DNA of 64,000 bases from positions 1-64,000 of the forward strand of contig NZ_ARQM01000018.1 of assembly GCF_000385135.1 (NCBI RefSeq). Reading direction: 5' to 3'. The notes beneath the pieces are model-generated. The model had not been told where the DNA came from. It saw only the letters and a program-made list of their open reading frames with translations, and did no database searches. A program made the position numbers and the translations under genes. Source of the stretch: Promicromonospora sukumoe 327MFSha3.1. Its GTDB lineage: Bacteria; Actinomycetota; Actinomycetes; Actinomycetales; Cellulomonadaceae. The stretch's first letter is position 1, and every line of letters starts with the position of its first letter. Positions 1 to 64,000 of this stretch are shown here, one piece after another.

Positions 1-2
1 CC

Positions 3-980
3 CTGCGCATGCTCGCGGGTCTCGAGGACGTCAACGGCGGGCACATCTTCATCGGTGACCGGGACGTCACCGACGTGCAGCCCAAGGACCGCGACATCGC
101 GATGGTGTTCCAGAACTACGCGCTGTACCCGCACATGTCGGTGGCGGACAACATGGGCTTCGCCCTGAAGATCGCGGGCACCCCGAAGGCGGAGATCCGC
201 CAGCGGGTCGAGGAGGCCGCGAAGATCCTCGACCTCACCGAGTACCTCGACCGCAAGCCGAAGGCCCTCTCGGGTGGCCAGCGTCAGCGTGTCGCCATGG
301 GCCGCGCCATCGTGCGTCAGCCGCAGGTGTTCCTCATGGACGAGCCGCTGTCGAACCTCGACGCCAAGCTCCGCGTCCAGACCCGTACCCAGATCGCGTC
401 GCTGCAGCGCCGCCTGGGCGTCACCACGGTCTACGTGACCCACGACCAGACCGAGGCCCTCACCATGGGCGACCGCATCGCGGTCCTCAACGGTGGCATC
501 CTGCAGCAGGTCGGCACCCCGCGTGAGATGTACGACCGCCCGAGCAACGTCTTCGTCGCCGGCTTCATCGGCTCCCCGGCCATGAACATCGGTACGTTCG
601 ACGTCAAGGAGGGCAACGTCAAGGTCGGTTCGGCCAGCGTCCCCCTGGAGCGCTCGATCGCCTCCACCATCAGCGAGGCCGACGGCGGCAAGGTCACCCT
701 GGGCTTCCGCCCCGAGGCCCTCGACGTCGTCCCGTCCGGCACCTCCGGCTCGTTCGAGGTCGAGGTCAACCTGGTCGAGGAGCTCGGCTCCGACGCCTTC
801 GTCTACGGCTCGCTCAAGGGCGACGCCGCCGACGTCGACCTCTCCGCCGGCGACACCAACCAGGTCATCGTGCGCATCGACCCGCGCGGTGTGCCGGACA
901 AGGGTGACGTCATCTCCGTCGCCATCCAGGCCGGCCACTCGCACGTGTTCTCCGCGACCACGGGTGAGCGCCTCGGCTGA
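3..980 (+). CDS. Sugar ABC transporter ATP-binding subunit (MsmK/UgpC/MalK family), 5' end cut by window
   Basis: This is the nucleotide-binding subunit that powers CUT1 carbohydrate importers; in actinobacteria one such ATPase (MsmK-like) often serves several sugar permeases. The frame is open from base 3, so the Walker A region lies outside the window and the ATG at 9 is internal (LRMLAGLED is a standard mid-protein motif). Visible are the Q-loop (FQNYALYPHMSV), the ABC signature LSGGQRQR, Walker B (FLMDEPLSNLDAK), the H-switch (VTHDQTEA) and a C-terminal TOBE/OB regulatory part with LGFRPEAL. No permease genes adjoin it here, but two permease/binding-protein sets further along (34977-38082 and 45373-48444) have no ATPase of their own, so this gene is a candidate shared energiser (inference). 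Confidence 0.95.
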   Translation: MRMLAGLEDVNGGHIFIGDRDVTDVQPKDRDIAMVFQNYALYPHMSVADNMGFALKIAGTPKAEIRQRVEEAAKILDLTEYLDRKPKALSGGQRQRVAMGRAIVRQPQVFLMDEPLSNLDAKLRVQTRTQIASLQRRLGVTTVYVTHDQTEALTMGDRIAVLNGGILQQVGTPREMYDRPSNVFVAGFIGSPAMNIGTFDVKEGNVKVGSASVPLERSIASTISEADGGKVTLGFRPEALDVVPSGTSGSFEVEVNLVEELGSDAFVYGSLKGDAADVDLSAGDTNQVIVRIDPRGVPDKGDVISVAIQAGHSHVFSATTGERLG

Positions 981-1106
981 ACCGACGCCTGACAACAGGC
1001 CCGGGTGAGGCATCGCGACTGTTCTACGAAGGATCCCGACGTGTTCTACACGAGGCCGTGCAGCGGTGACGCCCGACGTCCCGACCAGGACCGAGCATGG
1101 CTCCCC

Positions 1107-1595
1107 ATGGCTGCTGCCGAGCAGCTCTACGAAAGTCGTGGCGCCATGGAGGTAGTCGATGCCGCTGACGTCGATGCCGCCGGGACGCCCCGGCCACGTT
1201 GGACGATCGAGTTCTCGGGATGCGACGCCCGGGTCCGATTCCTCGATCGACACGGGGCGGTCTGGCGCCAGGTCGACTACCGCACGATCGACGGTCGTCT
1301 CTGGCGTCAGCGCGTCTCTGACTACACCTACCCCGATGGCTCAAGGCTGTGGGAGCCCTCCGAGCTCATGTCCGAAGTGGAGTCCGTGGTCCACCCTGAC
1401 GGCACCGGATCTCTGACGATCCTCGACAAGACCAAGTGCAAGCCCGGGACCTGGCTCGTCAGCCAGTTCTCAGCCAGAGCCTCCGAGGCCTATTGGGTCG
1501 ATCGGCCGGAGTTCGGAGGCTGGGCTGCGCTCACCCACCCTGGCCGGTCGGCCCATGAGGTGGCCGGCACAGAGGCCGCCGCCAGCGCTCGGTGA
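1107..1595 (+). CDS. Hypothetical protein, unknown function
   Basis: I do not recognise this protein. The part that looks truly coding runs from about PRWTIEFSGCDARVRF through a region rich in aromatic and charged residues (RQRVSDYTYPDGSRLWEPSEL) to the end; about 162 residues from the chosen ATG. There is no signal peptide or membrane segment. The start is uncertain: GTG at 1005, ATG at 1107 and ATG at 1146 are all in frame and none has a convincing ribosome binding site. Third codon positions look less uniformly G/C than in neighbouring genes, which may mean a recently acquired or weakly selected gene. It stands alone between the ABC ATPase and the tRNA gene. Confidence 0.55.
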   Translation: MAAAEQLYESRGAMEVVDAADVDAAGTPRPRWTIEFSGCDARVRFLDRHGAVWRQVDYRTIDGRLWRQRVSDYTYPDGSRLWEPSELMSEVESVVHPDGTGSLTILDKTKCKPGTWLVSQFSARASEAYWVDRPEFGGWAALTHPGRSAHEVAGTEAAASAR

Positions 1596-1769
1596 CAGTT
1601 GCTGGCCCGAGGCCAGGATCGCTCGCTGTCCTGAAACCGCGCCAGGCTCTCGACAAAGACGACCCAAATACTGCAGCAGCCCGGACCAGGGCTCGAGGCC
1701 CGACGCCGTTAGGCTCACGCAGCCTTGTGCGAGCACGTGGTCGAACTTGCGCTCGACCCCCACCAGTAC

Positions 1770-1798
1770 AAAAAACGGACCCACCATCAGGTGGGCCC
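1770..1798 (-). terminator. Intrinsic terminator of the tRNA-Leu gene
   Basis: Read on the minus strand, a GC-rich stem (GGGCCCACC / GGTGGGTCC) with a short TGAT loop is followed by C, G and a run of six T. It lies about 34 bases beyond the 3' end of the tRNA and is a classic rho-independent terminator. Confidence 0.85.
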
Positions 1799-1831
1799 GC
1801 TCCCGTAGACGGCTGTGCCGCCCCATTTGTG

Positions 1832-1916
1832 TGTCCGGAGGGGGACTTGAACCCCCACGTCCGATAAAGGACACTAGCACCTCAAGCTAGCGCGTCTGCC
1901 ATTCCGCCACCCGGAC
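1832..1916 (-). tRNA. tRNA-Leu (anticodon GAG)
   Basis: On the minus strand the acceptor arms GTCCGGG and TCCGGAC pair over 7 bp. The anticodon stem CTAGC/GCTAG encloses the 7-nt loop TTGAGGT, giving anticodon GAG. A long variable arm (about GTGTCC...GGACGT) marks a class II tRNA, and the T arm contains GGTTCAAGTCC. The genome does not encode CCA at the 3' end; A at 1832 is the discriminator. The gene reads CUC/CUU leucine codons. Confidence 0.96.
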
Positions 1917-2105
1917 AGGTGACCCGTTCTCGGCGTTTCCGCCTTCCCGGTGCGTGGAAAAACATAGCACGCAGAACGGGTCGGGTCCGAATCGAAAAGC
2001 GTGTGACCTGGACCGCTCTCTCAGCCGGCCGCCCGGACGACGCCCGGACCCCGGCGACCGCGGCCCCGGCCAGGCCCGGCGACCGGCCCCACCAGGCGCT
2101 TCGCG

Positions 2106-3032
2106 TCAGCCCAGGAGCTGCTCCGTCACCGCCCAGAGCCGCGCCTCACGGTCCCGGTCGTGCGCGAACGGTTCCACCTCGCGCTCCTTGGTCTTGACCA
2201 CGAAGGCGCCGTCGCGCAGGTGCGCCCACCGGTCGTCCAGCGCCACGGCCGCGAGCAGCGGGCCCGACCGCTCCGGCGTCGAGACGCCAGGGATGCGGCC
2301 GACGACGCGTCCGATGCGCTGCATCGCGGGACCGTGCTCCCGGGACAGCCCGCTGCCCGGCATGAAGCCCGGCTCGAAGACCGACACCGCGACGCCGTCG
2401 GGCAGCCGGCGCTGGAGCTCGTGGGCGTAGTACAGGATCGCGAGCTTCGAGTTCGAGTAGGCGATCCCGGCGTCCTTGGTGCCGGACGGCGAACCGGCCG
2501 GCGTCGGGCGCACGAGGTCCAGCGGGTCGCGCCAGACGGCCGGCGGTACGCCGAGCAGGCGACGCGGGGTGTTCAGGTAGTAGGTGTTGGAGCCGAGCAG
2601 CACGATCCGGGCCGGCGCCGCGAGCGCCCCGGCCAGGTCGCGCACGAGCTGGGCGTGCGCGAGGTGGTTGATCGCGAAGGTGAGCTCGTGCCCGTCCGCG
2701 GAGGCCGCGTGGGTGTCGGCCACGGACACCCCGGCGTTGCCGATGATCGCGCGCAGCGGCCGGACGGCGCCGTCGTCCAGCAGGCGCCGGGCCTCCTTCG
2801 CGGCCGCGCGGACGTCGGCGAGGCTGCCCAGGTCTGCGCCGACGGCGTGAGCGGTGGCGCCCTCCGCCCTGGCCTGCGCGGTGATCGCGTCCAGGCGGGG
2901 TCCGGGGCGGCCGACCAGGAGCAGGTCGGGCCGGCGTTCGGGGCTGCGGCGGGCCATGGCCAGGACGGCGGAGCGGCCGAGGCCGCCGGTCGGTCCGGTG
3001 ATGAGCACGGTTCCGGTGTCTGAGGTCGTCAT
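2106..3032 (-). CDS. Short-chain dehydrogenase/reductase (SDR)
   Basis: An NAD(P)-dependent oxidoreductase of about 308 residues. The Rossmann nucleotide-binding motif TGPTGGLGRS is at the N-terminus, NAG (GNAGVSVAD) follows in the middle, and the catalytic Tyr-Lys pair is in YSNSK. This layout matches the light-dependent protochlorophyllide reductase/retinol dehydrogenase-like SDR branch, often annotated simply as SDR; the substrate is unknown. I chose the ATG at 3032 because the Rossmann strand begins eight residues later, although the frame stays open upstream. It is divergent from the XRE regulator at 3136 across 103 bases, which suggests that regulator controls it. Confidence 0.9.
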   Translation of the reverse strand: MTTSDTGTVLITGPTGGLGRSAVLAMARRSPERRPDLLLVGRPGPRLDAITAQARAEGATAHAVGADLGSLADVRAAAKEARRLLDDGAVRPLRAIIGNAGVSVADTHAASADGHELTFAINHLAHAQLVRDLAGALAAPARIVLLGSNTYYLNTPRRLLGVPPAVWRDPLDLVRPTPAGSPSGTKDAGIAYSNSKLAILYYAHELQRRLPDGVAVSVFEPGFMPGSGLSREHGPAMQRIGRVVGRIPGVSTPERSGPLLAAVALDDRWAHLRDGAFVVKTKEREVEPFAHDRDREARLWAVTEQLLG

Positions 3033-3135
3033 ACGGCCATCGTGGGGCGCCCTTGGCGGCCGGAGGCAGTCGTCGCCCTGTCGTAGGACTGGCAGGGCCA
3101 CCACAAGCCCCGCGGCCGGGGCGCAGACTGGGGTC

Positions 3136-3993
3136 ATGGAGCTCGGACCGGCGATACGACACTGGCGCGACCGGGTCTCCCCCGCCTCGGCGGGGGTACC
3201 CGTCGGTGCCCGACGGCGCGCCACGGGGTTACGGCGTGAGGAGCTGGCCCAGCTCGCCGGCATCTCGGTCGACTACCTGACGCGCCTGGAGCAGGGGCGG
3301 GCCACGGCGCCGTCGGACCAGGTGGTGGAGGCGCTCGCGCGGGGGCTCCGACTGAGCGACCCCGAGCGGGAGCTGCTGTTCCGCCTCGCGGGGCTGACGG
3401 CGCCGGGGCGTGGCATGGTCCCCGGGCGCATCCCGGCGAGCGTGCAGCGGCTGCTCGACCGGTTCGACGGGCACCCCGCGGTGGTCTACGACGCGATGTG
3501 GAACCTGGTGACGGCCAACGCCGCCTACGACGCCCTGATGGGCCGGACCACGGCGTGGCAGGGACTGGAACGCAACGCCGTCTGGCGGCACCTGCTCGGG
3601 CCCGCCTCCCGCGTGGTGCACACCGAGCAGGAGGAGGCCGAGCTGGTGGCGGGCCTGGTCGCCGACCTGCGGCTGACGGCCACGCGGTACCCGGCGGACC
3701 CGCGCCTGCGTCGGCTGGTGTCGGAGCTGCGCGCGCAGAGTGCCGAGTTCACGCGGCTGTGGGAGGCGATCGACGTGAGCCCGCAGGAGTCACCGACGCG
3801 GCTGAAGGTGGTGGACCACCCCGAGGTGGGGCGCATCCGCACCGACTGCGACACCCTCGTGGTGGCCGGTGACGACCTGCGGATCATGGTCTACACCTGC
3901 GAGCCCGGCACGCAGGACGCCGAACGGCTCGCCCTGGCCATCGTGCTGGGCACCCAGGCGATGGACGAGGTCGGTCCCCCGGCACGCGGGTGA
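3136..3993 (+). CDS. XRE-family transcriptional regulator with MmyB-like ligand-binding domain
   Basis: A regulator of about 285 residues. An N-terminal helix-turn-helix (LRREELAQLAGISVDYLTRL, followed by EQGRATAPS) is typical of the MmyB group, where the HTH is joined to a C-terminal PAS-like domain that binds a small lipophilic ligand (WNLVTANAAYDALM; later CDTLVVAGDDLRIMVYTCEPGT). Genes of this group very often sit divergently next to a short-chain dehydrogenase that they repress, exactly as here with the SDR at 2106-3032. The ATG at 3136 starts the conserved region; the 103-bp shared intergenic space should hold both promoters. Confidence 0.92.
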   Translation: MELGPAIRHWRDRVSPASAGVPVGARRRATGLRREELAQLAGISVDYLTRLEQGRATAPSDQVVEALARGLRLSDPERELLFRLAGLTAPGRGMVPGRIPASVQRLLDRFDGHPAVVYDAMWNLVTANAAYDALMGRTTAWQGLERNAVWRHLLGPASRVVHTEQEEAELVAGLVADLRLTATRYPADPRLRRLVSELRAQSAEFTRLWEAIDVSPQESPTRLKVVDHPEVGRIRTDCDTLVVAGDDLRIMVYTCEPGTQDAERLALAIVLGTQAMDEVGPPARG

Positions 3994-4012
3994 GCGCGAG
4001 GCCGCCGGTGCG

Positions 4013-4807
4013 CTACGCCGGGTCCCCGTCGACGTAGACCTCCAGATCCGCGTTCCTCTCCGGCCAGAAGCAGACCATGCCGGCGACCCGCAGCCCCTCG
4101 CGCAGCGGGGTGTCGTAACCCCAGACGACGTCGCGCAGCACCTTGCCGCCGGCGGCGACGCTCCAGTACGCGGCCGTGCCCTTGTAGGCGCAGTAGCTCA
4201 CGGTCTCGGTCGGCCGCAGCAGGTCCATCCGCACGTCGACCCGGGGCAGGTAGTACCTGGGCGGCTGCCCGGTCTGGACCAGGACGACGGGGCGGCGCGA
4301 CTCGGCGACGACCTCGCCGCCCACCACGACGCGCACGTGCCGGGCGGACGGCATCGCGTCGACCCGGACGTACGGGTCGCGCGCGTGCGTGTGGATCACC
4401 TCCTCCTCGGCGAGCCAGGTGTCCAGGGCCGCCCAGTCGAGCGTCACCGCGTCGCGCAGGGCCTCGACGGGCGCCTCCGGGTAGCGCCGGGCGGCGCCCG
4501 GCAGCACGGTGTCACCCATGACGACGTCGAACAGCTCGCAGACGCCGAGGCTGCGCGACCTCGGTCCCGGACCCGCCGGGCGCAGGCCGGCCCACAGGGC
4601 GTCGGGCGCGAAGAAGTACTGGGGGTAGAAGCTGTGCTCCCAGGCCAGCAACGGCGGGTCGGCGTCGGCCACCAGCACGCCCGCGCTGTAGGCCCGGATC
4701 CGCACCGACCCGGCCTCGACCGTCCCCGGCGCCGTGACCGCCCGGTGCCCGGCCGCCGCAGGCGCCGCCAGGGCGCCCGTGCTCTCCCGCTCCGCGATGT
4801 CGCTCAT
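4013..4807 (-). CDS. DUF427 domain protein (two copies of the fold)
   Basis: A 264-residue cytoplasmic protein. The C-terminal half (VRVVVGGEVVAESRRPVVL ... TVSYCAYKGTAAYWSV ... DVVWGYDTPLREGLRVAGMVCFW) is a canonical DUF427 domain. The N-terminal half (VRIRAYSAGVLVADADPPLL) looks like a second, diverged copy. The function of DUF427 is not established. The gene converges on the XRE regulator with only 19 bases between stops. The ATG at 4807 was chosen because further upstream the frame is low-complexity and runs into the divergent gene at 4907. Confidence 0.85.
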   Translation of the reverse strand: MSDIAERESTGALAAPAAAGHRAVTAPGTVEAGSVRIRAYSAGVLVADADPPLLAWEHSFYPQYFFAPDALWAGLRPAGPGPRSRSLGVCELFDVVMGDTVLPGAARRYPEAPVEALRDAVTLDWAALDTWLAEEEVIHTHARDPYVRVDAMPSARHVRVVVGGEVVAESRRPVVLVQTGQPPRYYLPRVDVRMDLLRPTETVSYCAYKGTAAYWSVAAGGKVLRDVVWGYDTPLREGLRVAGMVCFWPERNADLEVYVDGDPA

Positions 4808-4906
4808 CTCGTCCGTCCCTCTCGTCGTTCGTCCTCTCGTCCCTCTGACCGGCCGGGACGGCGATCCGTGACGACGAGTGTCAGTGGTCGGGTGTTCCCT
4901 TGTCCC

Positions 4907-5371
4907 ATGGACGGACCAAAGGACGAACCCACGGGCGTCCCGGGCACGGCGCGAAAGACGCGGACGACGCCGACCCGGTTCGCGATCGACGCGGTCACCG
5001 CGCTGCGGCTGGTGCGCGAGGACCCGGGCGCCGGGGCGCACGTGCCGCTGGTCGCGCCGGTGGTGCTGCGCAGCCACGCCATGTCGATGCTCTACCACGA
5101 CGCGGCCGCCGGCCTGCTGGACGACCGGGCGGCGCGACGGCTGCTCGACCGGCTCGCCACGCTCAAGATCCGCCTGCTGGGCGACCGGGTCTCGCGCGCG
5201 ACCGCGTGGAAGGTCGCGCGCCAGCTCGGCTGGGAGGACACCGCCCAGGCCGAGTACCTCGCGGTGGCCACCCTGCAGGCCGACGTCCTGGTCGCCGGGG
5301 ACCACCACATCGCGGAGGCCGCGGCCGGGCTGGTGCCGCTGGCCACGTACGACGACCTGCGGCGGGCCTGA
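4907..5371 (+). CDS. PIN-domain-like protein (VapC-like), probably catalytically degenerate
   Basis: The 154-residue product follows the PIN ribonuclease pattern: an N-terminal acidic residue (RFAIDAVTALRLVRE), a helix region after LVAPVVLRSHAMSMLYH, and a C-terminal WEDTAQAEYLAVATLQADVLVAGD. In active VapC toxins the helix carries Glu (e.g. SEVLSAL) and the third motif carries Asp before AEY; here these positions are His (RSHAMS) and Gln (AQAEY), so only the first and last acidic residues are obvious. No antitoxin-like gene precedes it; the upstream neighbour is the divergent DUF427 gene. Either a degenerate PIN protein or one using alternative residues; function open. Confidence 0.7.
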   Translation: MDGPKDEPTGVPGTARKTRTTPTRFAIDAVTALRLVREDPGAGAHVPLVAPVVLRSHAMSMLYHDAAAGLLDDRAARRLLDRLATLKIRLLGDRVSRATAWKVARQLGWEDTAQAEYLAVATLQADVLVAGDHHIAEAAAGLVPLATYDDLRRA

Positions 5372-5415
5372 CCCCGTCTGCCCTGACCTGGGACGCGGTA
5401 CGCCACACTTCTCGC

Positions 5416-5862
5416 GTGACGACCCGCAGCTTCGAGCTCACCACCACCGTCCCGGTCGGCCCGCGCGCGGCGATCGACTTCCTGGCCGACCTCACGCGGC
5501 ACCGCGGCCTGCACCCCTACCTGGTGTCCGCCGAGATCGTCGCGAGCGGCACGGGCCCCGACGCGCCCTGGCAGGACTGGCGGGTCGTCGAGCGGCCCCG
5601 GCTCGGCCCGCTGCGCTACACCCTGCGCTTCCCGGCCCGCGTGGAGCGGTCGGCGGACGACGTCATGACGTCGTCGGTCCGCGCCGCACCGGGCTGCACG
5701 CTGCGCACGGTGACCCGGGCGACCTCGGCCCCCGACGGCGCCGTGCTGACCGAGACCACCGAGGTCACCGCGCCCTGGCCCGTGGCCGGGTACATGACCC
5801 GGCAGGCCCGCACGGCCCACGAGCGCACGTTCGCGCTGCTGCCGGCCGAGCTGGGGCGCTGA
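5416..5862 (+). CDS. SRPBCC family protein (polyketide cyclase/dehydrase-like fold)
   Basis: A 148-residue protein of the START/Bet v 1-like superfamily: it begins with the beta strand typical of these proteins (SFELTTTVPVGPRAAIDFLADL), which leads into the ligand-cavity helix, and ends with the long C-terminal helix (YMTRQARTAHERTFALLPAEL). Such proteins bind lipids or small hydrophobic molecules; no substrate can be assigned. The GTG at 5416 matches the start of the conserved first strand. It follows the PIN-like gene by 44 bases on the same strand and may be cotranscribed. Confidence 0.85.
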   Translation: MTTRSFELTTTVPVGPRAAIDFLADLTRHRGLHPYLVSAEIVASGTGPDAPWQDWRVVERPRLGPLRYTLRFPARVERSADDVMTSSVRAAPGCTLRTVTRATSAPDGAVLTETTEVTAPWPVAGYMTRQARTAHERTFALLPAELGR

Positions 5863-5951
5863 CCACCCCGCCGCGCGATGTCGCGCACCGCGGTTCGGGG
5901 GCATCATGAGGAGCACAGGGGGCCGCCGGATTCTCGCGGGAGGAGCACGGC

Positions 5952-7115
5952 ATGTCCCTGTCCCAGAGGGCTCGCGCGGCGCAGGAGGCGATCGAGCCCG
6001 TCACGTCGTTCTTCCTGTCGCTGCGGGCGCTGGACGGCCAGCCCGGCGTCGTGGACCTGACGTTCGGCGACCCGCACGAGATGCCCCTGCCCGGGCTCGT
6101 CGACGCGCTGCGGGCCAACGTGGAGCCGCGGACCGAGGACTGGTTCGCCTACAAGACGAGCCTCGCGCCGGCGCGCGAGACGATCGCGGCCGGCCTGGAC
6201 GCGGAGCTGGGCGTGCCGTTCGCGCCGGAGGACATCGCGATGACGCAGGGCGCGTTCGGCGCCATCGCGGTCGCGTTCCGGCTGGTGGCCGACGCCGGCG
6301 AGGAGGTGGTGATCCCCGAGCCCGGCTGGTTCTACGCCCCGATGCTCCGGGCCGCCGACCTGGTGCCGGTCCGGGCGCCGCTGGCGGCGGGCAGCTTCGA
6401 CCTGGACGTCGAGGCGGTCGCGCGGGCGATCACGCCGCGCACGCGCGTCGTCGTCGTGAACTCGCCCGCCAACCCGACCGGCCGGGTGTACGGCCGGGAC
6501 CGGCTGGACGAGCTCGCCACGGTACTGGAGGCGGCGTCGGCGCGCACGGGCCGCCGCATCTGGCTGCTGTCGGACGAGCCGTACCGCCGGATCCGGTTCG
6601 ACGGGATCGGCTTCACGAGCCCCGCCGAGTGCTACCCGTGGACCCTGGTGGACTACAGCTACGGCAAGGTCCTGCTCGCGCCGGGCCAGCGGCTCGGCTA
6701 CCTCGCGCTGTCGCCGCGGATCCCCGTGGCCGATCGCGCCGAGCTGCGCGCGGCCCTGGTGCCGCTGCAGATGGGCCTGGGCTGGGGCTTCCCCGACGCG
6801 GTGATGCAGTACTCGGTGCCGGCCCTGGAGAAGGTGTCGATCGACGTGCCCGAGCTCGCACGGCGGCGGGACCTGATGGTGGGCGCGTTGGGCGCGGCCG
6901 GATACGACCTGACCGTCCCCGAGGGCACGTTCTACCTGTGGAGCGTGGCGCCCGGCGGCGACGCCGTGGCGTTCGCGGGGGCGCTCGCCGAGCGCGGCGT
7001 GTACGTGCTGCCGGGCACGGTGTTCGACCGCCCGGGGCACTTCCGGATCAGCCTGACCGCCACCGGGGACATGCTGGAGCGCGCGCTGCCGGCGCTGCGC
7101 GAGCTCGCCGGCTAG
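5952..7115 (+). CDS. Aminotransferase class I/II, PLP-dependent
   Basis: A 387-residue fold-type I PLP enzyme. It shows the substrate/PLP motifs of the aspartate aminotransferase family: [12 protein letters not shown] (cofactor phosphate region), [11 protein letters not shown] (the NPTG motif), [12 protein letters not shown] (Asp and Tyr contacting PLP) and [15 protein letters not shown] with the Schiff-base lysine at about residue 239. C-terminal RISLTATGD carries the Arg that binds the substrate carboxylate. The specific amino acid is not readable from sequence. A ribosome binding site (GGGAGGAG) precedes ATG 5952. It stands upstream of recQ with 64 bases between. Confidence 0.93.
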
Positions 7116-7179
7116 CGGTCCGGCCCCCGGGGCGGCGCGGGCGTCGCGGGTGTCGGTGTCGGCTGGCACACTGGCCGCC

Positions 7180-9063
7180 ATGACTCACCCGGACACCGCC
7201 GCACCCGAGCTCGACGGGAGCGCCTCCGCGCTCGACCTGGCGCCGACGCCGCTCGACGTGCTGCGCGACGTGTTCGGCTACGACTCGTTCCGCGGCGACC
7301 AGCAGGACATCATCGAGACGGTCGCGGGCGGGAACGACGCCCTGGTGCTGATGCCGACGGGCGGCGGCAAGTCGCTGTGCTACCAGATCCCGGCGCTGGT
7401 GCGGCAGGGCACGGGCGTGGTCATCTCGCCGCTGATCGCCCTCATGCAGGACCAGGTGGACGCCCTGGAGGCCCTCGGGGTGCGCGCCGGGTTCCTCAAC
7501 TCCACGCAGGACGCCGACCAGCGCCGACAGGTCGAACAGGCCTACCGCTCGGGCGAGCTGGACCTGCTGTACCTGGCCCCGGAGCGGCTGGGCGTCGAGT
7601 CCACGGCGCGGCTGCTCGACCAGGGCACGATCGCGCTGTTCGCCATCGACGAGGCGCACTGCGTGTCCCAGTGGGGGCACGACTTCCGGCCCGACTACCT
7701 GCGCCTCGGCGCGCTGGCCGAGCGCTGGCCCGGGGTGCCGCGCATCGCGCTGACCGCGACGGCCACCCAGCACACCCGCGAGGAGATCGCGGAGCGCCTG
7801 GGCCTGGTCCAGGCGCGGCACTTCGTGGCGAGCTTCGACCGGCCCAACATCACCTACCGGGTGGCCCCCAAGGACAGCCCGTTCAAGCAGCTGCTGAACC
7901 TGCTGCGCACGGAGCACGAGGGCGACGCCGGGATCGTGTACTGCCTGTCGCGCGCGTCGGTCGAGAAGACCGCGCAGCAGCTCACCGAGCAGGGCATCCG
8001 CGCCCTGCCGTACCACGCGGGCCTGCCCGCCCAGGTGCGCGCGGCCAACCAGGCCACCTTCCTGCGGGAGGACGGCGTGGTCATGGTCGCGACCATCGCG
8101 TTCGGCATGGGCATCGACAAGCCCGACGTCCGGTTCGTGGCGCACCTCGACCTGCCCAAGTCCGTCGAGGGCTACTACCAGGAGACCGGCCGCGCGGGGC
8201 GCGACGGCCTGCCGTCCACGGCATGGCTCGCCTACGGCCTGGCCGACGTCGTGCAGCAGCGCAAGATGATCGCCGAGTCCGAGGGCGACCTGGCGCACCG
8301 GCGCCGGCTCTCGTCCCACCTCGACGCGATGCTGGCCCTGTGCGAGACCGTCGAGTGCCGCCGCGCGCAGCTCCTGCGCTACTTCGGGCAGGAGCACCCG
8401 GGCGCCTGCGGCGCGTGCGACACCTGCCAGAACCCGCCGGAGGCCTGGGACGGCACGGTCGCCGCCCAGAAGCTCCTGTCCGCGGTGTTCCGGCTGGACC
8501 GCGAGCGCAACCAGCGGTTCGGCGTCGGGCACGTGGTGGACATCCTGCGGGGCAAGGCCACGCCCAAGATCACGCAGTGGAGCCACGACGAGCTCACCGT
8601 GTTCGGCGTGGGCGAGGACCTGTCGGACGGCGAGTGGCGGTCCGTGGCGCGCCAGCTCCTGGCGCAGGGCCTGCTGGAGGTCGACTCGAACCACGGCACG
8701 CTGCTGCTCACCGAGGACAGCGGCGAGGTGCTGGGCCGGCGCCGCGAGGTGCGGATGCGGCGCGACCCGGCCCCGGCGGCGGGCGCCCGGCGCCAGGCCC
8801 GGCCCGGGGGCGCCAAGGCGGAGGCCGTGGCGCTGTCCGACGCCGACCAGGAGGTCTTCGAGCGGCTGCGCGCCTGGCGGGCGGCCGCCGCGAAGGAGCA
8901 GGGTGTGCCCGCCTACGTGGTCTTCCACGACGCGACGCTGCGCACGGTGGCGACCGAGCGGCCGGGCGACCTGGACGCGCTGAGCGGGATCAGCGGGGTC
9001 GGGCAGGCCAAGCTGGAGCGCTACGGCGAGGGCATCCTAGGGGCGCTGCACTCCCCCGAGTGA
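7180..9063 (+). CDS. recQ: ATP-dependent DNA helicase RecQ
   Basis: A 3'-5' superfamily 2 helicase acting in recombinational repair and replication restart. About 627 residues in the usual order: helicase motif 0/I ([10 protein letters not shown]; Walker A PTGGGKS at about 59-65), DEAH box ([19 protein letters not shown], including the RecQ aromatic-rich loop), motif V/VI ([31 protein letters not shown]), a zinc-binding Cys cluster (CRR...CGACDTC), winged-helix RQC, and a C-terminal HRDC domain ([20 protein letters not shown] ... [19 protein letters not shown]). A GTG/ATG further upstream is in frame, but the ATG at 7180 fits the family's short N-terminus. It converges with dinB (22-bp gap). 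Confidence 0.97.
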
Positions 9064-9085
9064 CCCGCCCCGTGGCCGGCCGGGC

Positions 9086-10336
9086 TCAGAGGTCGTGCTC
9101 GGCCAGCTCGCGGAACTCGTCGGGCACGGCGCCGCCGCGGCGCAGCACCACGGGCAGGTAGCCGACGGCGCCGCCGCCGAACCGGGTGCGGATCGCGTCC
9201 ATCGACTCGTCCACGGCGCTGCGCGCGGCGCCCGGCGCGGAGCCGGGACGCCACGGGTCCGGCGGCTGGAGGTCGAGCTCGAGCTGGACCGCCGACTGGT
9301 CCGCGATGTTCGAGACGGAGACGCCGAGCAGCGTGATCTCGCACGGCGCGGCGTCGTCGATCGCGGACCAGGCCAGACGCACCGCGACCTCGGTGAGGGT
9401 GAGCGTCGCGGACATCGGCACCGGCAGCGTGAGGGACCGCGTGGCCCGCTGCATGCCCGCGAACCGCACCGCGACAGTGACGGTGCGGCCCGCGCGGCCC
9501 TTGGCCCGCAACCGGCGCGAGACCCGGTCGGACAGGTGCGCCAGGACCGCCCGGACGTCGTCGGGCTCGGGCCGGCGTCGGCTCAGGGCCGACTGCGCGC
9601 CCACGGAGCGGGCGCGGCGGCTGGTGACGACCTTGCGCGGGTCCTCGTCCTGCGCCATGGCACTGAGCTTGTGCCCGACGGCGTGCCCGAGGATGTGCTC
9701 GACCGCGGACGACGGGGTGCGCGCCAGCTCGCCGATCGTCCGGATGCCGAGGTCGGCCAGGCGCTGCTCGTTGACGGGGCCCACGCCCCAGATCAGGCTG
9801 ACCGGCAGCGGGTCGAGGAACGCCCGTTCGGCGCCGGGGTCGACGACGACCAGGCCGTCCGGCTTGGCCACCTGGGACGCGATCTTCGCCAGGTGCTTGG
9901 TCCGCGCGGCGCCGACCGAGATGGGCAGCCCCACCTCGGCCCGCACGCGCTCGCGGATCAGCGCCCCGATCGCCGCGGGCGGGCCGAACAGGTGCGTCGC
10001 GCCGGACACGTCGAGGAACGCCTCGTCGATCGAGATCCGTTCGACGGTCGGCGTGACGTCACCGAGGACGGCCATCACGGCGTCGGCCAGCCGCTGGTAC
10101 TCCCCGAAGTGACCCCGGACGAACACGAGGTCGGGGCAGAGCCGGGCCGCCCGCCAGCCGGGCATCCCGCCCTGCACCCCGTGGGCCTTGGCCTCGTACG
10201 AGGCCGCGAGCACCACTCCCCCGCGCGGCCCGCCGCCGACGGCGATCGGCCGGCCGCGCAGGGCGGGGTCCAGCAGCTGCTCGACCGACGCGTAGAACGC
10301 GTCCAGGTCGGCGTGCAGGATGGTGGCGCCGGACAT
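9086..10336 (-). CDS. dinB: DNA polymerase IV (Y-family translesion polymerase)
   Basis: A 416-residue Y-family polymerase that copies past damaged template bases. Catalytic carboxylates are visible in HADLDAFYASVEQ (Asp10) and SIDEAFLDVS (Asp104, Glu105); the steric-gate region, the lineage motif VGAARTKHLAKIASQVAKPDG, the helix-hairpin-helix (IWGVGPVNEQRLADLGIRTIGEL) and a little-finger domain follow. The C-terminus does not end in an obvious QxxLF beta-clamp motif, but QLELDLQPPDPW is close to one and may serve. A perfect SOS box lies 15 bases upstream of the start, so expression is expected to be LexA-repressed and damage-induced. Confidence 0.96.
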   Translation of the reverse strand: MSGATILHADLDAFYASVEQLLDPALRGRPIAVGGGPRGGVVLAASYEAKAHGVQGGMPGWRAARLCPDLVFVRGHFGEYQRLADAVMAVLGDVTPTVERISIDEAFLDVSGATHLFGPPAAIGALIRERVRAEVGLPISVGAARTKHLAKIASQVAKPDGLVVVDPGAERAFLDPLPVSLIWGVGPVNEQRLADLGIRTIGELARTPSSAVEHILGHAVGHKLSAMAQDEDPRKVVTSRRARSVGAQSALSRRRPEPDDVRAVLAHLSDRVSRRLRAKGRAGRTVTVAVRFAGMQRATRSLTLPVPMSATLTLTEVAVRLAWSAIDDAAPCEITLLGVSVSNIADQSAVQLELDLQPPDPWRPGSAPGAARSAVDESMDAIRTRFGGGAVGYLPVVLRRGGAVPDEFRELAEHDL

Positions 10337-10351
10337 GCCACCATCTTACTC

Positions 10352-10363
10352 GAACATGTGTTC
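10352..10363. promoter_or_regulatory. LexA operator (SOS box) of dinB
   Basis: The sequence CGAACATGTGTTC holds a perfect GAAC-N4-GTTC palindrome, the actinobacterial LexA consensus. It sits 15 bases before the dinB start codon, where LexA would block the promoter. Confidence 0.88.
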
Positions 10364-10415
10364 TACTCTTTCGCTCGTGGCGCCGACCGGTGCCACAGCT
10401 CTCCCACCAGCCGGT

Positions 10416-11243
10416 TCAATCCGCGCGGGAGAACAGGTGCCGGCTCCCGATCACCGTGTAGCCGAGGCGCCCGTAGAGCACCTGCGGCCAGTCGTCGGCC
10501 GCCGCGAGCAGGAACCGGGTCGCGCAGCCGGCCTCGTGGGCGCGGCGGGTCGCGTCGCCGAGCAGCGCCTGCGCGTAGCCGCGGTTGCGGTGGGCCTCGT
10601 CGGTCAGGACGTCCTCGATCTGCGCCAGGCCGACGGCCGGGTCGAGGTAGAGATCGGCGCGGGCGACGACCTCGGCGCCGTCCCGCACCGCCAGGAACAC
10701 GACGCCGTCGGCGGCACCCGTCCGCGCCCGACGCCGACCCACGAGCTGCTCCACCGCCTCCGGCGACGCGTCCGGGAGCGCCCCGCGCCACCCGTCGCGT
10801 TCCATGTCGGCCAGGTCGTCGGCCGTGACCGGCTCGACCACGACCGGCCGGCGAAGCTCGCCCGCGGTCCCGCTTCCGCGCTCCACCATGATCAGCTCGA
10901 CGTCGTGTGTGTACCCCGCCCGCCGGAACGGCTCGGCGAAGGTGGCGCCGACCTCGTCGTCGTCCACGACCACGAGGCGGTGGCTCAGACCCGCACCGCC
11001 CAGGACGTCGTCTGCGAGCCGGAGCGCCTCCGGCGCCTCGACCCCATCCCTGAAGCACAGCTTGTTGTGGTCGTGGGACGCCGCGGACCGGGGGCTGAGC
11101 ACCGCGAACCCGCCCGGGAGCTCGACGACCCGCTGCGCCTGCCGCCGCTCGAAGCCGCGCAGGAAGTCGCGCACCCGGTCCAGCAGGTCGCCGTCCGCCG
11201 CGGGTCCGGGCAGCACGCGGTCGGTCGTGTCGTCGAGGTCCAT
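10416..11243 (-). CDS. GNAT family N-acetyltransferase
   Basis: A 275-residue acetyl-CoA-dependent acyltransferase. The C-terminal half holds the GNAT core: AQIEDVLTDEAHRNRGYAQA with the acetyl-CoA pyrophosphate-binding R/Q-x-x-G-x-A-like loop (RNRGYA), then FLLAAADDWPQVLYGRLGY, the usual last beta-alpha unit. The N-terminal half (FAVLSPRSAASHDHNKLCF) looks like a diverged GNAT-like or substrate domain, as in tandem-type members. The substrate is unknown. Start at ATG 11243; the upstream in-frame sequence is poorly conserved in character. Divergent from the GntR regulator at 11310. Confidence 0.88.
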   Translation of the reverse strand: MDLDDTTDRVLPGPAADGDLLDRVRDFLRGFERRQAQRVVELPGGFAVLSPRSAASHDHNKLCFRDGVEAPEALRLADDVLGGAGLSHRLVVVDDDEVGATFAEPFRRAGYTHDVELIMVERGSGTAGELRRPVVVEPVTADDLADMERDGWRGALPDASPEAVEQLVGRRRARTGAADGVVFLAVRDGAEVVARADLYLDPAVGLAQIEDVLTDEAHRNRGYAQALLGDATRRAHEAGCATRFLLAAADDWPQVLYGRLGYTVIGSRHLFSRAD

Positions 11244-11303
11244 GCCCCGAGAGTTCCAGGTCGGGCCGGCGGAACCCAGCGATTTCCCGACCACTCCCGG
11301 CCG

Positions 11304-11313
11304 TCATATATGA
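11304..11313. promoter_or_regulatory. Palindrome at the start of the GntR regulator gene
   Basis: TCATATATGA is a perfect 10-bp palindrome that overlaps the first possible start codon (ATG 11310). It is the most AT-rich spot around, so it may be the -10 element, an autoregulatory operator, or both. If it is the -10, transcription would begin close to the GTG at 11322 and the mRNA would be leaderless. Confidence 0.4.
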
Positions 11314-11975
11314 TGTACGACGTGCCGACGACGCCTCCCATCCCCACCGCTCTGCCCTCCCGGACGGAGCACGCCCTCGCGACCATCAAGGAGGGCATCC
11401 TCAGCGGCCGGCTCGCCGCCGGTCAGGCGCTCGTCGAAGCGGAGCTCGCGCAGGAGCTGGCGATGTCCAAGACGCCGGTCCGCGAGGCGCTCAAGACCCT
11501 GGAGATGAGCGGGCTCGTCGTGGTGCGCCCCTACGTCGGCGTGCGCGTGCGCGAGCTGACGCAGGCGGACGCCGTCGCCATCTACGAGACCCGGCTGCTG
11601 CTGGAGCCCGAGGCGACCCGGCGCAGCGTGCTGCGCGGTATGGACACCGCCGGGGCGCGGGCGGCGCTGGAGCGCGCGGCCGAGGTCACGGAGCCGGCGC
11701 AGCGCAGCCTCGCCAACCGGGCCTTCCACGCGGCGCTCTGGGGCGCGGCGGACAACACGATCCTGACCGGCATGCTGGAGGGCCTGCGGGACCAGACGGC
11801 GCTGGCCGCCGTCACCACGTGGGCCAAGGAGCCGAGCTGGCGGGACGAGGCGCGCGAGCACGAGCAGATCCTTGCCGCTGCCGAGGCCGGCGACGCCGAC
11901 CTCGCCGCGGACCTGACCCGCCGGCACATCGCCGGCTTCCTCGACCGGCTCCACCAGGGAGGTGCGACCGCCTGA
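11310..11975 (+). CDS. GntR family regulator, FCD (FadR-like) subgroup
   Basis: A transcription factor of about 221 residues that most likely controls the sugar-acid operon just downstream (148-bp gap, same strand). The N-terminal winged helix reads HALATIKEGILSGRLAAGQ ... ELAQELAMSKTPVREALKTLEMSGLV, and the all-helical FCD effector domain follows (AIYETRLLLEPEATRRS, FHAALWGAADN, EHEQILAAAEAGDADLAADLTRRHI), with the metal-/ligand-binding Asp and His residues expected for FCD proteins that sense sugar acids or other carboxylates. Start is ambiguous among ATG 11310, ATG 11313 and GTG 11322; no ribosome binding site is evident, which suits a leaderless message. Confidence 0.92.
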   Translation: MMYDVPTTPPIPTALPSRTEHALATIKEGILSGRLAAGQALVEAELAQELAMSKTPVREALKTLEMSGLVVVRPYVGVRVRELTQADAVAIYETRLLLEPEATRRSVLRGMDTAGARAALERAAEVTEPAQRSLANRAFHAALWGAADNTILTGMLEGLRDQTALAAVTTWAKEPSWRDEAREHEQILAAAEAGDADLAADLTRRHIAGFLDRLHQGGATA

Positions 11976-12122
11976 CCCGCAGGACCCGAGCAAGACAGGA
12001 CCCGACCAGATCAGGGTCCCAGCAGACGAGGTGCAGCCCGTTCACCGCCAAGTTCCCGGGCCGCACCTCTGGAACGAGTGCTCCATGGCGGAGCACGCAC
12101 GTCACTCGATGAAGGAGCAACG

Positions 12123-13502
12123 ATGCTCAATAGTACAAAGCAGCCCGTGGCTGTCGCGGCCCGTGCGCGGCGCAGCCAGATGCGCTGGACGATCGTCGCG
12201 TTCTCGGCGCTCGGCCTGACCATCGCCTACCTCGACCGCGCCGCCCTCAGCGTCGCGCTGCCGTTCATCTCGGAGGACTTCCACATCAGCCCGGCCGTCC
12301 AGGGCGTGCTGCTGTCGTCGTTCTTCTGGACATACGCCCTGTTCCAGGTGCCGTCGGGCTGGCTCCTGGACAAGTTCGGGCCGCGCGTCATCTACCCGAT
12401 CGCCGTCGGCTGGTGGTCGGTCTGGACGGCGCTGACCGCGTTCGCGACGGGCGTCACGAGCCTGATCGTCTTCCGGCTCGGCCTCGGTATCGGTGAGGCG
12501 CCGGTGCAGCCGGCGAACATCAAGGTGGTCTCCACCTGGTTCCCGCGCCGGGAGCGGGCCTTCGCCTCCAGCCTGTTCGACATGGGCCAGCAGATCGGCT
12601 CGGCCCTCTCGATCCCGATCGTCACGTCGATCGCGGTCTTCGCGGGCTGGCGCTGGACGTTCGTGGTGATCGGCGCCGTCGGCCTGCTCTGGATCCTGGG
12701 CTGGCTCGCCATCTACCGCGCCCCGCAGAACCACAAGCGCGTCAACGCCGCCGAGCTCGAGCACATCCGCTCCGACCAGGCCGAGATGGTGCGGCACAGC
12801 GGCGAGGAGGTGCGCTGGAGCACGCTGCTGCGCGACAACCAGACCTGGGCGCTGATGCTCGGCTACGTCTTCCGCTCGCTCGCCGGCGCGTTCTTCCTGA
12901 CCTGGTACCCCAGCTACCTGCTCAACGAGCGCGGGTTCACCGAGGCCGAGTTCGGCATGGTCGGTGCGCTGCCCGCCGTGATCGGCATCGGGTCCACGGT
13001 GCTGGGCGGCATCGTCTCGGACCGCATGCTCGCGAGCGGCCTGTCCCCGAACGTGGCGCGCAAGGTGCCGATCATCTCGGGCCTCGTGCTCAGCGCGTGC
13101 ATCGGGTTCAGCCCGTTCGTGGAGAGCAACGTGGTGCTCATGGTGGTCCTCACGGTCTCCAGCGCCGCGCACTCCTTCGCGGGCGCCGCGATCCTCAGCC
13201 TCCCCGCCGAGGTCTCCCCCAGCCCCGACCGCGTCGGCTCGCTGGCCGGCTTCCAGAACTTCGGCTCGCAGCTCGGCAACCTGATCAGCCCGATCGCCAT
13301 CGGCCTGGCCCTGACGGCGTCGAACGGCTCCTACCTGTGGCCGCTCGTCTTCGCCGCGATCAGCTGCCTGGTCAGCGCCGCCATCTACGGCCTCTGGGTG
13401 CGCATCAAGCCCGTCGAGCAGCAGGACGGCCGGCCCGACGCCGACCCGCAGGACCCCGCCAGATCCCCGCGGACCGGCACCCCTCAGAACGGAGAATCAT
13501 GA
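12123..13502 (+). CDS. MFS transporter, ACS family (sugar-acid/H+ symporter)
   Basis: A 459-residue inner-membrane permease with 12 predicted helices. It opens with MRWTIVAFSALGLTIAYLDRAALSVALPFI, carries the MFS motif between helices 2 and 3 (GWLLDKFGPRV) and shows the typical helix 4-5 segment (GLGIGEAPVQPANIKVVSTWFPRRERA) of the anion:cation symporter group, which takes up glucarate, galactarate, galactonate and similar acids. An excellent ribosome binding site (AAGGAG) precedes ATG 12123. Its stop overlaps the next start (ATGA at 13499-13502), so it is the first gene of the catabolic operon that follows. Confidence 0.93.
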   Translation: MLNSTKQPVAVAARARRSQMRWTIVAFSALGLTIAYLDRAALSVALPFISEDFHISPAVQGVLLSSFFWTYALFQVPSGWLLDKFGPRVIYPIAVGWWSVWTALTAFATGVTSLIVFRLGLGIGEAPVQPANIKVVSTWFPRRERAFASSLFDMGQQIGSALSIPIVTSIAVFAGWRWTFVVIGAVGLLWILGWLAIYRAPQNHKRVNAAELEHIRSDQAEMVRHSGEEVRWSTLLRDNQTWALMLGYVFRSLAGAFFLTWYPSYLLNERGFTEAEFGMVGALPAVIGIGSTVLGGIVSDRMLASGLSPNVARKVPIISGLVLSACIGFSPFVESNVVLMVVLTVSSAAHSFAGAAILSLPAEVSPSPDRVGSLAGFQNFGSQLGNLISPIAIGLALTASNGSYLWPLVFAAISCLVSAAIYGLWVRIKPVEQQDGRPDADPQDPARSPRTGTPQNGES

Positions 13503-14407
13503 CCGGGTACCACGACATCGTCGAACGCCTCCGGACGGTCGTCGGCATCCCCGTCGTCCCCTACGCGCCCGACGGCGCCGTCGACCTCGCCCTGACCGGG
13601 CGGCTCGCCGGCCGCCTCGTCGACGCCGGGCTCGGCGCGATCACGCCCAACGGCAACACCGGCGAGTTCTACGCCCTGACGCCGCGGGAGCGGGCCGACG
13701 TCGCCCGCACGGTCACCGACGCGGCGGGCGACCGGGCCGTCGTCGTCGTCGGCGTGGGGCTGGACCCGGCCACCGCGCAGGCCGAGGCGCGCGCGGCCGC
13801 CGAGCTGGGCGCGCACGCCGTCATGGTGCACCAGCCGGTGCTGCCGTACATGTCGCGGCAGGGCTGGGTCGAGTACACGGCCGCCGTCGCCCACGCCGCG
13901 CCCGGCCTCGCCGTGCTGCCCTACGTGAGCTCCCCCGTCATCCGGGGCACGGACATCGCGGCGCTCGCGCAGGCCGCGGACAACGTGGTGGGCATCAAGT
14001 ACTCCGTGCCGGACCCCGTCGCGTTCGCCGAGACGGTGCAGGACACCGACGCCGACCTGCTGTGGATCGCCGGGCTGGCCGAGTCCTACGCGCCGTCGGC
14101 GTGGCAGGCGGGCGCACGTGCGTTCACGTCGGGCCTGGTCAACGTGGCGCCCGACGTCTCGTTCGGCCTCCTGGACGCCCTGCGGCAGGACGACGCCGCC
14201 CGCGCGTCCGCGGTATGGCGCCGCATCCGGGAGTTCGAGCAGCTCCGGGCCCGGGACCGGTCGGCCGACAACGTGTCGGTGGTCAAGGAGGCCATGCACC
14301 AGATGGGCCTGTGCGACCGCTCCGTGCGGCCGCCCAGCACGGTCCTGGGCGAGCCCGACCGCGCCGCGATCACGCGCATCCTCGACGACTGGAAGGCCTC
14401 GGCATGA
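13499..14407 (+). CDS. DHDPS/KdgD-family dehydratase-decarboxylase or aldolase (keto-deoxy sugar acid)
   Basis: A 302-residue class I aldolase-fold enzyme of the dihydrodipicolinate synthase superfamily. The Schiff-base lysine is in VVGIKYSVPD (about Lys167) and the family tyrosine in VLPYVSSPV (about Tyr142); GNTGEFYALTPRERADV is the usual carboxylate-binding stretch. Next to an acid-sugar dehydratase and a ketoglutarate-semialdehyde dehydrogenase, the best reading is 5-dehydro-4-deoxyglucarate dehydratase (KdgD-type), which dehydrates and decarboxylates its substrate to 2-ketoglutarate semialdehyde; a 2-keto-3-deoxy-acid dehydratase or aldolase is the alternative. Overlaps both neighbours by 4 bp (ATGA), implying translational coupling. 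Confidence 0.88.
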   Translation: MTGYHDIVERLRTVVGIPVVPYAPDGAVDLALTGRLAGRLVDAGLGAITPNGNTGEFYALTPRERADVARTVTDAAGDRAVVVVGVGLDPATAQAEARAAAELGAHAVMVHQPVLPYMSRQGWVEYTAAVAHAAPGLAVLPYVSSPVIRGTDIAALAQAADNVVGIKYSVPDPVAFAETVQDTDADLLWIAGLAESYAPSAWQAGARAFTSGLVNVAPDVSFGLLDALRQDDAARASAVWRRIREFEQLRARDRSADNVSVVKEAMHQMGLCDRSVRPPSTVLGEPDRAAITRILDDWKASA

Positions 14408-15552
14408 CCACCGGAACGAAGATCGCCCGGCTGACCACCTACCTCCAGCGCGTGGGCAACCGCCCGCGCGTGCTGCTGCGGATCACCACCGACGGCGGCA
14501 TCGACGGCTGGGCCGAGATCTACAACCACGGCCCGGACCTGGCCTACCCCGCGATCATCGAGTACCTCGCCGACCAGATAGCGGGCATCGACGCCACACG
14601 CGTCGCCTACGTGAACCAGCTCCTGCACCAGTCGGCGCGGTTCCCGCAGGGGGCGCTGGGCCTGGCCGCCATCGCCGCGGTGGACCACGCCCTGTGGGAC
14701 ATCGCGGCGAAGGCCGCCGGAGTGCCCGTGTACCAGCTCCTGGGCGGCGCCGTCCGCGACCGGGTGCGGGTCTACGCGGGCCTGTACGACGCGCCCGACG
14801 TGCCGCAGCTGGTCGAGCGCACGGCCGCGTTGCACGAGCACCACGGCGTGGACGCGTTCAAGCTCAGCCCCTACCGCCGCGACCTGCACCGGTCACGGTT
14901 CGGGCTGGTCGCCCGGGAGCTCGGCGACTGGTTCGGGCAGATCCGCGAGAGCCACCCCGAGGAGTGGGAGTTCGCGTTCGACGCCCACGGCTGCCTCTGG
15001 GAGCCGCGCCAGGCCGTGGACCTCGCGGCGGCGCTCGCGCCGAACGAGCCGCTGTTCCTCGAGGAGCCGATCCGCCCGGAGTACCTGCCCGCCTGGGGCC
15101 GGATCCGCGCCGAGATGACGGTGCCGCTCGCCACGGGCGAGTCGCTGTACTCGCCGAACGAGTTCCTGGGCCTGCTCACCGTGCAGGGCGCCGACATCGT
15201 CCAGCCCGACATCGCCGTGGTGGGCGGGCTCACCCAGATGCGCAAGATCGCGACGCTGGCCGAGGCCCACGACGTGCCCGTGGCACCCCACAACCCGCTG
15301 GGGCCGCTCGCCACCGCGGCGAACGTGCACTTCGCGGCGGCCACGTGGAACTTCTCGATCCTGGAGTACAAGCCGGACGACGTCGCCTGGTGCCACGACC
15401 CCTACGTACCGGTCGACGGCCACCTGGAGCTGCGGCCCGACCGGCCCGGCTGGGGCATCGAGATCGACGAGTCCGCGCTGGCTAAGGACGACTGGTTGCA
15501 CTGGGAGCGCAAGGTGCCCGTGCGCCGGGACGGGTCGACGGCATGGATGTGA
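14404..15552 (+). CDS. Mandelate racemase/enolase superfamily sugar-acid dehydratase
   Basis: A 382-residue enolase-superfamily enzyme that would remove water from an aldonic or aldaric acid. Metal ligands can be placed: Asp193 in FDAHG, Glu220 or Glu221 in LEEPIRPE and Glu246 in ATGES. His195, two residues after the first ligand, and His296 in APHNPLGP correspond to the general base/acid pattern of the D-galactonate and mannonate dehydratases (D-x-H). The KxK motif of glucarate dehydratase is absent (FKLSPYR instead), and at 382 residues it is shorter than GudD. So an aldonate-type dehydratase is likely, with the true substrate open. Sits between the lyase and the dehydrogenase, overlapping both. 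Confidence 0.9.
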   Translation: MTTGTKIARLTTYLQRVGNRPRVLLRITTDGGIDGWAEIYNHGPDLAYPAIIEYLADQIAGIDATRVAYVNQLLHQSARFPQGALGLAAIAAVDHALWDIAAKAAGVPVYQLLGGAVRDRVRVYAGLYDAPDVPQLVERTAALHEHHGVDAFKLSPYRRDLHRSRFGLVARELGDWFGQIRESHPEEWEFAFDAHGCLWEPRQAVDLAAALAPNEPLFLEEPIRPEYLPAWGRIRAEMTVPLATGESLYSPNEFLGLLTVQGADIVQPDIAVVGGLTQMRKIATLAEAHDVPVAPHNPLGPLATAANVHFAAATWNFSILEYKPDDVAWCHDPYVPVDGHLELRPDRPGWGIEIDESALAKDDWLHWERKVPVRRDGSTAWM

Positions 15553-17069
15553 CGACGAGCCCCGTGACCTCCCGGGACGCCCGGACGGGCGAGGTCCGGG
15601 AGCTGCCCGTGCGGGAGACCGCACCGGCCGCCCTCGACGACGTCGCCCGGCGCGCCGCCTCGGCGGCCGCCGAGCTGGCCGCCTGGCCCCGCGCCCGGCG
15701 TGCCGAGCTCCTGGGCGCGCTCGCCGACGCCCTGGACGCCGACCGCGACGCGCTGGTCGCCGAGGCCGACCGGGAGACGGCCCTGGGCCCCGCCCGGCTC
15801 GGCGGCGAGCTCACCCGCACGGCCTACCAGCTGCGCACGTTCGCGCGCGTGGTGCTCGACGGCGGCTACCTCGAGGCGACCATCGACCACGCGGGCGACA
15901 CCCCCATGGGCCCGCGCCCCGACCTGCGCCGCATGCTGGTGCCGCTCGGGCCCGTGGCCGTGTACGCGGCGAGCAACTTCCCGTTCGCCTTCTCCGTGCT
16001 GGGCGGCGACACCGCCTCGGCGCTGGCGGCGGGCAACCCCGTCGTCGTCAAGGCCCACCCCGGGCACCCCGCGACGTCGGAGCGCGTCGCGCGGCTCGCC
16101 GAGCGCGCCGTCGCCGCGGTAGGGGCGCCCGCGGGCACGTTCGCCCTGGTCCACGGGTTCGAGGCCGGCGTCGCCCTGGTGTCGCACCCCGCGATCCGCG
16201 CGGCCGGGTTCACCGGGTCGCTCGCCGGCGGGCGCGCCCTGGCCGACGCCGCCGCCGCGCGGCCCGCGCCCATCCCGTTCTACGGCGAGCTGAGCAGCAT
16301 CAACCCCGTGCTGGTCACGCCGTCCGCCGCCCGGGACAAGGCCGACGAGTACGGCGCCGGGCTCGCCGGCTCCGTGCTCCAGGGCGGCGGGCAGTTCTGC
16401 ACCAAGCCGGGGCTCGTGCTGGTCCCCGCGGGGGCCGACGGCGACCGGGTGGTCTCCGCTCTCGCCGAGTCGATCGGCCGGGCGCCCGCGCTGCCCGCCC
16501 TCACGGCGGGCATGGCCTCCGCGTACGAGCAGGGCCGCACGGCCCGGGCCGACGACGCCGTCGTGCGCGCCCAGGGCGAGGCCGCCGGCCCGGGCCGCAC
16601 CCGGCCGGCCCTGCTCGAGGTCGACGCCGCCGCCCTGACCGCGCGGCTCGTCGAGGAGTGCTTCGGGCCGCTCGCCGTCGTCGTGCGGTACACGGACGAG
16701 GCCGAGGCCGTGGCCGTCGTCGGGCACGTAGAGGGGTCGCTCACGGCGAGCATCCTGACCGGCGGCGCCGACGACGCCGACCTGCCCGCCGCGCGGGCGG
16801 CGCTCGCGGCGCGGGCCGGGCGGGTGCTGTACGACGGGTACCCGACCGGGGTCGCCGTCGCCTGGGCGCAGCACCACGGCGGGCCGTGGCCGTCGACCAA
16901 CACGCTGCACACGTCGGTGGGCGCGACGGCGATCCGCCGGTTCCTGCGGCCGCTCGCGTGGCAGCAGGCGCCGGAGCACGCCCTGCCGCCGGAGCTGCGG
17001 GACGGTGCCGGGCTGGTGCCGGTGCGGGTCGACGGCGAGCTGGTGCTGCCGGAGGCGGCGCGGGGCTGA
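15543..17069 (+). CDS. 2-ketoglutarate semialdehyde (2,5-dioxovalerate) dehydrogenase, ALDH superfamily
   Basis: A 508-residue NADP+-type aldehyde dehydrogenase of the KGSDH/fatty-aldehyde branch. The catalytic cysteine is about Cys286 in GGGQFCTKPGLVLV; upstream is the branch-typical SNFPFAFSVLGGDTASALAAG, and FYGELSSINPVLVTP takes the place of the usual ELGG motif, as in known KGSDH enzymes. It would oxidise 2-ketoglutarate semialdehyde to 2-ketoglutarate, closing the oxidative (Weimberg-like) sugar-acid route encoded by the two preceding genes. The ATG at 15543 overlaps the dehydratase gene by 10 bp. A strong hairpin follows at 17088. Confidence 0.93.
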   Translation: MDVTTSPVTSRDARTGEVRELPVRETAPAALDDVARRAASAAAELAAWPRARRAELLGALADALDADRDALVAEADRETALGPARLGGELTRTAYQLRTFARVVLDGGYLEATIDHAGDTPMGPRPDLRRMLVPLGPVAVYAASNFPFAFSVLGGDTASALAAGNPVVVKAHPGHPATSERVARLAERAVAAVGAPAGTFALVHGFEAGVALVSHPAIRAAGFTGSLAGGRALADAAAARPAPIPFYGELSSINPVLVTPSAARDKADEYGAGLAGSVLQGGGQFCTKPGLVLVPAGADGDRVVSALAESIGRAPALPALTAGMASAYEQGRTARADDAVVRAQGEAAGPGRTRPALLEVDAAALTARLVEECFGPLAVVVRYTDEAEAVAVVGHVEGSLTASILTGGADDADLPAARAALAARAGRVLYDGYPTGVAVAWAQHHGGPWPSTNTLHTSVGATAIRRFLRPLAWQQAPEHALPPELRDGAGLVPVRVDGELVLPEAARG

Positions 17070-17087
17070 CCGGCCCGGAGACAACAA

Positions 17088-17120
17088 GCGGCCCCGCGGC
17101 TGTGGAGGCCGCGGGGCCGC
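17088..17120 (+). terminator. Hairpin ending the sugar-acid operon
   Basis: A 13-bp perfect stem (GCGGCCCCGCGGC and its complement) with a 7-nt loop starts 18 bases after the KGSDH stop. There is no T-run, as is common in very GC-rich genomes, so efficiency is uncertain. Confidence 0.65.
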
Positions 17121-17183
17121 TCGATCCGCTGTCTCATTCGGATCCCGCCGGCGCTCTCGCGCCGGAAGTCTGCGGAGAGTCTA

Positions 17184-17221
17184 GCCGATTCACTCGTCCT
17201 CGCGGGGGCGGGTGAATCGGC
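17184..17221. repeat. Inverted repeat in the 17.07-17.53 kb intergenic gap
   Basis: GCCGATTCAC and GTGAATCGGC form perfect 10-bp arms 18 bases apart. This could be a second terminator or a dyad operator for the downstream gene. The rest of the gap (17222-17525) holds no gene that I can support; the only clear signal there is the strong ribosome binding site (GGAAGGAG) of the next gene. Confidence 0.5.
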
Positions 17222-17525
17222 GCGTTCACGGGGCGGCTCCGGATACGGCCACGTATCGTCGCAGGTGCCACAGCACCGGACAGCGTGGCCGAGCCCGTCC
17301 CGCGGCCTCGCCGCGGTCGGCCCGCCCCGCGCAGCCCGGTCCGTTCCCGCGGGAGGCTCCGCGGCCGGCCGCAGTCCGCCGGCCGTGCGGTGGGCTCCGT
17401 GGACCGCCCGCGTGCCTCGTGCCCGGGCGTCACGCAGGACGAAGCGAGCGGCGCTCGGCCCACCGACCCGCCACCGACCAGGTCCCACCGGCGGCGCCTC
17501 CTCGCGCGGCTGGAAGGAGATCGGG

Positions 17526-18953
17526 ATGACCTCGAACCGCCGGAGCAGGAACCAACGGAGCAGCGGCCTGAGCTATCAGGCCTGCGCGGTGATCATCGCC
17601 GTCGCCGGGATGTGCGCCTGGGTGGCGCACGACTTCCTGGCGGGCACCACGACGCCGACGCCCGCCGCGGCGCCGGCCACCCCCGCGCAGGCGGGCGACG
17701 TGTACGTGACGGCGCCACAGGCGGCCGCGCCACCGGTCGTGCTCATGGTCGCGCCGGACGGGACGGTGTCCGCGGGAGCGGTGTCCGGTACTGCACCCGA
17801 CGCAGGTACGGCGCAGAGCGCCGCGAGGCCGGGCGGCACGCCGTCGAACGGACCGGGGTCGGTCCAGCCGTCGTCGGCCCGGCCGTTGTCGGCCCGGCCG
17901 TCGTCGGCAGACAGCACAGGCAGCGTGGGCGGCACCGGCAGCGCTGGTGGCGGGTCCGCGCCGTCGCCGACGCCGGGCGCGTCCCCGTCGTCGTCGGCGC
18001 CCCGGGTGACGGGACCAGGCACGGCCGTCGTGCCGGTGGTCGTGCAGGGTCGGCGTGTCAGCTACCAGGTGCTCGCCGCGGACGGCTCGATCGTCTACGT
18101 CGGCGCCGACGGGCAGCTGGTGGCGAACACGGGCGCGGTCTCGTCGAGCGGCGTGCTGGCGCTCGGGTCCTCGGAGTCCGAGCTGCGGTCCGGACGGTCG
18201 GCGTCCGGGTCGGCCCCGGCGTCGGCCGGTGAGCCGGCGTCCGGGTGGGCCACCGAGACGCCGCGGTCCGAGTCGGGTGCGCACCAGAACGACACGTTCG
18301 GCGGCATGTTCCTGGGATCGGGTCCGGGGTCCGGGGCCGGGCGCTCGATGGCGATCAGCGGCTTCGAGGACCACTCGGTCAGCGTCGTCGGCGACGACCA
18401 GGTGGTCACCTACGACGACTCGAACGTGTTCCTGGGCCGGGACGGCCAGATCAACGCGAACACGGGCGACACCGACTCCAGCGGCCTCAACACGGTCGAC
18501 GTCACGGGGTCGGTGGTCCGGTCGGGCAACTCGGGCGACGCCGAGGACGAGGAGGGCGAGGAGGACGAGGAGGACGAGGAGGAGGGCGAGCAGGCGGACG
18601 GCGACTCCGAGGAGGCCGACGAGGACGAGCCGGCCGGTCCTCCCCTGCCGTCCACCGGCCCGCCCACCGGGGCCGCGGCGTCCGGCTACGCCACGGTGAC
18701 CGACGAGGGCGCGTCGTCGGCCACGGGCCCGGGCGCGGTCGTGGTCGGGGCCGACGGGTTCGACGACGTGTCGATCCGCAGCCGCGGCCAGCGCAACGTC
18801 GTCACCTACGACGACTCGAACGTCGTGATCGGGGGCTCCGGCCCCGTCAACACCCAGATCGGCGACAGCGACACCGGGGGCGCCGTCGTGATGGGCGTGC
18901 ACGGCTCGGACGTGCGGGCGGGGTGCGAGGGCGACCTCTGCTACTCCGACTGA
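17526..18953 (+). CDS. Membrane-anchored or secreted protein with a triplicated motif and an acidic linker
   Basis: Unknown function, 475 residues. A basic N-terminus is followed by one hydrophobic segment (about 18-38), then an Ala/Pro/Ser/Thr-rich linker (40-165), so most of the protein is outside the membrane. A unit of about 42 residues occurs three times: around 178-222 (diverged), 293-334 and 425-467. Shared pattern: VxYDDSNVxxGxxGxxNxxxGD(T/S)D(T/S), then a hydrophobic strand and SxVR(S/A)G. Between units 2 and 3 runs a dense Glu/Asp tract (about 339-368). It ends with two cysteines. The repeats look like beta-rich, possibly calcium- or wall-binding elements (inference). ATG 17526 has a strong ribosome binding site. 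Confidence 0.75.
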   Translation: MTSNRRSRNQRSSGLSYQACAVIIAVAGMCAWVAHDFLAGTTTPTPAAAPATPAQAGDVYVTAPQAAAPPVVLMVAPDGTVSAGAVSGTAPDAGTAQSAARPGGTPSNGPGSVQPSSARPLSARPSSADSTGSVGGTGSAGGGSAPSPTPGASPSSSAPRVTGPGTAVVPVVVQGRRVSYQVLAADGSIVYVGADGQLVANTGAVSSSGVLALGSSESELRSGRSASGSAPASAGEPASGWATETPRSESGAHQNDTFGGMFLGSGPGSGAGRSMAISGFEDHSVSVVGDDQVVTYDDSNVFLGRDGQINANTGDTDSSGLNTVDVTGSVVRSGNSGDAEDEEGEEDEEDEEEGEQADGDSEEADEDEPAGPPLPSTGPPTGAAASGYATVTDEGASSATGPGAVVVGADGFDDVSIRSRGQRNVVTYDDSNVVIGGSGPVNTQIGDSDTGGAVVMGVHGSDVRAGCEGDLCYSD

Positions 18954-18958
18954 CACCG

Positions 18959-18995
18959 GGGTCGCCCGCCGCCGCACCACGACGGCGGGCGACCC
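18959..18995 (+). terminator. Terminator hairpin after the triplicated-motif gene
   Basis: Perfect 13-bp arms (GGGTCGCCCGCCG and its complement) around an 11-nt loop begin 6 bases after the stop at 18953. Confidence 0.75.
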
Positions 18996-19064
18996 TGCCC
19001 ACCGGTATGGCCGTGACCGTCCCGCGGACCTACGCTGGAGGGGTACCCCTTCCGCGACGACGAC

Positions 19065-19382
19065 GTGGCGGTGCCACTCATGGTCTGGTCGTTCCTGACG
19101 CGCCCGAAGCCCGCGCCCGACCCGCTGGTGACCCTGCGGCTGCAGGCTCGCCTCGGGCAGCTGGCGGCCGAGCTGCGCAAGGTCGAGGAGGACCCCGGCC
19201 TGTACGCCCGCGCCCACCACTGGTTCGCGGTGCAGGGCGCGTACGACGCGCTGCTGCGCGAGGCGTGCCGCCTCGCCGAGCTGCCCACCGACGCCGACCC
19301 GCTGCGCGCGGACGAACGCTCCGCGGCCGACGAACGGCTGCGGGAGGAGCTGGAGCTCAGCTCCCGCGGCTGGTCGTGGTGA
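19065..19382 (+). CDS. Small hypothetical protein
   Basis: A charged, mostly helical protein of about 105 residues that I do not recognise. It starts MVWSFLTRPKPAPDPLVTLRLQARLGQLAAELRKVEEDP, if ATG 19080 is used, and ends in an acidic helix and RGWSW. GTG 19065, GTG 19071 and ATG 19080 are all possible starts; a purine-rich CTGGAGGGG lies 20-40 bases upstream and does not decide between them. Heptad-like Leu/Glu spacing suggests a short coiled coil. No membrane segment is clear. Confidence 0.6.
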   Translation: MAVPLMVWSFLTRPKPAPDPLVTLRLQARLGQLAAELRKVEEDPGLYARAHHWFAVQGAYDALLREACRLAELPTDADPLRADERSAADERLREELELSSRGWSW

Positions 19383-19523
19383 ACGCTTCACCGTCCGCAC
19401 CTGAGGTTCTGTTCAGACCACGAGCTCCTGCCCGCGGAATCGAGCTTGAAACGTTGCAACCTCGTGGCTCGAACACAAGCTCGGTAGTCGGCCGGCGGGA
19501 ACCGCAGAGCCTAGAGTCAGGGC

Positions 19524-20153
19524 ATGTTCCCCTGGCTAGAGATCGCCGGCTGGGTCGGCTCCGGGCTCGTCGTCCTGTCGCTGACGCAGGCGCGGGTGTT
19601 CCGCTTCCGCTGGCTCAACCTGACCGGCTCCCTGATCGCGACCACGTACAACGCGATCCTCGGGATCTGGCCGTTCTTCGCGATGAACGCCGCGATCAGC
19701 CTCATCAACATCTACTGGCTGCGCCGCCTGACCCGCGAGCGCCACGACGCCGCCGTCTACGAGGTGGTGGAGGTGGCGCCGGACGACGCGTACCTGCTGC
19801 ACGTGCTGCGCACGCACGCGGCGGACATCGCGGGCTTCGCGCCGGGGTTCGTGGCGCAGCCGGAGCCGGGTGAGGCGCGGTCGGCGTTCCTGGTGCAGCG
19901 CGGCGACGAGACGGTGGGCGTGGTGGAGGTGCGCGACGCCGGGGACGGCGCGGGCGTCGTCGAGCTCGACTGGGTGTCCAAGCGGTTCCGCGACCTGACG
20001 CCGGGCGAGTTCGTGTACCGGCGCAGCGGGATCTTCGCGGCCAAGGGGTTCGACCGGGTCGTGGTGCCGCACGCCGCGCAGGGCGAGCACGCGTACCTGC
20101 GCGGCGTGGGCTTCCGCCCGGAGGGCGACACGTGGGTGCGGGAGGTCGCCTGA
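19524..20153 (+). CDS. YgjV-like membrane protein with a C-terminal soluble domain
   Basis: A 209-residue protein. The first about 68 residues form three short hydrophobic helices (WLEIAGWVGSGLVVLSLTQARVF, NLTGSLIATTYNAILGIW, FFAMNAAISLINIYWL), matching the YgjV/CBU_0592 family of small inner-membrane proteins of unknown function. The remaining about 140 residues are soluble, with alternating strands and helices (YLLHVLRTHAADIAGFAPGF; VGVVEVRDAGDGAGVVELDWVS; FAAKGFDRVVVPH; YLRGVGFRPEGDTWVREV) that resemble a degenerate GNAT or ligand-binding fold. The fusion is uncommon in my knowledge of the family. It converges with the fulvocin C-related gene (4-bp gap). Confidence 0.8.
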   Translation: MFPWLEIAGWVGSGLVVLSLTQARVFRFRWLNLTGSLIATTYNAILGIWPFFAMNAAISLINIYWLRRLTRERHDAAVYEVVEVAPDDAYLLHVLRTHAADIAGFAPGFVAQPEPGEARSAFLVQRGDETVGVVEVRDAGDGAGVVELDWVSKRFRDLTPGEFVYRRSGIFAAKGFDRVVVPHAAQGEHAYLRGVGFRPEGDTWVREVA

Positions 20154-20157
20154 GGTC

Positions 20158-21141
20158 CTACCGGCAGACGCCGTTGCACTCGTGGACCCAGAAGGTGCCG
20201 CAGCCCGAGTCGGAGCAGGTGCACTCCGGGCAGGGGCACTCGGTGCAGCCGTAGCAGTAGTTGCTGCACCACACGCCGTAGTAGAGGTTGCACCCGCAGT
20301 CGACGGCGGCCGCGCCCTGCTCGCCGGAGCCCGAGCCCGCGCCCGAGCCGGCGCCCGGCTCGGGGCCGAGCGAGGCGAGCAGTGCGCGGCCCTCGTCGAC
20401 GCCGAACGCGGCGACGGCGTCGTCGGTCAGGGTGGTGAGCTCCTGGGCGAGCGCGGTGCCGGGCCGCACCCGTCCGGTGAAGACGTCCTGGTCGCCCGCG
20501 ATCCGGATGGCGCGGTCGACGACGGAGCGGCGCGCGGCGGACAGGTCGCCGTGGGCGTCGCGGTACCGCACGAGCTGCGTGGTCCACAGCTCGCTGCGCG
20601 TGGCGGCCGTGGACTCGGCATAGATGGCGCGGCGGTGGGCGACGTCGTGCGCGGCGAAGGCGGTGTAGTCCGTGGGCAGGGCGTGCCGGTTGGCCTGGAC
20701 CCAGCGTTGGGCCGCGCTGGGCACCGCCGCGACGGCGGGCTGCCCGCCGCCGAGCACGAGGGCCCCGGCGCCGACGAGGGCCAGGCGCAGGAACTGCGCG
20801 CGGCCGAGCCCGTCACGCTCGGGGGCCTCCCCGCCCCGGCGCAGGGCGCCGAGGGCGCCGAGCAGGCGCAGGCTCAGGCGGGGGCCGAGCCGGGCGGCGG
20901 TGCGGGCCACCATGGCGGGCCCGGTCCAGGCGCGCACGGCGCCATCGTCGGACACCTTGATGAGGGTGGGGGCGTGCGGGGGCTCGGCACCGAACGCCTG
21001 CTCGCGCCAGGCGCGGACCTCCGGGCGTTCCAGGGGCCGGACGTCGAGGCGGCCCTCGCCGGCGCGCTCGACCTGGTCGGCCACCTGCCGGCACTGGCAG
21101 CACGAGGCGTCGAACGCGAGGATCCATGTGGTGGTGTGCAC
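20158..21141 (-). CDS. Fulvocin C-related cysteine-rich bacteriocin-like protein with an N-terminal redox domain
   Basis: A 327-residue protein in three parts. Residues 1-100 resemble a thioredoxin-like/DUF393-type fold: WILAFDASCCQCRQVADQV carries a C-x-x-C-like cluster, followed by PLERPEVRAW and HAPTLIKV. Next comes a hydrophobic stretch (FLRLALVGAGALVLGGG) ending in AVAAVPSA, which could be a membrane anchor or an internal export signal. After a helical middle part and a Gly/Ser linker, the last 46 residues hold 12 cysteines (CGCNLYYGVWCSNYCYGC ... CNGVCR), the mark of the bacteriocin fulvocin C-related family. The activity is not established for most members. GTG 21141 is the start that includes the whole redox domain. 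No dedicated immunity or export gene adjoins it. Confidence 0.82.
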   Translation of the reverse strand: MHTTTWILAFDASCCQCRQVADQVERAGEGRLDVRPLERPEVRAWREQAFGAEPPHAPTLIKVSDDGAVRAWTGPAMVARTAARLGPRLSLRLLGALGALRRGGEAPERDGLGRAQFLRLALVGAGALVLGGGQPAVAAVPSAAQRWVQANRHALPTDYTAFAAHDVAHRRAIYAESTAATRSELWTTQLVRYRDAHGDLSAARRSVVDRAIRIAGDQDVFTGRVRPGTALAQELTTLTDDAVAAFGVDEGRALLASLGPEPGAGSGAGSGSGEQGAAAVDCGCNLYYGVWCSNYCYGCTECPCPECTCSDSGCGTFWVHECNGVCR

Positions 21142-21355
21142 GATCAGTCCTCCATCGGACCGGGGCCCCGTGCCCCGGGGTGCTCGACGGTAGGTGAAAA
21201 GCACCCCTGGACCCACCGGTTTCGCCCTGTGCCGAAAGTCGGGCGCCGGACGGCACCTTGACACCTGACCTCCGCGCCGAAAAACTCACGGCAGGCTCCG
21301 TCTGCATCGAGGCAAACGCCGAGCCGGCACCGACACCGACGTCCGGGAGAGAACT

Positions 21356-24300
21356 GTGAGACCACGCACGCGCGCCCAGGCCGAACGGCCGCACCACCGA
21401 CGAGCAGGCGGGTCGGCGCTGACCGCGGCCGCGACGGTGGTCGCCCTGCTCGTCCCGGCGACCGCCGCCACCGCGGCCACCGCCACCGCCGCCCCTGCGG
21501 CCGCGGCGCTCGACGGATACACCGTGTCCTCGCCGGACCGCTCGATCGAGGCGGCCGTCGACGTCGTCGACGGCACCCTCACGTACGAGGTCGTGCGCGA
21601 CGGGACCACCACCGTCGTCGCGCCGTCGGGCCTGGGGCTCACGCTGCGCGAGCCCGCGGTGGACCTGACCGAGGGCCTGACCGTCACCTCCACCGAGCGC
21701 GACGTCGTCGACGAGACCTGGACGCCGGCCTGGGGCAACGACGCCCGGGTACGCAACCACGCGAACGAGCTCACGGTGCACGCCGTGCACGAGGCCTCGG
21801 GCGTCGAGCTGGACGTGGTCTTCCGGGTGTTCGACGACGGCGTCGGCTTCCGGTACGTCTTCCCCGAGCAGGGCGCGCTCGGCGACGGCGTCGTCGTGTC
21901 CGGCGAGACCACCCAGTTCGCGCTGCCCGCCGACCTGACGGCGTACTCCATCCCGGCGGGCACGCGCTGGAGCGCGGACGAGCAGCACTACCGCACGCAG
22001 CCGCTGCCCGACGTCGCCTCGGCGCAGACGCCGATCACGATGTCCCGGGACGACGGTCTGTTCCTGGCCCTGCACGAGGCGGCCCTGATCGACTTCCCGA
22101 GCATGACGGTGGTGCGCGGCAGCACGCCCGGCACGCTCGTCTCGGACCTGATCGCGCTGCCGAACGGCGACAAGGCGGTCATCGACGTGGACTCGGACGG
22201 CTTCGGCACGCCGTGGCGCACGCTCACCGTGGGCCGGAGCGCCGGCGACCTCGCGGCGTCGCACCTCATCGAGAACCTGAACGCCCCGTGCGCCATCTGC
22301 GACGTCGACTCGGACGACGACGGCGCGGCGGACACCACCGACTGGATCGACCCCGGCACGTACGTCGGGGTGTGGTGGGAGCTGCAGCGGCGCGACACCA
22401 CCTGGAACGCCGGGCCCAGGCACGGCGCCACCACGGAGCGCATCAAGGAGTACGTGGACCTGGCCGTGCAGGCCGGTGCCAAGTACGTGCTGGCCGAGGG
22501 CTGGAACCAGAACGCGGGCGGCGAGTGGAAGGGGCAGGACTTCGTCACGCCCCAGGCCGACGTCGACATCGACGAGGTGCTGGCGTACGCGAAGGAGAAC
22601 GGCGTCGGCTTCATGGCGCACAACGAGACGCGCGGCTACGTCGACTACTACGACGCGCACATGGACGAGATCTTCGACCAGTACCAGGAGTGGGGCGTCC
22701 ACGCCCTGAAGACCGGGTACGCCACGCGGTTCGAGCTCGGCGGCGTGAACCGCAGCCACTACGACCAGGAGGCGGTCAAGCACTACCAGCGGGTCATCGA
22801 GTCCGCGGCGCGGCACGAGATCTCGATCAACGCGCACGAGGCGATCAAGCCGACCGGGCTGTCGCGCACCTACCCCAACATGATGACGGGCGAGGGCGTG
22901 GCGGGCATGGAGCAGCACAACTACATGGGCGCGAGCGGCAACCCGCCCGAGCAGGCCACGATCCTGCCGTTCACCCGCTGGATGGGCGGGCCCGCGGACT
23001 ACACGCCCGGCGTGCTGGCCGTCACGTGGGACCCGGCGAACCTGAAGACCCGCGTGCAGACCACGACGACGGCGCAGCTCGCGCTCTACCCGACGTTCTC
23101 CAGCCCGCTGCAGATGCTGGCCGACACCCCGGAGAACTACGCGGAGCACGCAGGCGCCTTCGCCTACCTCAAGGACATGCCGACGGTCTGGGACGAGTCC
23201 CACGTGCTCGACGCCGTCCTCGGCGACCACACCGTGACGGCGCGGCGCAGCGGCACGACCTGGTACCTCGGGTCGGTCACCGACGAGAAGGACCGCACCG
23301 TCCAGGTGCCGCTGGAGTTCCTCGACGAGGGCACCACCTACGTGGCCGACGTCTACGCCGACGCCGGGGACGCGTCCTGGAAGGGCAACCCGACCGCCGT
23401 CGAGGTGACGCACTCGCTGGTGGACTCGACCGACACGATCGCGGCCTCCATGGTGGGCGGCGGCGGGCACGCCGTGAAGCTGCGGCCGGCCACGCCCGAG
23501 GACCTCGCGGAGCTGTCCGAGTACGCGCCGCCGGCGTTCACGCTGGAGGCGGCGCCGGAGGTCGACTACGACCCGACGGCCGGGACCGTGACGGTCACCG
23601 CGACCGTGCGCAACGACGGCACCACGGCGGCGCAGGCCCGGATCGCCGTCGACGGCGAGACCGTCGCCGCGGCCGCCGGCCGCGTGGGCGGGGGCGCGTC
23701 CCGGACGTTCACGTTCGACGTCGCGGCCGACGACGTCGCCTACCGCACGGCGAACTCGCTGAGCGTCGTCGGGCCCGACGGGACCGCCGGCAAGCCGGTG
23801 TCCGTGGCGCTCCTGCCGCGGCCGGACGGCACGTTGACGGAACTGCTGGACGACGAGGCCCAGAACCTGGCACCGGCGCGGGCCGCGCTGCTGCACCAGC
23901 GGGCCGAGGCCGCGCTGGACGCGGCCGCCGCGAACGACTTCTACGCCGTGCGCCGGGCCATGCAGGGGGTGCGGCACGCGGTGCTGACCTCCGGCACGGA
24001 CGCCGTCGGGCCGGACGTGGCGGGCCGGATCGACGCGGTGGTGGCGCCGTACCTCGGCGGCGCGGCGGGGCTGTTCGGCATCCTCGCGCTGATCCGCGAC
24101 GCCGAGCACGCGGACGCCGTCGACGGGCCGACCGCCGCGGATCTGCGCGAGCCGGCCGCCGAGGCGGTGGCGCACGCACGGGCCGGCGACTCCGCGGCCA
24201 TGGACGAGTCGCTGGGCGAGCTGGCGGAACAGATCGAGGCGGCCGACGGCGACGGGCCCACCCTGGCCCGCCTGCTCGCGGCGGTGGAGGCGCAGCACGC

Positions 24301-25027
24301 CGAGCAGGTGTCCGAGGCCGAGACCGCGACGCTGCTGGGCGGGGCGCGCACCAACGCCGAGCACCCCGGCTACACGGGCACGGGGTTCGTCCGGGACCTG
24401 TCCAAGGCCGGTGCGGGCGTGCGGTTCACCTACGAGGCCGCGGCGCCCACCACGGTCGAGGTGTCGTTCCGGTACGCCAACGGCATGGTCGTCGCGCCGC
24501 TCGACCGGCAGCTCTCCGTCGCCGTCGACGGCGGCAAGGCGCAGCCGGTCTCGTTCCCGAACCTGGGCCAGGGCGCCGACCGGTGGCGCATCTGGGACTA
24601 CTCCCCCGGCGTGCGGTTCACGCTGGCGGCAGGGCGGCACGAGATCCTGCTGCACCACACCGCCACCGACACGGGCAACGTCAACCTGGACCACCTGCGC
24701 GTCACGGCGCAGCCGGGCGTGCTGACCGAGCCCGCGGCCGACGAGTGGGGCGCCAAGGCCATCTACACGGCAGGTGACCAGGTCTCCTACGACGGCTCGC
24801 TGTGGCGGGCCTCGTGGTGGACGCAGAACCAGAAGCCCGGCGCGTCGGCGTACGGGCCGTGGCAGCAGATCGCCGAGGACTGGGACGGCACCGCGCTCTG
24901 GACGGCGTCGCGGATCTTCGACACGGGCGACTTCGTGACGCACGACGGCACGGTGTACGAGGCGAAGTGGTGGACCCGCAACCAGGCGCCGGGCGACAAG
25001 CACGGACCGTGGCGGGCGATCGGCTGA
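21356..25027 (+). CDS. Secreted glycoside hydrolase family 97 with CBM6/35-like and two CBM5/12-like modules
   Basis: A 1223-residue exported enzyme. Order: signal peptide (about 1-47), GH97 N-domain (DGYTVSSPDRSIEAAVDVVDG), catalytic barrel (YVGVWWELQ about 340; WGVHALKTGYATRFE about 445; INAHEAIKPTGLSRTYPNMMTGEGVAGMEQ about 490-515), GH97 C-domain, a Big-like and helical region (about 690-985), a CBM6/35-like domain (GGARTNAEHPGYTGTGFV to VNLDHLRVTA), and two chitin/cellulose-binding type modules at the C-terminus (YTAGDQVSYDGSLWRASWW and FDTGDFVTHDGTVYEAKWW). GH97 enzymes are alpha-glucosidases or alpha-galactosidases. Gly sits in KTGY where retaining members have the nucleophile Asp, which points to the inverting, SusB-like class. 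GTG start with GGGAGAG ahead. Confidence 0.93.
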   Translation: MRPRTRAQAERPHHRRAGGSALTAAATVVALLVPATAATAATATAAPAAAALDGYTVSSPDRSIEAAVDVVDGTLTYEVVRDGTTTVVAPSGLGLTLREPAVDLTEGLTVTSTERDVVDETWTPAWGNDARVRNHANELTVHAVHEASGVELDVVFRVFDDGVGFRYVFPEQGALGDGVVVSGETTQFALPADLTAYSIPAGTRWSADEQHYRTQPLPDVASAQTPITMSRDDGLFLALHEAALIDFPSMTVVRGSTPGTLVSDLIALPNGDKAVIDVDSDGFGTPWRTLTVGRSAGDLAASHLIENLNAPCAICDVDSDDDGAADTTDWIDPGTYVGVWWELQRRDTTWNAGPRHGATTERIKEYVDLAVQAGAKYVLAEGWNQNAGGEWKGQDFVTPQADVDIDEVLAYAKENGVGFMAHNETRGYVDYYDAHMDEIFDQYQEWGVHALKTGYATRFELGGVNRSHYDQEAVKHYQRVIESAARHEISINAHEAIKPTGLSRTYPNMMTGEGVAGMEQHNYMGASGNPPEQATILPFTRWMGGPADYTPGVLAVTWDPANLKTRVQTTTTAQLALYPTFSSPLQMLADTPENYAEHAGAFAYLKDMPTVWDESHVLDAVLGDHTVTARRSGTTWYLGSVTDEKDRTVQVPLEFLDEGTTYVADVYADAGDASWKGNPTAVEVTHSLVDSTDTIAASMVGGGGHAVKLRPATPEDLAELSEYAPPAFTLEAAPEVDYDPTAGTVTVTATVRNDGTTAAQARIAVDGETVAAAAGRVGGGASRTFTFDVAADDVAYRTANSLSVVGPDGTAGKPVSVALLPRPDGTLTELLDDEAQNLAPARAALLHQRAEAALDAAAANDFYAVRRAMQGVRHAVLTSGTDAVGPDVAGRIDAVVAPYLGGAAGLFGILALIRDAEHADAVDGPTAADLREPAAEAVAHARAGDSAAMDESLGELAEQIEAADGDGPTLARLLAAVEAQHAEQVSEAETATLLGGARTNAEHPGYTGTGFVRDLSKAGAGVRFTYEAAAPTTVEVSFRYANGMVVAPLDRQLSVAVDGGKAQPVSFPNLGQGADRWRIWDYSPGVRFTLAAGRHEILLHHTATDTGNVNLDHLRVTAQPGVLTEPAADEWGAKAIYTAGDQVSYDGSLWRASWWTQNQKPGASAYGPWQQIAEDWDGTALWTASRIFDTGDFVTHDGTVYEAKWWTRNQAPGDKHGPWRAIG

Positions 25028-25044
25028 CCCTCCCGCGCGCGGCG

Positions 25045-25851
25045 TCAGGTGGCCTCCGGATCGGCCCCCTGCGCCGCGCGTCCGCCGTCGACGGGCAGCA
25101 CGGCGCCGTTGACGAAGGCGGCGGCGTCCGAGAGCAGGAAGGCGACCGCCTCCGCGACCTCCGCGCCCGTGCCGACCCGGCCCAGCGGGTGCAGGGCGGC
25201 CATCTGCGCGTCCACGCCGGGGTGCTCGCTCCGGTAGGCCGCGTAGCGGTCGGTCGCGATCGACCCGAGCGCCACCGCGTTGGTCCGGATGCCCTGCGGA
25301 CCGTGGTCGACGGCGAGAGCCCGGGTCAGCGCCTCGACCGCACCCTTGGCCGTGGCGTAGGGCAGGGCGCCGCGCACCGGCCGCTGCGCCTGGTGGGACG
25401 AGACGTTCACGATCGCCCCCGGCCGCCCGTACGCCAGCAGGTGCCCGACGGCGGTGTGGCAGCCCGTCAGCGCGAGCGCGAGGTTCGCGGTGATCAGGCC
25501 GAGCACGTCGGACGGCGGCGCGGTGATCGGCGCGTCCCGGAAGATCGCGGCGTTGTTGACCCAGCCGGCCAGCGGGGCCAGCGACTCTGCGGCGTCGGCG
25601 GCCCGGCGGGCGACGGCGGGGTCGGCCGCGTCGCCGCTGACCAGCGTCACGCCCGGGTGCTCCCGGTCCAGTGTCGTGGCGACGTCGAGGACGACGACGG
25701 GGCCCTGTCGGGCGAGCCGCTCGGCGACGGCCCGGCCCACGCCCTGGGCGCCACCGGTGACGACATACGAGCGTGGGGCGGCGGGATCGGCTGGTCGGGG
25801 CCCGCTCGGGCTGATCGGGTGCCGGCTGGTGTGCTTCGGGTACGCGGCCAT
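25045..25851 (-). CDS. SDR family oxidoreductase (classical type)
   Basis: A classical SDR of about 268 residues: TGGAQGVGRAVAERL (TGxxxGxG cofactor loop), NNAAIFRD (NNAG-like), IVNVSSHQ (catalytic Ser), YATAKGAVEAL (Tyr-x-x-x-Lys), and a C-terminal VNGAVLPVDGG typical of the FabG-like group. The Asp at the end of beta-2 (VVLDVATT) favours NAD+ over NADP+. Substrate unknown. It converges with the GH97 gene, 17 bases apart. ATG 25851 gives a short extra N-terminus (AAYPKHTSRH...); a start nearer the Rossmann strand would need a different codon, so this one is kept. Confidence 0.9.
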   Translation of the reverse strand: MAAYPKHTSRHPISPSGPRPADPAAPRSYVVTGGAQGVGRAVAERLARQGPVVVLDVATTLDREHPGVTLVSGDAADPAVARRAADAAESLAPLAGWVNNAAIFRDAPITAPPSDVLGLITANLALALTGCHTAVGHLLAYGRPGAIVNVSSHQAQRPVRGALPYATAKGAVEALTRALAVDHGPQGIRTNAVALGSIATDRYAAYRSEHPGVDAQMAALHPLGRVGTGAEVAEAVAFLLSDAAAFVNGAVLPVDGGRAAQGADPEAT

Positions 25852-26021
25852 CCTCCGATCCTGCACCCGACGGGCGTCCGGGACCGAGTAGGGTGCGGCG
25901 CGGAGCCCCGGGGACAATCCGGGCACGGCACGGTCCGCACGAGGGGCACGGTGCCGGGTCGAGGGCGGGCAGAGCGACGGGCGGCGCGCGGGCGCCGTCG
26001 GGCAGCGAAGGGAGCACGAGG

Positions 26022-26666
26022 GTGTACGACCAGGTCACGGCGCCGCGCCGTACTCCGTTCGGCCTGCTCGCGTGGGTGCTCGCCGTCGTGCTCGCGCTCG
26101 GCGCGGTAGGGGGCACGGTGTGGGTGATGACGCGGGACGTGTCCGCCGCGGACGCGGCCGGGCAGGCCTCGGCGTCGCCGAGCACCGCGGTGCCGAGCCC
26201 GAGCGAGCCGACCGGCGCCGAGCCGGTCAGTGACCCGGCGAGCCCGGAGCCGTCGCCCACCCCGACTCCCCCGCCGGCGCCGACGCCCGTGACGCTGCAG
26301 AGCGTCGCCTCCGGCCGGTGCCTGGACGTTCCCGGCGGTGTTGCCACGGACGGCGCGGCGCTCCAGATCTACGACTGCAACGGGTCGGCGGCGCAGCTCT
26401 GGACGGCGTCCGCCGCCGGCGAGCTGCGCGTGCTGGACACCATGTGCCTGGACGACCCGAGCGGCGGGGCGCAGGGCACCCCGGCCCAGATCCGGACCTG
26501 TTCCGGCGGGGCGAACCAGCAGTGGACGCCGCGGGGCGACGGCACGGTGCGCAACGTCGCGACGGGCCTGTGCCTGGACGTGTCCGGCGGGGCCGTCGAC
26601 AACGGCACGCCCGCGATCGTGTACGGCTGCCACGCCGGGGACAACCAGCGGTGGACGGTCGGCTGA
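26022..26666 (+). CDS. Membrane-anchored ricin B-type lectin (CBM13) protein
   Basis: A 214-residue protein. Residues 1-12 are basic, 13-36 form a transmembrane helix (FGLLAWVLAVVLALGAVGGTVWV), 45-90 are a Ser/Pro/Thr-rich stalk, and 90-214 are one beta-trefoil with three lobes. The ricin-type QxW motifs are QLWTA, QQWTP and QRWTV, each preceded by a CLD segment (GRCLDVPGG, MCLDDPSGG, GLCLDVSGG). Such domains bind galactosides or xylan. It probably displays a carbohydrate-binding domain on the cell surface, in line with the many hydrolases nearby. GTG 26022 follows the ribosome binding site AAGGGAG. Confidence 0.92.
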   Translation: MYDQVTAPRRTPFGLLAWVLAVVLALGAVGGTVWVMTRDVSAADAAGQASASPSTAVPSPSEPTGAEPVSDPASPEPSPTPTPPPAPTPVTLQSVASGRCLDVPGGVATDGAALQIYDCNGSAAQLWTASAAGELRVLDTMCLDDPSGGAQGTPAQIRTCSGGANQQWTPRGDGTVRNVATGLCLDVSGGAVDNGTPAIVYGCHAGDNQRWTVG

Positions 26667-26747
26667 GCTGTCGGTTTGCCTGCCGGTCGGTCTGTCCGTT
26701 GGCCGGGCGGCCGGGGGATGTCAGTGGCCGCGGGTAACTTCGCCGCC

Positions 26748-27188
26748 ATGACCGAGCCCGCCGTCCCTGAACCCGCCGCCGACCCTGCCGCTGTCGTCCG
26801 CGCGTACTGGGAGGGCATGCAGGCACGCGACTGGGCCGCGGTGCACAGGTTGCTCGCGCCCGACGTCGTCGTCGAGTGGACGGCGAGCAACGAGCAGTTC
26901 GTGGGCCCGGACGCCGTCGTCGGCGTCAACCGGGCCTACCCGGAGGGCTGGTCCGTCCGGGTGCGCGGCATCGTGGCCGACGGCGAGCGCGTGGTCAGCG
27001 ACGTCGAGGTACCGATGGACGGCGTCGGCGTGTTCCGGGTGGCCGCGTTCGCCACGGTGCGCGCCGGGCTGATCGCGATGTCGCAGGAGTACTGGATCGG
27101 TGTGGGCGACGACGAGCCGCCGGCCTGGCGCGCTCCGTTCTCCAGGCCGGCGGACGTCGCACCGCTCGGGCCTCAGACCAGCGGCTGA
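26748..27188 (+). CDS. SnoaL/NTF2-like nuclear transport factor 2 family protein
   Basis: A 146-residue cytoplasmic protein with the NTF2-like cone fold: VVRAYWEGMQARDWAAVHRLLAPDVV (first helix pair), WTASNEQFVGPDAVVGVNR, then strands VRVRGIVADGERVVSDVEV and FATVRAGLIAMSQEYWIGV. Proteins of this type bind or isomerise small molecules; the specific role is unknown. ATG 26748 lies directly before the conserved region; in-frame starts at 26676 and 26718 would only add low-complexity sequence. Its 3' end overlaps the convergent heme-degrading-type gene by 16 bp. Confidence 0.88.
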   Translation: MTEPAVPEPAADPAAVVRAYWEGMQARDWAAVHRLLAPDVVVEWTASNEQFVGPDAVVGVNRAYPEGWSVRVRGIVADGERVVSDVEVPMDGVGVFRVAAFATVRAGLIAMSQEYWIGVGDDEPPAWRAPFSRPADVAPLGPQTSG

Positions 27189-27661
27189 GCCTCGACCAGC
27201 TCGCGCAGCGCCTCGACCACGAGGGCGTGGTCGTCCTGCTGCGCCAGCCCGGACACGGTCACGACGCCGACGATGCCGACGTCCGTCACGCGGACCGGGA
27301 ACGCGCCGCCGTGCGCCGAGTACTCCTGGAACGGCAGGCCGTGCGTGGCGTTGAAGTCGGTGCCCTTGGCCTTGGCCCGCAGGCCCACGAGGTAGGACGA
27401 CGCGCCGAACCGGTAGACCACCGCCACCTTGCGCTGGACCCACGAGTCGTTGTCGGGCGTGGTGCCCGGCCGGGCCGCGTGGAACACCTGCTGGGTGCCC
27501 TTGCGGACGTCGATCGTCACGGGCAGGTCCCGCTCGACCGCGAGCTCGACGAGCAGGCTGCCGAGGCGCCAGGCCTGGTCGTGCGTGAAGGAGGGCAGCA
27601 CGAGCTCGGCCTCCTGGGCCTCGACCTCGCTGATGATCGCGGAGACATCGGATTCGCTCAT
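27173..27661 (-). CDS. UPF0303/HbpS-like heme-degrading domain protein
   Basis: A 162-residue protein of the GlcG/HbpS superfamily, UPF0303 branch: FTHDQAWRLGSLLVELAVERD, ITIDV-type strand (VTIDVRKGTQQVFHAARPG), DNDSWVQRKVAVVYRFGASSYLVG and HGGAFPVRV. Members are annotated as heme-degrading or heme-binding; direct evidence for the UPF0303 branch is limited. It is a single gene, overlapping the convergent SnoaL gene by 16 bp; the GAGGCC palindrome at 27821 lies beyond its start on the side of the GH76 gene. Confidence 0.87.
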   Translation of the reverse strand: MSESDVSAIISEVEAQEAELVLPSFTHDQAWRLGSLLVELAVERDLPVTIDVRKGTQQVFHAARPGTTPDNDSWVQRKVAVVYRFGASSYLVGLRAKAKGTDFNATHGLPFQEYSAHGGAFPVRVTDVGIVGVVTVSGLAQQDDHALVVEALRELVEAQPLV

Positions 27662-27820
27662 GGGGCCATCCTGCCCTGCCGTCGGCTACCGCTGGGACCC
27701 TCGCCTGCCCCGCCGCGCCGTGCCCTGCCGGCGACCCGGTCGTCGGCATCCGTCGTGGGCATCCGTCGTCGGCCTCGTCGTCGACCCCCGCCGACAGCCT
27801 CGTCGTCGACCCTCACCTTT

Positions 27821-27874
27821 GAGGCCTAAGTTTCTCGTCTTTGGACAGGTCCAAAGACGAGAAACTTAGGCCTC
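27821..27874. repeat. GAGGCC palindrome, copy a
   Basis: Perfect 26-bp inverted arms around a 2-nt loop (AG). The outer part is GAGGCCTAAGTTTCTC; the inner part (GTCTTTGGAC) differs from the other copies but stays self-complementary. It lies 99 bases beyond the stop of the secreted GH76 gene (27974, minus strand), where it can act as that gene's terminator. The 312-bp gap 27662-27973 contains nothing else I can support apart from short CGTCGTCG-type repeats. Confidence 0.9.
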
Positions 27875-27973
27875 GAAAGAGATCGCCCCGATCGGTCGGG
27901 CGGACCAGTCGGGCAAAACGGTCAGACCGAGAGGTCAGGCCGAGAGGTCAGGCTGGACCGACAGGCTGGCCGG

Positions 27974-29908
27974 TCAGGACGTCTCGTACGTCGCCGTCAC
28001 GTGGTAGACGCCGCCGCCCCAGCCGTCGGCCGGGAACGCGTCCGAGACGCGGATGTACGCGGCGTTGTCGTCGCCGAGGTGCTCGGTCAGGTCGAGCGTG
28101 TGCTCGGCCCGGTTGGAGCCGTCCCGGATCTGCTCGTCCTCCGTGAGCACCGTGGTCCAGGACTCGCCGTCCGGCCCCACCTCGACGACGTACTGGTTGT
28201 CGATCTCCAGGGTCGCCTGGGCCGACGTCGTCCCCTCGGGGAACGGGAACCGGTAGACGAACGCGCTCTCGCCGTCGGCGTAGCGGCTACCGCCGCCGCT
28301 GAAACCGGACCCGCCGGCGTCCCAGAGCCACGGGATCTCCTCGGGCGAGCCGGCCGCGAAGTCGACGACGCCCGCGACCAGCACCTCGGCGCGCGCGGTG
28401 TAGGTCAGGCCCGAGCGGGCGGTGACGGTGACGCTCACCGGGTAGCTGCCGTCGGCGGTGCCGACGGGGACCTGTACGTCCACGGGCACGGTCGCCCGCG
28501 CCGGGTCGGCGTGCCCGGTCGGGCTCAGCCGCAACGCCCGGTCCGCCGTCACCTTCCAGCCGCGCGGGCCGGAGGTCCGTACGGTCACGGGCAGTTTCTC
28601 CGGGCGGGCCGACGTCGCCGCCACCGTGACCTCCAGGCCGACCCGCGTGGCCGTGCCGGAGGCGGGCAGCACCGCCACCACCGCCGGGGCGGCGGCCGCC
28701 GAGAGGGTGCGACGCGGCTGCTCCTGCGGCACGTCGGCGATCAGCGCGCTCAGGGCGCTGGCCTGGGTGCGCCAGTCGAACACGTTGGGCTGGGTGTCGG
28801 TCGCTCCGGCCCAGCGCAGGCCGAGCCGGCCGACGACGTCGCGGTCGTTCGCCCAGATGGAGTCCGCCTGGTCGGCGACAAACTGCTGGTAGGCGGGCTC
28901 GCCCGTCGTGTCGGCCAGCTCCATCAGGTAGCGCGCGAAGATGCCCTTGAACTGCTTCTGGTTGTCGTCGCAGCTGCGGCCGGCGGCCTCGCACCACTCG
29001 GTCAGCACGCCGTCCTTGACGAGCACGTCGGACTCCAGCGCGGAGTCGGCCAGGTACCGGGCCTGCTCCAGGAGCTCCGGGTCGCCGGTGGCCCGCCACA
29101 GCTCCAGCGCCGCGCCGATGCCGAGGCCCTGGTTGTAGGTCCACACGGTGTCGTTGTTGCTGGAGCAGTCGTCGCGGAGCCCGTCGTGGACCAGCCCGTC
29201 GGAGTTGATCATGCCGCTGGCCACGTACCAGTCCCACGCCTCCTGGGAACGGTCCAGCCAGAGGGTGTCACCGGGCAGCCGGTTGTGCAGCTCTGCGGTC
29301 AGCCGGATCCACTGCCCGTTGGTGACGGCGTTCTTGTAGGTGCGCTCCTCGTTCCACCAGATGCCGCCGCCGCAGGTGCTGGTGTCCCAGAACTCGTTCA
29401 TGAACTCGCCGATGGTGACGGCCATGTCGAGGTACTTCTGATCGCCGGTCAGGTCGTACGCGGTGACCCAGTTGAGCCCCCACCAGCCCGAGTCGTCGAT
29501 GGCGCGGCTGGTGAAGTTGCCGTAGATCTCGTCGGTGGACCGCTCCCCCGCCGGGAACGGGCCCTTGTTCGTCTCGAAGCTGTGGTCCAGCTCGTCGAGG
29601 TAGCGCTGGTCGCCCGTGCGCTTCATGTAGTCGCCGATGGTCTGCAGCGCGACGGCGGAGTTCCACCAGCTCGACGCGAACCACGCCTTCTCCGGGTCGT
29701 AGGAGTCCATCAGCACGTCGGCGGACACCCGGGCGTCGGCCACGGCGGTGGCCGCGTCGACGTCGTCCGCCGGTGTCGCCGCGGACACCGGTACGGAAGC
29801 GGCGGGTTCGGTGGGTGGTGGCCCGGCGTGCGCCAGGGCGACCGGTTGCAGGCCGGCGATCACGGCAACGGCCAGCAGGACACGTCGGGTACGACGGAAC
29901 ATCGACAT
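27974..29908 (-). CDS. Secreted glycoside hydrolase family 76 (endo-alpha-1,6-mannanase-like)
   Basis: A 644-residue exported enzyme expected to cut the alpha-1,6-mannan backbone of fungal or actinobacterial mannans. Signal peptide about 1-28 (basic FRRTRR, hydrophobic core, cleavage after AHA). The GH76 (alpha/alpha)6 domain spans about 50-380 with the paired catalytic aspartates Asp138-Asp139 in FTSRAIDDSGWWGLNW and the family segment TYNQGLGIGAALELW. A NEW3/NPCBM-associated domain (about 430-530) and a C-terminal galactose-binding-like beta sandwich (about 540-644) follow. ATG 29908 has a strong GGGGGAGGAG ahead. The gene is the secreted arm of the alpha-mannan system at 32.7-39.4 kb. Confidence 0.93.
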   Translation of the reverse strand: MSMFRRTRRVLLAVAVIAGLQPVALAHAGPPPTEPAASVPVSAATPADDVDAATAVADARVSADVLMDSYDPEKAWFASSWWNSAVALQTIGDYMKRTGDQRYLDELDHSFETNKGPFPAGERSTDEIYGNFTSRAIDDSGWWGLNWVTAYDLTGDQKYLDMAVTIGEFMNEFWDTSTCGGGIWWNEERTYKNAVTNGQWIRLTAELHNRLPGDTLWLDRSQEAWDWYVASGMINSDGLVHDGLRDDCSSNNDTVWTYNQGLGIGAALELWRATGDPELLEQARYLADSALESDVLVKDGVLTEWCEAAGRSCDDNQKQFKGIFARYLMELADTTGEPAYQQFVADQADSIWANDRDVVGRLGLRWAGATDTQPNVFDWRTQASALSALIADVPQEQPRRTLSAAAAPAVVAVLPASGTATRVGLEVTVAATSARPEKLPVTVRTSGPRGWKVTADRALRLSPTGHADPARATVPVDVQVPVGTADGSYPVSVTVTARSGLTYTARAEVLVAGVVDFAAGSPEEIPWLWDAGGSGFSGGGSRYADGESAFVYRFPFPEGTTSAQATLEIDNQYVVEVGPDGESWTTVLTEDEQIRDGSNRAEHTLDLTEHLGDDNAAYIRVSDAFPADGWGGGVYHVTATYETS

Positions 29909-30102
29909 CGATGGGCTCCTCCCCCTGGGCGCGGCGTTGCCCCCAGGCGCTCGTGATTTCACCCAAAACCTACCGGAGAAATGGCAGCAATACACCTATT
30001 CGACGCAGACCAACCGGGTCACGTCGGGATGCGGGTGCCCGCGCCGGTCCTGCGCGCCGCGGGGGTCCGCGCGCGGCCCGCCGCGGGGCCGGCGCGCGAA
30101 GT

Positions 30103-30169
30103 GCGCTTCTACCCAGCCATTAGGCCGGGGATCGGCGTGATTTCGGGCCTAATGACTGGGTAGAAGCGC
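30103..30169. terminator. Long hairpin downstream of the MarR gene
   Basis: 24-nt arms (GCGCTTCTACCCAG...TTAGGCC) are complementary except for one C/T position and are separated by 19 bases. The hairpin begins 8 bases beyond the MarR stop codon (minus strand) and also lies upstream of the secreted GH76 gene. It is similar in scale to the GAGGCC palindromes but differs in sequence, sharing only GGCCTAA at one end. Confidence 0.65.
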
Positions 30170-30176
30170 GCTCTCG

Positions 30177-30932
30177 TTACGGGCGCGGGCGGGGTGGGCC
30201 GGCTGGGCACGCCTCGGCGGCGAGCTGCTCCGGGTCGACGACGGCGGCCGGGTCCGCCGAGGCGCCGTTCGGCACGAGCCCGGCCAGGGCCGCGGGGGCG
30301 GCCAGGTCGGCCGGGTCGAGCTCGCGCACCACGGCGTCCGGTGCCACCGGGTCCGCCGCGCATGGCTCCTCGTCCGGCGCCGCCGGGTCGGCCGGGCAGT
30401 CGTCGCCCGCCGCCGACAGCCCGGCCACCGGCGCACCCGACGCCGTCGCGCCGGACGTCGCCGCCGTCACAGCCAGCCGGCGGTCCGGGTCGAGCCGCGT
30501 GAGGATCGCGAACGCGAGGCGGGCCAGGTCGTCGACGTCGCCCTCGGACAGCCCGTCGAGGATCATGCTGGACACCGCGTCCGCGTAGAGGCCAGTGCCG
30601 TCCCGGTAGACCTGGCGACCCTGGTCGGTGAGCACCGCGTTGGTCGCCCGCGCGTCCTCGGGGCAGGGCGCGCGCCGCACGAGGCCCTTGCGCTCCAGGC
30701 CCGTGACCACGCGCGACAGCCGGGCGAGCGTGGCGTTGGTGCGCGAGGCGAGGGCACTGAGCCGCAGCTTGCCGCCGTCGGCCTCCGCGAGCGCCTCCAG
30801 CAGCGTGAACTCGAACGACGTGAGGCCGGCGGGCTGCATGCGCTTGTCCAGCGCGGTGGGCAGCAGCTCCAGGAGTGCGTGCAGGCGCGCGACGGCCACC
30901 CGTTCGGGGTACCGCAGCTGCCGTTCGCTCAT
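30177..30932 (-). CDS. MarR family transcriptional regulator with a long disordered C-terminal tail
   Basis: A 251-residue regulator. Residues 1-145 are a normal MarR winged helix (LTSFEFTLLEALAEADGGKLRLSALASRTNATLARLSRVVTGLERKGLV, then the wing CPEDARATNAVLTDQG). The last about 100 residues are rich in Ala, Pro and Asp (ADPAAPDEEPCAADPVAPDAV...) and have no counterpart in ordinary MarR proteins. It is divergent from the dinucleotide-binding gene at 31044; two inverted 12-bp sites at 30953-30999 between them are the expected operators. Effector unknown. Confidence 0.92.
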   Translation of the reverse strand: MSERQLRYPERVAVARLHALLELLPTALDKRMQPAGLTSFEFTLLEALAEADGGKLRLSALASRTNATLARLSRVVTGLERKGLVRRAPCPEDARATNAVLTDQGRQVYRDGTGLYADAVSSMILDGLSEGDVDDLARLAFAILTRLDPDRRLAVTAATSGATASGAPVAGLSAAGDDCPADPAAPDEEPCAADPVAPDAVVRELDPADLAAPAALAGLVPNGASADPAAVVDPEQLAAEACPAGPPRPRP

Positions 30933-30952
30933 GCCCTCACTCTACCAGGTGG

Positions 30953-30999
30953 TTGCACCTACAACTAAATGGGTCTATGGTCGGTGCTTGTAGGTACAA
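30953..30999. promoter_or_regulatory. MarR operator pair and promoter of the 31044 gene
   Basis: TTGCACCTACAA (30953-30964) and TTGTAGGTACAA (30988-30999) are inverted copies with one varied position, 23 bases apart. On the plus strand TTGCAC (30953) and TATGGT (30976) make a -35/-10 pair with a 17-bp spacer, so MarR binding would cover the promoter. Confidence 0.75.
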
Positions 31000-31043
31000 C
31001 AATCTGGTCCGGGCACCCCGGACCGCGTCCGAAGGAGCAGCAC

Positions 31044-31622
31044 ATGGCCAGCATCACGATCATCGGCACCGGCGCGATGGCGAACGCGATCGGCGGCGTC
31101 CTCGCCGGCGGCGGGCACGACGTCGCCCACATCGCCAAGGGCGAGGTCGGCACCGCGCCGGTCACGGGCGACATCGTGGTCCTCGCCGTCCCCTACCCCG
31201 CGCTGGACTCCATCGCGTCCGCCTATGCCGAGCAGCTCGCCGGCAAGGTCGTCGTGGACATCACCAACCCGCTGAACTTCGAGACCTTCGACTCGCTGGT
31301 CGTGCCCGCGGGATCCTCGGCCGCCGCCGAGCTCCAGGCCAAGCTGCCCGCCAGCCACGTGGTCAAGGCGTTCAACACCACGTTCGCCGCGACGCTCGGC
31401 GCCAAGCGCGTGGGCGACCTGCCCACCACGGTGCTGGTCGCCGGGGACGACGCCGCCGCCAAGCAGGCGCTGATCTCGGCCGTCACGTCCTCCGGCCTCG
31501 CCGCGATCGACGCCGGCTCGCTGGAGCGCGCGCACGAGCTGGAGGCCATCGGGTTCCTGCAGCTCACCCTCGCCGTCGGCGAGCAGCTCCCCTGGACCGG
31601 CGGCCTCGCCGTCGCCCGCTGA
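31044..31622 (+). CDS. NAD(P)-binding F420/NADP oxidoreductase-like protein
   Basis: A 192-residue Rossmann protein of the NADPH-dependent F420 reductase-like group: ITIIGTGAMANAIGGVLAGGGHDV (GxGxxG-like), DIVVLAVPYPAL, VVVDITNPLNFETF and VVKAFNTTFAATL. Typical family segments are all present, but a binding site for F420 cannot be read with certainty, so a plain NADP-dependent reductase is equally possible. The product ends in ERAHELEAIGFLQLTLAVGEQLPWTGGLAV, as in homologues. A strong GAAGGAG precedes ATG 31044. Divergent MarR control is common for these genes in response to electrophile or disulfide stress (inference). Confidence 0.88.
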   Translation: MASITIIGTGAMANAIGGVLAGGGHDVAHIAKGEVGTAPVTGDIVVLAVPYPALDSIASAYAEQLAGKVVVDITNPLNFETFDSLVVPAGSSAAAELQAKLPASHVVKAFNTTFAATLGAKRVGDLPTTVLVAGDDAAAKQALISAVTSSGLAAIDAGSLERAHELEAIGFLQLTLAVGEQLPWTGGLAVAR

Positions 31623-31722
31623 GCCTCGCTCGGCGAACCTCCCCGCTGAGCCTCGCCCGCTGAGCCGGCCCCACCAAGCCTCGCCCCCCAAGCCAAGCCA
31701 CCGACCCGGACTGGAGCACACG

Positions 31723-32661
31723 ATGGACCGCCCGACCGAACCGCCCGCCGTGCACGAGCGGGTCATCACACCGGCCATGGCCATGGACGCCGTCACCCTG
31801 CGGGTCGGCGACCTGGACGTGATGTCCACCTACTACGGCTCGGCGTTCGCGCTCGAGCCGCTGCAGGAGCGCAGCCACGGCCGCGAGGTGCACCGCGTCC
31901 TGGGGCGGGGCAGCACGCCGATGCTGCGCCTGGTGCACACCCCCGGCCTGCCCGCGGGCGACCAGCGGCAGGCCGGGCTGTTCCACACGGCCCTCCTGTT
32001 CGACGACGCCGCAGCCCTGGCCGCCACCGTCTACCGCGCGGTGCAGGATCCCCGGGGCACGTTCACGGGCTCCAGCGACCACCTGGTCAGCGAGGCGTTC
32101 TACTTCACCGACCCCGAGGGCAACGGCGTCGAGCTGTACGTCGACCGGCCGCGCGACCAGTGGGTCCGGGAGCGCGGCCAGATCAAGATGGGCAGCGCGT
32201 GGCTGGACCCGAACGCGTACCTGCGCTCGCACCTGACCGAGGCCGAGCTGGCGGCGGCGCCCAGCCGGTCGGGCCAGGTCGGCCACGTGCACCTGCAGGT
32301 GGGCGACATCCCGACGGCGCGGGCGTTCTACGTCGACGCGCTCGGCCTGGAGGCGACGCTCGCGGACTTCCCCGGCGCGCTGTTCGCGTCGGCGGGCGGG
32401 TACCACCACCACATCGCCATGAACACCTGGAACAGCGCGGGCGCCGGGCCGCGCGCGGCCAGCCTCGGGCTGGGCGACGTCGCGATCACGGTGCCGGGCC
32501 GCGAGGACCTCGACGCCCTGACCGCCCGCCTGCGGGCGGCGGCCCTCCCCTTCGCCGACGACGGCCGGTCGGTGACCGTCGCCGACCCGTGGGACACCCA
32601 GGTCACCGTGTCGGTACCCGGCACGTCCGTCGAGGACCTGCTCGCCCGCCCCACGCCCTGA
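31723..32661 (+). CDS. VOC family protein, CatE/ring-cleaving dioxygenase-like
   Basis: A 312-residue protein built of two vicinal-oxygen-chelate modules: the first starts MDAVTLRVGDLDVMSTYYGSAFAL and ends EAFYFTDPEGNGVELYVDRP; the second starts VGHVHLQVGDIPTARAFYVDALGL. Possible metal ligands are His in LFHTALLF, His in VGHVHLQV and Glu in VELYVDR, the 2-His-1-Glu set of extradiol dioxygenases. This matches the YwbC/CatE-type proteins annotated as catechol 2,3-dioxygenase-like. It follows the MarR-controlled reductase by 100 bases of repeat-rich sequence (GCTGAGCCTCG units) and may belong to the same stress operon. Confidence 0.87.
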   Translation: MDRPTEPPAVHERVITPAMAMDAVTLRVGDLDVMSTYYGSAFALEPLQERSHGREVHRVLGRGSTPMLRLVHTPGLPAGDQRQAGLFHTALLFDDAAALAATVYRAVQDPRGTFTGSSDHLVSEAFYFTDPEGNGVELYVDRPRDQWVRERGQIKMGSAWLDPNAYLRSHLTEAELAAAPSRSGQVGHVHLQVGDIPTARAFYVDALGLEATLADFPGALFASAGGYHHHIAMNTWNSAGAGPRAASLGLGDVAITVPGREDLDALTARLRAAALPFADDGRSVTVADPWDTQVTVSVPGTSVEDLLARPTP

Positions 32662-32696
32662 CGGACGCCGGGCCCCGGCCAGCCCAGCCCGGAGAA

Positions 32697-33791
32697 TCAG
32701 CGCGTCGAGCTCCCCGGCATCAGCTCGGTGGGCAGCGTCACCTTGGTGACCTGCCCGGCGTCGCGCAGCTGCGCCAGTACGAGCCGCACGGCGTCGGCGC
32801 CCATGCGCGCCTCGTCCTGGCGGACGTGCGTGAACCGGTAGCGGGCCTGGTCGTAGAAGGCGTCCGGGTGGTCGAAGCACACGATGCCGAGGTCACCCGG
32901 GACGTCACGGCCGGCCCGCTGCGCGGCCTCCCGCAGCAGCACCGCGATGTTGTACTCCGTGGCGACCACCCCGGTCAGGCCCGGGTTCGCGGCGAGGAAC
33001 TTCTCCAGCTCGGCGATGTCCTCCTCGGGCGCGACGCCGCTGCCCGGCACCGTGGAGCGCACCTGCCGGAACTGGTGCGCCGGGTCGAACGGCACGTGCC
33101 GGGTGGCGTGGGCGTCCACGACGCCGTCGAGCCGGTCCTGCACGGTCGAGACCGTGCTGGCCGCCGAGACCAGGCCCACGTGGTCGTACCCGGCGGCGAA
33201 CAGCGTCTCGGCCGCCTGGCGGCCCGCCGAGACGTTGTCGGAGCAGACCGACGAGACCGGGACGCCGTCGAACACGCGGTCCAGGATGGTCACCGGGAAC
33301 TGCTGGGTGATCAGCTCCAGGACCGCCGGGGGCACGTACTGCGACGAGCTCGGCTCCAGGATCAGCCCCTGGACGCCGTCCGCCACCAGCGAGCGCACCA
33401 GGTCGCCCTCGGCCTGCCCGTCCCCCAGGCTGCGCTTGACCACGAGGTTGGCCGTGGTGCCCGACGCGTCGAGCAGCCCCGCCAGCACCCGGGTGCCGAA
33501 GGTGTCGTCGAAGTCGGTCAGGACGCACCCGATCAGCGGGCTGGGCCCGCCGCCCGGGCCGGCGTCGTTCGTGGCGGTCTCGCTGACCACGACGGTGCCG
33601 AGCCGCGGGCGGCGGGTGATGTAGCCGTCGTCGCGCAGCAGGTCCATGGCGCGCTTGAGCGTGATCGCGCTGACCCCGAGCTGCTTGGTGAGCTCGGCCT
33701 CGGCGGGCATCCGGTCGCCGACGCGGTACGTGCCCGCGTGGATCGCGTCACGGAGCTTCTCGTACACCTCGAGGTAGAGCGGCTGGCTCAC
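32697..33791 (-). CDS. GntR-LacI hybrid transcriptional regulator (AraR-like)
   Basis: A 364-residue repressor that joins a GntR winged helix (YEKLRDAIHAGTYRVGDRMPAEAELTKQLGVS, AITLKRAMDLLRDDGYI) to a LacI-type periplasmic-binding fold that senses sugar (LIGCVLTDFDDTFGTRVL ... GVQGLILEPSS ... DNVSAGRQAAETLFAAGYDHVGLV ... GVVATEYNIAVLL). Such chimeras regulate pentose, hexose or oligosaccharide loci. It lies at the downstream end of the alpha-mannan cluster, on the same strand, 52 bases after the cytoplasmic GH76 gene, so the mannan genes are its probable targets; the dyad sites at 39515-39563 are candidate operators (inference). Confidence 0.93.
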   Translation of the reverse strand: MSQPLYLEVYEKLRDAIHAGTYRVGDRMPAEAELTKQLGVSAITLKRAMDLLRDDGYITRRPRLGTVVVSETATNDAGPGGGPSPLIGCVLTDFDDTFGTRVLAGLLDASGTTANLVVKRSLGDGQAEGDLVRSLVADGVQGLILEPSSSQYVPPAVLELITQQFPVTILDRVFDGVPVSSVCSDNVSAGRQAAETLFAAGYDHVGLVSAASTVSTVQDRLDGVVDAHATRHVPFDPAHQFRQVRSTVPGSGVAPEEDIAELEKFLAANPGLTGVVATEYNIAVLLREAAQRAGRDVPGDLGIVCFDHPDAFYDQARYRFTHVRQDEARMGADAVRLVLAQLRDAGQVTKVTLPTELMPGSSTR

Positions 33792-33843
33792 GGGTGCCCT
33801 TTCACCGAATCGATATATGACAGCGGAATCTACCCTGGCCAGG

Positions 33844-34890
33844 TCACCGCGCGGCCTCGATCGCGGCCCGCAGCTCCAGCGCCATCATCGCGCTGACCTG
33901 CGTCGAGTAGTGCACGGGCGGCCGCGCGGGCAGCCGCCAGTCGTCCCCGGCGAGCAGCGACCCGTCGCGCTGCCCCGTGGCCCACAGCGCGTCGGTGCTC
34001 GTGCGGACGAAGCCCACGAGCGGCGCGGCGTCGGGGGAGTCGAGGCCGATCCTCCCCAGGAGCGTGCCGAGGTAGCGGTACAGCACGCCCTTGAACAGGC
34101 CCTCGTCGCCGCCGGAGCCCTCGCTGCCGACGACGCCGTCCGGCGCGAGCTCGCGGATAGCCGTCGTCGCGGTCCGCACGGCCGTGGCGACGAGCTCCGG
34201 CCGGTGCAGCACCGCGTCGAGCGCCACCGCGGCCCCCACGTACAGGCCCTGGTTGTAGGTGAACCGCCACTGTGTGTCGATGCGGCCGTCGCCCTCGCGG
34301 TTGATGCCGTCCTCGACGAACCCGTCGGGCCCCACCAGCGTGGCGGTGATCCAGTCGAACGCGACGGTGCCGTGGTCCAGGTACCGCGGGTCCGGGTCGT
34401 GCCCGTGCAGCCGCGCGGACAAGATGGCGAACGGCCCGTTGGCGGGCGTGTTCTTGTAGTAGAGCTGCTGCTTGCGCCACGCGACGCTCGCCCCGTGGGT
34501 GTCGTTCCACCCGTGCTCGACGACGTGCGCCCAGATGGCCCGGGCGTCGTCCAGCGGCTCCTGCCGGCCGGTGGCCCGCGCGAGGCGCTCCAGAGCCAGC
34601 GCGTACCAGAGCATGTCGTCGAAGTAGTCGTTGAACAGCGAGCCCTCGTTGCGCGAACGCAGGTTGGCGCTGGTCGCCTCGGCCGCCGTCAGCCACTCCT
34701 GCTGCCCCGTGCGCTCGTACGCGTCGACCCGGGCGTCGATGACGTGCGCGAGCCACCAGTAGTTGAACGTCGAGTTGTCCCCGACCGGGTAGGTGTTGTC
34801 GAACAGCTGCGGCTCCGGCGCGCCGAAGAAGTGGTCCAGGCCGCGCTGGGCCAGGTCGGCACGGTCGGGCCAGGGGTTGGGGTCGGTCAC
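33844..34890 (-). CDS. Cytoplasmic GH76-type hydrolase (alpha-1,6-mannan oligosaccharides)
   Basis: A 348-residue GH76 domain without signal peptide or accessory modules. The paired catalytic aspartates are Asp91-Asp92 in SLFNDYFDDMLWYAL, and the family segment FTYNQGLYVGAAVALDAVL is present. Without an export signal it should act inside the cell on mannan oligosaccharides brought in by the ABC importer encoded just upstream (34977-38082), working beside the GH125 exo-enzyme. GTG 34890 is preceded by GAGGAG at the right distance; ATG codons lie too far downstream. Confidence 0.92.
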   Translation of the reverse strand: MTDPNPWPDRADLAQRGLDHFFGAPEPQLFDNTYPVGDNSTFNYWWLAHVIDARVDAYERTGQQEWLTAAEATSANLRSRNEGSLFNDYFDDMLWYALALERLARATGRQEPLDDARAIWAHVVEHGWNDTHGASVAWRKQQLYYKNTPANGPFAILSARLHGHDPDPRYLDHGTVAFDWITATLVGPDGFVEDGINREGDGRIDTQWRFTYNQGLYVGAAVALDAVLHRPELVATAVRTATTAIRELAPDGVVGSEGSGGDEGLFKGVLYRYLGTLLGRIGLDSPDAAPLVGFVRTSTDALWATGQRDGSLLAGDDWRLPARPPVHYSTQVSAMMALELRAAIEAAR

Positions 34891-34976
34891 GGGACTCCTC
34901 GGTGGTCGTGCGCGGTCGTGGTGCGGGATGGGCGTGTGCCGCGCGCCCCGGGCGGGGCGCGCGGCACACGGCGGGG

Positions 34977-36227
34977 TCACTGCGCGTTGTCGGCCAGGAT
35001 CCGGTCGCCGAGCTCCTGGGCCTCCTTCAGCGCCGTGGCCGCGTCGGTCTCGCCGCCCAGGAACTTCTCCAGGGCGGGGATCAGGGCCTTGCCCTCGACG
35101 TCGGACGCGCCGGGAATGCTGGAGCGCACCTGGGCGTACTCCATGGTCTCGATGAACGCCTGGTACCGGTCGTCCTCGGTGAAGTACGGGTCGTTGGCGG
35201 CCTCGACGTTCGCGGGGATCCAACCGGAGATCTTCGCGAAGTCGACGCCGTTCTCCGGCTGGGTGGTCCACCACTTGATGAACTCCCAGGCGCCGTCGGG
35301 CTGCTGCGCGCCGGACGGGATGACCAGGCCGAACCCGCCCATCCCGGCGCCCTGGTCGCCGTCGGGGCCGACGGGCGGCTGCACGATGCCGTAGTCCACC
35401 TCGGCCTCGTCCAGCGCGGTCAGGGCCCACGGCCCGTCGTACTTGATGGCGGTGGAGCCCTCCGCGAAGGAGTCGACGCCCTCGCCGAAGCCGGGCTCGT
35501 AGACGCCGGCGTCGAGCAGCCCCTGCCAGAACTCGAGGACCTCCAGGCCCTCGGGGCTGTTGAACGCCGTGGTGGCGCCGTCGTCGGCGAACATCTGCCC
35601 GCCGGCCTGCCGGAGCCAGATGTTGAACAGGCCCGGGTCGTCCAGGGCGAAGCCGGCCACGCTCAGCTTGCCGCCGTCGCGCTCGGTGACGGCCTCGGCG
35701 GCGTCCTTCAGCGAGTCCCAGTCGGTCGGCGGCTCGACGCCGGCGTCGGCCAGGAGCTCGGTGTTGTAGAAGAGCGAGCGGTTGTCGACGAGCAGCGGCA
35801 GCCCGTAGGTCTCCCCCTCGACGACGAGCTCGCCCATGGCCTGGTCGTAGAACTGTGTGGTGTCCACGCCGTCGGCCTCGATGTACTCGTCGAGCGGCGA
35901 GAGCGCGTTCTTCGGCACGTACAGCGGGGTGTTGTACCGGTCCCAGAGGACGACGTCGGGCACGCTGCCCGACGCGAGCGCCGTCAGCAGCTTCTCCTCG
36001 ACGAGCTCCTGGGCCACGTACTTGACCTCGTACTCGTCCTGCGACTCGTTGAAGGCGTCGGCCTGAGCCTGGAGCTGCTTGGCCTGGGCGCCCGACCAGG
36101 AGCCCCAGAAGGTGACCTCCTCGGGGCCGCCGCCCGAGCCGCCGTCGGCCGATCCGCAGGCGCTCAGCGCCCCGGCCATGACTGCCGCCGCGACGAGGGC
36201 CCCGGCGATCCGTGTTGCTGACCTCAT
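34977..36227 (-). CDS. ABC transporter sugar-binding lipoprotein (CUT1)
   Basis: A 416-residue extracellular solute-binding protein, family 1. The N-terminus is a lipoprotein signal with the lipobox LSAC (MAGALSACGS), followed by a Gly-rich spacer and the mature domain beginning EEVTFWGSWSGAQAKQLQAQADAFNE. Typical segments include PDVVLWDRYNTPLYV, YGLPLLVDNRSLFYNTELLADAG and MGGFGLVIPSGAQQPDGAWEFIKW. Position in the mannan operon suggests it binds alpha-mannan oligosaccharides. Ribosome binding site AAAGGAG precedes ATG 36227. Confidence 0.94.
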   Translation of the reverse strand: MRSATRIAGALVAAAVMAGALSACGSADGGSGGGPEEVTFWGSWSGAQAKQLQAQADAFNESQDEYEVKYVAQELVEEKLLTALASGSVPDVVLWDRYNTPLYVPKNALSPLDEYIEADGVDTTQFYDQAMGELVVEGETYGLPLLVDNRSLFYNTELLADAGVEPPTDWDSLKDAAEAVTERDGGKLSVAGFALDDPGLFNIWLRQAGGQMFADDGATTAFNSPEGLEVLEFWQGLLDAGVYEPGFGEGVDSFAEGSTAIKYDGPWALTALDEAEVDYGIVQPPVGPDGDQGAGMGGFGLVIPSGAQQPDGAWEFIKWWTTQPENGVDFAKISGWIPANVEAANDPYFTEDDRYQAFIETMEYAQVRSSIPGASDVEGKALIPALEKFLGGETDAATALKEAQELGDRILADNAQ

Positions 36228-36250
36228 GACTCTGCTCCTTTGCAGGGTGC

Positions 36251-37198
36251 TCACTTCGTACCCGAGTGGGCGAAGTTCTCGATGATGTAGCGCTGGGCGA
36301 CCACGAAGACGAGCAGGACCGGCAGGCTCGCCAGGATCGTGCCCGCCAGCAGCGGCCCGTACTGCGTCTGGTACTCGTTGACGTATCCCGCCAGGCCCAC
36401 CTGGACGGTGAGCATCTCGGGGTCGTTGAGGGCGATGAGCGGCCACAGGAAGCTGTTCCAGCCCGCCTGGAAGGTCAGCACGCCCAGGACCGCGAGGCCC
36501 GCGCGGGCCAGCGGCAGGTAGATGTTCCAGAAGATGCGGAACTCGCTCGCGCCGTCGATACGGGCGGCGTCGCCCAGCTCGTCGGGCAGCGCCTGGAAGA
36601 ACTGGCGCATGAAGAACACGGCGAACGGGCCGGCGGCGAACGGGATGAGCACGGCGCCGTAGCTGTTGATGAAGCCCGCCCCGCCCTCGCCGAACAGGTC
36701 GTTGCCGCCCACCAGCGGGAAGCGGCGCAGCACCAGGAAGGTGGGGACCATCGTGATGATGCCGGGCACCATCATGGAGCCCAGGAACAGCGAGAAGACG
36801 ACGCCGCGGCCGCGGAAGCGCAGCTTGGCCAGCGCGTACCCGGCCAGGCCGCCGAAGAACAGGTTGGTGGCCACCCCGCCGAGCGCGATGACCGCCGAGT
36901 TGGCCAGGTACCGCCCGAACGGGCCGTCCGTGAACAGCGCCACGTAGTTGGCCAGGGTGGGGTTGTCGGGCACCACCTGGAGGTAGGACGAGAGGATCTC
37001 GCCCTCCGGCTTGAGGGACGTGGACAGGGTCCAGACCAGCGGCAGCACGGTGGTCACGCTGATCAGCACGACGGCGATCGTCCAGACCACCTTGCCGACG
37101 ACGCTCCGTGCGCTCGGGGGCCGCTTGTCCGACGTCGGCGCGGGCCTGGTCGCGAGGGCGGGCCCGGCCTGGACGGGGCCGGCCGTCACGGCGCTCAC
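36251..37198 (-). CDS. ABC transporter permease, MalG-type (CUT1)
   Basis: A 315-residue inner-membrane subunit with about six helices after a cytoplasmic N-terminal tail. The EAA loop that docks the ATPase reads ELGDAARIDGASEFRIFWNIYLPLARAGLAVL. It ends YIIENFAHSGTK, close to the usual MalG ending (GLTAGAVK in many relatives). GTG 37198 overlaps the stop of the partner permease (GTGA), so the two are translated together. It pairs with 37195-38082 and the binding protein 34977-36227; no ATPase is encoded in the operon. Confidence 0.94.
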   Translation of the reverse strand: MSAVTAGPVQAGPALATRPAPTSDKRPPSARSVVGKVVWTIAVVLISVTTVLPLVWTLSTSLKPEGEILSSYLQVVPDNPTLANYVALFTDGPFGRYLANSAVIALGGVATNLFFGGLAGYALAKLRFRGRGVVFSLFLGSMMVPGIITMVPTFLVLRRFPLVGGNDLFGEGGAGFINSYGAVLIPFAAGPFAVFFMRQFFQALPDELGDAARIDGASEFRIFWNIYLPLARAGLAVLGVLTFQAGWNSFLWPLIALNDPEMLTVQVGLAGYVNEYQTQYGPLLAGTILASLPVLLVFVVAQRYIIENFAHSGTK

Positions 37199-38082
37199 CG
37201 GTCGTTCTCCCGTCCGGTGATCCGGGCGTTGGCCACGGAGAAGACGAGGATGACCAGGAACAGCACGAAGGACAGCGCCGAGGCGTAGCCCATCTCCAGC
37301 CGCCCGAAGCCCCGGTCGTAGATGTAGTAGACGAGGGTGAGCGTCGAGTTGCCCGGGCCGCCCTTGGTCAGCACGTACGCCTGGTCGAACACCTGGAACG
37401 CGGCGATCAGCAGCAGCGTCAGGATAAGGAACGTGGCCCGCGAGATCGAGGGCCGGGTCACGTGCCAGAACACCCGGAAGGCCCCCGCGCCGTCGACGCG
37501 GGCGGCGTCGACCAGCTCCCCCGGCACGCCCTGGAGGGCGCCCAGGTAGATGATCATGTTGGCGCCGAACCCGGCCCAGACGCTCATCATGACGATGGCG
37601 ACCATGGCCCACCGCGACTCGTACAGCCAGGCCGGGCCGTCGATGCCCACCCAGCCGAGCGCCGCGTTGAGCAGCCCGTACTGCGGGTTGAGCAGCCAGA
37701 ACCAGATGGCGGCCGTGGCGACGGTCGAGGACACCACCGGGATGTAGAACAGGGTGCGGAAAACCCGGGCGGTGCGCGTGCTGCGGTTGAGCAGCAGCGC
37801 GGTGCCCAGTGCTACCACCAGGCCGGCCGGGACGTACAGCACCGTGTAGAGCGCGGTGTTGCGCACGGCCACCCAGAAGATCGGGTCGCCCGCGATGCGC
37901 GCGTAGTTGTCCAGGCCCACCCACTCGAAGTCGCCGATGACGGCGTAGTCGGTCAGGCTCAGCCCGACCGCCATGACGACCGGCAGCAGCAGGAACACCG
38001 CGAACAGCGCGACCGGCACGGCCAGGAAGATCCAGGCGCTGACGGTCTGCTGCCGCCGGGTGGCGCTGACGGCGGCGCTCAC
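37195..38082 (-). CDS. ABC transporter permease, MalF-type (CUT1)
   Basis: A 295-residue membrane protein with six helices (WIFLAVPVALFAVFLLLPVVMAV first) and the EAA loop ELVDAARVDGAGAFRVFWHVTRPSI. The segment FQVFDQAYVLTKGGPGNST is characteristic of MalF-type sugar permeases. GTG 38082 overlaps the stop of GH125 (GTGA), showing a tightly coupled operon in which the exo-mannosidase is translated first, then the two permeases. Confidence 0.94.
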   Translation of the reverse strand: MSAAVSATRRQQTVSAWIFLAVPVALFAVFLLLPVVMAVGLSLTDYAVIGDFEWVGLDNYARIAGDPIFWVAVRNTALYTVLYVPAGLVVALGTALLLNRSTRTARVFRTLFYIPVVSSTVATAAIWFWLLNPQYGLLNAALGWVGIDGPAWLYESRWAMVAIVMMSVWAGFGANMIIYLGALQGVPGELVDAARVDGAGAFRVFWHVTRPSISRATFLILTLLLIAAFQVFDQAYVLTKGGPGNSTLTLVYYIYDRGFGRLEMGYASALSFVLFLVILVFSVANARITGRENDR

Positions 38083-39434
38083 GGTCTGCTCTCAGGGGCC
38101 GGACGGCGGTGTGTGCGCAGCCCCGCGACCTCCAGGGCCAGCTCGCAGAACATCGAGTTGGCCCACGAGAACCACTCGCGGGTCCAGGTGCCCGGGTCGT
38201 CCGCGTGGAACGACTCGTGCACGGCGCCCGTGCCGTCGTCGGTGGCCAGGATCAGGTCCAGCAGGGCCCGCTGCTCGGCCGGGTCGGTGCTGGTCAGGCC
38301 CTGGATCGCCAGCGCGATGGGCCACACGTGCCCCTCGGGCGTGTGCGGGCTGCCGATGCCGGAGGCCGCCGTGCCGCGGTAGTAGTAAGGGTTGGCGTCG
38401 CTGAGCACCAGGTCGCGGGTCGCGGCGTACAGCGGGTCGTCGGGGGTGCACCAGCCGGTCAGCGGCAGGGACAGCAGGCTCGGGGTGTTCGCGTCGTCGG
38501 CCAGGAGCACGCCGCCCAGGCCATCCACCTCGTACGCGTACACGAGCGCACCGGCCGGGCCGGGCACCACGCCGTGCTCGCGGATGCCGCGCTCGATCTC
38601 CGCGCGCAGGTCGTCCGCCCGGGCGGCCAGGCCGGCGTCGTCCAGCACCGCGGTGGCGAGCTCCGCGAGCTGCCGCAGCGCCGTCGCCGCGAGCGCGTTG
38701 CCCGGCACGTTGTAGCCGTACCGGCAGGCGTCGTCACTGGGCCGGAAGCCCGCCCAGGTCATGCCCGTGTGGCCGACCTCGGGGCCGCGGCCGTCGCGCA
38801 CCAGGGTGTCGGTGGGCGGGCAGTCGGTGCGCTCGAAGGTGTACGACGACGCCTCCGCGTGCCGCTGCTCGGTGGTCCACAGCTCGACGATCGCGCGGCC
38901 CACCTGGCCGATCTCCGCGAGGTGGTCCGTACGGCCCGTTGCCTTCCACAGGTCGTGGGCGAGCTGGACCGGGTAGGCCAGCGAGTCGATCTCGTACTTG
39001 CGCTCCCACACCCACGGCGACTGGCCCGTGGCCGGGTCGCCCGTGCGGTCCCGGTGCCCGGCCCCGGTGGGGCCGTCGTTGAACGCGTTGGCGTACGGGT
39101 CGCGCAGGATCGAGGCCTGCTGCCGCCGCGAGACGGCCGCGATCGTGTCCGCCAGGCGCTCGTCGTCGGCGACGAGGTGCAGGAACGGCGCGAGCTGCGT
39201 CGTCGAGTCTCGCAGCCACATGGCCGGGATGTCGCCGGTGATCACGAAGGCGGTGCCGTCCGGGTGCGGCGTGATCGTCCGCGCGAGCGTGTCGGCCATG
39301 CAGCGCTCGACGGCGTCCGCCACCTCGCCGCCCAGCCGTTCGCCCACCCGCGCGACCAGGTCCGCCAGGACGTCCGGGTCGTAGAGCGCGGCCGTACCGG
39401 AGGCCGGTGCCGCGCTGCCTGTCACGTAGCTCAT
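38079..39434 (-). CDS. Glycoside hydrolase family 125 (exo-alpha-1,6-mannosidase)
   Basis: A 451-residue cytoplasmic enzyme removing mannose from the non-reducing end of alpha-1,6-mannan oligosaccharides by an inverting mechanism. GH125 hallmarks: GDIPAMWLRDSTTQLAPF (residues 67-84), RDPYANAFNDGPTG, VWERKYEIDSLAYPVQL, GMTWAGFRPSDDACRYGYNVPGN and EWFSWANSMFCEL. It is the first gene of the operon that continues with two permeases, the binding lipoprotein, GH76 and the regulator. ATG 39434 was chosen; an upstream extension would lack the conserved character. It is divergent from the aldehyde dehydrogenase at 39644 over 209 bases containing dyad sites. Confidence 0.94.
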   Translation of the reverse strand: MSYVTGSAAPASGTAALYDPDVLADLVARVGERLGGEVADAVERCMADTLARTITPHPDGTAFVITGDIPAMWLRDSTTQLAPFLHLVADDERLADTIAAVSRRQQASILRDPYANAFNDGPTGAGHRDRTGDPATGQSPWVWERKYEIDSLAYPVQLAHDLWKATGRTDHLAEIGQVGRAIVELWTTEQRHAEASSYTFERTDCPPTDTLVRDGRGPEVGHTGMTWAGFRPSDDACRYGYNVPGNALAATALRQLAELATAVLDDAGLAARADDLRAEIERGIREHGVVPGPAGALVYAYEVDGLGGVLLADDANTPSLLSLPLTGWCTPDDPLYAATRDLVLSDANPYYYRGTAASGIGSPHTPEGHVWPIALAIQGLTSTDPAEQRALLDLILATDDGTGAVHESFHADDPGTWTREWFSWANSMFCELALEVAGLRTHRRPAPESRP

Positions 39435-39514
39435 TCGAACCCCATCGTTCGTTCCTGCTCCTGCTTCACGAGTGCTGCCGGCCGGACCCACGCTGGTCCG
39501 GCCTGTGTGAACAG

Positions 39515-39563
39515 TAGGAGCGAATAACTCCTATGTCAACGTTGGCAATAGGGGTAATAGGAG
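39515..39563. promoter_or_regulatory. Cluster of dyad sites upstream of the GH125 operon
   Basis: TGTCAACGTTGGCA (39534-39547) is a near-perfect 14-bp palindrome centred on AACGTT, the shape of LacI-type operators. It is flanked by TAGGAG (39515), CTCCTA (39528) and ATAGGAG (39557); the first two form an inverted repeat 7 bases apart. Likely binding site(s) for the GntR-LacI hybrid or another sugar repressor, serving the mannan operon, the divergent aldehyde dehydrogenase, or both. Confidence 0.6.
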
Positions 39564-39643
39564 AAGACGTCGGTGGGGCGCTCGCGGAATACTCGGTGGT
39601 GCCCCCTCGACGACGAGGGCGGCCGCCTCGACGAGGAGCATCC

Positions 39644-41119
39644 ATGTCAGAACGCGAGACCTCCCCCGTCCCCACCGCCGACCTGTTCGTCGACGGGCGG
39701 TACGTCCCCGCGGAGGGCGGGCGCTACACCGACTTCGTGCAGGCCCTGACCGGCAGGACCGTCGCCCGGGTGGCCGCCGCGTCGGTCGCGGACGCCAACC
39801 GCGCCGCCGACGCCGCGGCCGCCGCCCTGCCCGCGTGGTCGGGCCTGCCCCCGGCCGCGCGGCGCGAGGTGCTGCAGCGCGCCGCCGACCTGCTCGGGCA
39901 GCGCGCCGCCGAGGTCGCCGCGGTGATGGGCCAGGAGATGGGCGCGACGCGGCCGTGGTGCGAGTTCAACGTGCACGTGGCCACGGGCATGCTGGCCGAG
40001 GCGGCGGCCCAGGCCTACTCCGCCGTCGGCGAGATCATCCCGTCCGACGTGCCGGGCCTGACCGCGTACGGCGTGCGGCAGCCCGCCGGCGTGGTGGTGG
40101 GCATCGCGCCCTGGAACGCCCCGCTGATCCTGGGCGTGCGCGCCGTGGCGATGCCGCTCGCGCTGGGCAACACCGTGGTGCTCAAGGCCTCCGAGCAGAC
40201 GCCGCGCACGCAGGCCGCGATCGTCGACGTCCTGCGCGAGGCGGGGGCGCCCGCCGGGGTGGTCAACCTGATCAGCAACGCGCCCCAGGACGCACCCGCC
40301 GTGGTCGAGGCGCTCGTGGCGCACCGCGCGGTGCGGCGGGTCAACTTCACCGGGTCCACGCGGGTGGGCCGGGTGATCGGCGAGCTCGGCGGCCGGCACC
40401 TGACCCGGGTGCTGCTGGAGCTGGGCGGCAAGGCCCCGTTCGTGGTGCTGCCCGACGCCGACCTGGCCGAGGCGGCCGCCGCCGCGAGCTTCGGCGCCTT
40501 CATGAACCAGGGGCAGATCTGTATGTCGACCGAGCGCGTGATCGTGGACCGGTCCGTGGCCGACGACCTCTCCGCGCGGCTCGCGGCCCGCGCCGCCGGC
40601 CTGGCCGTGGGCGCGCCGGACGACCCCGAGTCGCAGGTGGGGCCGATGGTGCACGCCGCGGCGCGCGACCACGTGCTCGACCTGGTCGCCGACGCCCAGC
40701 AGCAGGGCGCCGAGGTGATCGCCGGCGGCACGGCCGACGAGCTCTACCTGCGGCCCACCGTGGTCCGCGGGGTGCGCCCCGGCATGCGGCTCTACTCCGA
40801 GGAGTCGTTCGGGCCGGTCGTGTCGATCACCGAGGCCGACGGCGCCGACGACGCCGTCCGGATCGCCAACGACACCGAGTACGGGCTCTCGGCGGCGGTG
40901 TTCGGTCGGGACGTGACCGCCGCGCTCGACGTCGCGCGCCGCATCCGCTCCGGGATCTGTCACGTCAACGGCGCGACGGTGCACGACGAGCCGCAGATGC
41001 CGTTCGGCGGCGTGGGTGCCAGCGGGTGGGGGCGGTTCGGCTCACGGGCCGCGGTCGAGGAGTTCACGGAGCTGCGCTGGATCACGGTCCAGGCGGGGTC
41101 GCGGGCATACCCGATCTGA
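39644..41119 (+). CDS. NAD(P)+-dependent aldehyde dehydrogenase
   Basis: A 491-residue ALDH. The catalytic Cys is about residue 293 (FMNQGQICMSTERVIV), the general-base Glu is in LLELGGKAPFVVL, and cofactor contacts are in GIAPWNAPLILGVRAVAMPLALGNTVVLKASEQTP and NFTGSTRVGR. Overall it resembles the salicylaldehyde/vanillin/benzaldehyde dehydrogenase branch (segment EMGATRPWCEFNVHVATGML), so an aromatic or short aldehyde is possible. Ribosome binding site GAGGAG before ATG 39644. It is followed after 43 bases by an SDR gene, and the two look like one operon, divergent from the mannan operon. Confidence 0.92.
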   Translation: MSERETSPVPTADLFVDGRYVPAEGGRYTDFVQALTGRTVARVAAASVADANRAADAAAAALPAWSGLPPAARREVLQRAADLLGQRAAEVAAVMGQEMGATRPWCEFNVHVATGMLAEAAAQAYSAVGEIIPSDVPGLTAYGVRQPAGVVVGIAPWNAPLILGVRAVAMPLALGNTVVLKASEQTPRTQAAIVDVLREAGAPAGVVNLISNAPQDAPAVVEALVAHRAVRRVNFTGSTRVGRVIGELGGRHLTRVLLELGGKAPFVVLPDADLAEAAAAASFGAFMNQGQICMSTERVIVDRSVADDLSARLAARAAGLAVGAPDDPESQVGPMVHAAARDHVLDLVADAQQQGAEVIAGGTADELYLRPTVVRGVRPGMRLYSEESFGPVVSITEADGADDAVRIANDTEYGLSAAVFGRDVTAALDVARRIRSGICHVNGATVHDEPQMPFGGVGASGWGRFGSRAAVEEFTELRWITVQAGSRAYPI

Positions 41120-41162
41120 CGGGTAGCCTGCGGCGGTACGTCCCCGACGAAAGGCCCTGGTC

Positions 41163-41924
41163 ATGACGCGTGAGCTTCCCCTGGACGGCCGGACCGCCGT
41201 CGTCACCGGCGCCGCCCGGGGCATCGGCGAGGCCACGGCCCGGCGGCTCGCCGAGGACGGCGCCGGCGTCTTCCTCGTGGACGTCTCCCCCACCGTGCTG
41301 GACCTGCGGGACGAGCTGCGCGCCGCCGGGTTCCGGGCGTCCGCCTCGGTGATGGACGTTGCCGACGAGGCTGCCTGGGCCGATGCCGTCGCTGCCTGCC
41401 GCGCGGAGCTGGGCCGGCCGCAGATCCTGGTGAACAACGCCTATGCGGGCCGCATCGCCACGCTGGAGGACACCCCGCCGGAGAGCTGGGACCGCCAGAT
41501 CCGGGTGACGCTCACGGGCGCCTACCTGGCGACGCGCGCGCTGCTGCCCGACCTGTCGGCGTCGGGCAACGGTGCGGTGGTGATGGTGTCCTCGGTGCAC
41601 GCGCACTTCGGGCTGCCGGGCCGGGCCGCGTACGCGTCGGCCAAGGCGGGGATGACGGGCCTGGCCCGCCAGCTCGCGGCCGAGTACGGCCCGGCGGTGC
41701 GCGTGAACAGCGTGCTGCCGGGGCCGGTGCTCACGCCGCACTGGGACGGCGTCGGCGAGGCCGAGCGGGCCGGCGCGGCCGCGGCGACGGCGCTGGGACG
41801 GCTGGGTGAGTCGTCGGAGGTGGCCGACGCGATCGTCTACCTCTGTTCCGACCGCGCGTCGTTCATCACGGGCGTGGAGCTCAACGTCGACGGCGGCTGG
41901 AGCGTCACCAAGGAATCAGTGTGA
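41163..41924 (+). CDS. SDR family oxidoreductase
   Basis: A classical 253-residue SDR: VVTGAARGIGEATARRL, NNAYAGRIAT (a variant of NNAG), VVMVSSVHAHFG (catalytic Ser), YASAKAGMTGLARQL (Tyr/Lys), and VELNVDGGWSV at the end. FLVDVSP after the second strand carries the Asp that favours NAD+. Given the coupling with an aldehyde dehydrogenase, a plausible job is oxidation of an alcohol to the aldehyde that the partner then oxidises (inference). Confidence 0.92.
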   Translation: MTRELPLDGRTAVVTGAARGIGEATARRLAEDGAGVFLVDVSPTVLDLRDELRAAGFRASASVMDVADEAAWADAVAACRAELGRPQILVNNAYAGRIATLEDTPPESWDRQIRVTLTGAYLATRALLPDLSASGNGAVVMVSSVHAHFGLPGRAAYASAKAGMTGLARQLAAEYGPAVRVNSVLPGPVLTPHWDGVGEAERAGAAAATALGRLGESSEVADAIVYLCSDRASFITGVELNVDGGWSVTKESV

Positions 41925-41956
41925 TCCCGGAGCTGTCGGCGTCCTATGGTGTGCCG

Positions 41957-42394
41957 ATGACGACAGTGCAGCCGGTCCAGATCACCTTCGACTGTGCCAG
42001 CCCCGAGCGCGTGGGCCGGTTCTGGTGCGAGGCGCTGGGGTACGTCCCGCCGGACCCGACGGAGGACGGCTTCGCCACGTGGGAGGAGTACACCCTCTCG
42101 CTGCCCGAGGAGAAGCGGGACTCGTGGTTCGGCGCGAGCGACCCGAACGGGGTGGGCCCGCGGCTGTTCTTCCAGCGCGTGCCCGAGGGCAAGGTCGTCA
42201 AGAACCGGGTGCACCTCGACGTCAAGGTCGGCCGGGGCCTGGTGGGCGACGAGCGCCTGGCCGCCCTGGAGTCCCACGCCGTCCGCCTGGAGGCGATCGG
42301 CGCGACGCGCGGGGTGCTGCTGCTGGCCGACGGCGAGAACGAGTCCTGCCAGAACATGCAGGACGTCGAGGGCAACGAGTTCTGCCTGGACTGA
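41957..42394 (+). CDS. VOC/glyoxalase-like domain protein
   Basis: A single-domain protein of 145 residues: QITFDCASPERVGRFWCEALGY opens the fold, LFFQRVPEGKVVKNRVHLDVKV is the central strand-turn-strand with the His, and MQDVEGNEFCLD ends it, the pattern of the Glyoxalase-like (Glo_EDI) proteins common in actinobacteria. Function unknown; resistance-type or dioxygenase-like roles are both seen in the superfamily. An alternative GTG at 41921 would overlap the SDR stop (GTGA) and couple the two genes, but the conserved domain begins at ATG 41957. Confidence 0.85.
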   Translation: MTTVQPVQITFDCASPERVGRFWCEALGYVPPDPTEDGFATWEEYTLSLPEEKRDSWFGASDPNGVGPRLFFQRVPEGKVVKNRVHLDVKVGRGLVGDERLAALESHAVRLEAIGATRGVLLLADGENESCQNMQDVEGNEFCLD

Positions 42395-42411
42395 CGCCCG
42401 AGGCTCCCTGG

Positions 42412-42430
42412 CCGGCGCAAACTGCCGACC
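42412..42430 (+). repeat. Single unit of the CAAACTGCCGA repeat family
   Basis: CCGGCGCAAACTGCCGACC matches the arrayed units at 49.8 and 54.0 kb (CCGGGCAAACTGCCGA). It lies 15 bases before the GAGGCC palindrome at 42446. Confidence 0.6.
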
Positions 42431-42445
42431 ACCGCTGAACCCCCT

Positions 42446-42509
42446 CCTTTGAGGCCTAAGTTTCTTCGCTTTGCGGCGCCGCAAAGCGAAGAAACTTAGG
42501 CCTCAAAGG
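42446..42509. repeat. GAGGCC palindrome, copy b (perfect 64-bp palindrome)
   Basis: Two 32-nt arms (CCTTTGAGGCCTAAGTTTC...TTTGCGGC) are exactly complementary with no loop bases at all, centred on GGCGCC. The element lies between the convergent VOC gene (ends 42394) and the GH78 gene (ends 42532), where it can terminate transcription from both sides. Confidence 0.93.
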
Positions 42510-42531
42510 GGACGAGCCGGCCGCGCCCCCC

Positions 42532-45360
<2,829 letters not shown>

Positions 45361-45372
45361 CGGTGGCCCCTT

Positions 45373-46200
45373 TCAGCCCTTGACCGCGCCGGACGTCATG
45401 CCGGCCACGATCTGGCGGTTGAAGAAGATGTACATGACCAGCGGCGGCACCGTGATCAGGAGGATGTCCATGAACAGCAGGTTGAACTGGCTGACCATCT
45501 GGCTCTGGAAGTTGTAGAGCGTGAGCTGCACGGTCGCGTTCTCGTCGCCGGGCAGGAAGTACAGCGGGTTGGTGAAGTCGTTGAACACGTTGACGGCCTG
45601 CACCACGACGATCGTGATGATCACCGGCCGCAGCAGCGGCAGGATGACGGCGAAGAACAGCCGCAGGGGCCCGGCGCCGTCGATGATCGCGGCCTCGTCG
45701 AGCTCGCGCGGGATGGTCGCCACGAACGCCCGGAACAGCAGGACGCAGAACGAGAGCCCGAACGTCGCCTCGATGAGGATCAGGCCGGGCATGGTCTTGA
45801 ACAGCCCGGTCTGCTGCAGCACCCAGATGGTCGGCACGACGGCGGGCGGCACGATGAGCCCCGCCAGCACGAAGAAGTTCACCACCGGGTTGAACCGCGA
45901 GCGCCGCCGCTGGAGCAGGTACCCGACCATGGCCGCGAGCACGACCATCACGGTCACGCTCACGACCGTGAGCACGGTCGAGTTGAGGAAGGCCCGCACC
46001 ACGATGCCGTCGCGGGTGGTGAGCACCTCCGTCAGGTTCTCGACGAAGGCCCACTGGGTGGGCCAGGAGAACTCCAGCCGCGACGCCTCCGACGCGTCCT
46101 TGGACGCCGTCACGAAGATGAACCCGAACGGCACCAGGAACACCACCACCGACACGGCGATGGCCACGATGCCCGTGGCCCAGGAACCGGCGCGCCTCAT
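45373..46200 (-). CDS. ABC transporter permease, MalG-type (CUT1)
   Basis: A 275-residue membrane subunit with about six helices; the EAA loop reads ELDEAAIIDGAGPLRLFFAVILPLLRPVI, and the protein ends IFFNRQIVAGMTSGAVKG, the standard MalG-type tail. Its ATG overlaps the stop of the partner permease (ATGA at 46197-46200). Together with 46197-47108 and the lipoprotein 47128-48444 it forms an importer probably specific for rhamnosides, because GH78 follows 12 bases later. Confidence 0.94.
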   Translation of the reverse strand: MRRAGSWATGIVAIAVSVVVFLVPFGFIFVTASKDASEASRLEFSWPTQWAFVENLTEVLTTRDGIVVRAFLNSTVLTVVSVTVMVVLAAMVGYLLQRRRSRFNPVVNFFVLAGLIVPPAVVPTIWVLQQTGLFKTMPGLILIEATFGLSFCVLLFRAFVATIPRELDEAAIIDGAGPLRLFFAVILPLLRPVIITIVVVQAVNVFNDFTNPLYFLPGDENATVQLTLYNFQSQMVSQFNLLFMDILLITVPPLVMYIFFNRQIVAGMTSGAVKG

Positions 46201-47108
46201 CGGTCGACCTCCTTGCGGTTCAGCAGCAGGGAGACCGGCACCATGATCGCCGTGACCACGAGGAACAGGATCACGTTGCCCGCGGTGGACAGCCCGTAGA
46301 ACCCGGCCTGGTACTGCTTGTAGATGACGGACCCGATGACGTCGCTGGTGAACCCGGGGCCGCCGCCCGTGGTGGCCCAGATGAGGTCGAACGACCGCAG
46401 GCCGCCGATCAGGGACAGGATGACCACGGTGGCCGTCGCGGGCTGGACCAGCGGCAGCGTGATGGAGCGGAACTGCTGCCACCGGCCCGCGCCGTCGACC
46501 CTCGCCGCCTCGTAGTACTCCTGCGGGATCGCGACGATGCCCGCGATGTAGATGAGTGTCGCGATGCCGAGCCCCTTCCAGACGTCGACGGCCGCGATGG
46601 TCAGGAGCGCCTGGTTCGGATCGGTGAACCAGCCCGGCCCCTCGATCCCGAACGTGGCGAGCATCGTGTTGACCACGCCGTCGAACGGGTCGAGCAGCGC
46701 CTTGAACGTGATGCCGACGCCGATGGTCGAGACGAGCACCGGGAAGAACACCACCGACCGCAGGTACCCGCGGCCCACGAGCTGTGAGGTGAGCAGCACC
46801 GCGAGCGCCAGCCCGAGCACCACCTTGGCGGCCGAGGTCACGAACCCGTAGATCAGCGTGTTCACGAATCCCTGCGAGAGCTGGGGCTCGGAGAAGAACT
46901 GGACGAAGTTGTCCAGGCCGATGAACTCGGTGTCGAACAGGGTCCAGCGCGTGAGGCTGAACCAGAACGACGCGAACGTGGGCACCGCGAAGAAGACCAG
47001 GTAGAGCACTCCGGCCGGCAGGTAGAACCACGAGGGGTAGACGCTGCGCTGGGTGGCCGAGGTGGAGCCCGCCGTCCGACGGCGGCGGGCGGGCCGCACC
47101 TCGGTCAT
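46197..47108 (-). CDS. ABC transporter permease, MalF-type (CUT1)
   Basis: A 303-residue membrane protein: an Arg-rich cytoplasmic N-terminus, then six helices (WFYLPAGVLYLVFFAVPTFASFWF first) and the EAA loop EYYEAARVDGAGRWQQFRSITLPLV; LRSFDLIWATTGGGPGFTSDV is the usual MalF segment. Two starts are possible, ATG 47108 and ATG 47120; neither has a strong ribosome binding site, and the first is only 19 bases beyond the stop of the binding-protein gene. Confidence 0.93.
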   Translation of the reverse strand: MTEVRPARRRRTAGSTSATQRSVYPSWFYLPAGVLYLVFFAVPTFASFWFSLTRWTLFDTEFIGLDNFVQFFSEPQLSQGFVNTLIYGFVTSAAKVVLGLALAVLLTSQLVGRGYLRSVVFFPVLVSTIGVGITFKALLDPFDGVVNTMLATFGIEGPGWFTDPNQALLTIAAVDVWKGLGIATLIYIAGIVAIPQEYYEAARVDGAGRWQQFRSITLPLVQPATATVVILSLIGGLRSFDLIWATTGGGPGFTSDVIGSVIYKQYQAGFYGLSTAGNVILFLVVTAIMVPVSLLLNRKEVDR

Positions 47109-47127
47109 GGTCGCCACCATCGGCGAC

Positions 47128-48444
47128 CTACCAGCCCTCGAGGCCGAGCTGGCGGGCCTGGTTCTCGACGTCCTGGTCGTAGAACTCGGCCGCCTCCTCG
47201 GCGGTCTTGATGCCGGAGCCGACCTCGACGGTGACCTTCTCCAGGTTCGGGCCCTTGACCGGGGAGCTGAACTCCAGGGCGTTCGCGGCCTTGCCCTCGT
47301 CGAAGTACGCCTGGATGTCGTCCAGGAGCGGCGGGGCGGTGTCCAGCGCCTCGCACGTGCCCGCGTAGGGGCCGGCGGGCGGCAGCAGCTCGTTCTGGAT
47401 CTCGCAGCCGGCCTCGCTGTTCGCGAACGCGACGAGCTCCTTGGCGGCCTCCAGCTCGGCGCCCTCGGTCGACCTCGGCACGTAGAGCGCGTTGGGCTGC
47501 CAGATCGTCGCCTGGGTGTTGGCGGCATCCTCGGCGGGCAGCGCGAAGAAGCCGATGTCGTCGACGGCGTCCGGGGTGTTCTGCAGGATCGTCTGGATGA
47601 CGTTGGAGAGCATCGGGTAGTGCGCGCCCTCGCCCTCGGCGACCATGCGGGCGCCGTCCTGGAACGCTGCGGACGGGAAGTCCTCGTTGAAGTAGCCGGC
47701 CTCGGCGACCTCCTGCTGGTGCTGGAAGCCCAGCAGGGCCGGCTCCTCGGCGTACGAGCGCTGGTGCGCCGTGTACTGGTCGGCCCACTCGGGGTCGACG
47801 GCCGCGACGTTGGCGAAGTCGCCCAGGACGAAGAGCTGGCTGGTCCACGTCTCGCCGTAGGTCTGGATGACCGGGGCGACGCCGTCGGCCTCGGCGGCGA
47901 TCGTCGCGTTGTTCGCCATGAACTCGTCCCAGGTCTGCGGGATCTCCAGGCCGAGCTCCTCGTAGAGCGGCTTGTTGTAGACGATGCCGCCCGCGAACGA
48001 GGCGCCCAGCGGCGCGCCGTACAGCCCGTTGTCGGTGCTGACGACGGGGGTGAACTCCTCGGTGAGGGAGCCGACCCACTCCTGGTCGCTCAGATCCACG
48101 AGGGTCGAGTCCGGGTTGAGGGCCTGGAGCAGCGAGCCCGAGTTGTAGTAGAAGACGTCGGCCATCTCGCCGGTGGACAGCCGGGTCTTGACCAGGTTGT
48201 CGCCCTCGGTGCCGCCGGGGCGGATCTCGACGCTGACCTTGACGTCGGGGTGCTCTTCCTCGAAGGCGGCGGCCAGGGCCTCCGCGGTCTCCGGGTTGGG
48301 GGCGTCGTTCGAGGTGAGGAAGGTGATCTCGGTGGTGCCGTCACCTCCGCCGGACGCGGCGCAGCCGGTCAGGGCTCCGCCGGTCACGGTGAGGACGGCT
48401 GCGGCCGCGAGGACCTTGCGGTGGGTCGAAAATGCACGGGACAT
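47128..48444 (-). CDS. ABC transporter sugar-binding lipoprotein (CUT1), probably rhamnoside-specific
   Basis: A 438-residue extracellular binding protein. Lipobox LTGC (VTGGALTGCAAS) at about residues 25-28; the mature part opens TEITFLTSNDAPNPETAEALAAAFEEEHPDVKV. Segments DVFYYNSGSLLQALNP, LYGAPLGASFAGGIVYNKPLYEELGL and PTWDEF-like IPQTWDEFMAN are typical. It is the first gene of the operon (binding protein, two permeases, GH78). The ribosome binding site AGGAGG lies 10 bases ahead, and two LacI-like operators lie between it and the divergent regulator. Confidence 0.94.
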   Translation of the reverse strand: MSRAFSTHRKVLAAAAVLTVTGGALTGCAASGGGDGTTEITFLTSNDAPNPETAEALAAAFEEEHPDVKVSVEIRPGGTEGDNLVKTRLSTGEMADVFYYNSGSLLQALNPDSTLVDLSDQEWVGSLTEEFTPVVSTDNGLYGAPLGASFAGGIVYNKPLYEELGLEIPQTWDEFMANNATIAAEADGVAPVIQTYGETWTSQLFVLGDFANVAAVDPEWADQYTAHQRSYAEEPALLGFQHQQEVAEAGYFNEDFPSAAFQDGARMVAEGEGAHYPMLSNVIQTILQNTPDAVDDIGFFALPAEDAANTQATIWQPNALYVPRSTEGAELEAAKELVAFANSEAGCEIQNELLPPAGPYAGTCEALDTAPPLLDDIQAYFDEGKAANALEFSSPVKGPNLEKVTVEVGSGIKTAEEAAEFYDQDVENQARQLGLEGW

Positions 48445-48481
48445 CTCTCTACCTCCTTGTAGAGACGGATGGGACGATGGC

Positions 48482-48499
48482 GTGTAGAGCGATCTACAC
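48482..48499. promoter_or_regulatory. LacI-type operator O1 of the rhamnoside locus
   Basis: GTGTAGAGCGATCTACAC has perfect 7-bp arms (GTGTAGA/TCTACAC) around GCGA. It lies 38 bases upstream of the binding-protein start. A half-site TTGTAGAGA is found nearer that gene at about 48458. Confidence 0.78.
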
Positions 48500-48551
48500 T
48501 CGCACCGATGAATCCTTTCAGTGGGAGCACGCTAGCGGGGCGCCATTTCTG

Positions 48552-48569
48552 GTGTCAACCGATCTACAC
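48552..48569. promoter_or_regulatory. LacI-type operator O2 of the rhamnoside locus
   Basis: GTGTCAACCGATCTACAC shares its right half (CGATCTACAC) with O1 and the outer GTGT of the left half. It is 70 bases from O1 and 19 bases ahead of the LacI gene, so it could serve autoregulation or DNA looping. Confidence 0.65.
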
Positions 48570-48587
48570 GGGCAGGATGGCACCACG

Positions 48588-49634
48588 ATGAGCACCGAAC
48601 CGACGCGCCGCCCGCGGCCCTCGACCATCCAGGACGTGGCCCGTGAGGCCGGCGTCTCCCGGGCCGCGGTGTCCAAGGTGATCCGCAACGCCTACGGCGT
48701 CAGCGACCACATGCGGGCCCAGGTCACCGCCGCGATCGAGCGCCTGGAGTACCGGCCGCGCGTGGCCGCCCGCGCCATGCGCGGGGCGAGCTTCACGCTC
48801 GGGTTCGAGATCCCGCAGGTGGGCAACGACTTCCTGACGATGATCGTCGACGGCGCCACGGAGGCGCTCATGAGCACGCCGTACCAGATGATCATCGCGC
48901 CGCTCGGGCGGGACCAGAAGGGCGACGTCGCGATCAACAGCCTCGCCGACCGCCAGGTCGACGGCATCGTCGCCATCTCGCCGCGCGTGGACCCAGCCTG
49001 GCTCGAACGCGTCGCCGAGCGCACGCCGCTGGTGATGATCGGACGGCACGACCGCTCCGACCGCTACGACACGATCACCGGCGACGACCGCTCCGGCGCC
49101 GAGCAGGTCATGTCGCACCTGCTCGGCCTCGGCCACCGCCGCATCACGCACCTGACGATCCACCCGTCGCGGCCGGAGCCGCCGTGGGCGGGGCAGGCGG
49201 GCGCCGAGCCGCACGTGCTGCGCACCGCCGTCTACCGCGAGCGCATGACGGCGGCCGGGCTGTCGCCGCAGGTGGTGCACACGCTGTTCGACGGCTCCGA
49301 GGCGCACGCGGCCACGCTTGGTCTGCTGGCCTCCCCCGACCGCCCGACGGCGATCTTCGCGGGCAACGACACCCTGGCGATCGGTGTGCTCAGCGCCGTC
49401 GCCGAGGCCGGGCTGGACGCGCGCGACGTGTCGGTGGTCGGGTACGACGACGTGCCGATCGCCCGGCACCCGCTCGTCGGGCTCAGCAGCGTGGACCAGA
49501 GCGGCATCACGCTGGGGCGCGAGGCGGTGCGACTGCTGCTGGAACGCCTGGAGGGGCGCACGGAGGCATTGCGGTACGAGGCGGAGGCGGTGCTGCGGGT
49601 GCGAAGGTCGAGCGGGGTGGGGCGGGAGGGGTGA
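48588..49634 (+). CDS. LacI family transcriptional regulator of the rhamnoside operon
   Basis: A 348-residue repressor. The N-terminal HTH reads TIQDVAREAGVSRAAVSKVIRN with the hinge helix region YRPRVAARAMRG, and the sugar-sensing domain follows (LGFEIPQVGNDFLTMIVDGATEAL, RQVDGIVAISPRV, TGDDRSGAEQVMSHLLGLGHRRITHL, AIFAGNDTLAIGVLSAVAEAG, VSVVGYDDVPIARHPLVGLSSVDQ). It is divergent from the ABC-GH78 operon and should bind the two GTGT..CGATCTACAC operators. ATG 48588 directly precedes the HTH; an upstream start would run through the operators. Confidence 0.95.
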   Translation: MSTEPTRRPRPSTIQDVAREAGVSRAAVSKVIRNAYGVSDHMRAQVTAAIERLEYRPRVAARAMRGASFTLGFEIPQVGNDFLTMIVDGATEALMSTPYQMIIAPLGRDQKGDVAINSLADRQVDGIVAISPRVDPAWLERVAERTPLVMIGRHDRSDRYDTITGDDRSGAEQVMSHLLGLGHRRITHLTIHPSRPEPPWAGQAGAEPHVLRTAVYRERMTAAGLSPQVVHTLFDGSEAHAATLGLLASPDRPTAIFAGNDTLAIGVLSAVAEAGLDARDVSVVGYDDVPIARHPLVGLSSVDQSGITLGREAVRLLLERLEGRTEALRYEAEAVLRVRRSSGVGREG

Positions 49635-49740
49635 GGGCTGAGTGCTGAGTGCTGGGGTGGAGCCGGGGGCGGGGGCGGGTGCGGGGCCAGGAGCGGGGGC
49701 GGGGGCGGGTAGCGCTGGTTTCGGCAGGCCGCCGCGCGGC

Positions 49741-49864
49741 ATTCGGCACGTTGCCCGGAGCTTCGGCAGTTGGCACTGAGATCGGTCCAGGCCTGTGCCG
49801 ATCTCAATGCCAACTGCCGAGTCTGTGGGGCAAACTGCCGAGTCCGCGAGGCAGACTGCCGACC
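49741..49864. repeat. Inverted array 1 of CAAACTGCCGA repeats around a hairpin
   Basis: Centre: arms TCGGCAGTTGGCACTGAG.. (49763-49785) and its complement (49798-49820) pair over 23 bp with one mismatch; the 12-nt loop contains CAGGCCTG. To the right, units of about 21 nt follow (CAACTGCCGAGTCTGTGG, CAAACTGCCGAGTCCGCG, CAGACTGCCGA); to the left, inverted units (CGGCACGTTGCCCGGAGC). It lies in the 395-bp gap between the LacI gene and the convergent sigma-factor gene, 40 bases before palindrome c. No protein is convincing in any frame. The stretch 49635-49740 before it is only a low-complexity G-rich run. Confidence 0.8.
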
Positions 49865-49904
49865 GGCCTCGGGTCAGGGCAGTAGCGCTTAGCCCATCGC
49901 TCCT

Positions 49905-49962
49905 TTGAGGCCTAAGTTTCTTCGCTTTGAGGGATCGCAAAGCGAAGAAACTTAGGCCTCAA
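49905..49962. repeat. GAGGCC palindrome, copy c
   Basis: 25-nt arms (TTGAGGCCTAAGTTTCTTCG..CTTTG) with an 8-nt loop (AGGGATCG). It sits between convergent genes (LacI ends at 49634, sigma factor ends at 50030). Confidence 0.9.
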
Positions 49963-50029
49963 GGGGGTGGGACGACGACGCCCCGGATCCTGGCCGAGCG
50001 CGACGTCTCGTCCCCGCGGCTGGTTGTCG

Positions 50030-51277
50030 TCAGGGCAGCAGGACCGTGCGGATCGCGGTGATCAGGCCGTCCGCGACGAGCACCCGGATCAGTGCGACAG
50101 GCGCGCCGTCGTGCGTGGCGACGAGCGCCATCCCGTCGTCCAGGAGCAGCGGGGCGAGGGTCCAGCCCGACGTCGGACCCAGGTAGCGCAGGGATCCGGC
50201 AGCGACCCGCTCGGCGCCGACGTCGAACCCGACGCGCACGCCGCGGAGCGTCGCCCAGCCCGAGACCTCGGGGTGCAGGATCCGCACCAGGGCCCCGAGG
50301 TCTCCCCCGGCGCACGCCGCGATGAAGGCGTCCGTGACGCGCTGCAGCTGGGGGTCGGCGCGTGGTCCGGGCGGTGCGGTCGGTGAGGGAGCGGACGCCG
50401 TCGTCGGCCCCGATGCGCGGATCGCCCGCCGGGCCCGGCTGGCGAGCTGGCGGCACGCGGCCGGGGTGCGGCCGACCGTCTCCGCGACGCTCTCGAAGGG
50501 GATCCCGAAGACGTCGTGCAGCAGGAACGCGGCGCGCTCCCCCGCCGTCAGCCGGTCGAGCACGACGGACAGCGCGCCCCGGATCTCGTCGTCCAGGGTC
50601 ACGCGGTCCGCCGGGTCCGGGGACGACGCCGGACCCGGGCCGGGGCTGCCCGCGACACCGAAGTCCCACGCCGTCGGGTCCTGCGGCGCGGACAGGCGGC
50701 GGTGCGCCGAGCCGATCCGGTCCAACGCGAGCCGCCGCACGGCCACGACGAGCCAGCCGCGCAGGTCCCGGATCGCGGCGACGTCCTGGGTCGCGAGGCG
50801 GGCGAAGGCGTCCTGCACGACGTCCTCGGCCTCGGCCGGGTCGGCCAGGATGCGGCGCGCGACGGCCAGCAGGTAGGCGCGGTCGGCGCGAGACGCGGCG
50901 GTGACTCGGGCGGCGTCGGCAGGTTCGGCGGCGGCGTCGGCGTCGGCGTCGGCAGGTTCGGCGGCGGCGGCGTGTTCGCCCACGTTCCGCTCGACGTCGG
51001 CGTGCTCGACGGCGGCGTCTCCGGCCTCAGCCTGCTCGACGTCGGCATCTCCGGCCTCAGCCTGCTCGACGTCGGCATCTCCGGCCTCAGCCTGCTCGAC
51101 GTCGGCATCTCCGGCCTCAGCCTGCCCGGCGTCCGCGTGCTCGACGTCGGCATGTTCGGCGGCGACTCGCTCGGCGCCGGCGCGCTCGGCCGCCGCGAGG
51201 CGGGCGTCGTCGGCTCCCGCCGTCTTCCCCGCGCACTCGTCGGCGCCCTGCCCGGGGTCACGTCCTAGTTCGCTCAT
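50030..51277 (-). CDS. ECF41/SigJ-type RNA polymerase sigma factor with SnoaL-like tail and repetitive N-terminal extension
   Basis: A 415-residue sigma factor, about 100 longer than usual. Residues 1-125 are a low-complexity Ala/Glu/Asp extension with tandem decapeptides (VEQAEAGDAD) at about 50-90. Region 2 follows (RAYLLAVARRILADPAEAEDVVQDAFARL), then region 4 (LTAGERAAFLLHDVFGIPFESVAETVGRTPAACRQLASRARRAI) and a C-terminal SnoaL-like domain (LQRVTDAFIAACAGGDLGALVRILHPEVSGW), the feature of ECF41 factors, in which this domain regulates activity instead of an anti-sigma factor. Divergent from doxX with a shared palindromic promoter that fits its own consensus, so it should autoregulate. Confidence 0.92.
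   Translation of the reverse strand: MSELGRDPGQGADECAGKTAGADDARLAAAERAGAERVAAEHADVEHADAGQAEAGDADVEQAEAGDADVEQAEAGDADVEQAEAGDAAVEHADVERNVGEHAAAAEPADADADAAAEPADAARVTAASRADRAYLLAVARRILADPAEAEDVVQDAFARLATQDVAAIRDLRGWLVVAVRRLALDRIGSAHRRLSAPQDPTAWDFGVAGSPGPGPASSPDPADRVTLDDEIRGALSVVLDRLTAGERAAFLLHDVFGIPFESVAETVGRTPAACRQLASRARRAIRASGPTTASAPSPTAPPGPRADPQLQRVTDAFIAACAGGDLGALVRILHPEVSGWATLRGVRVGFDVGAERVAAGSLRYLGPTSGWTLAPLLLDDGMALVATHDGAPVALIRVLVADGLITAIRTVLLP
51010..51130 (-). repeat. 30-bp tandem repeat inside the sigma-factor gene
   Basis: About four copies of a 30-bp unit (plus strand GACGTCGGCATCTCCGGC followed by CTCAGCCTGCTC), three of them identical. It encodes the 10-residue repeat VEQAEAGDAD in the N-terminal extension. 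A repeat of 30 bp keeps the reading frame if copies are gained or lost. Confidence 0.9.
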
Positions 51278-51285
51278 GCCTGCAC

Positions 51286-51340
51286 GACGATCGGCCGCCC
51301 CGCGATGTGACGGCGTCACACTCGCGGGCGACCGTTCGTC
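51286..51340. promoter_or_regulatory. Symmetrical divergent ECF41-type promoters
   Basis: TGTGACGGCGTCACA (51306-51320) is a palindrome that presents CGTCACA on both strands. To the right, exactly 16 bases lead to CGTC (51337-51340), ahead of doxX. To the left on the minus strand, exactly 16 bases lead to CGTC (51289-51286), ahead of the sigma-factor start at 51277. This matches the reported ECF41 promoter pattern (TGTCACA, about 16, CGTC) in both directions. The sigma-factor transcript would have almost no leader. Confidence 0.75.
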
Positions 51341-51390
51341 CTGTCCGCACCGGCCGGCAGCCCGCCGTCCGACGGACCCGAAGGAGCATC

Positions 51391-51987
51391 ATGCTCACCA
51401 CCACGCTGTGGGCGGCGCAGGCCGTCCTCGCCCTGTTCTTCCTGTTCGCGGCCCTGCCCAAGATCGCCGGCCGCGGCATCGACCGCTGGGCGGGGTTCGA
51501 CGACCTGCCCCGCTCGATCGTCGTCGTGACCGGCGTCGCGGAGCTCGTGGCCCCGTTCGCGCTCGTCCTGCCGATGCTGCTCGGCACCCTCGAGTGGACG
51601 ACGCCGCTCGCCGCCGCCGGACTCGCCGTCGTGACCCTGATGGCCAGCGGGTTCCACGTGCGGGCCGGCGAGTGGCTGCCCGCCCTGGAGACGGCGCTGT
51701 GGGCCGCGCTCGCCGGGTCCGTCGCCGTCGGGCGCTGGGACCTGCTGGCGACCGGGCCGCACCTGGGCGCCGACCTGCTGGTTCCCGTGATCGGCCTGGT
51801 CACGGCCGCGCTGGCGGTCAACCTCTTCCTGATCTTCCGGGCCCCGGCGCCGTCCCGCGCAGCGGCCGCACATAGGCCGGCCCCGACCCCCGCGTCTCCG
51901 GCTCGGCCGACGTCGGCGCAGCCGACGCAACCGGCGCAGCCGACGTCGGCCCAGCCGGCGCAGCCCGTGGAATCTGGACCGCGCTGA
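51391..51987 (+). CDS. DoxX family membrane protein
   Basis: A 198-residue protein with four helices in the DoxX pattern (LWAAQAVLALFFLFAALPKIAG, SIVVVTGVAELVAPFALVLPML, PLAAAGLAVVTLMASGFHV, LLVPVIGLVTAALAVNLFLIF) and a Pro/Ala/Thr/Gln-rich C-terminal tail with PTSAQP repeats. DoxX proteins are linked to redox or thiol stress responses; the exact role is unsettled. The divergent ECF41-type sigma factor and the fitting promoter at 51313-51340 make it the probable target gene. Strong GAAGGAG before ATG 51391. Confidence 0.9.
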   Translation: MLTTTLWAAQAVLALFFLFAALPKIAGRGIDRWAGFDDLPRSIVVVTGVAELVAPFALVLPMLLGTLEWTTPLAAAGLAVVTLMASGFHVRAGEWLPALETALWAALAGSVAVGRWDLLATGPHLGADLLVPVIGLVTAALAVNLFLIFRAPAPSRAAAAHRPAPTPASPARPTSAQPTQPAQPTSAQPAQPVESGPR

Positions 51988-51997
51988 ACCCATCCCC

Positions 51998-52058
51998 TTC
52001 GAAGCCTAAGTTTCTCCTCTTTGACGCCGTCCAAAGCGAAGAAACTTAGGCCTCGAAA
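51998..52058. repeat. GAGGCC palindrome, copy d (degenerate)
   Basis: The right arm (AAAGCGAAGAAACTTAGG..) is standard, but the left arm has changes (GAAGCCTAAG for GAGGCCTAAG, TTTCTCCTC for TTTCTTCGC), so several pairs are lost. It lies 10 bases after the doxX stop and 100 bases before copy e: two elements in tandem in one convergent gap (51988-52223). Confidence 0.8.
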
Positions 52059-52158
52059 GGGATGGTCAGAACCGCAACGGCGGCGGTCCGACCGACCGCC
52101 TCAGCCGGTTGCCGACGACGGCGTCCGCGTCCGCGACCAGCCCCGATCCGTCGTCACC

Positions 52159-52218
52159 TTCGAGGCCTAAGTTTCTTCGCTTTGGGGCGCCTGAAAGCGA
52201 AGAAACTTAGGCCTCGAA
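52159..52218. repeat. GAGGCC palindrome, copy e
   Basis: 25-nt perfect arms (TTCGAGGCCTAAGTTTCTTC..GCTTT) around a 10-nt loop (GGGGCGCCTG). It ends 5 bases before the stop codon of the convergent DMT transporter gene (52224) and probably terminates it. Confidence 0.9.
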
Positions 52219-52223
52219 AGGGA

Positions 52224-53093
52224 CTACGCCGAGACCAGCGCGATCGCCACGCCCGCACCGAGCAGGCCTAGGACCTGGCTGCGCACCAGCCGCTCGCGGA
52301 GGAAGGCGATCGCCAGCACCACGGGGATGGCCGGGTACATCGCGGCCAGGACCGTCGTCGTCGCCAGGAGGCCCTGGTTGACGGCGACCCAGTACAGGAT
52401 CGTCGCCACCGTGCCGACACCGCCCGCGGCCAGTGCCGCCCAGGTCGCCTTCCGGGGCAGCCGGAGGGGTGCGCCCAGGGCGGCCGCCAGAGCGACGATC
52501 ACGACGACGGAGACCCCGCGGCTCAGCACGATCGGCCACATGCCGGCCTCGGGCGGGATCCGCGCGACGGCCACGAAGTGGGCCGCGATCCCCAGGCCCG
52601 CGACGAGCGCGTCGGGCACCCCCGCGACCATGCGCCGCCCGCGCCGGCCGCCCCCCGCAGGGCCCGCGCCGACGCCGTCGGCCGGCTGCCCCCGGGAGAC
52701 CAGCCAGATCGCCACCACGGCGACGGCGGAGCCGGCGTACGCAGCCGCCGACGGCCGCTCGCCGAGCAGCAGCACGCCCACCAGGACCGGCAGGGCGAGT
52801 CCCGCGACGTCGCTGACGGGCGCGACGACGCTCATCGGCCCGCGGCTCATCGCCCGGTACAGGTACGCGACGCCGACGCCGGTCCCCACGCCCGACAGCA
52901 CTCCCCAGAGCAGCGGAGCCAGCGCCGGTTGGCCCGCCGGCACGCAGACGGCGATGACCACGCTCAGCGCCGTACCGCCGACCTGCGCCACGCCCGCCAC
53001 GGTCACCCCGTTCCAGCTCCGGGAGAGGACGCCGCTGACGAAGTGCGTCAGGCCGAAGCACAGCGCGGACAGCAGTGCGAGGGTCTCGGCCAT
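52224..53093 (-). CDS. EamA/DMT superfamily transporter
   Basis: A 289-residue inner-membrane protein with ten predicted helices in two EamA repeats, separated by a basic Gly-rich loop (GPAGGGRRGRRMVAG). First repeat MAETLALLSALCFGLTHFVSGVLSRSW ... SRGPMSVVAPVSDVAGLALPVLVGVLLLGERPS; second repeat ALVAGLGIAAHFVAVARI ... LATTTVLAAMYPAIPVVLAIAFLRERLVRSQVLGLLGAGVAIAL. Metabolite export is the common role; substrate unknown. It lies 50 bases after the MarR gene on the same strand and is probably its target. Confidence 0.93.
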   Translation of the reverse strand: MAETLALLSALCFGLTHFVSGVLSRSWNGVTVAGVAQVGGTALSVVIAVCVPAGQPALAPLLWGVLSGVGTGVGVAYLYRAMSRGPMSVVAPVSDVAGLALPVLVGVLLLGERPSAAAYAGSAVAVVAIWLVSRGQPADGVGAGPAGGGRRGRRMVAGVPDALVAGLGIAAHFVAVARIPPEAGMWPIVLSRGVSVVVIVALAAALGAPLRLPRKATWAALAAGGVGTVATILYWVAVNQGLLATTTVLAAMYPAIPVVLAIAFLRERLVRSQVLGLLGAGVAIALVSA

Positions 53094-53143
53094 CGGGTCA
53101 CACCTCCGTCTGCGCGCCGCTCATGACGCGTCGTCGGGTCGGC

Positions 53144-53680
53144 CTAGACGTCGTCCGCGTTCGCCCGTGCCTCCAGGTCTGCCGCGCCGACCGGGCAGTG
53201 CGTGGCCTTGCCGTCGCCGCACGAGTCGCGGTCGCAGAGCCGGCAGAGGTAGAACGTGTCCGGCTTCTCGTCGTAGGCCGCGACCAGCAGCTTCTCCAGG
53301 AGTCCGGCGAGCGTGTCCCGCTCGTCGTCGTCGAGCGACGAGAGCAGGCCGGCCACCCGGTCGTCCCGGGTCGTCAGGACGGCCCAGGCCACCCGTCGCC
53401 CCTCCTCGGTCGGATGGACGGCGACCCACTTGCCGATCGACTCGCGCCGCTCGACCAGCCCGCGGGTCTCCAGGGAGTCGACCATGCGGGTCGAGGCCGA
53501 CTGGGTCAGGCCGATGCGCCGCCCGAGCTCCGTCGCCGAGAGACCCGGGGCTCGCGACAGCGCGATCAGCGCCGCCATCCCGCTCGGCCCGGTGGCGGCC
53601 GCGGCGGTGGTCGCCCCCAGCAGCAGGTCGGTCACCGCCAGGGACGCCGCACCCAACAGGTTTGCCGTCCTATCATGCAT
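53144..53680 (-). CDS. MarR family regulator with a C-terminal cysteine cluster
   Basis: A 178-residue MarR-type repressor: GPSGMAALIALSRAPGLSATELGRRIGLTQSASTRMVDSLETRGLVERR holds the winged helix. The C-terminus has four cysteines (Cys146, 149, 154, 162 in FYLCRLCDRDSC and ATHCPVG), which could bind zinc or sense oxidants. A perfect 17-bp dyad overlaps its start codon, so it probably represses itself and the DMT transporter downstream. Confidence 0.92.
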   Translation of the reverse strand: MHDRTANLLGAASLAVTDLLLGATTAAAATGPSGMAALIALSRAPGLSATELGRRIGLTQSASTRMVDSLETRGLVERRESIGKWVAVHPTEEGRRVAWAVLTTRDDRVAGLLSSLDDDERDTLAGLLEKLLVAAYDEKPDTFYLCRLCDRDSCGDGKATHCPVGAADLEARANADDV

Positions 53681-53701
53681 GACTCATGCATATCACGTGA
53701 T
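53675..53701. promoter_or_regulatory. Two adjacent palindromes over the MarR start codon
   Basis: ATGCATGACTCATGCAT (53675-53691) has 8-bp arms around one base and includes the start codon at 53680. ATCACGTGAT (53692-53701) is a perfect 10-bp palindrome immediately after it. The MarR dimer may bind one or both. Confidence 0.65.
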
Positions 53702-53795
53702 CCACGTCACCACAACGGCACCTCGCGGCGGACGCCGAACCGGCCGACAGACCACCGACGGCGTCCGCATGCGGGAGGGGCCGGGGCCGCCGCCC

Positions 53796-53859
53796 CCTTC
53801 GAGGCCTAAGTTTCTTCGCTTTGGGTCGGCGGAAAGCGAAGAAACTTAGGCCTCGAAGG
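53796..53859. repeat. GAGGCC palindrome, copy f
   Basis: 27-nt perfect arms (CCTTCGAGGCCTAAGTTTCT..) around a 10-nt loop (GGGTCGGCGG). Unlike most copies it lies between divergent genes (MarR start 53680, GNAT start 54157), 21 bases from repeat array 2, so a terminator role is not obvious here. Confidence 0.9.
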
Positions 53860-53880
53860 TGACGAGGGGGCCGCTCTGAG

Positions 53881-54112
53881 GTTCGGCAGTTGGCCTGGAC
53901 CTTCGGCAGTTCGCCCGGAGCTTCGGCAGTTGGCATCGAGGTCGGCACAGGGCTGAGCCGACCTCGATGCCAACTGCCGAGTCCGCCGGGCAAACTGCCG
54001 AAGCTCCGGGCAGACTGCTGAGTCCGCCAGGCAAACTGCCGAGTCGACCGGGCAAACTGCCGAGTCCGCCAGGCAAACTGCCGAACCTGCCGGGCAAACT
54101 GCCGACTTGGGC
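53881..54112. repeat. Inverted array 2 of CAAACTGCCGA repeats around a hairpin
   Basis: Centre: perfect 24-bp arms at 53923-53946 and 53957-53980 (TCGGCAGTTGGCATCGAG..) with a 10-nt loop. To the right are about seven units of 20-21 nt (CAACTGCCGAGTCCGCCGGG, then CAAACTGCCGAAGCTCCGGG, CAGACTGCTGAGTCCGCC, and so on to 54112). To the left are two inverted units (TTCGGCAGTTGGCCTGGACC, TTCGGCAGTTCGCCCGGAGC). The centre closely matches that of array 1. It fills the 476-bp gap 53681-54156 with copy f and the MarR dyads. The units are 21 nt, so frames read as heptads, but no credible gene is present. Confidence 0.85.
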
Positions 54113-54156
54113 AGCACCGACGGAATGCCCGTCGCCCCCGGAAAGTTGGTGATGAC

Positions 54157-54897
54157 GTGAGCCTCCTGACCGACGCGACGCCCGACGACGCGGCACGCAC
54201 CACAGCCCCCGACCACACCGTGCTCGACGACGCCGCCTGGTCGTCGCTCAGCGGGGAGCACGCCCACTTCGCCGAGGGCGGCGACCTCGTGCGCCGCTAC
54301 CCCGTGGACGTCTCGCCGTTCGCCGCCGTCCGCACGTGGGACGACCCCCGCGTCTGGGCCGCGATCATCGACCTGGTCGGGTACGACGCCGACTTCCCCG
54401 CCCCGCCCGAGTCCGTCGCGCTGCCGGCCGGCTGGACCCGCGGCGAGGTGTTCGGCGGCGTGCAGCTCGTCGAGACCGAGCGGCTGGTCGGCCGGCCCGA
54501 CGACGAGGCGGTCGTGCTGGGTGCCGCCGACGTGCCCGAGATGATGGACCTCGTGGCCCGCGCCAAGCCCGGCCCGTTCCTGCCCCGGACCTACGAGATG
54601 GGCCGGTACGTGGGCATCCGGCGCGACGGCGTGCTCGCGGCCATGGCGGGCGAGCGGCTGCGGCCGGCCGGCTGGACCGAGATCAGCGCCGTCGCCACCG
54701 ACGAGCGCTTCCGCGGCCAGGGGCTGGCCTCGCGCCTCGTGCTCGACGTCGTGCACCACGTCCGCGAGCGCGGCGCCCGGGCCATGATGCACGCCGCGGC
54801 GAGCAACACGAACGCCATCCGGCTCTACGAGAGCCTCGGGTTCGAGATCCGCCGCCGCAACGCGTTCGGGATGGTGCACACGCCGGCCGGCGCCTGA
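54157..54897 (+). CDS. GNAT family N-acetyltransferase (FR47-like)
   Basis: A 246-residue acetyltransferase. The C-terminal catalytic core reads TYEMGRYVGIRRDGVLAAMAGERL, WTEISAVATDERFRGQGLASRLVLDVV (acetyl-CoA loop RGQGLA), and MMHAAASNTNAIRLYESLGFEIRRR. The N-terminal part is a substrate-side domain (VLDDAAWSSLSGEHAHFAEG ... RRYPVDVSPFAAV). Proteins of this type are annotated as FR47-like; the substrate is unknown. GTG 54157 has only a weak ribosome binding site (AAAGTTGG). Confidence 0.9.
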   Translation: MSLLTDATPDDAARTTAPDHTVLDDAAWSSLSGEHAHFAEGGDLVRRYPVDVSPFAAVRTWDDPRVWAAIIDLVGYDADFPAPPESVALPAGWTRGEVFGGVQLVETERLVGRPDDEAVVLGAADVPEMMDLVARAKPGPFLPRTYEMGRYVGIRRDGVLAAMAGERLRPAGWTEISAVATDERFRGQGLASRLVLDVVHHVRERGARAMMHAAASNTNAIRLYESLGFEIRRRNAFGMVHTPAGA

Positions 54898-54915
54898 CCA
54901 CGGGCGCGGACACAG

Positions 54916-54950
54916 AACGGCCCCCGGCGCGCTGTGCGCCGGGGGCCGTT
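54916..54950. terminator. Bidirectional terminator between GNAT and DUF808 genes
   Basis: Perfect 15-bp arms (AACGGCCCCCGGCGC and its complement) around GCTGT. The stem begins with AA and ends with TT, in a 65-bp convergent gap, so it can serve both genes. Confidence 0.85.
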
Positions 54951-54962
54951 CGCGTGAGCGGG

Positions 54963-55910
54963 TCAGTGCGCGGCCGCCTCCGCGGACTTCTTCTTCCGGG
55001 ACGGCAGCAGGTGCAGCACGGCCACCACGATCGCGCCGACCACGAGGCCGACGACGGCGGAGCACAGCGTGTTGAACAGCCAGCCGAGGGTGCCGCCGAG
55101 CGCGCCGGCGCCGTCGTGGATGACCACCTCGAGGTGGTGCACCCACTCGTAGGGCGCGGGGATCCAGCCCGTGCCGTCGGCGCCGAGGTTGACGAGCAGG
55201 ATGTGCCCGCCCACCCAGAGCATCGCGACGGTGCCGACCACGGAGATGACGGCGAGCACGCGCGGCATCGCCTTGACCAGGCCGCGGCCCAGGGTCTTGG
55301 AGAAGCCGGAGTCGCGCTCGGCGAGCCGCAGCCCGACGTCGTCCATCTTCACGATGGCGGCGACGATGCCGTAGACGATGATCGTGATGACGAACGCCAC
55401 CACGACGAGGATCGCGAGCCGCGACCAGAACGTCTCGTCGGCCACCTCGTCCAGGGCGATCACCATGATCTCGGCGGACAGGATCAGGTCGGTGCGGATG
55501 GCGCCGGCGACCAGCTTCTTCTCGGCCTCGGGGCTGACCTCGGCGGCCACCAGCGTCTGCTCGCCGTGGCCCGAGATCTTGTGCCAGATCTTCTCGGCGC
55601 CCTCGTAGGCGAGGTAGGTGCCGCCGATCATCAGGACGATCGGCAGCAGCCACGGCAGGAACTGGCTGAGCAGCAGCGCGGCCGGGAGGATGAAGACCAG
55701 CTTGTTGCGGATCGACCCGATCGCGATCTTCTTCACGATGGGCAGCTCGCGCTGCGCGGCGACGCTGCGCAGGTACTGGGGCGTCACGGCGGTGTCGTCC
55801 ACGACGACACCTGCCGCCTTGGCGGTCGCCCGGCCCGTCGCGGCGCCGACGTCGTCGATGGACGCGGCCGCGAGCTTGGCCAGCGCGGCGATGTCGTCCA
55901 GCAGTCCCAT
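54963..55910 (-). CDS. DUF808 (YedI-like) inner-membrane protein
   Basis: A 315-residue membrane protein. It begins MGLLDDIAALAKLAAASIDDVGAA, the diagnostic start of DUF808, continues KAAGVVVDDTAVTPQYL and has several helices (FILPAALLLSQFLPWLLPIVLMIGGTYLAYEG; FVITIIVYGIVAAIVK; VLAVISVVGTVAMLWVGGHILL; VGLVVGAIVVAVLHLL). A conserved GAEKIWHK follows the first pair. The function of the family is unknown. ATG 55910 gives the exact family start. Confidence 0.93.
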   Translation of the reverse strand: MGLLDDIAALAKLAAASIDDVGAATGRATAKAAGVVVDDTAVTPQYLRSVAAQRELPIVKKIAIGSIRNKLVFILPAALLLSQFLPWLLPIVLMIGGTYLAYEGAEKIWHKISGHGEQTLVAAEVSPEAEKKLVAGAIRTDLILSAEIMVIALDEVADETFWSRLAILVVVAFVITIIVYGIVAAIVKMDDVGLRLAERDSGFSKTLGRGLVKAMPRVLAVISVVGTVAMLWVGGHILLVNLGADGTGWIPAPYEWVHHLEVVIHDGAGALGGTLGWLFNTLCSAVVGLVVGAIVVAVLHLLPSRKKKSAEAAAH

Positions 55911-55999
55911 CAGGCCACCCACGGCGCACCCCGCTCCGGTCGATGTGTCGTCATGTCCCGCAGCCTATTCAATCCGCCCGCCCGCCCGGGCATCAGCCC

Positions 56000-56049
56000 C
56001 ACGTGTCAGACGTACAGATCACCGGAGTGACCTGTACGTCTGACACGTG
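56000..56049. terminator. Long hairpin downstream of the glycerophosphodiesterase gene
   Basis: 18-bp perfect arms (CACGTGTCAGACGTACAG and its complement); the loop itself contains TCAC/GTGA, so the stem reaches about 22 bp with one internal mismatch around CGGA. It lies 13 bases beyond the stop of the gene at 56063 (minus strand) and upstream of DUF808. Its sequence is unrelated to the other long palindromes here. Confidence 0.75.
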
Positions 56050-56062
56050 CGGGGGCTTGGTG

Positions 56063-57541
56063 TCAGCGCGGGACCGGGGTGAGCTCGATGCGGTCCAGGT
56101 TCCAGTTCTGGTACGCGTCCTCGGGCAGGCTGATCCGGAGCGTGTGCGTGCCCTTGGTCAGGCGCTGCGTGACGCCGCTCGGCTGCAGCACCTGCTTGGC
56201 GTGGCTGGTCGTGTTCCGGACGTCGACCCGGCCGCTCGGCGCGCCGTCGTCGAACGAGACCGTGTACGCGCCGGCGAGCGAGTACGGCGAGGAGGCGCGC
56301 ACCGCGACCTCGTACGTGCCGGTCCGCGGCACCTCCACCTCGTAGGTCAGCCACTCACCGCCGCGCATCCAGCCGAGGCTGACGGCGCCGTCCAGGTCCT
56401 GGATGTCCACGCCCTCCCCCGGGCGCATCTGCAGGTTGCTGCGGTTGGCCGGCTCCAGGTCGTGGTAGCCCACGCCCTCGCCGGGCAGGAAGTCCTCGGC
56501 CTGGACCCGGACGGCGCCGCGCGGCAGCGGGTCGCCCTCGCCGGTGCGCAGCCAGCGCTCGATCTTCTCGACGTCGTCGGTCTGGAAGATCGTCGTGTTG
56601 TAGCCCTCCACCAGCGCCTGCCAGCCGCGCAGCGGGTCGATGAGCGACGCCTCGTCGGTCATCCGCTCGGACAGGCCGTTCCACATCGTGTTGCTCCACA
56701 CCCGGCTGCCGCTCGCCACGCGGTCCAGGAACGGACGGCGGGCGACGACGTCGGCGGTGCTGTCGAAGTTGACCTCGTACGCCACGGGCTGGTCGGCGCC
56801 GAACTTCTCGACGTCCGCGACGTTCGCGTCCGTGACCATGTGCAGGTAGACGGCGCCGCGGTGCGTGGCGCGGAACTCCTGGACCTGCTCCACGGGCGCG
56901 TCCGACTTGAACAGGCCGTTGCGGACGGTGCCGGTCTCGGTCAGCACCGCCCAGATCTCCTCGCGGAACGGCCAGCCCTTGTCGAGGTTGACCAGGCCGC
57001 GGTCCTTGGCCAGGCGCATCGCCTGCTCCAGCGTGGGCACGCGCTCGTCGGTGAGCGCGGCCTGCGCGCCGCCAAGTCCCTCGCGCAGCCGCAGCCCCTC
57101 GATCTGCTCCAGCGTGAGGCTGTCGACGCGGCCGGTCCCGTTCGTGGTGCGGTCCACGGTCGTGTCGTGCATCAGCACGGGGACGCCGTCGGCGGTGAGC
57201 TGCACGTCCAGCTCGACGATCTCGGCGCCGTCCTTGAAGGCGGCCAGGATCGCGGGCGCGCTGTTCTCCGGGGCGGAGCGCCACTGGGCGCGGTGCGCGG
57301 CGGTCAGGATCTTGGCGTCCGGTCCGTGGTCCAGCAGGTCGCGGTAGGCGCGCTCGGCGGGCGTGCCACCGCCGTGGCCGGCGCCACCGAAGGCGGCCGG
57401 GGCGGCCGACGACGACGCGGTCCCGGCCTGCAGGCCGGCCTCCGTCCCGGCCTCGGCGACGACGGAGGCCACGGCCCCGGAGAGCACCAGCGCGGCCGTG
57501 GTGACGACGGCGCCGACGCGGGTACGCATGCGTGAGTTCAT
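56063..57541 (-). CDS. Secreted glycerophosphodiester phosphodiesterase with a carbohydrate-binding-like domain
   Basis: A 492-residue exported protein. Signal peptide about 1-30. GDPD-type TIM barrel about 75-345: HRAQWRSAPENSAPAILAAFKDGAEIVELDVQLTADGVPVLMHD holds the catalytic His pair and metal ligands (HR, ENS, ELDVQ, HD), and TVDRTTNGTG follows. HRAQW in place of HRGxW is a small change. The C-terminal about 130 residues (QAEDFLPGEGVGYHDLEPANRS ... SLGWMRGGEWLTYEVEVPRTGTYEVAVRAS ... WNLDRIELTPVPR) form a CBM6/35-like sandwich. It may act on glycerophospho-decorated glycans such as teichoic acids (inference). ATG 57541 gives the complete signal peptide. Confidence 0.9.
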   Translation of the reverse strand: MNSRMRTRVGAVVTTAALVLSGAVASVVAEAGTEAGLQAGTASSSAAPAAFGGAGHGGGTPAERAYRDLLDHGPDAKILTAAHRAQWRSAPENSAPAILAAFKDGAEIVELDVQLTADGVPVLMHDTTVDRTTNGTGRVDSLTLEQIEGLRLREGLGGAQAALTDERVPTLEQAMRLAKDRGLVNLDKGWPFREEIWAVLTETGTVRNGLFKSDAPVEQVQEFRATHRGAVYLHMVTDANVADVEKFGADQPVAYEVNFDSTADVVARRPFLDRVASGSRVWSNTMWNGLSERMTDEASLIDPLRGWQALVEGYNTTIFQTDDVEKIERWLRTGEGDPLPRGAVRVQAEDFLPGEGVGYHDLEPANRSNLQMRPGEGVDIQDLDGAVSLGWMRGGEWLTYEVEVPRTGTYEVAVRASSPYSLAGAYTVSFDDGAPSGRVDVRNTTSHAKQVLQPSGVTQRLTKGTHTLRISLPEDAYQNWNLDRIELTPVPR

Positions 57542-57651
57542 GGGTACGAGCCTGGTGCCGCCGCCGGCCGCCGGGGCGAAGCGCACCCGACGGCCGGCTG
57601 AACACTGGCTGAACGCTCGCCCGGCAAGCCCGGCCGGCCCGGCGAGCCCGG

Positions 57652-60393
57652 TCAGCCCTCCCCGCACTCGACGCGCGCGTCGGCCCAGTCGGCGTGGTCG
57701 AAGTTCTTGCCGTCCGACCCCTCGTCCGCGACCAGCCGCAGCCGGCGGACCCCGGTGACGTCGACGTCGAGCGCCACGGCGCCGTCGTCGTTGGACAGCA
57801 CCGGCGTCTCGGCCAGCAGCTCGCCGTCGCCGTAGACGGCGAACCGCACCGAGCCGACGCCGGTGTCGCCGGGCTTGTCGAGCACCTCGTCGTCGATGCC
57901 CACCTGCGCGGTGAACGCGGTGCACGCGCCACCGAGCCACGCGGTCACCGAGCCGGTGGCGTGCATGCCGATGCCCTTGTCGTAGGTGACGCCGGCGATC
58001 CGGAGCGGGTTGCCGTCGCCGCCCGCGGCCTCGCCGTTGGAACGGTCGCGCTCGACCGGGCCGTAGCCGTTGGACTGCTCCGTCCAGTCGAGGTCGGAGA
58101 CGTACGGGCTGCCGGTCGGCGCGGGCGGCGTGACCCACAGGGTGGCCTGGCTCGCGGCGACGTACGCGTCTCCCCCGGCGCGGTAGGCGACGTCGACCGG
58201 CACCTCGAACGTGCCCGTGGCACCGTCGGCGGGCACCCGGACCTGCCAGGAGACCTCCGCGGTCTCCCCTGCGGCCAGGCGTGCGACCGTCTGCGTGCCC
58301 CGGTCGGCGGTCCAGCCCTCGGGCAGGTCCGGCGTCAGCCGCACGCGCGTGACGGCGCGGTCGGCCACCGTGAACGCGGCCCGCACCTCGACGGTGCTGC
58401 CGGGCTCGACGTCGGCCTCGGCCGGCTCGACGGTGATCGTGGCGTCCGGCCGGGCCTCGACCGGGTCCAGGCAGGACTCGCGGCCGCCGGTCGCCGCGCA
58501 GACGACCGCGACGAAACCGCCGTTGGTCGCCGTCGGGACGCGCAGGGTGTCACCGGCCGTGGTGCGCACCGTGGAGTGCACGGTGGCGGAACCGTCGGCG
58601 CCGTCGTCGGTCAGCAGGTCGACCTGCACCTTGCCGCCGCGGGTCAGGCCCGCCAGCGGGAGCCGCAGCGGGTCGCCGGAGCCGGCGCGCAGGCCGCCCA
58701 CGAACCAGCGGTCGCCCGAGCGCCGCGCGATCACCGCGTCCTTCCCCGGCATGCCGCTCAGCAGCCGCACCTCGTCCCAGGTCGCCGGGATGTTCCGCAG
58801 GAACGGCCACGCGTTGGGCTCGTCGTCGTACCCCTCGGGCTTGTCCGAGATGTGCTGCCAGCCCGACTCGTACGCGACCGCCATCGCCGCCTGCTGCGCC
58901 TTGGACGTCCTGTCGTTGTCGCGCGAGAAGACGACGGGCGTGAAGTCCATGGAGCCGAGCACGTTGCGCGTGAACGGCACGATGAGGCTGCGTTCGGGGC
59001 TGATCCCGTTCTCCATGCCGCGCACCGCCTCGTAGCTCATGATGTGCGGCCACGTGCGCTGCAGGCCGGTGGGCAGGGCGGCGCCGTGGAAGTTGATCAT
59101 CAGCTCGTAGCGGGCGGTGTCGCGGGCCACGTCGTCGTACCACCGGTGGATCTCCTGCGAGTCGGAGTCCATGAAGTCGACCTTGATGCCGCTCACGCCC
59201 CACGACCTCAGGCGCGGCAGCCACTCGTCGCGCTGCTCCTGCGTCCGCAGGTCGCGGCTGTGGAACCAGACGATCACGTCCACGCCGCGGGTGTGCGCGT
59301 AGCGGACCGTGCGCGGCACCCAGCTCGCGTCCCAGCCCTCGTCGAGCAGCACGTACTCCCAGCCGTTGCGCGCGGACAGGTCGATGAAGTCGCGCTGCCG
59401 CGCCTCGTCGCGCGGGCTGCTCCCGTCGGTCAGCCAGCTCCAGCTCGACCGGCCGGGCTTGATCCAGTCGGCTCCCGGGTCCAGCGCGGCGGGCGTGGCG
59501 AGGTCGTCCACCAGCGTGGAGCCGACGACGCCGGGCAGGTCACCGACGATCGCGACCCGCCACGGCGTCGACAGGTCGCCCGTGGTGGTGACGGGGCGGC
59601 CCTCGAAGAGGTCGACGCCGTAGCGCAGGCTGCCGGTCTCGTGCGTGAGGTGCGAGCCGGAGTAGTCGCCGTGCAGGTCGGCCTCGGTGACCAGCACGTA
59701 CCGGTCGCCCTGCCCGAACAGCACCGGGTACCCGACGCTGCCGGAGCCGTTGCCCGCCGCGGCGGTCGTGGTGCTCCACTCGGCCTCGTAGTTGACGGCG
59801 TAGGAGCGCTGCATCCACGCGGGGCCGTCGGCGGCCGGCTCCCAGGCGCCCGACTCGTCGTCGACCCGGTGCTCGCCCGGGCCGTCCAGGAGGTAGCGGT
59901 AGGCGACGCCGTCGTCGGACACGCGGACCGCGATCCCGAGGCGGCCGCCGTCCGCGGCCGTGAAGGTGAAGACCGACTCGCGGTGGGTGTACGTGCGCTG
60001 CCGGCTCTTGCCCGTGGACATGGTGTATTTGTCGGAGACCGTGCGGTCGGCCCGGCCGGCGAACGCGAGGCCCGTGGTGAGGTCGCCGTCGCTGCCCCGC
60101 AGGCCCAGGCGCGTGGCCGAGACCACGGCGTCCCCGTCGTCGAGCACGTCGAGCGTGACCTGCCCGGCGTCGTCGAGGCGCAGCAGGCCGTCGAGGTGCG
60201 AGCCGCGCGGGCCGTCGACGCGCCAGGTCTCCGCCGCGGTGCTCGGCCCGTCGCCTGGCTCGCCGCCCGGTCCCGTGCCCGCCGGGGCGGCGCTGGCGCT
60301 GCCGGCGACGACCAGGCCGCTCGCGACGAGCGCGAGCGCTGACACCGCTGTCACCAGGTGGAAGGCAGGACGGAACGCGGGTACGAGCTTCAC
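57652..60393 (-). CDS. Secreted glycoside hydrolase family 97, retaining-type, with NEW3 and NPCBM domains
   Basis: A 913-residue exported enzyme. Signal peptide about 1-36, GH97 N-domain about 55-300, catalytic barrel about 310-580: YVLLDEGWDASW, WGVSGIKVDFMDSDSQEIHRWYDDV (Asp in KVDFMD about residue 404, the place of the nucleophile in retaining alpha-galactosidase-type GH97) and MINFHGAALPTGLQRTWPHIMSYEAVRGMEN. Then a GH97 C-domain, a NEW3 domain (RVRLTPDLPEGWTADRGTQT) and a C-terminal NPCBM domain (YVSDLDWTEQSNGYGPVERDRS ... GIGMHATGSV). The class differs from the GH97 at 21.4 kb. GTG 60393 has GGGAGA ahead. Confidence 0.93.
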   Translation of the reverse strand: MKLVPAFRPAFHLVTAVSALALVASGLVVAGSASAAPAGTGPGGEPGDGPSTAAETWRVDGPRGSHLDGLLRLDDAGQVTLDVLDDGDAVVSATRLGLRGSDGDLTTGLAFAGRADRTVSDKYTMSTGKSRQRTYTHRESVFTFTAADGGRLGIAVRVSDDGVAYRYLLDGPGEHRVDDESGAWEPAADGPAWMQRSYAVNYEAEWSTTTAAAGNGSGSVGYPVLFGQGDRYVLVTEADLHGDYSGSHLTHETGSLRYGVDLFEGRPVTTTGDLSTPWRVAIVGDLPGVVGSTLVDDLATPAALDPGADWIKPGRSSWSWLTDGSSPRDEARQRDFIDLSARNGWEYVLLDEGWDASWVPRTVRYAHTRGVDVIVWFHSRDLRTQEQRDEWLPRLRSWGVSGIKVDFMDSDSQEIHRWYDDVARDTARYELMINFHGAALPTGLQRTWPHIMSYEAVRGMENGISPERSLIVPFTRNVLGSMDFTPVVFSRDNDRTSKAQQAAMAVAYESGWQHISDKPEGYDDEPNAWPFLRNIPATWDEVRLLSGMPGKDAVIARRSGDRWFVGGLRAGSGDPLRLPLAGLTRGGKVQVDLLTDDGADGSATVHSTVRTTAGDTLRVPTATNGGFVAVVCAATGGRESCLDPVEARPDATITVEPAEADVEPGSTVEVRAAFTVADRAVTRVRLTPDLPEGWTADRGTQTVARLAAGETAEVSWQVRVPADGATGTFEVPVDVAYRAGGDAYVAASQATLWVTPPAPTGSPYVSDLDWTEQSNGYGPVERDRSNGEAAGGDGNPLRIAGVTYDKGIGMHATGSVTAWLGGACTAFTAQVGIDDEVLDKPGDTGVGSVRFAVYGDGELLAETPVLSNDDGAVALDVDVTGVRRLRLVADEGSDGKNFDHADWADARVECGEG

Positions 60394-60431
60394 GAGGTCT
60401 CCCTTGACTTCGGATGCGCCGCGGAATGCGG

Positions 60432-60467
60432 CCGGTGCGCCGCCCAGCAGGCTAGGCGGCGCACCGG
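60432..60467 (-). terminator. Terminator hairpin after the copper ATPase gene
   Basis: Perfect 13-bp arms (CCGGTGCGCCGCC and its complement) with a 10-nt loop, starting 19 bases beyond the stop of the P-type ATPase gene. Confidence 0.75.
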
Positions 60468-60485
60468 ACCAGGTCAACAGCCTGT

Positions 60486-62708
60486 TCAGCGGGCCTGGCG
60501 CCCGGGTCGCAGGTCGAGCCGGCGCAGCAGCTGGGCGTTGAGCGCCACCACCACGGTCGACAGCGACATCAGGACGGCGCCCGCGGACATCGGCATCACG
60601 AAGCCGATCGGCGCCAGCACCCCGGCGGCCAGCGGCACCGAGATCAGGTTGTACCCGGCGGCCCACCACAGGTTCTGCTTCATCTTGCGGTAGCTGGCCC
60701 GCGACAGCTCGATCACCGAGAGCACCGACCGGGGGTCGTCGCTGGCGAGGATCACGCCCGCGGAGGCGATGGCGACGTCGGTCCCGGCGCCGATCGCGAT
60801 GCCGACGTCGGCCTGCGCGAGCGCCGGGGCGTCGTTGACGCCGTCGCCGACCATCGCGACCTTGCGGCCCTCGGCCTGGAGCTGCGCCACCTTGGCCGAC
60901 TTGTCCTCCGGCCGCACCCCGGCGAAGTACCGGTCGACGCCGAGCTCCTCGGCGACGGAGCGGGCCACGGCCTCGGCGTCGCCGGTGATCATGACCACCT
61001 GGACGCCGCGGTCGTGCAGGGCCCGGACGGCCTCGGCGGACTCGGCCCGCACCTCGTCGGCGAGCTTGATGCCGCCGATCACCACGCCGTCGCGCAGCAC
61101 GTGCAGGATGATCGCGCCGTCCTCGCGCCACGCGTCCGTCGCGGGGATCTCCGCCTGGCGGTTCTCCTCCAGCAGGCGCGGCCCGCCGACCCGGATCTCG
61201 TGGCCGTCGACCGTCGCCGCGACGCCCACGGCGGGCGACGACGTGAAGCCCGTGGCACGCGGGACGACGAGCCCGCGCTCCTGCGCCGCGCGGACGATCG
61301 CGCGGGCCAGCGGGTGCTCGCTGTCCTGCTCGGCTGCGGCCGCGAGCGCCAGGAGCGTGTCGGTGTCGAGGCCGTCGTGGTCGGTGTCGTCGGCGGCGCC
61401 GTCGTGGCCGGGCCGGCCGGCGGGCTGGGCGTCGGCGACCGTGGGCTCGCCCTTGGTCAGCGTGCCGGTCTTGTCGAACAGCACGGTGTCGACGGTGCGC
61501 ATGCTCTCCAGCGCGAGGCGGTCCTTGATCAGCACGCCGCCGCGGGCAGCCCGCTCGGTCGCGATCGAGACCACGAGCGGGATCGCGAGGCCCAGCGCGT
61601 GGGGGCAGGCGATCACGAGCACGGTGACGGTGCGGACGACGGCGTCGTCGGGCAGGCCGAGGAGCGTCCAGACCACGGCGGTGACCGCGGCCGCGCCGAG
61701 CGCGAACCAGAACAGCCAGCCCGCGGCGACGTCGGCCAGGCGCTGCGCGCGGGAGGACGATGCCTGCGCCTCCGCGACGAGCCGCTGGATGCCGGCCAGG
61801 GCGGTGTCGTCGCCGGTGGCGGTGACCTCGACGCGCAGGCCCGAGTCGGTGGCGACGGTGCCCGCGGTGACGGGCTCGCCCAGGCCGCGCGGCACGGTGC
61901 GCGACTCCCCCGTCACCATGGACTCGTCCATCTCGGCCCGGCCGTCGACGACGCGGCCGTCGGCGGGGACGCTCCCGCCCGGCCGGACCACGACGACGTC
62001 ACCGACGGCCAGGTCCGCCGGGGCGACCGTGACGACCTGGTCGCCCTCGACGCGCTCGGCCTCGTCGGGAAGCAGCGCCGCGAGCGAGTCCAGGGCCGAC
62101 GTCGTCTGCGCGAGCGAACGCATCTCGATCCAGTGGCCCAGCAGCATGATGACGATCAGGAGGGCCAGCTCCCACCAGAAGTCGAGCTGGTGGTCAAGCA
62201 GGCCGAGGCTGGCGCCGAGCGACGCGACGAACGCGACGGTGATCGCGAGCCCGATCAGCAGCATCATCCCGGGCTTGCGGGAGCGCAGCTCGCTGACGGC
62301 GCCGGTGAGGAACGGCGAACCGCCCCAGACGTACATGACGGTGCCGAGCACGGGCGGGATGGCGGTGGCCCAGGCGGCGTCGGGCAGCTCGTAGCCGAGG
62401 ATCATCGCGAACATGCCGGAGAACGCGACCACCGGGACCGCGAGCACGAGCATGATCCAGAACAGGCGCCGGAACTGGCCGACGTGGTCGCCGTGGCCGG
62501 CGTGACCTCCGTGGGCGCCGTGGCCCGCGTGCGCGTCGTGGCCCGTCTGGACGGCGTGGTTCGTGTGCGCCGCGTGCTCGTCGACGAGGGCGCCCTCGTG
62601 GGACGCGTGGTCGGGGCCGGAGTGGTGGTGCTCGTGGTGCGCGTGCTCGTGGTCCGTGTCCGGACCGGCCGCGGCGGGTGGTGCGGGGTGCTGGTGTGGC
62701 TCGTTCAT
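60486..62708 (-). CDS. copB: Copper-translocating P1B-type ATPase, CopB-like (CPH motif)
   Basis: A 740-residue metal efflux pump. The first about 78 residues are His-rich (about a third His in HEHAHHEHHHSGPDHASHEG) and replace the usual Cys metal-binding domains. Eight helices follow. The transport helix has CPH instead of CPC (VLVIACPHALGLAIP), the mark of the P1B-3 group, which moves Cu(II), Cu(I) or Ag(I). Phosphorylation motif DKTGTLTKGEP, phosphatase motif TGES (MVTGESRTVP), hinge GDGVNDAPALAQADVGIAIG, and TM segments near the end (NLISVPLAAGVLAPIGFVMPMSAGAVLMSLSTVVVALNAQLLRRLDL) are all present. A CsoR-type box precedes it. Confidence 0.95.
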   Translation of the reverse strand: MNEPHQHPAPPAAAGPDTDHEHAHHEHHHSGPDHASHEGALVDEHAAHTNHAVQTGHDAHAGHGAHGGHAGHGDHVGQFRRLFWIMLVLAVPVVAFSGMFAMILGYELPDAAWATAIPPVLGTVMYVWGGSPFLTGAVSELRSRKPGMMLLIGLAITVAFVASLGASLGLLDHQLDFWWELALLIVIMLLGHWIEMRSLAQTTSALDSLAALLPDEAERVEGDQVVTVAPADLAVGDVVVVRPGGSVPADGRVVDGRAEMDESMVTGESRTVPRGLGEPVTAGTVATDSGLRVEVTATGDDTALAGIQRLVAEAQASSSRAQRLADVAAGWLFWFALGAAAVTAVVWTLLGLPDDAVVRTVTVLVIACPHALGLAIPLVVSIATERAARGGVLIKDRLALESMRTVDTVLFDKTGTLTKGEPTVADAQPAGRPGHDGAADDTDHDGLDTDTLLALAAAAEQDSEHPLARAIVRAAQERGLVVPRATGFTSSPAVGVAATVDGHEIRVGGPRLLEENRQAEIPATDAWREDGAIILHVLRDGVVIGGIKLADEVRAESAEAVRALHDRGVQVVMITGDAEAVARSVAEELGVDRYFAGVRPEDKSAKVAQLQAEGRKVAMVGDGVNDAPALAQADVGIAIGAGTDVAIASAGVILASDDPRSVLSVIELSRASYRKMKQNLWWAAGYNLISVPLAAGVLAPIGFVMPMSAGAVLMSLSTVVVALNAQLLRRLDLRPGRQAR

Positions 62709-62762
62709 GGATCGCTCCTGGGTTGAGCAGTGCAGGCCCGTACGGGCTGCGCACCTCCATAT

Positions 62763-62779
62763 ATACCCCTAGGGGGTAT
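62763..62779. promoter_or_regulatory. CsoR-type copper operator upstream of copB
   Basis: ATACCCCTAGGGGGTAT has perfect 7-bp arms (ATACCCC/GGGGTAT) around TAG, matching the G/C-tract palindrome bound by CsoR/RcnR-family copper repressors. It lies 54 bases upstream of the copB start. No csoR gene is in the window. Confidence 0.82.
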
Positions 62780-62905
62780 CTTCGTCAAGCGGTTCCCGGC
62801 GAGAAGCGCCGGTCGACCACACCTTGCGCCGGAGGTCCCGTCGACGACGGCCGCCGTCACCGGTTCCCGCAGGTCAGAGGCTTGCCAGGATTGTCCGTTC
62901 GGACC

Positions 62906-62968
62906 GAGTGTGACCCAGGTCACTCGACACGTCGGCCGGTCGGCGGCGTCTTACCCGAGTGTGATCCA
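62906..62968. promoter_or_regulatory. Direct repeat GAGTGTGAYCCA ahead of the STAND-like regulator gene
   Basis: GAGTGTGACCCA (62906-62917) and GAGTGTGATCCA (62957-62968) are spaced 51 bases apart. The first overlaps the palindrome GTGACCCAGGTCAC (62910-62923). The copies lie in the 321-bp gap between copB and the gene at 63030, closer to the latter. They look like activator or repressor sites; the protein is unknown. The rest of the gap (62780-62905) shows nothing I can support. Confidence 0.5.
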
Positions 62969-63029
62969 AGGTCCTGTCCAGCCGGGCGCCCGTGGTGCCC
63001 GATCGTCTTGTCCAACCCCAGGGGGCTGA

Positions 63030-64000
63030 GTGGATAGCGGCATCGTGCTCCCCAGGCCTGCCGTCGAGAAGATGCTCGACCACGCGCTCCGTCCGGGCCG
63101 CTCCGGCATGGTCGTGCTGCGCGGGCCGCGCGGCGCCGGCCGCGGCACGGCCGTGCGGCTCTGGTCGCGCCGGCTGGCTGACGACGGCCGGGTGGTCGTC
63201 CGGGTCGACGTCGGCAGCGGCGACACCGTCGACGGCGCGGCGCTCGCCACGGCCATCCGCGACCGGCTGGCATCGAACACCCTCGACGCCCCCGGCGTCG
63301 AGGAGCTCGCCGCGGCGCTCGACGCCCGGGAGGTCGTGCTGGTCGTCGACCGGCTGGGGCCGGAGTCGGCGGACGCGCTGGTGTTCCTCGACCGGCTGGC
63401 GCGGCGGCTGCGGCGCGGCCGCGTCGTCGCGCTGACGGCGATGCCGTTGCCCGGTCCCGAGCCGACGTTCGACGCCTGGGCGCCGCTGGTCCAGGCGCCG
63501 CGGCCGGCCCGCGAGCCCGCGCACGTCGAGCTCACGCTTCGCGACCTCGCCGTGCGGGCGGGCGAGGCGCAGGCCGCCGCGTCGGCCCTGGACGTGCCGC
63601 TGAGCCGCACGCAGGCGCGGCTGCTGGTCACGGCGACGGCGGGGTGGCCGGGGGTCCTGTTCCCGGTACTGGCCGAGATCGCGCGGGCGAGCGCAGCGGG
63701 CGATGCCGTCACCGACGATCTCGTCGCGAGTGTGGCGGCGGCCCGGCGCGCCGCGTTCCTGCGGGCCGCGCTGCCGGAGGAGGCGATCAGCGTGGTGGTC
63801 GAGGCCAGTCTCGCCCCGCGGTTCAGCCGCACCGAGCTGGCGGCGACCGGCCTGCTCGCCGCGGTCCCGGGCGCGGACACGTTCGTCGACCGGCTGGTGG
63901 AGACCGGCCTGCTGCTCGACGACCCGGCCTCGCCGGACGACGTCCTGGCCGTGGAGCCGCACGCGCGCCGCGCCGTCCTGGACTACGCGCGCGGGCGCGA
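63030..64000 (+). CDS. STAND-like ATPase regulator (probably LuxR/MalT type), 3' end cut by window
   Basis: The frame is open from GTG 63030 to the window edge, at least 323 residues. It begins DSGIVLPRPAVEKMLDHALRPGRSGMVVLRGPRGAGRGTAVRLW: a P-loop-like GPRGAGRGT in which the Walker A lysine is replaced by Arg. A Walker B-like strand follows (EVVLVVDRLGPESADALVFLDRLARRL), then VVALTAMPLP, ELTLRDLAVRAGEAQAAASAL and TATAGWPGVLFPVLAEIA, the order of MalT/LuxR-type STAND regulators. The usual C-terminal LuxR HTH would lie beyond the window. The altered P-loop suggests weak or absent ATP hydrolysis. Purines GGGGGCTGA ahead serve as a modest ribosome binding site. Confidence 0.8.
   Translation, partial: MDSGIVLPRPAVEKMLDHALRPGRSGMVVLRGPRGAGRGTAVRLWSRRLADDGRVVVRVDVGSGDTVDGAALATAIRDRLASNTLDAPGVEELAAALDAREVVLVVDRLGPESADALVFLDRLARRLRRGRVVALTAMPLPGPEPTFDAWAPLVQAPRPAREPAHVELTLRDLAVRAGEAQAAASALDVPLSRTQARLLVTATAGWPGVLFPVLAEIARASAAGDAVTDDLVASVAAARRAAFLRAALPEEAISVVVEASLAPRFSRTELAATGLLAAVPGADTFVDRLVETGLLLDDPASPDDVLAVEPHARRAVLDYARGR

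Follow-up and report, generated by a model that had tools for sequence, protein, structure and literature searches.

What is a perfect 64-bp palindrome doing between the ends of two convergent genes of Promicromonospora, and what does it share with five other palindromes of the same stretch of DNA? We examined the whole stretch of 64,000 nucleotides (the window), which corresponds to positions 1-64000 of contig 18 of a 6.25-Mb genome in 18 contigs (G000). The original prediction offered three options for these palindromes, a mobile element, a lineage-specific terminator family, or protein or nucleoid binding sites.

Six palindromes of the window and their family

The six palindromes were all found where they had been placed, and that of copy b is indeed perfect over its 64 bp (Table 1). 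A search of the window with the 12-nt arm GGCCTAAGTTTC, allowing at most two mismatches, gave 12 matches when 0.87 was expected from shuffled sequences. The 74-nt stretches holding the six copies are AT-richer than their surroundings, as had been predicted, with a GC content of 0.49-0.58 versus 0.734 for the window. Folding of the six copies as RNA gave -38.4 to -60.6 kcal/mol (z from -7.5 to -11.6), and most of them have some 25-32 stem pairs. Copy a keeps its pairing despite a changed inner arm (TCGTC with GACGA). The outer arm does vary among the six, however, contrary to the first description: copy a deviates from TCGTC inward, and copy d carries GAAGCC and TCCTC on one side. Nor do the loops truly vary from 0 to 10 nt, all six copies measuring exactly 54 bp from GA to TC; the apparent differences in loop size come from mismatches near the tip.

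Table 1. Coordinates in the window of the six palindromes and of the tip of copy b
Feature	Position	Strand	Gene context	Remarks
Copy a, 54-bp core	27821..27874	none	between two minus-strand genes: HbpS-like 27173-27661, GH76 27974-29788	
Copy b, 64-bp palindrome	42446..42509	none	convergent gap: glyoxalase-like gene (+) / alpha-L-rhamnosidase gene (-)	54-bp core 42451-42504
Copy b, variable tip	42474..42481	none		central four letters 42476-42479
Copy c, 54-bp core	49907..49960	none	convergent gap: LacI-type regulator gene (+) / sigma-factor-like gene (-)	
Copy d, 54-bp core	52001..52054	none	same convergent gap as copy e	degenerate left arm GAAGCC..TCCTC
Copy e, 54-bp core	52162..52215	none	convergent gap with copy d: DoxX-like gene (+) / EamA transporter gene (-)	
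Copy f, 54-bp core	53801..53854	none	divergent gap: MarR-like gene (-) / GNAT acetyltransferase gene (+)	

Genes were called with a codon-usage caller, and all 10 called genes checked beside the six copies had a Pfam match, while two further frames checked there, not among the called genes, had none. The predicted arrangement of four copies in three convergent gaps was recovered (b; c; d with e). At the Rfam gathering score the window contains a tRNA (1832-1916) alone, with no match for the palindromes.

The family extends beyond these six copies. A covariance model built on them gave 150 strand matches in G000, corresponding to 75 places or more (the best 150 of 364 candidates were scored), and a 14-nt arm with at most two mismatches gave 79 forward and 78 reverse matches, while the reversed control gave 0 and 2. 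One exact lone arm (contig 10, position 689713) was present among 100 of these 157 places listed; it lies inside a degenerate copy outside the 75 (L369), and lone arms were discarded as sites for an RNA acting in trans.

The consensus in G000 is approximately tcycCTTy-GAGGCCTAAGTTTCTTCGCTTTG-N8-CAAAGCGAAGAAACTTAGGCCTC-rAAGGrga, that is, conserved arms around a variable tip of about 10 nt. The distance of 54 bp from GA to TC was found in 72 of the 75 copies of G000, in 303 of the 306 copies catalogued from 11 genomes (334 found, 28 duplicates removed) and in all 20 copies additionally retrieved from G007 and G002, a constancy that rules out loops of variable length. A general pyrimidine-purine step at the centre was rejected, since it fails in G011 (8 of 28 copies). 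Some junctions carry two or three copies. The spread in G000 is uneven, with 7.2 copies per Mb on contig 10, 30.4 on contig 17 and 43.8 on contig 18. Nineteen regions taken at round coordinates held no clear copy when 4-5 were expected from the average density, but we do not use them as evidence on density.

Location of the copies and other hairpins at gene ends

The 75 copies of G000 are distributed among convergent (41), tandem (30) and divergent (4) gaps, with none inside genes. For the 306 catalogued copies the numbers are 164 convergent, 121 tandem, 13 divergent, 4 inside called genes and 4 undetermined. Convergent gaps make up about 13% of the intergenic space (4,597 of 35,069 positions in gaps of at least 74 nt, in the sampled regions and the window). 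The median distance to the nearest stop was 26 nt for convergent copies (n=164), and that from the stop was 56.5 nt for tandem copies (n=92). Among the tandem copies of G000, G006, G010 and G011, 72 of 92 were closer to the upstream stop than to the next start. Copy f is an exception to this gene-end rule, and the four divergent copies of G000, to which it belongs, speak against a terminator.

A census that took in every kind of long hairpin, in gaps of at least 40 nt of the window and of 19 sampled regions of 20 kb, found them in 29 of the 42 convergent gaps, in 19 of the 155 tandem gaps and in a single one of the 77 divergent gaps; long hairpins therefore mark gene ends in this genome. Unclassified hairpins, mostly GC-rich, were the only ones in 28 of the 49 hairpin-bearing gaps, and the others belonged to families B to F, described below. 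In the G000 sequence covered by the analysis, a long hairpin other than a family copy was present in 7 of the 38 convergent gaps that contain a copy versus 32 of the 55 that do not (p 1.3e-4). The corresponding values were 1 of 28 versus 30 of 238 for tandem gaps, which is not significant (p 0.22), and 2 of 4 versus 1 of 141 for divergent gaps. The 54-bp family (family A) therefore appears to replace the usual hairpin in convergent gaps. In G009, where family A was not detected, a different 79-nt hairpin lies 18-96 nt past the stop of the counterpart of a neighbour gene of copy c (position taken from coordinates); the hairpin scan found none at the corresponding loci of G005 and G003.

The copies have one mark of canonical intrinsic terminators, a hairpin just past the stops (13 of 306 being divergent), and lack the other, the U-tract. 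A tract of at least four T in 8 nt accompanied at most 3 of the 83 copies of G006 and at most 1 of the 75 of G000 on any strand and at any offset tested, and a terminator consensus scan of 41500-54500 flagged none of copies b-f.

Of the three options initially offered, the terminator is the best supported, by the location of the copies, by the exclusion of other hairpins and by a covariation that ends at a four-nucleotide loop, while the marks of a mobile element that were tested were not found. We consider it probable, at roughly 0.6, that these palindromes are hairpins for termination or 3'-end formation, without a U-tract and mostly acting in both directions, which make up one family specific to the lineage. 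Whether it had started at either gene of a convergent pair or at the first gene of a tandem pair, RNA polymerase would transcribe the palindrome of 54-74 nt. Some 25-32 pairs of the RNA would then form a stem closed by a loop of 4 nt, and this hairpin would end transcription or fix the 3' end of the mRNA. We observed the location, the covariation of the fold, the hairpin exclusion in convergent gaps, the position-anchored orthologues and the switch of dialect on both arms; termination or 3'-end formation is what we infer.

The length of the stems, their position past the stops and the lack of a U-tract would equally suit a hairpin for the stabilisation or processing of mRNA 3' ends, as an exonuclease barrier or an RNase III substrate, with termination taking place elsewhere, e.g. 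by Rho. We hold this to be unlikely; the way in which copies and other long hairpins avoid each other in convergent gaps is at least as compatible with termination, although the two cannot be separated by sequence alone.

Other palindromes were observed beside family A. Family B (ACGTGTCAGAC-NNNN-CAGGTCACC) occurs at 56000-56049 of the window, L140:652-699 and L382:4606-4653, among other places. The inside of its arm varies in a paired manner, and the inner marks are 40 bp apart in each of the 19 copies, out of 20, that could be measured; 12 copies are tandem, 6 convergent, 1 inside and 1 undetermined. Family C (GAACGTAGGG..) occurs at L102:6098-6157, L118:4766-4821, L372:18978-19037 and four more places, measures 54 bp in 7 of 7 copies and is similar to 53-bp palindromes (L389, L391, L395, L398) of G247 and G260, which belong to another family of the order; several of its copies, and not others, carry GA-N7-GTT at the same offset as family A. 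Family D (TCGGCAGTTGGC) consists of 58-bp palindromes that adjoin copies c and f in the window (49763-49820 and 53923-53980), and related repeats occupy numerous places in at least 6 of the 13 genomes of the genus, among the matches listed. Palindromes like GCGCTTCTACCCAGTCATTAGGCC (family E) are located at 30100-30172 of the window, L125:4983-5067, L371:538-608 and L374:16849-16925. Family F (CGAAGTAGAAC) has very long stems (L119:1427-1496, L372:14458-14544, L386:13388-13475), all 3 in G000 being in convergent gaps, and a palindrome like it (G009, L207:1405-1483) stands at the gene end where G000 has copy c.

Arm dialects and distribution of the family

The spelling of the arms varies between species and is nearly uniform within them. 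In G000, 74 of the 75 copies have G/G at position 4 of the arms; in G006, 80 of the 83 have A/A there. The copies of the relatives were found with the model built from the window copies, which biases the search against finding A/A in G006, and the best 150 candidates per genome were scored; the model-picked copies of G006 are A/A in 62 of 65 cases. The exact-pattern scan, which supplied 44 of 46 catalogued copies in G010, 9 of 10 in G007 and 5 of 9 in G002, demands a G at position 4, and model-picked counts were therefore used for these three genomes; they gave G/G in 19 of 20, 18 of 19 and 9 of 13 copies (the other four being A/A), respectively.

G007 has its own spelling at positions 7-9, GAGGCCCGA or GAGGCCCGG on both arms of 12 of the 13 retrieved copies and GAGGCCTGA in the remaining one; its apparent identity of dialect with G000 was an artefact of the exact pattern, as the unselected copies show this spelling. 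In G011, 25 of 28 copies carry GAGACCGAG on each arm, position 5 is T/T in G012 (14/17) and G004 (11/18), and position 4 of G001 is T, C or A, symmetric in 12 of 13 copies. Further differing spellings were found in G008 (5 copies) and G003 (2 copies).

The median flank identity to G006 is 91.5% for G007 (7 pairs), 90.8% for G010 (28 pairs) and 89.3% for G000 (47 pairs), and as these closest relatives are all G/G, A/A is most simply the derived state in G006. From flanking DNA, 38 pairs of copies could be assigned to a junction common to G000 and G006. Thirteen of the pairs are anchored in position, i.e., an aligned flank lies within about 40 nt of both copies at a near-equal distance, one side each, and 12 of these 13 are G/G in G000 and A/A in G006. 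The noncoding stretch adjacent to copy b aligns with G006, where its orthologue (L187) has the arms GAGACC/GGTCTC. Tips of true G000-G006 pairs differed at a mean of 4.0 of 10 positions versus 4.63 for shuffled pairs (p 0.002), and inner arms also distinguished true from shuffled pairs (p 0.047); between G006 and G010 the tips did so (p 0.01) while the inner arms were not significant. The orthologues L120 and L297 have a common asymmetric inner arm, TCCTC versus TTCGC, though their dialects differ.

From the anchored pairs and the orthologue-like tips it follows that both arms of some copies, at the least, were altered in place. The copying process resembling gene conversion that had been suggested is thus unsupported for the arms, which shift in concert while the tips remain partly specific to the locus. 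Conversion or fresh insertion of whole copies would not have left tips nearer to the orthologue than to other copies, or the asymmetric mismatch shared by L120 and L297. Between G000 and G010 the differences per site were 0.263 in the tip, 0.013 in the outer arm and 0.333 at flank positions 8-12 (ungapped, which may be an overestimate); by these alignments the tips have drifted nearly as fast as the neighbouring noncoding DNA. The species dialects look as though the copies had been altered together where they stand, under a sequence-specific factor that reads their arms.

The model of the six copies (R1) matched 11 of the 13 genomes of the genus, G005 and G009 having no match at E 1e-6. Exact palindromes were present in 7 of 59 genomes searched, every one of the same genus, and the 55 matching stretches of the named species collection were all titled Promicromonospora, 39 of them P. 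kroppenstedtii. At E 1e-4, R1 matched 13 of 150 genomes of the family, 11 of which belong to the genus; the other 2, out of 137 outside the genus, had one weak match each. A model of all dialects then known (R2) matched 6 of 396 genomes of the order, G000 included; filters were stricter in the family and order scans, so that weak matches were lost. In G247 and G260, three hits that were measured proved to be palindromes of 53 bp; their arms are like GAACGCTGAGTTGCTCGGC, and they resemble family C of G000 (e.g. GAACGTAGGGTTGCTCGGC), while the order-level hits L394 and L396 have no apparent relation. Plasmids and phages gave no match, and viral contigs 0 stretches (exact, hence narrow, pattern). 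Outside the genus, the genomes searched contain weak or partial relatives alone, and the palindromes of G247 and G260 may be homologous to the family.

Numerous near-identical dispersed copies centred on one genus, with two or three at several junctions, would also be expected of a REP- or MITE-like palindrome, mobile but not autonomous, that had spread through the genus and whose presence after genes is merely tolerated. REP elements of other phyla (GTAG/CGTC) are, in the portion of the source available, likewise dispersed intergenic palindromes that favour convergent and unidirectional gaps near 3' ends, and they include subfamilies with alternative complementary stem letters (PMC3733652). 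Their stems have 5-13 bp as given there (PMC3733652), versus about 25-32 pairs in the Promicromonospora palindrome, which unlike REPs has a constant 54-bp unit and arm dialects by species. The consensus in 11 genomes had no GTAG/CGTC tag within the 7 nt beside the core. G000, the one Promicromonospora genome tested, gave 0 matches to PF01797 (Y1_Tnp), a domain found in 5 of 14 control genomes, which argues against RAYT-driven mobility. The 80 combinations of offset and length tested per genome gave no target-site duplication signal (best uncorrected p 0.047 for the 75 copies of G000 and 0.017 for the 83 of G006). Position-anchored copies change dialect in place, and an inert repeat should not keep other hairpins out of convergent gaps. 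We find this explanation rather doubtful.

Pairing of the arms and a possible arm-reading factor

Covariation in G000 was significant at pairs 9, 16-18 and 23-25, and at pair 0 just outside the core, but not at pairs 26-27, which leaves a loop of 4 nt, the letters 42476-42479 in copy b (the covariation p-values of all four genomes are uncorrected for the number of positions). G010, the nearest relative of G000, has the same boundary, with covariation at pairs 23-25 and none at 26-27. Pair 24 covaries in G006, where 23 and 25 are not significant and 26-27 do not covary, and pairs 23 and 24 covary in G011, where 25 and 26-27 do not. The compensatory change first proposed from copy a is real and family-wide.

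A duplex-DNA site for a dimeric chromosome or nucleoid protein would explain two conserved half-sites at a fixed spacing, a recognition sequence specific to the species and the uneven density between contigs 18 and 10. It is highly unlikely, as neither covariation at sequence-free positions ending at a 4-nt loop nor a location after genes would be expected of it. The dialects do make a trans-acting binding factor, as in the initial option of protein sites, more likely.

In the 27 G000-G010 pairs 58 changes were one-sided, 8 were paired and 5 were double changes of another kind; the 38 G000-G006 pairs gave 83, 68 and 13, respectively, the position-4 switch accounting for much of the paired changes. 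One-sided changes coming first and paired changes later fit mutation followed by compensation better than a constant correction from arm to arm. The tip was inverted in 4 of 27 G000-G010 pairs versus 0.26 expected (p 0.0005), and not significantly so in the G000-G006 (1/38) and G006-G010 (1/25) pairs. Tips look inverted between close species in L107/L162, L083/L109, L064/L128 and L071/L139, as though the arms had been exchanged. A mutational origin of the symmetry, by template switching between hairpin arms and not by selection, is improbable: arm-mediated exchange does seem to occur, judging from the G000-G010 inversions, and paired changes are numerous between G000 and G006, but one-sided changes predominate in the closer pair G000-G010, inversion is not significant in the two other comparisons, and correction alone cannot drive nearly all copies to the same new letter.

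On the transcript strand of tandem copies, G.U mispairs numbered 106 versus 69 C.A in all. Counted by element, the values were 44 versus 27 over all species (p 0.057) and 14 versus 3 in G000 (p 0.013), while the arms alone had no bias (21 versus 19, nine-genome set). Convergent copies, a control in which no strand is favoured, were uneven in the opposite way (93 G.U versus 117 C.A). The G.U excess leans weakly to selection on the RNA.

As terminator or 3'-end hairpins, the palindromes come close to the U-less structured 3' ends of Streptomyces clavuligerus, where 353 of 535 highly structured ends were found to lack the tract (PMC8269248). Such 'HS-U-lack', possibly I-shaped, bidirectional ends of high-GC actinobacteria have in common with them a very stable stem, a short loop, no U-tract and relevance to both strands; the available text does not describe those ends as one dispersed sequence family, whereas tens of Promicromonospora copies share an arm (PMC8269248). 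Repeated intergenic stem-loops, some suggested to be terminators, are also known among the stem-loop sequence families of bacterial genomes, the high-GC genomes being Corynebacterium diphtheriae and two mycobacteria alone in the part of the table covered (PMC2267715). A genome-wide repeat spelled by species is found in the DNA uptake sequences of Neisseriaceae, whose dialects are tied to the receptor protein ComP and whose inverted pairs associate with terminators (PMC3630211). Uptake sequences are, as far as that text extends, short words, searched for there as 10-mers, that can reach thousands of copies and occur within genes too (PMC3630211), unlike a 54-bp palindrome at 75 or more places in 6.25 Mb with 4 of 306 copies inside called genes. 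The literature searched, with most subscription papers outside it, gave no description of such a family in Promicromonospora, and the combination of a constant-length gene-end hairpin with species arm dialects did not turn up there.

Terminators normally need no shared arm sequence, which speaks against that reading, and the intrinsic terminators of bacteria are commonly regarded as depending on their fold and not on a common stem sequence. The arm sequence of this family, beyond the fold, is kept largely uniform within a species and differs between species as a dialect, and both features would come most simply from a putative trans-acting factor reading the arms. The concerted arms point to such a factor, the simplest driver we can name, more weakly than the other evidence points to termination. 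Tentatively, and with the odds rather against it, a dedicated sequence-specific factor, protein or RNA, may read the arms in order to form mRNA 3' ends, with a specificity that varies by species and nearly all target hairpins following in place on both arms.

If this is true, Promicromonospora would end its transcripts, or form their 3' ends, by a system that has species dialects and that may belong to a wider group of fixed-length actinobacterial palindromes. The near-uniform arm spelling, shifting in concert, would suggest that mRNA 3' ends involve a recognition step so far overlooked, and dispersed elements could evolve together without conversion of whole copies. The family offers ready natural variants with which these proposals may be tested.
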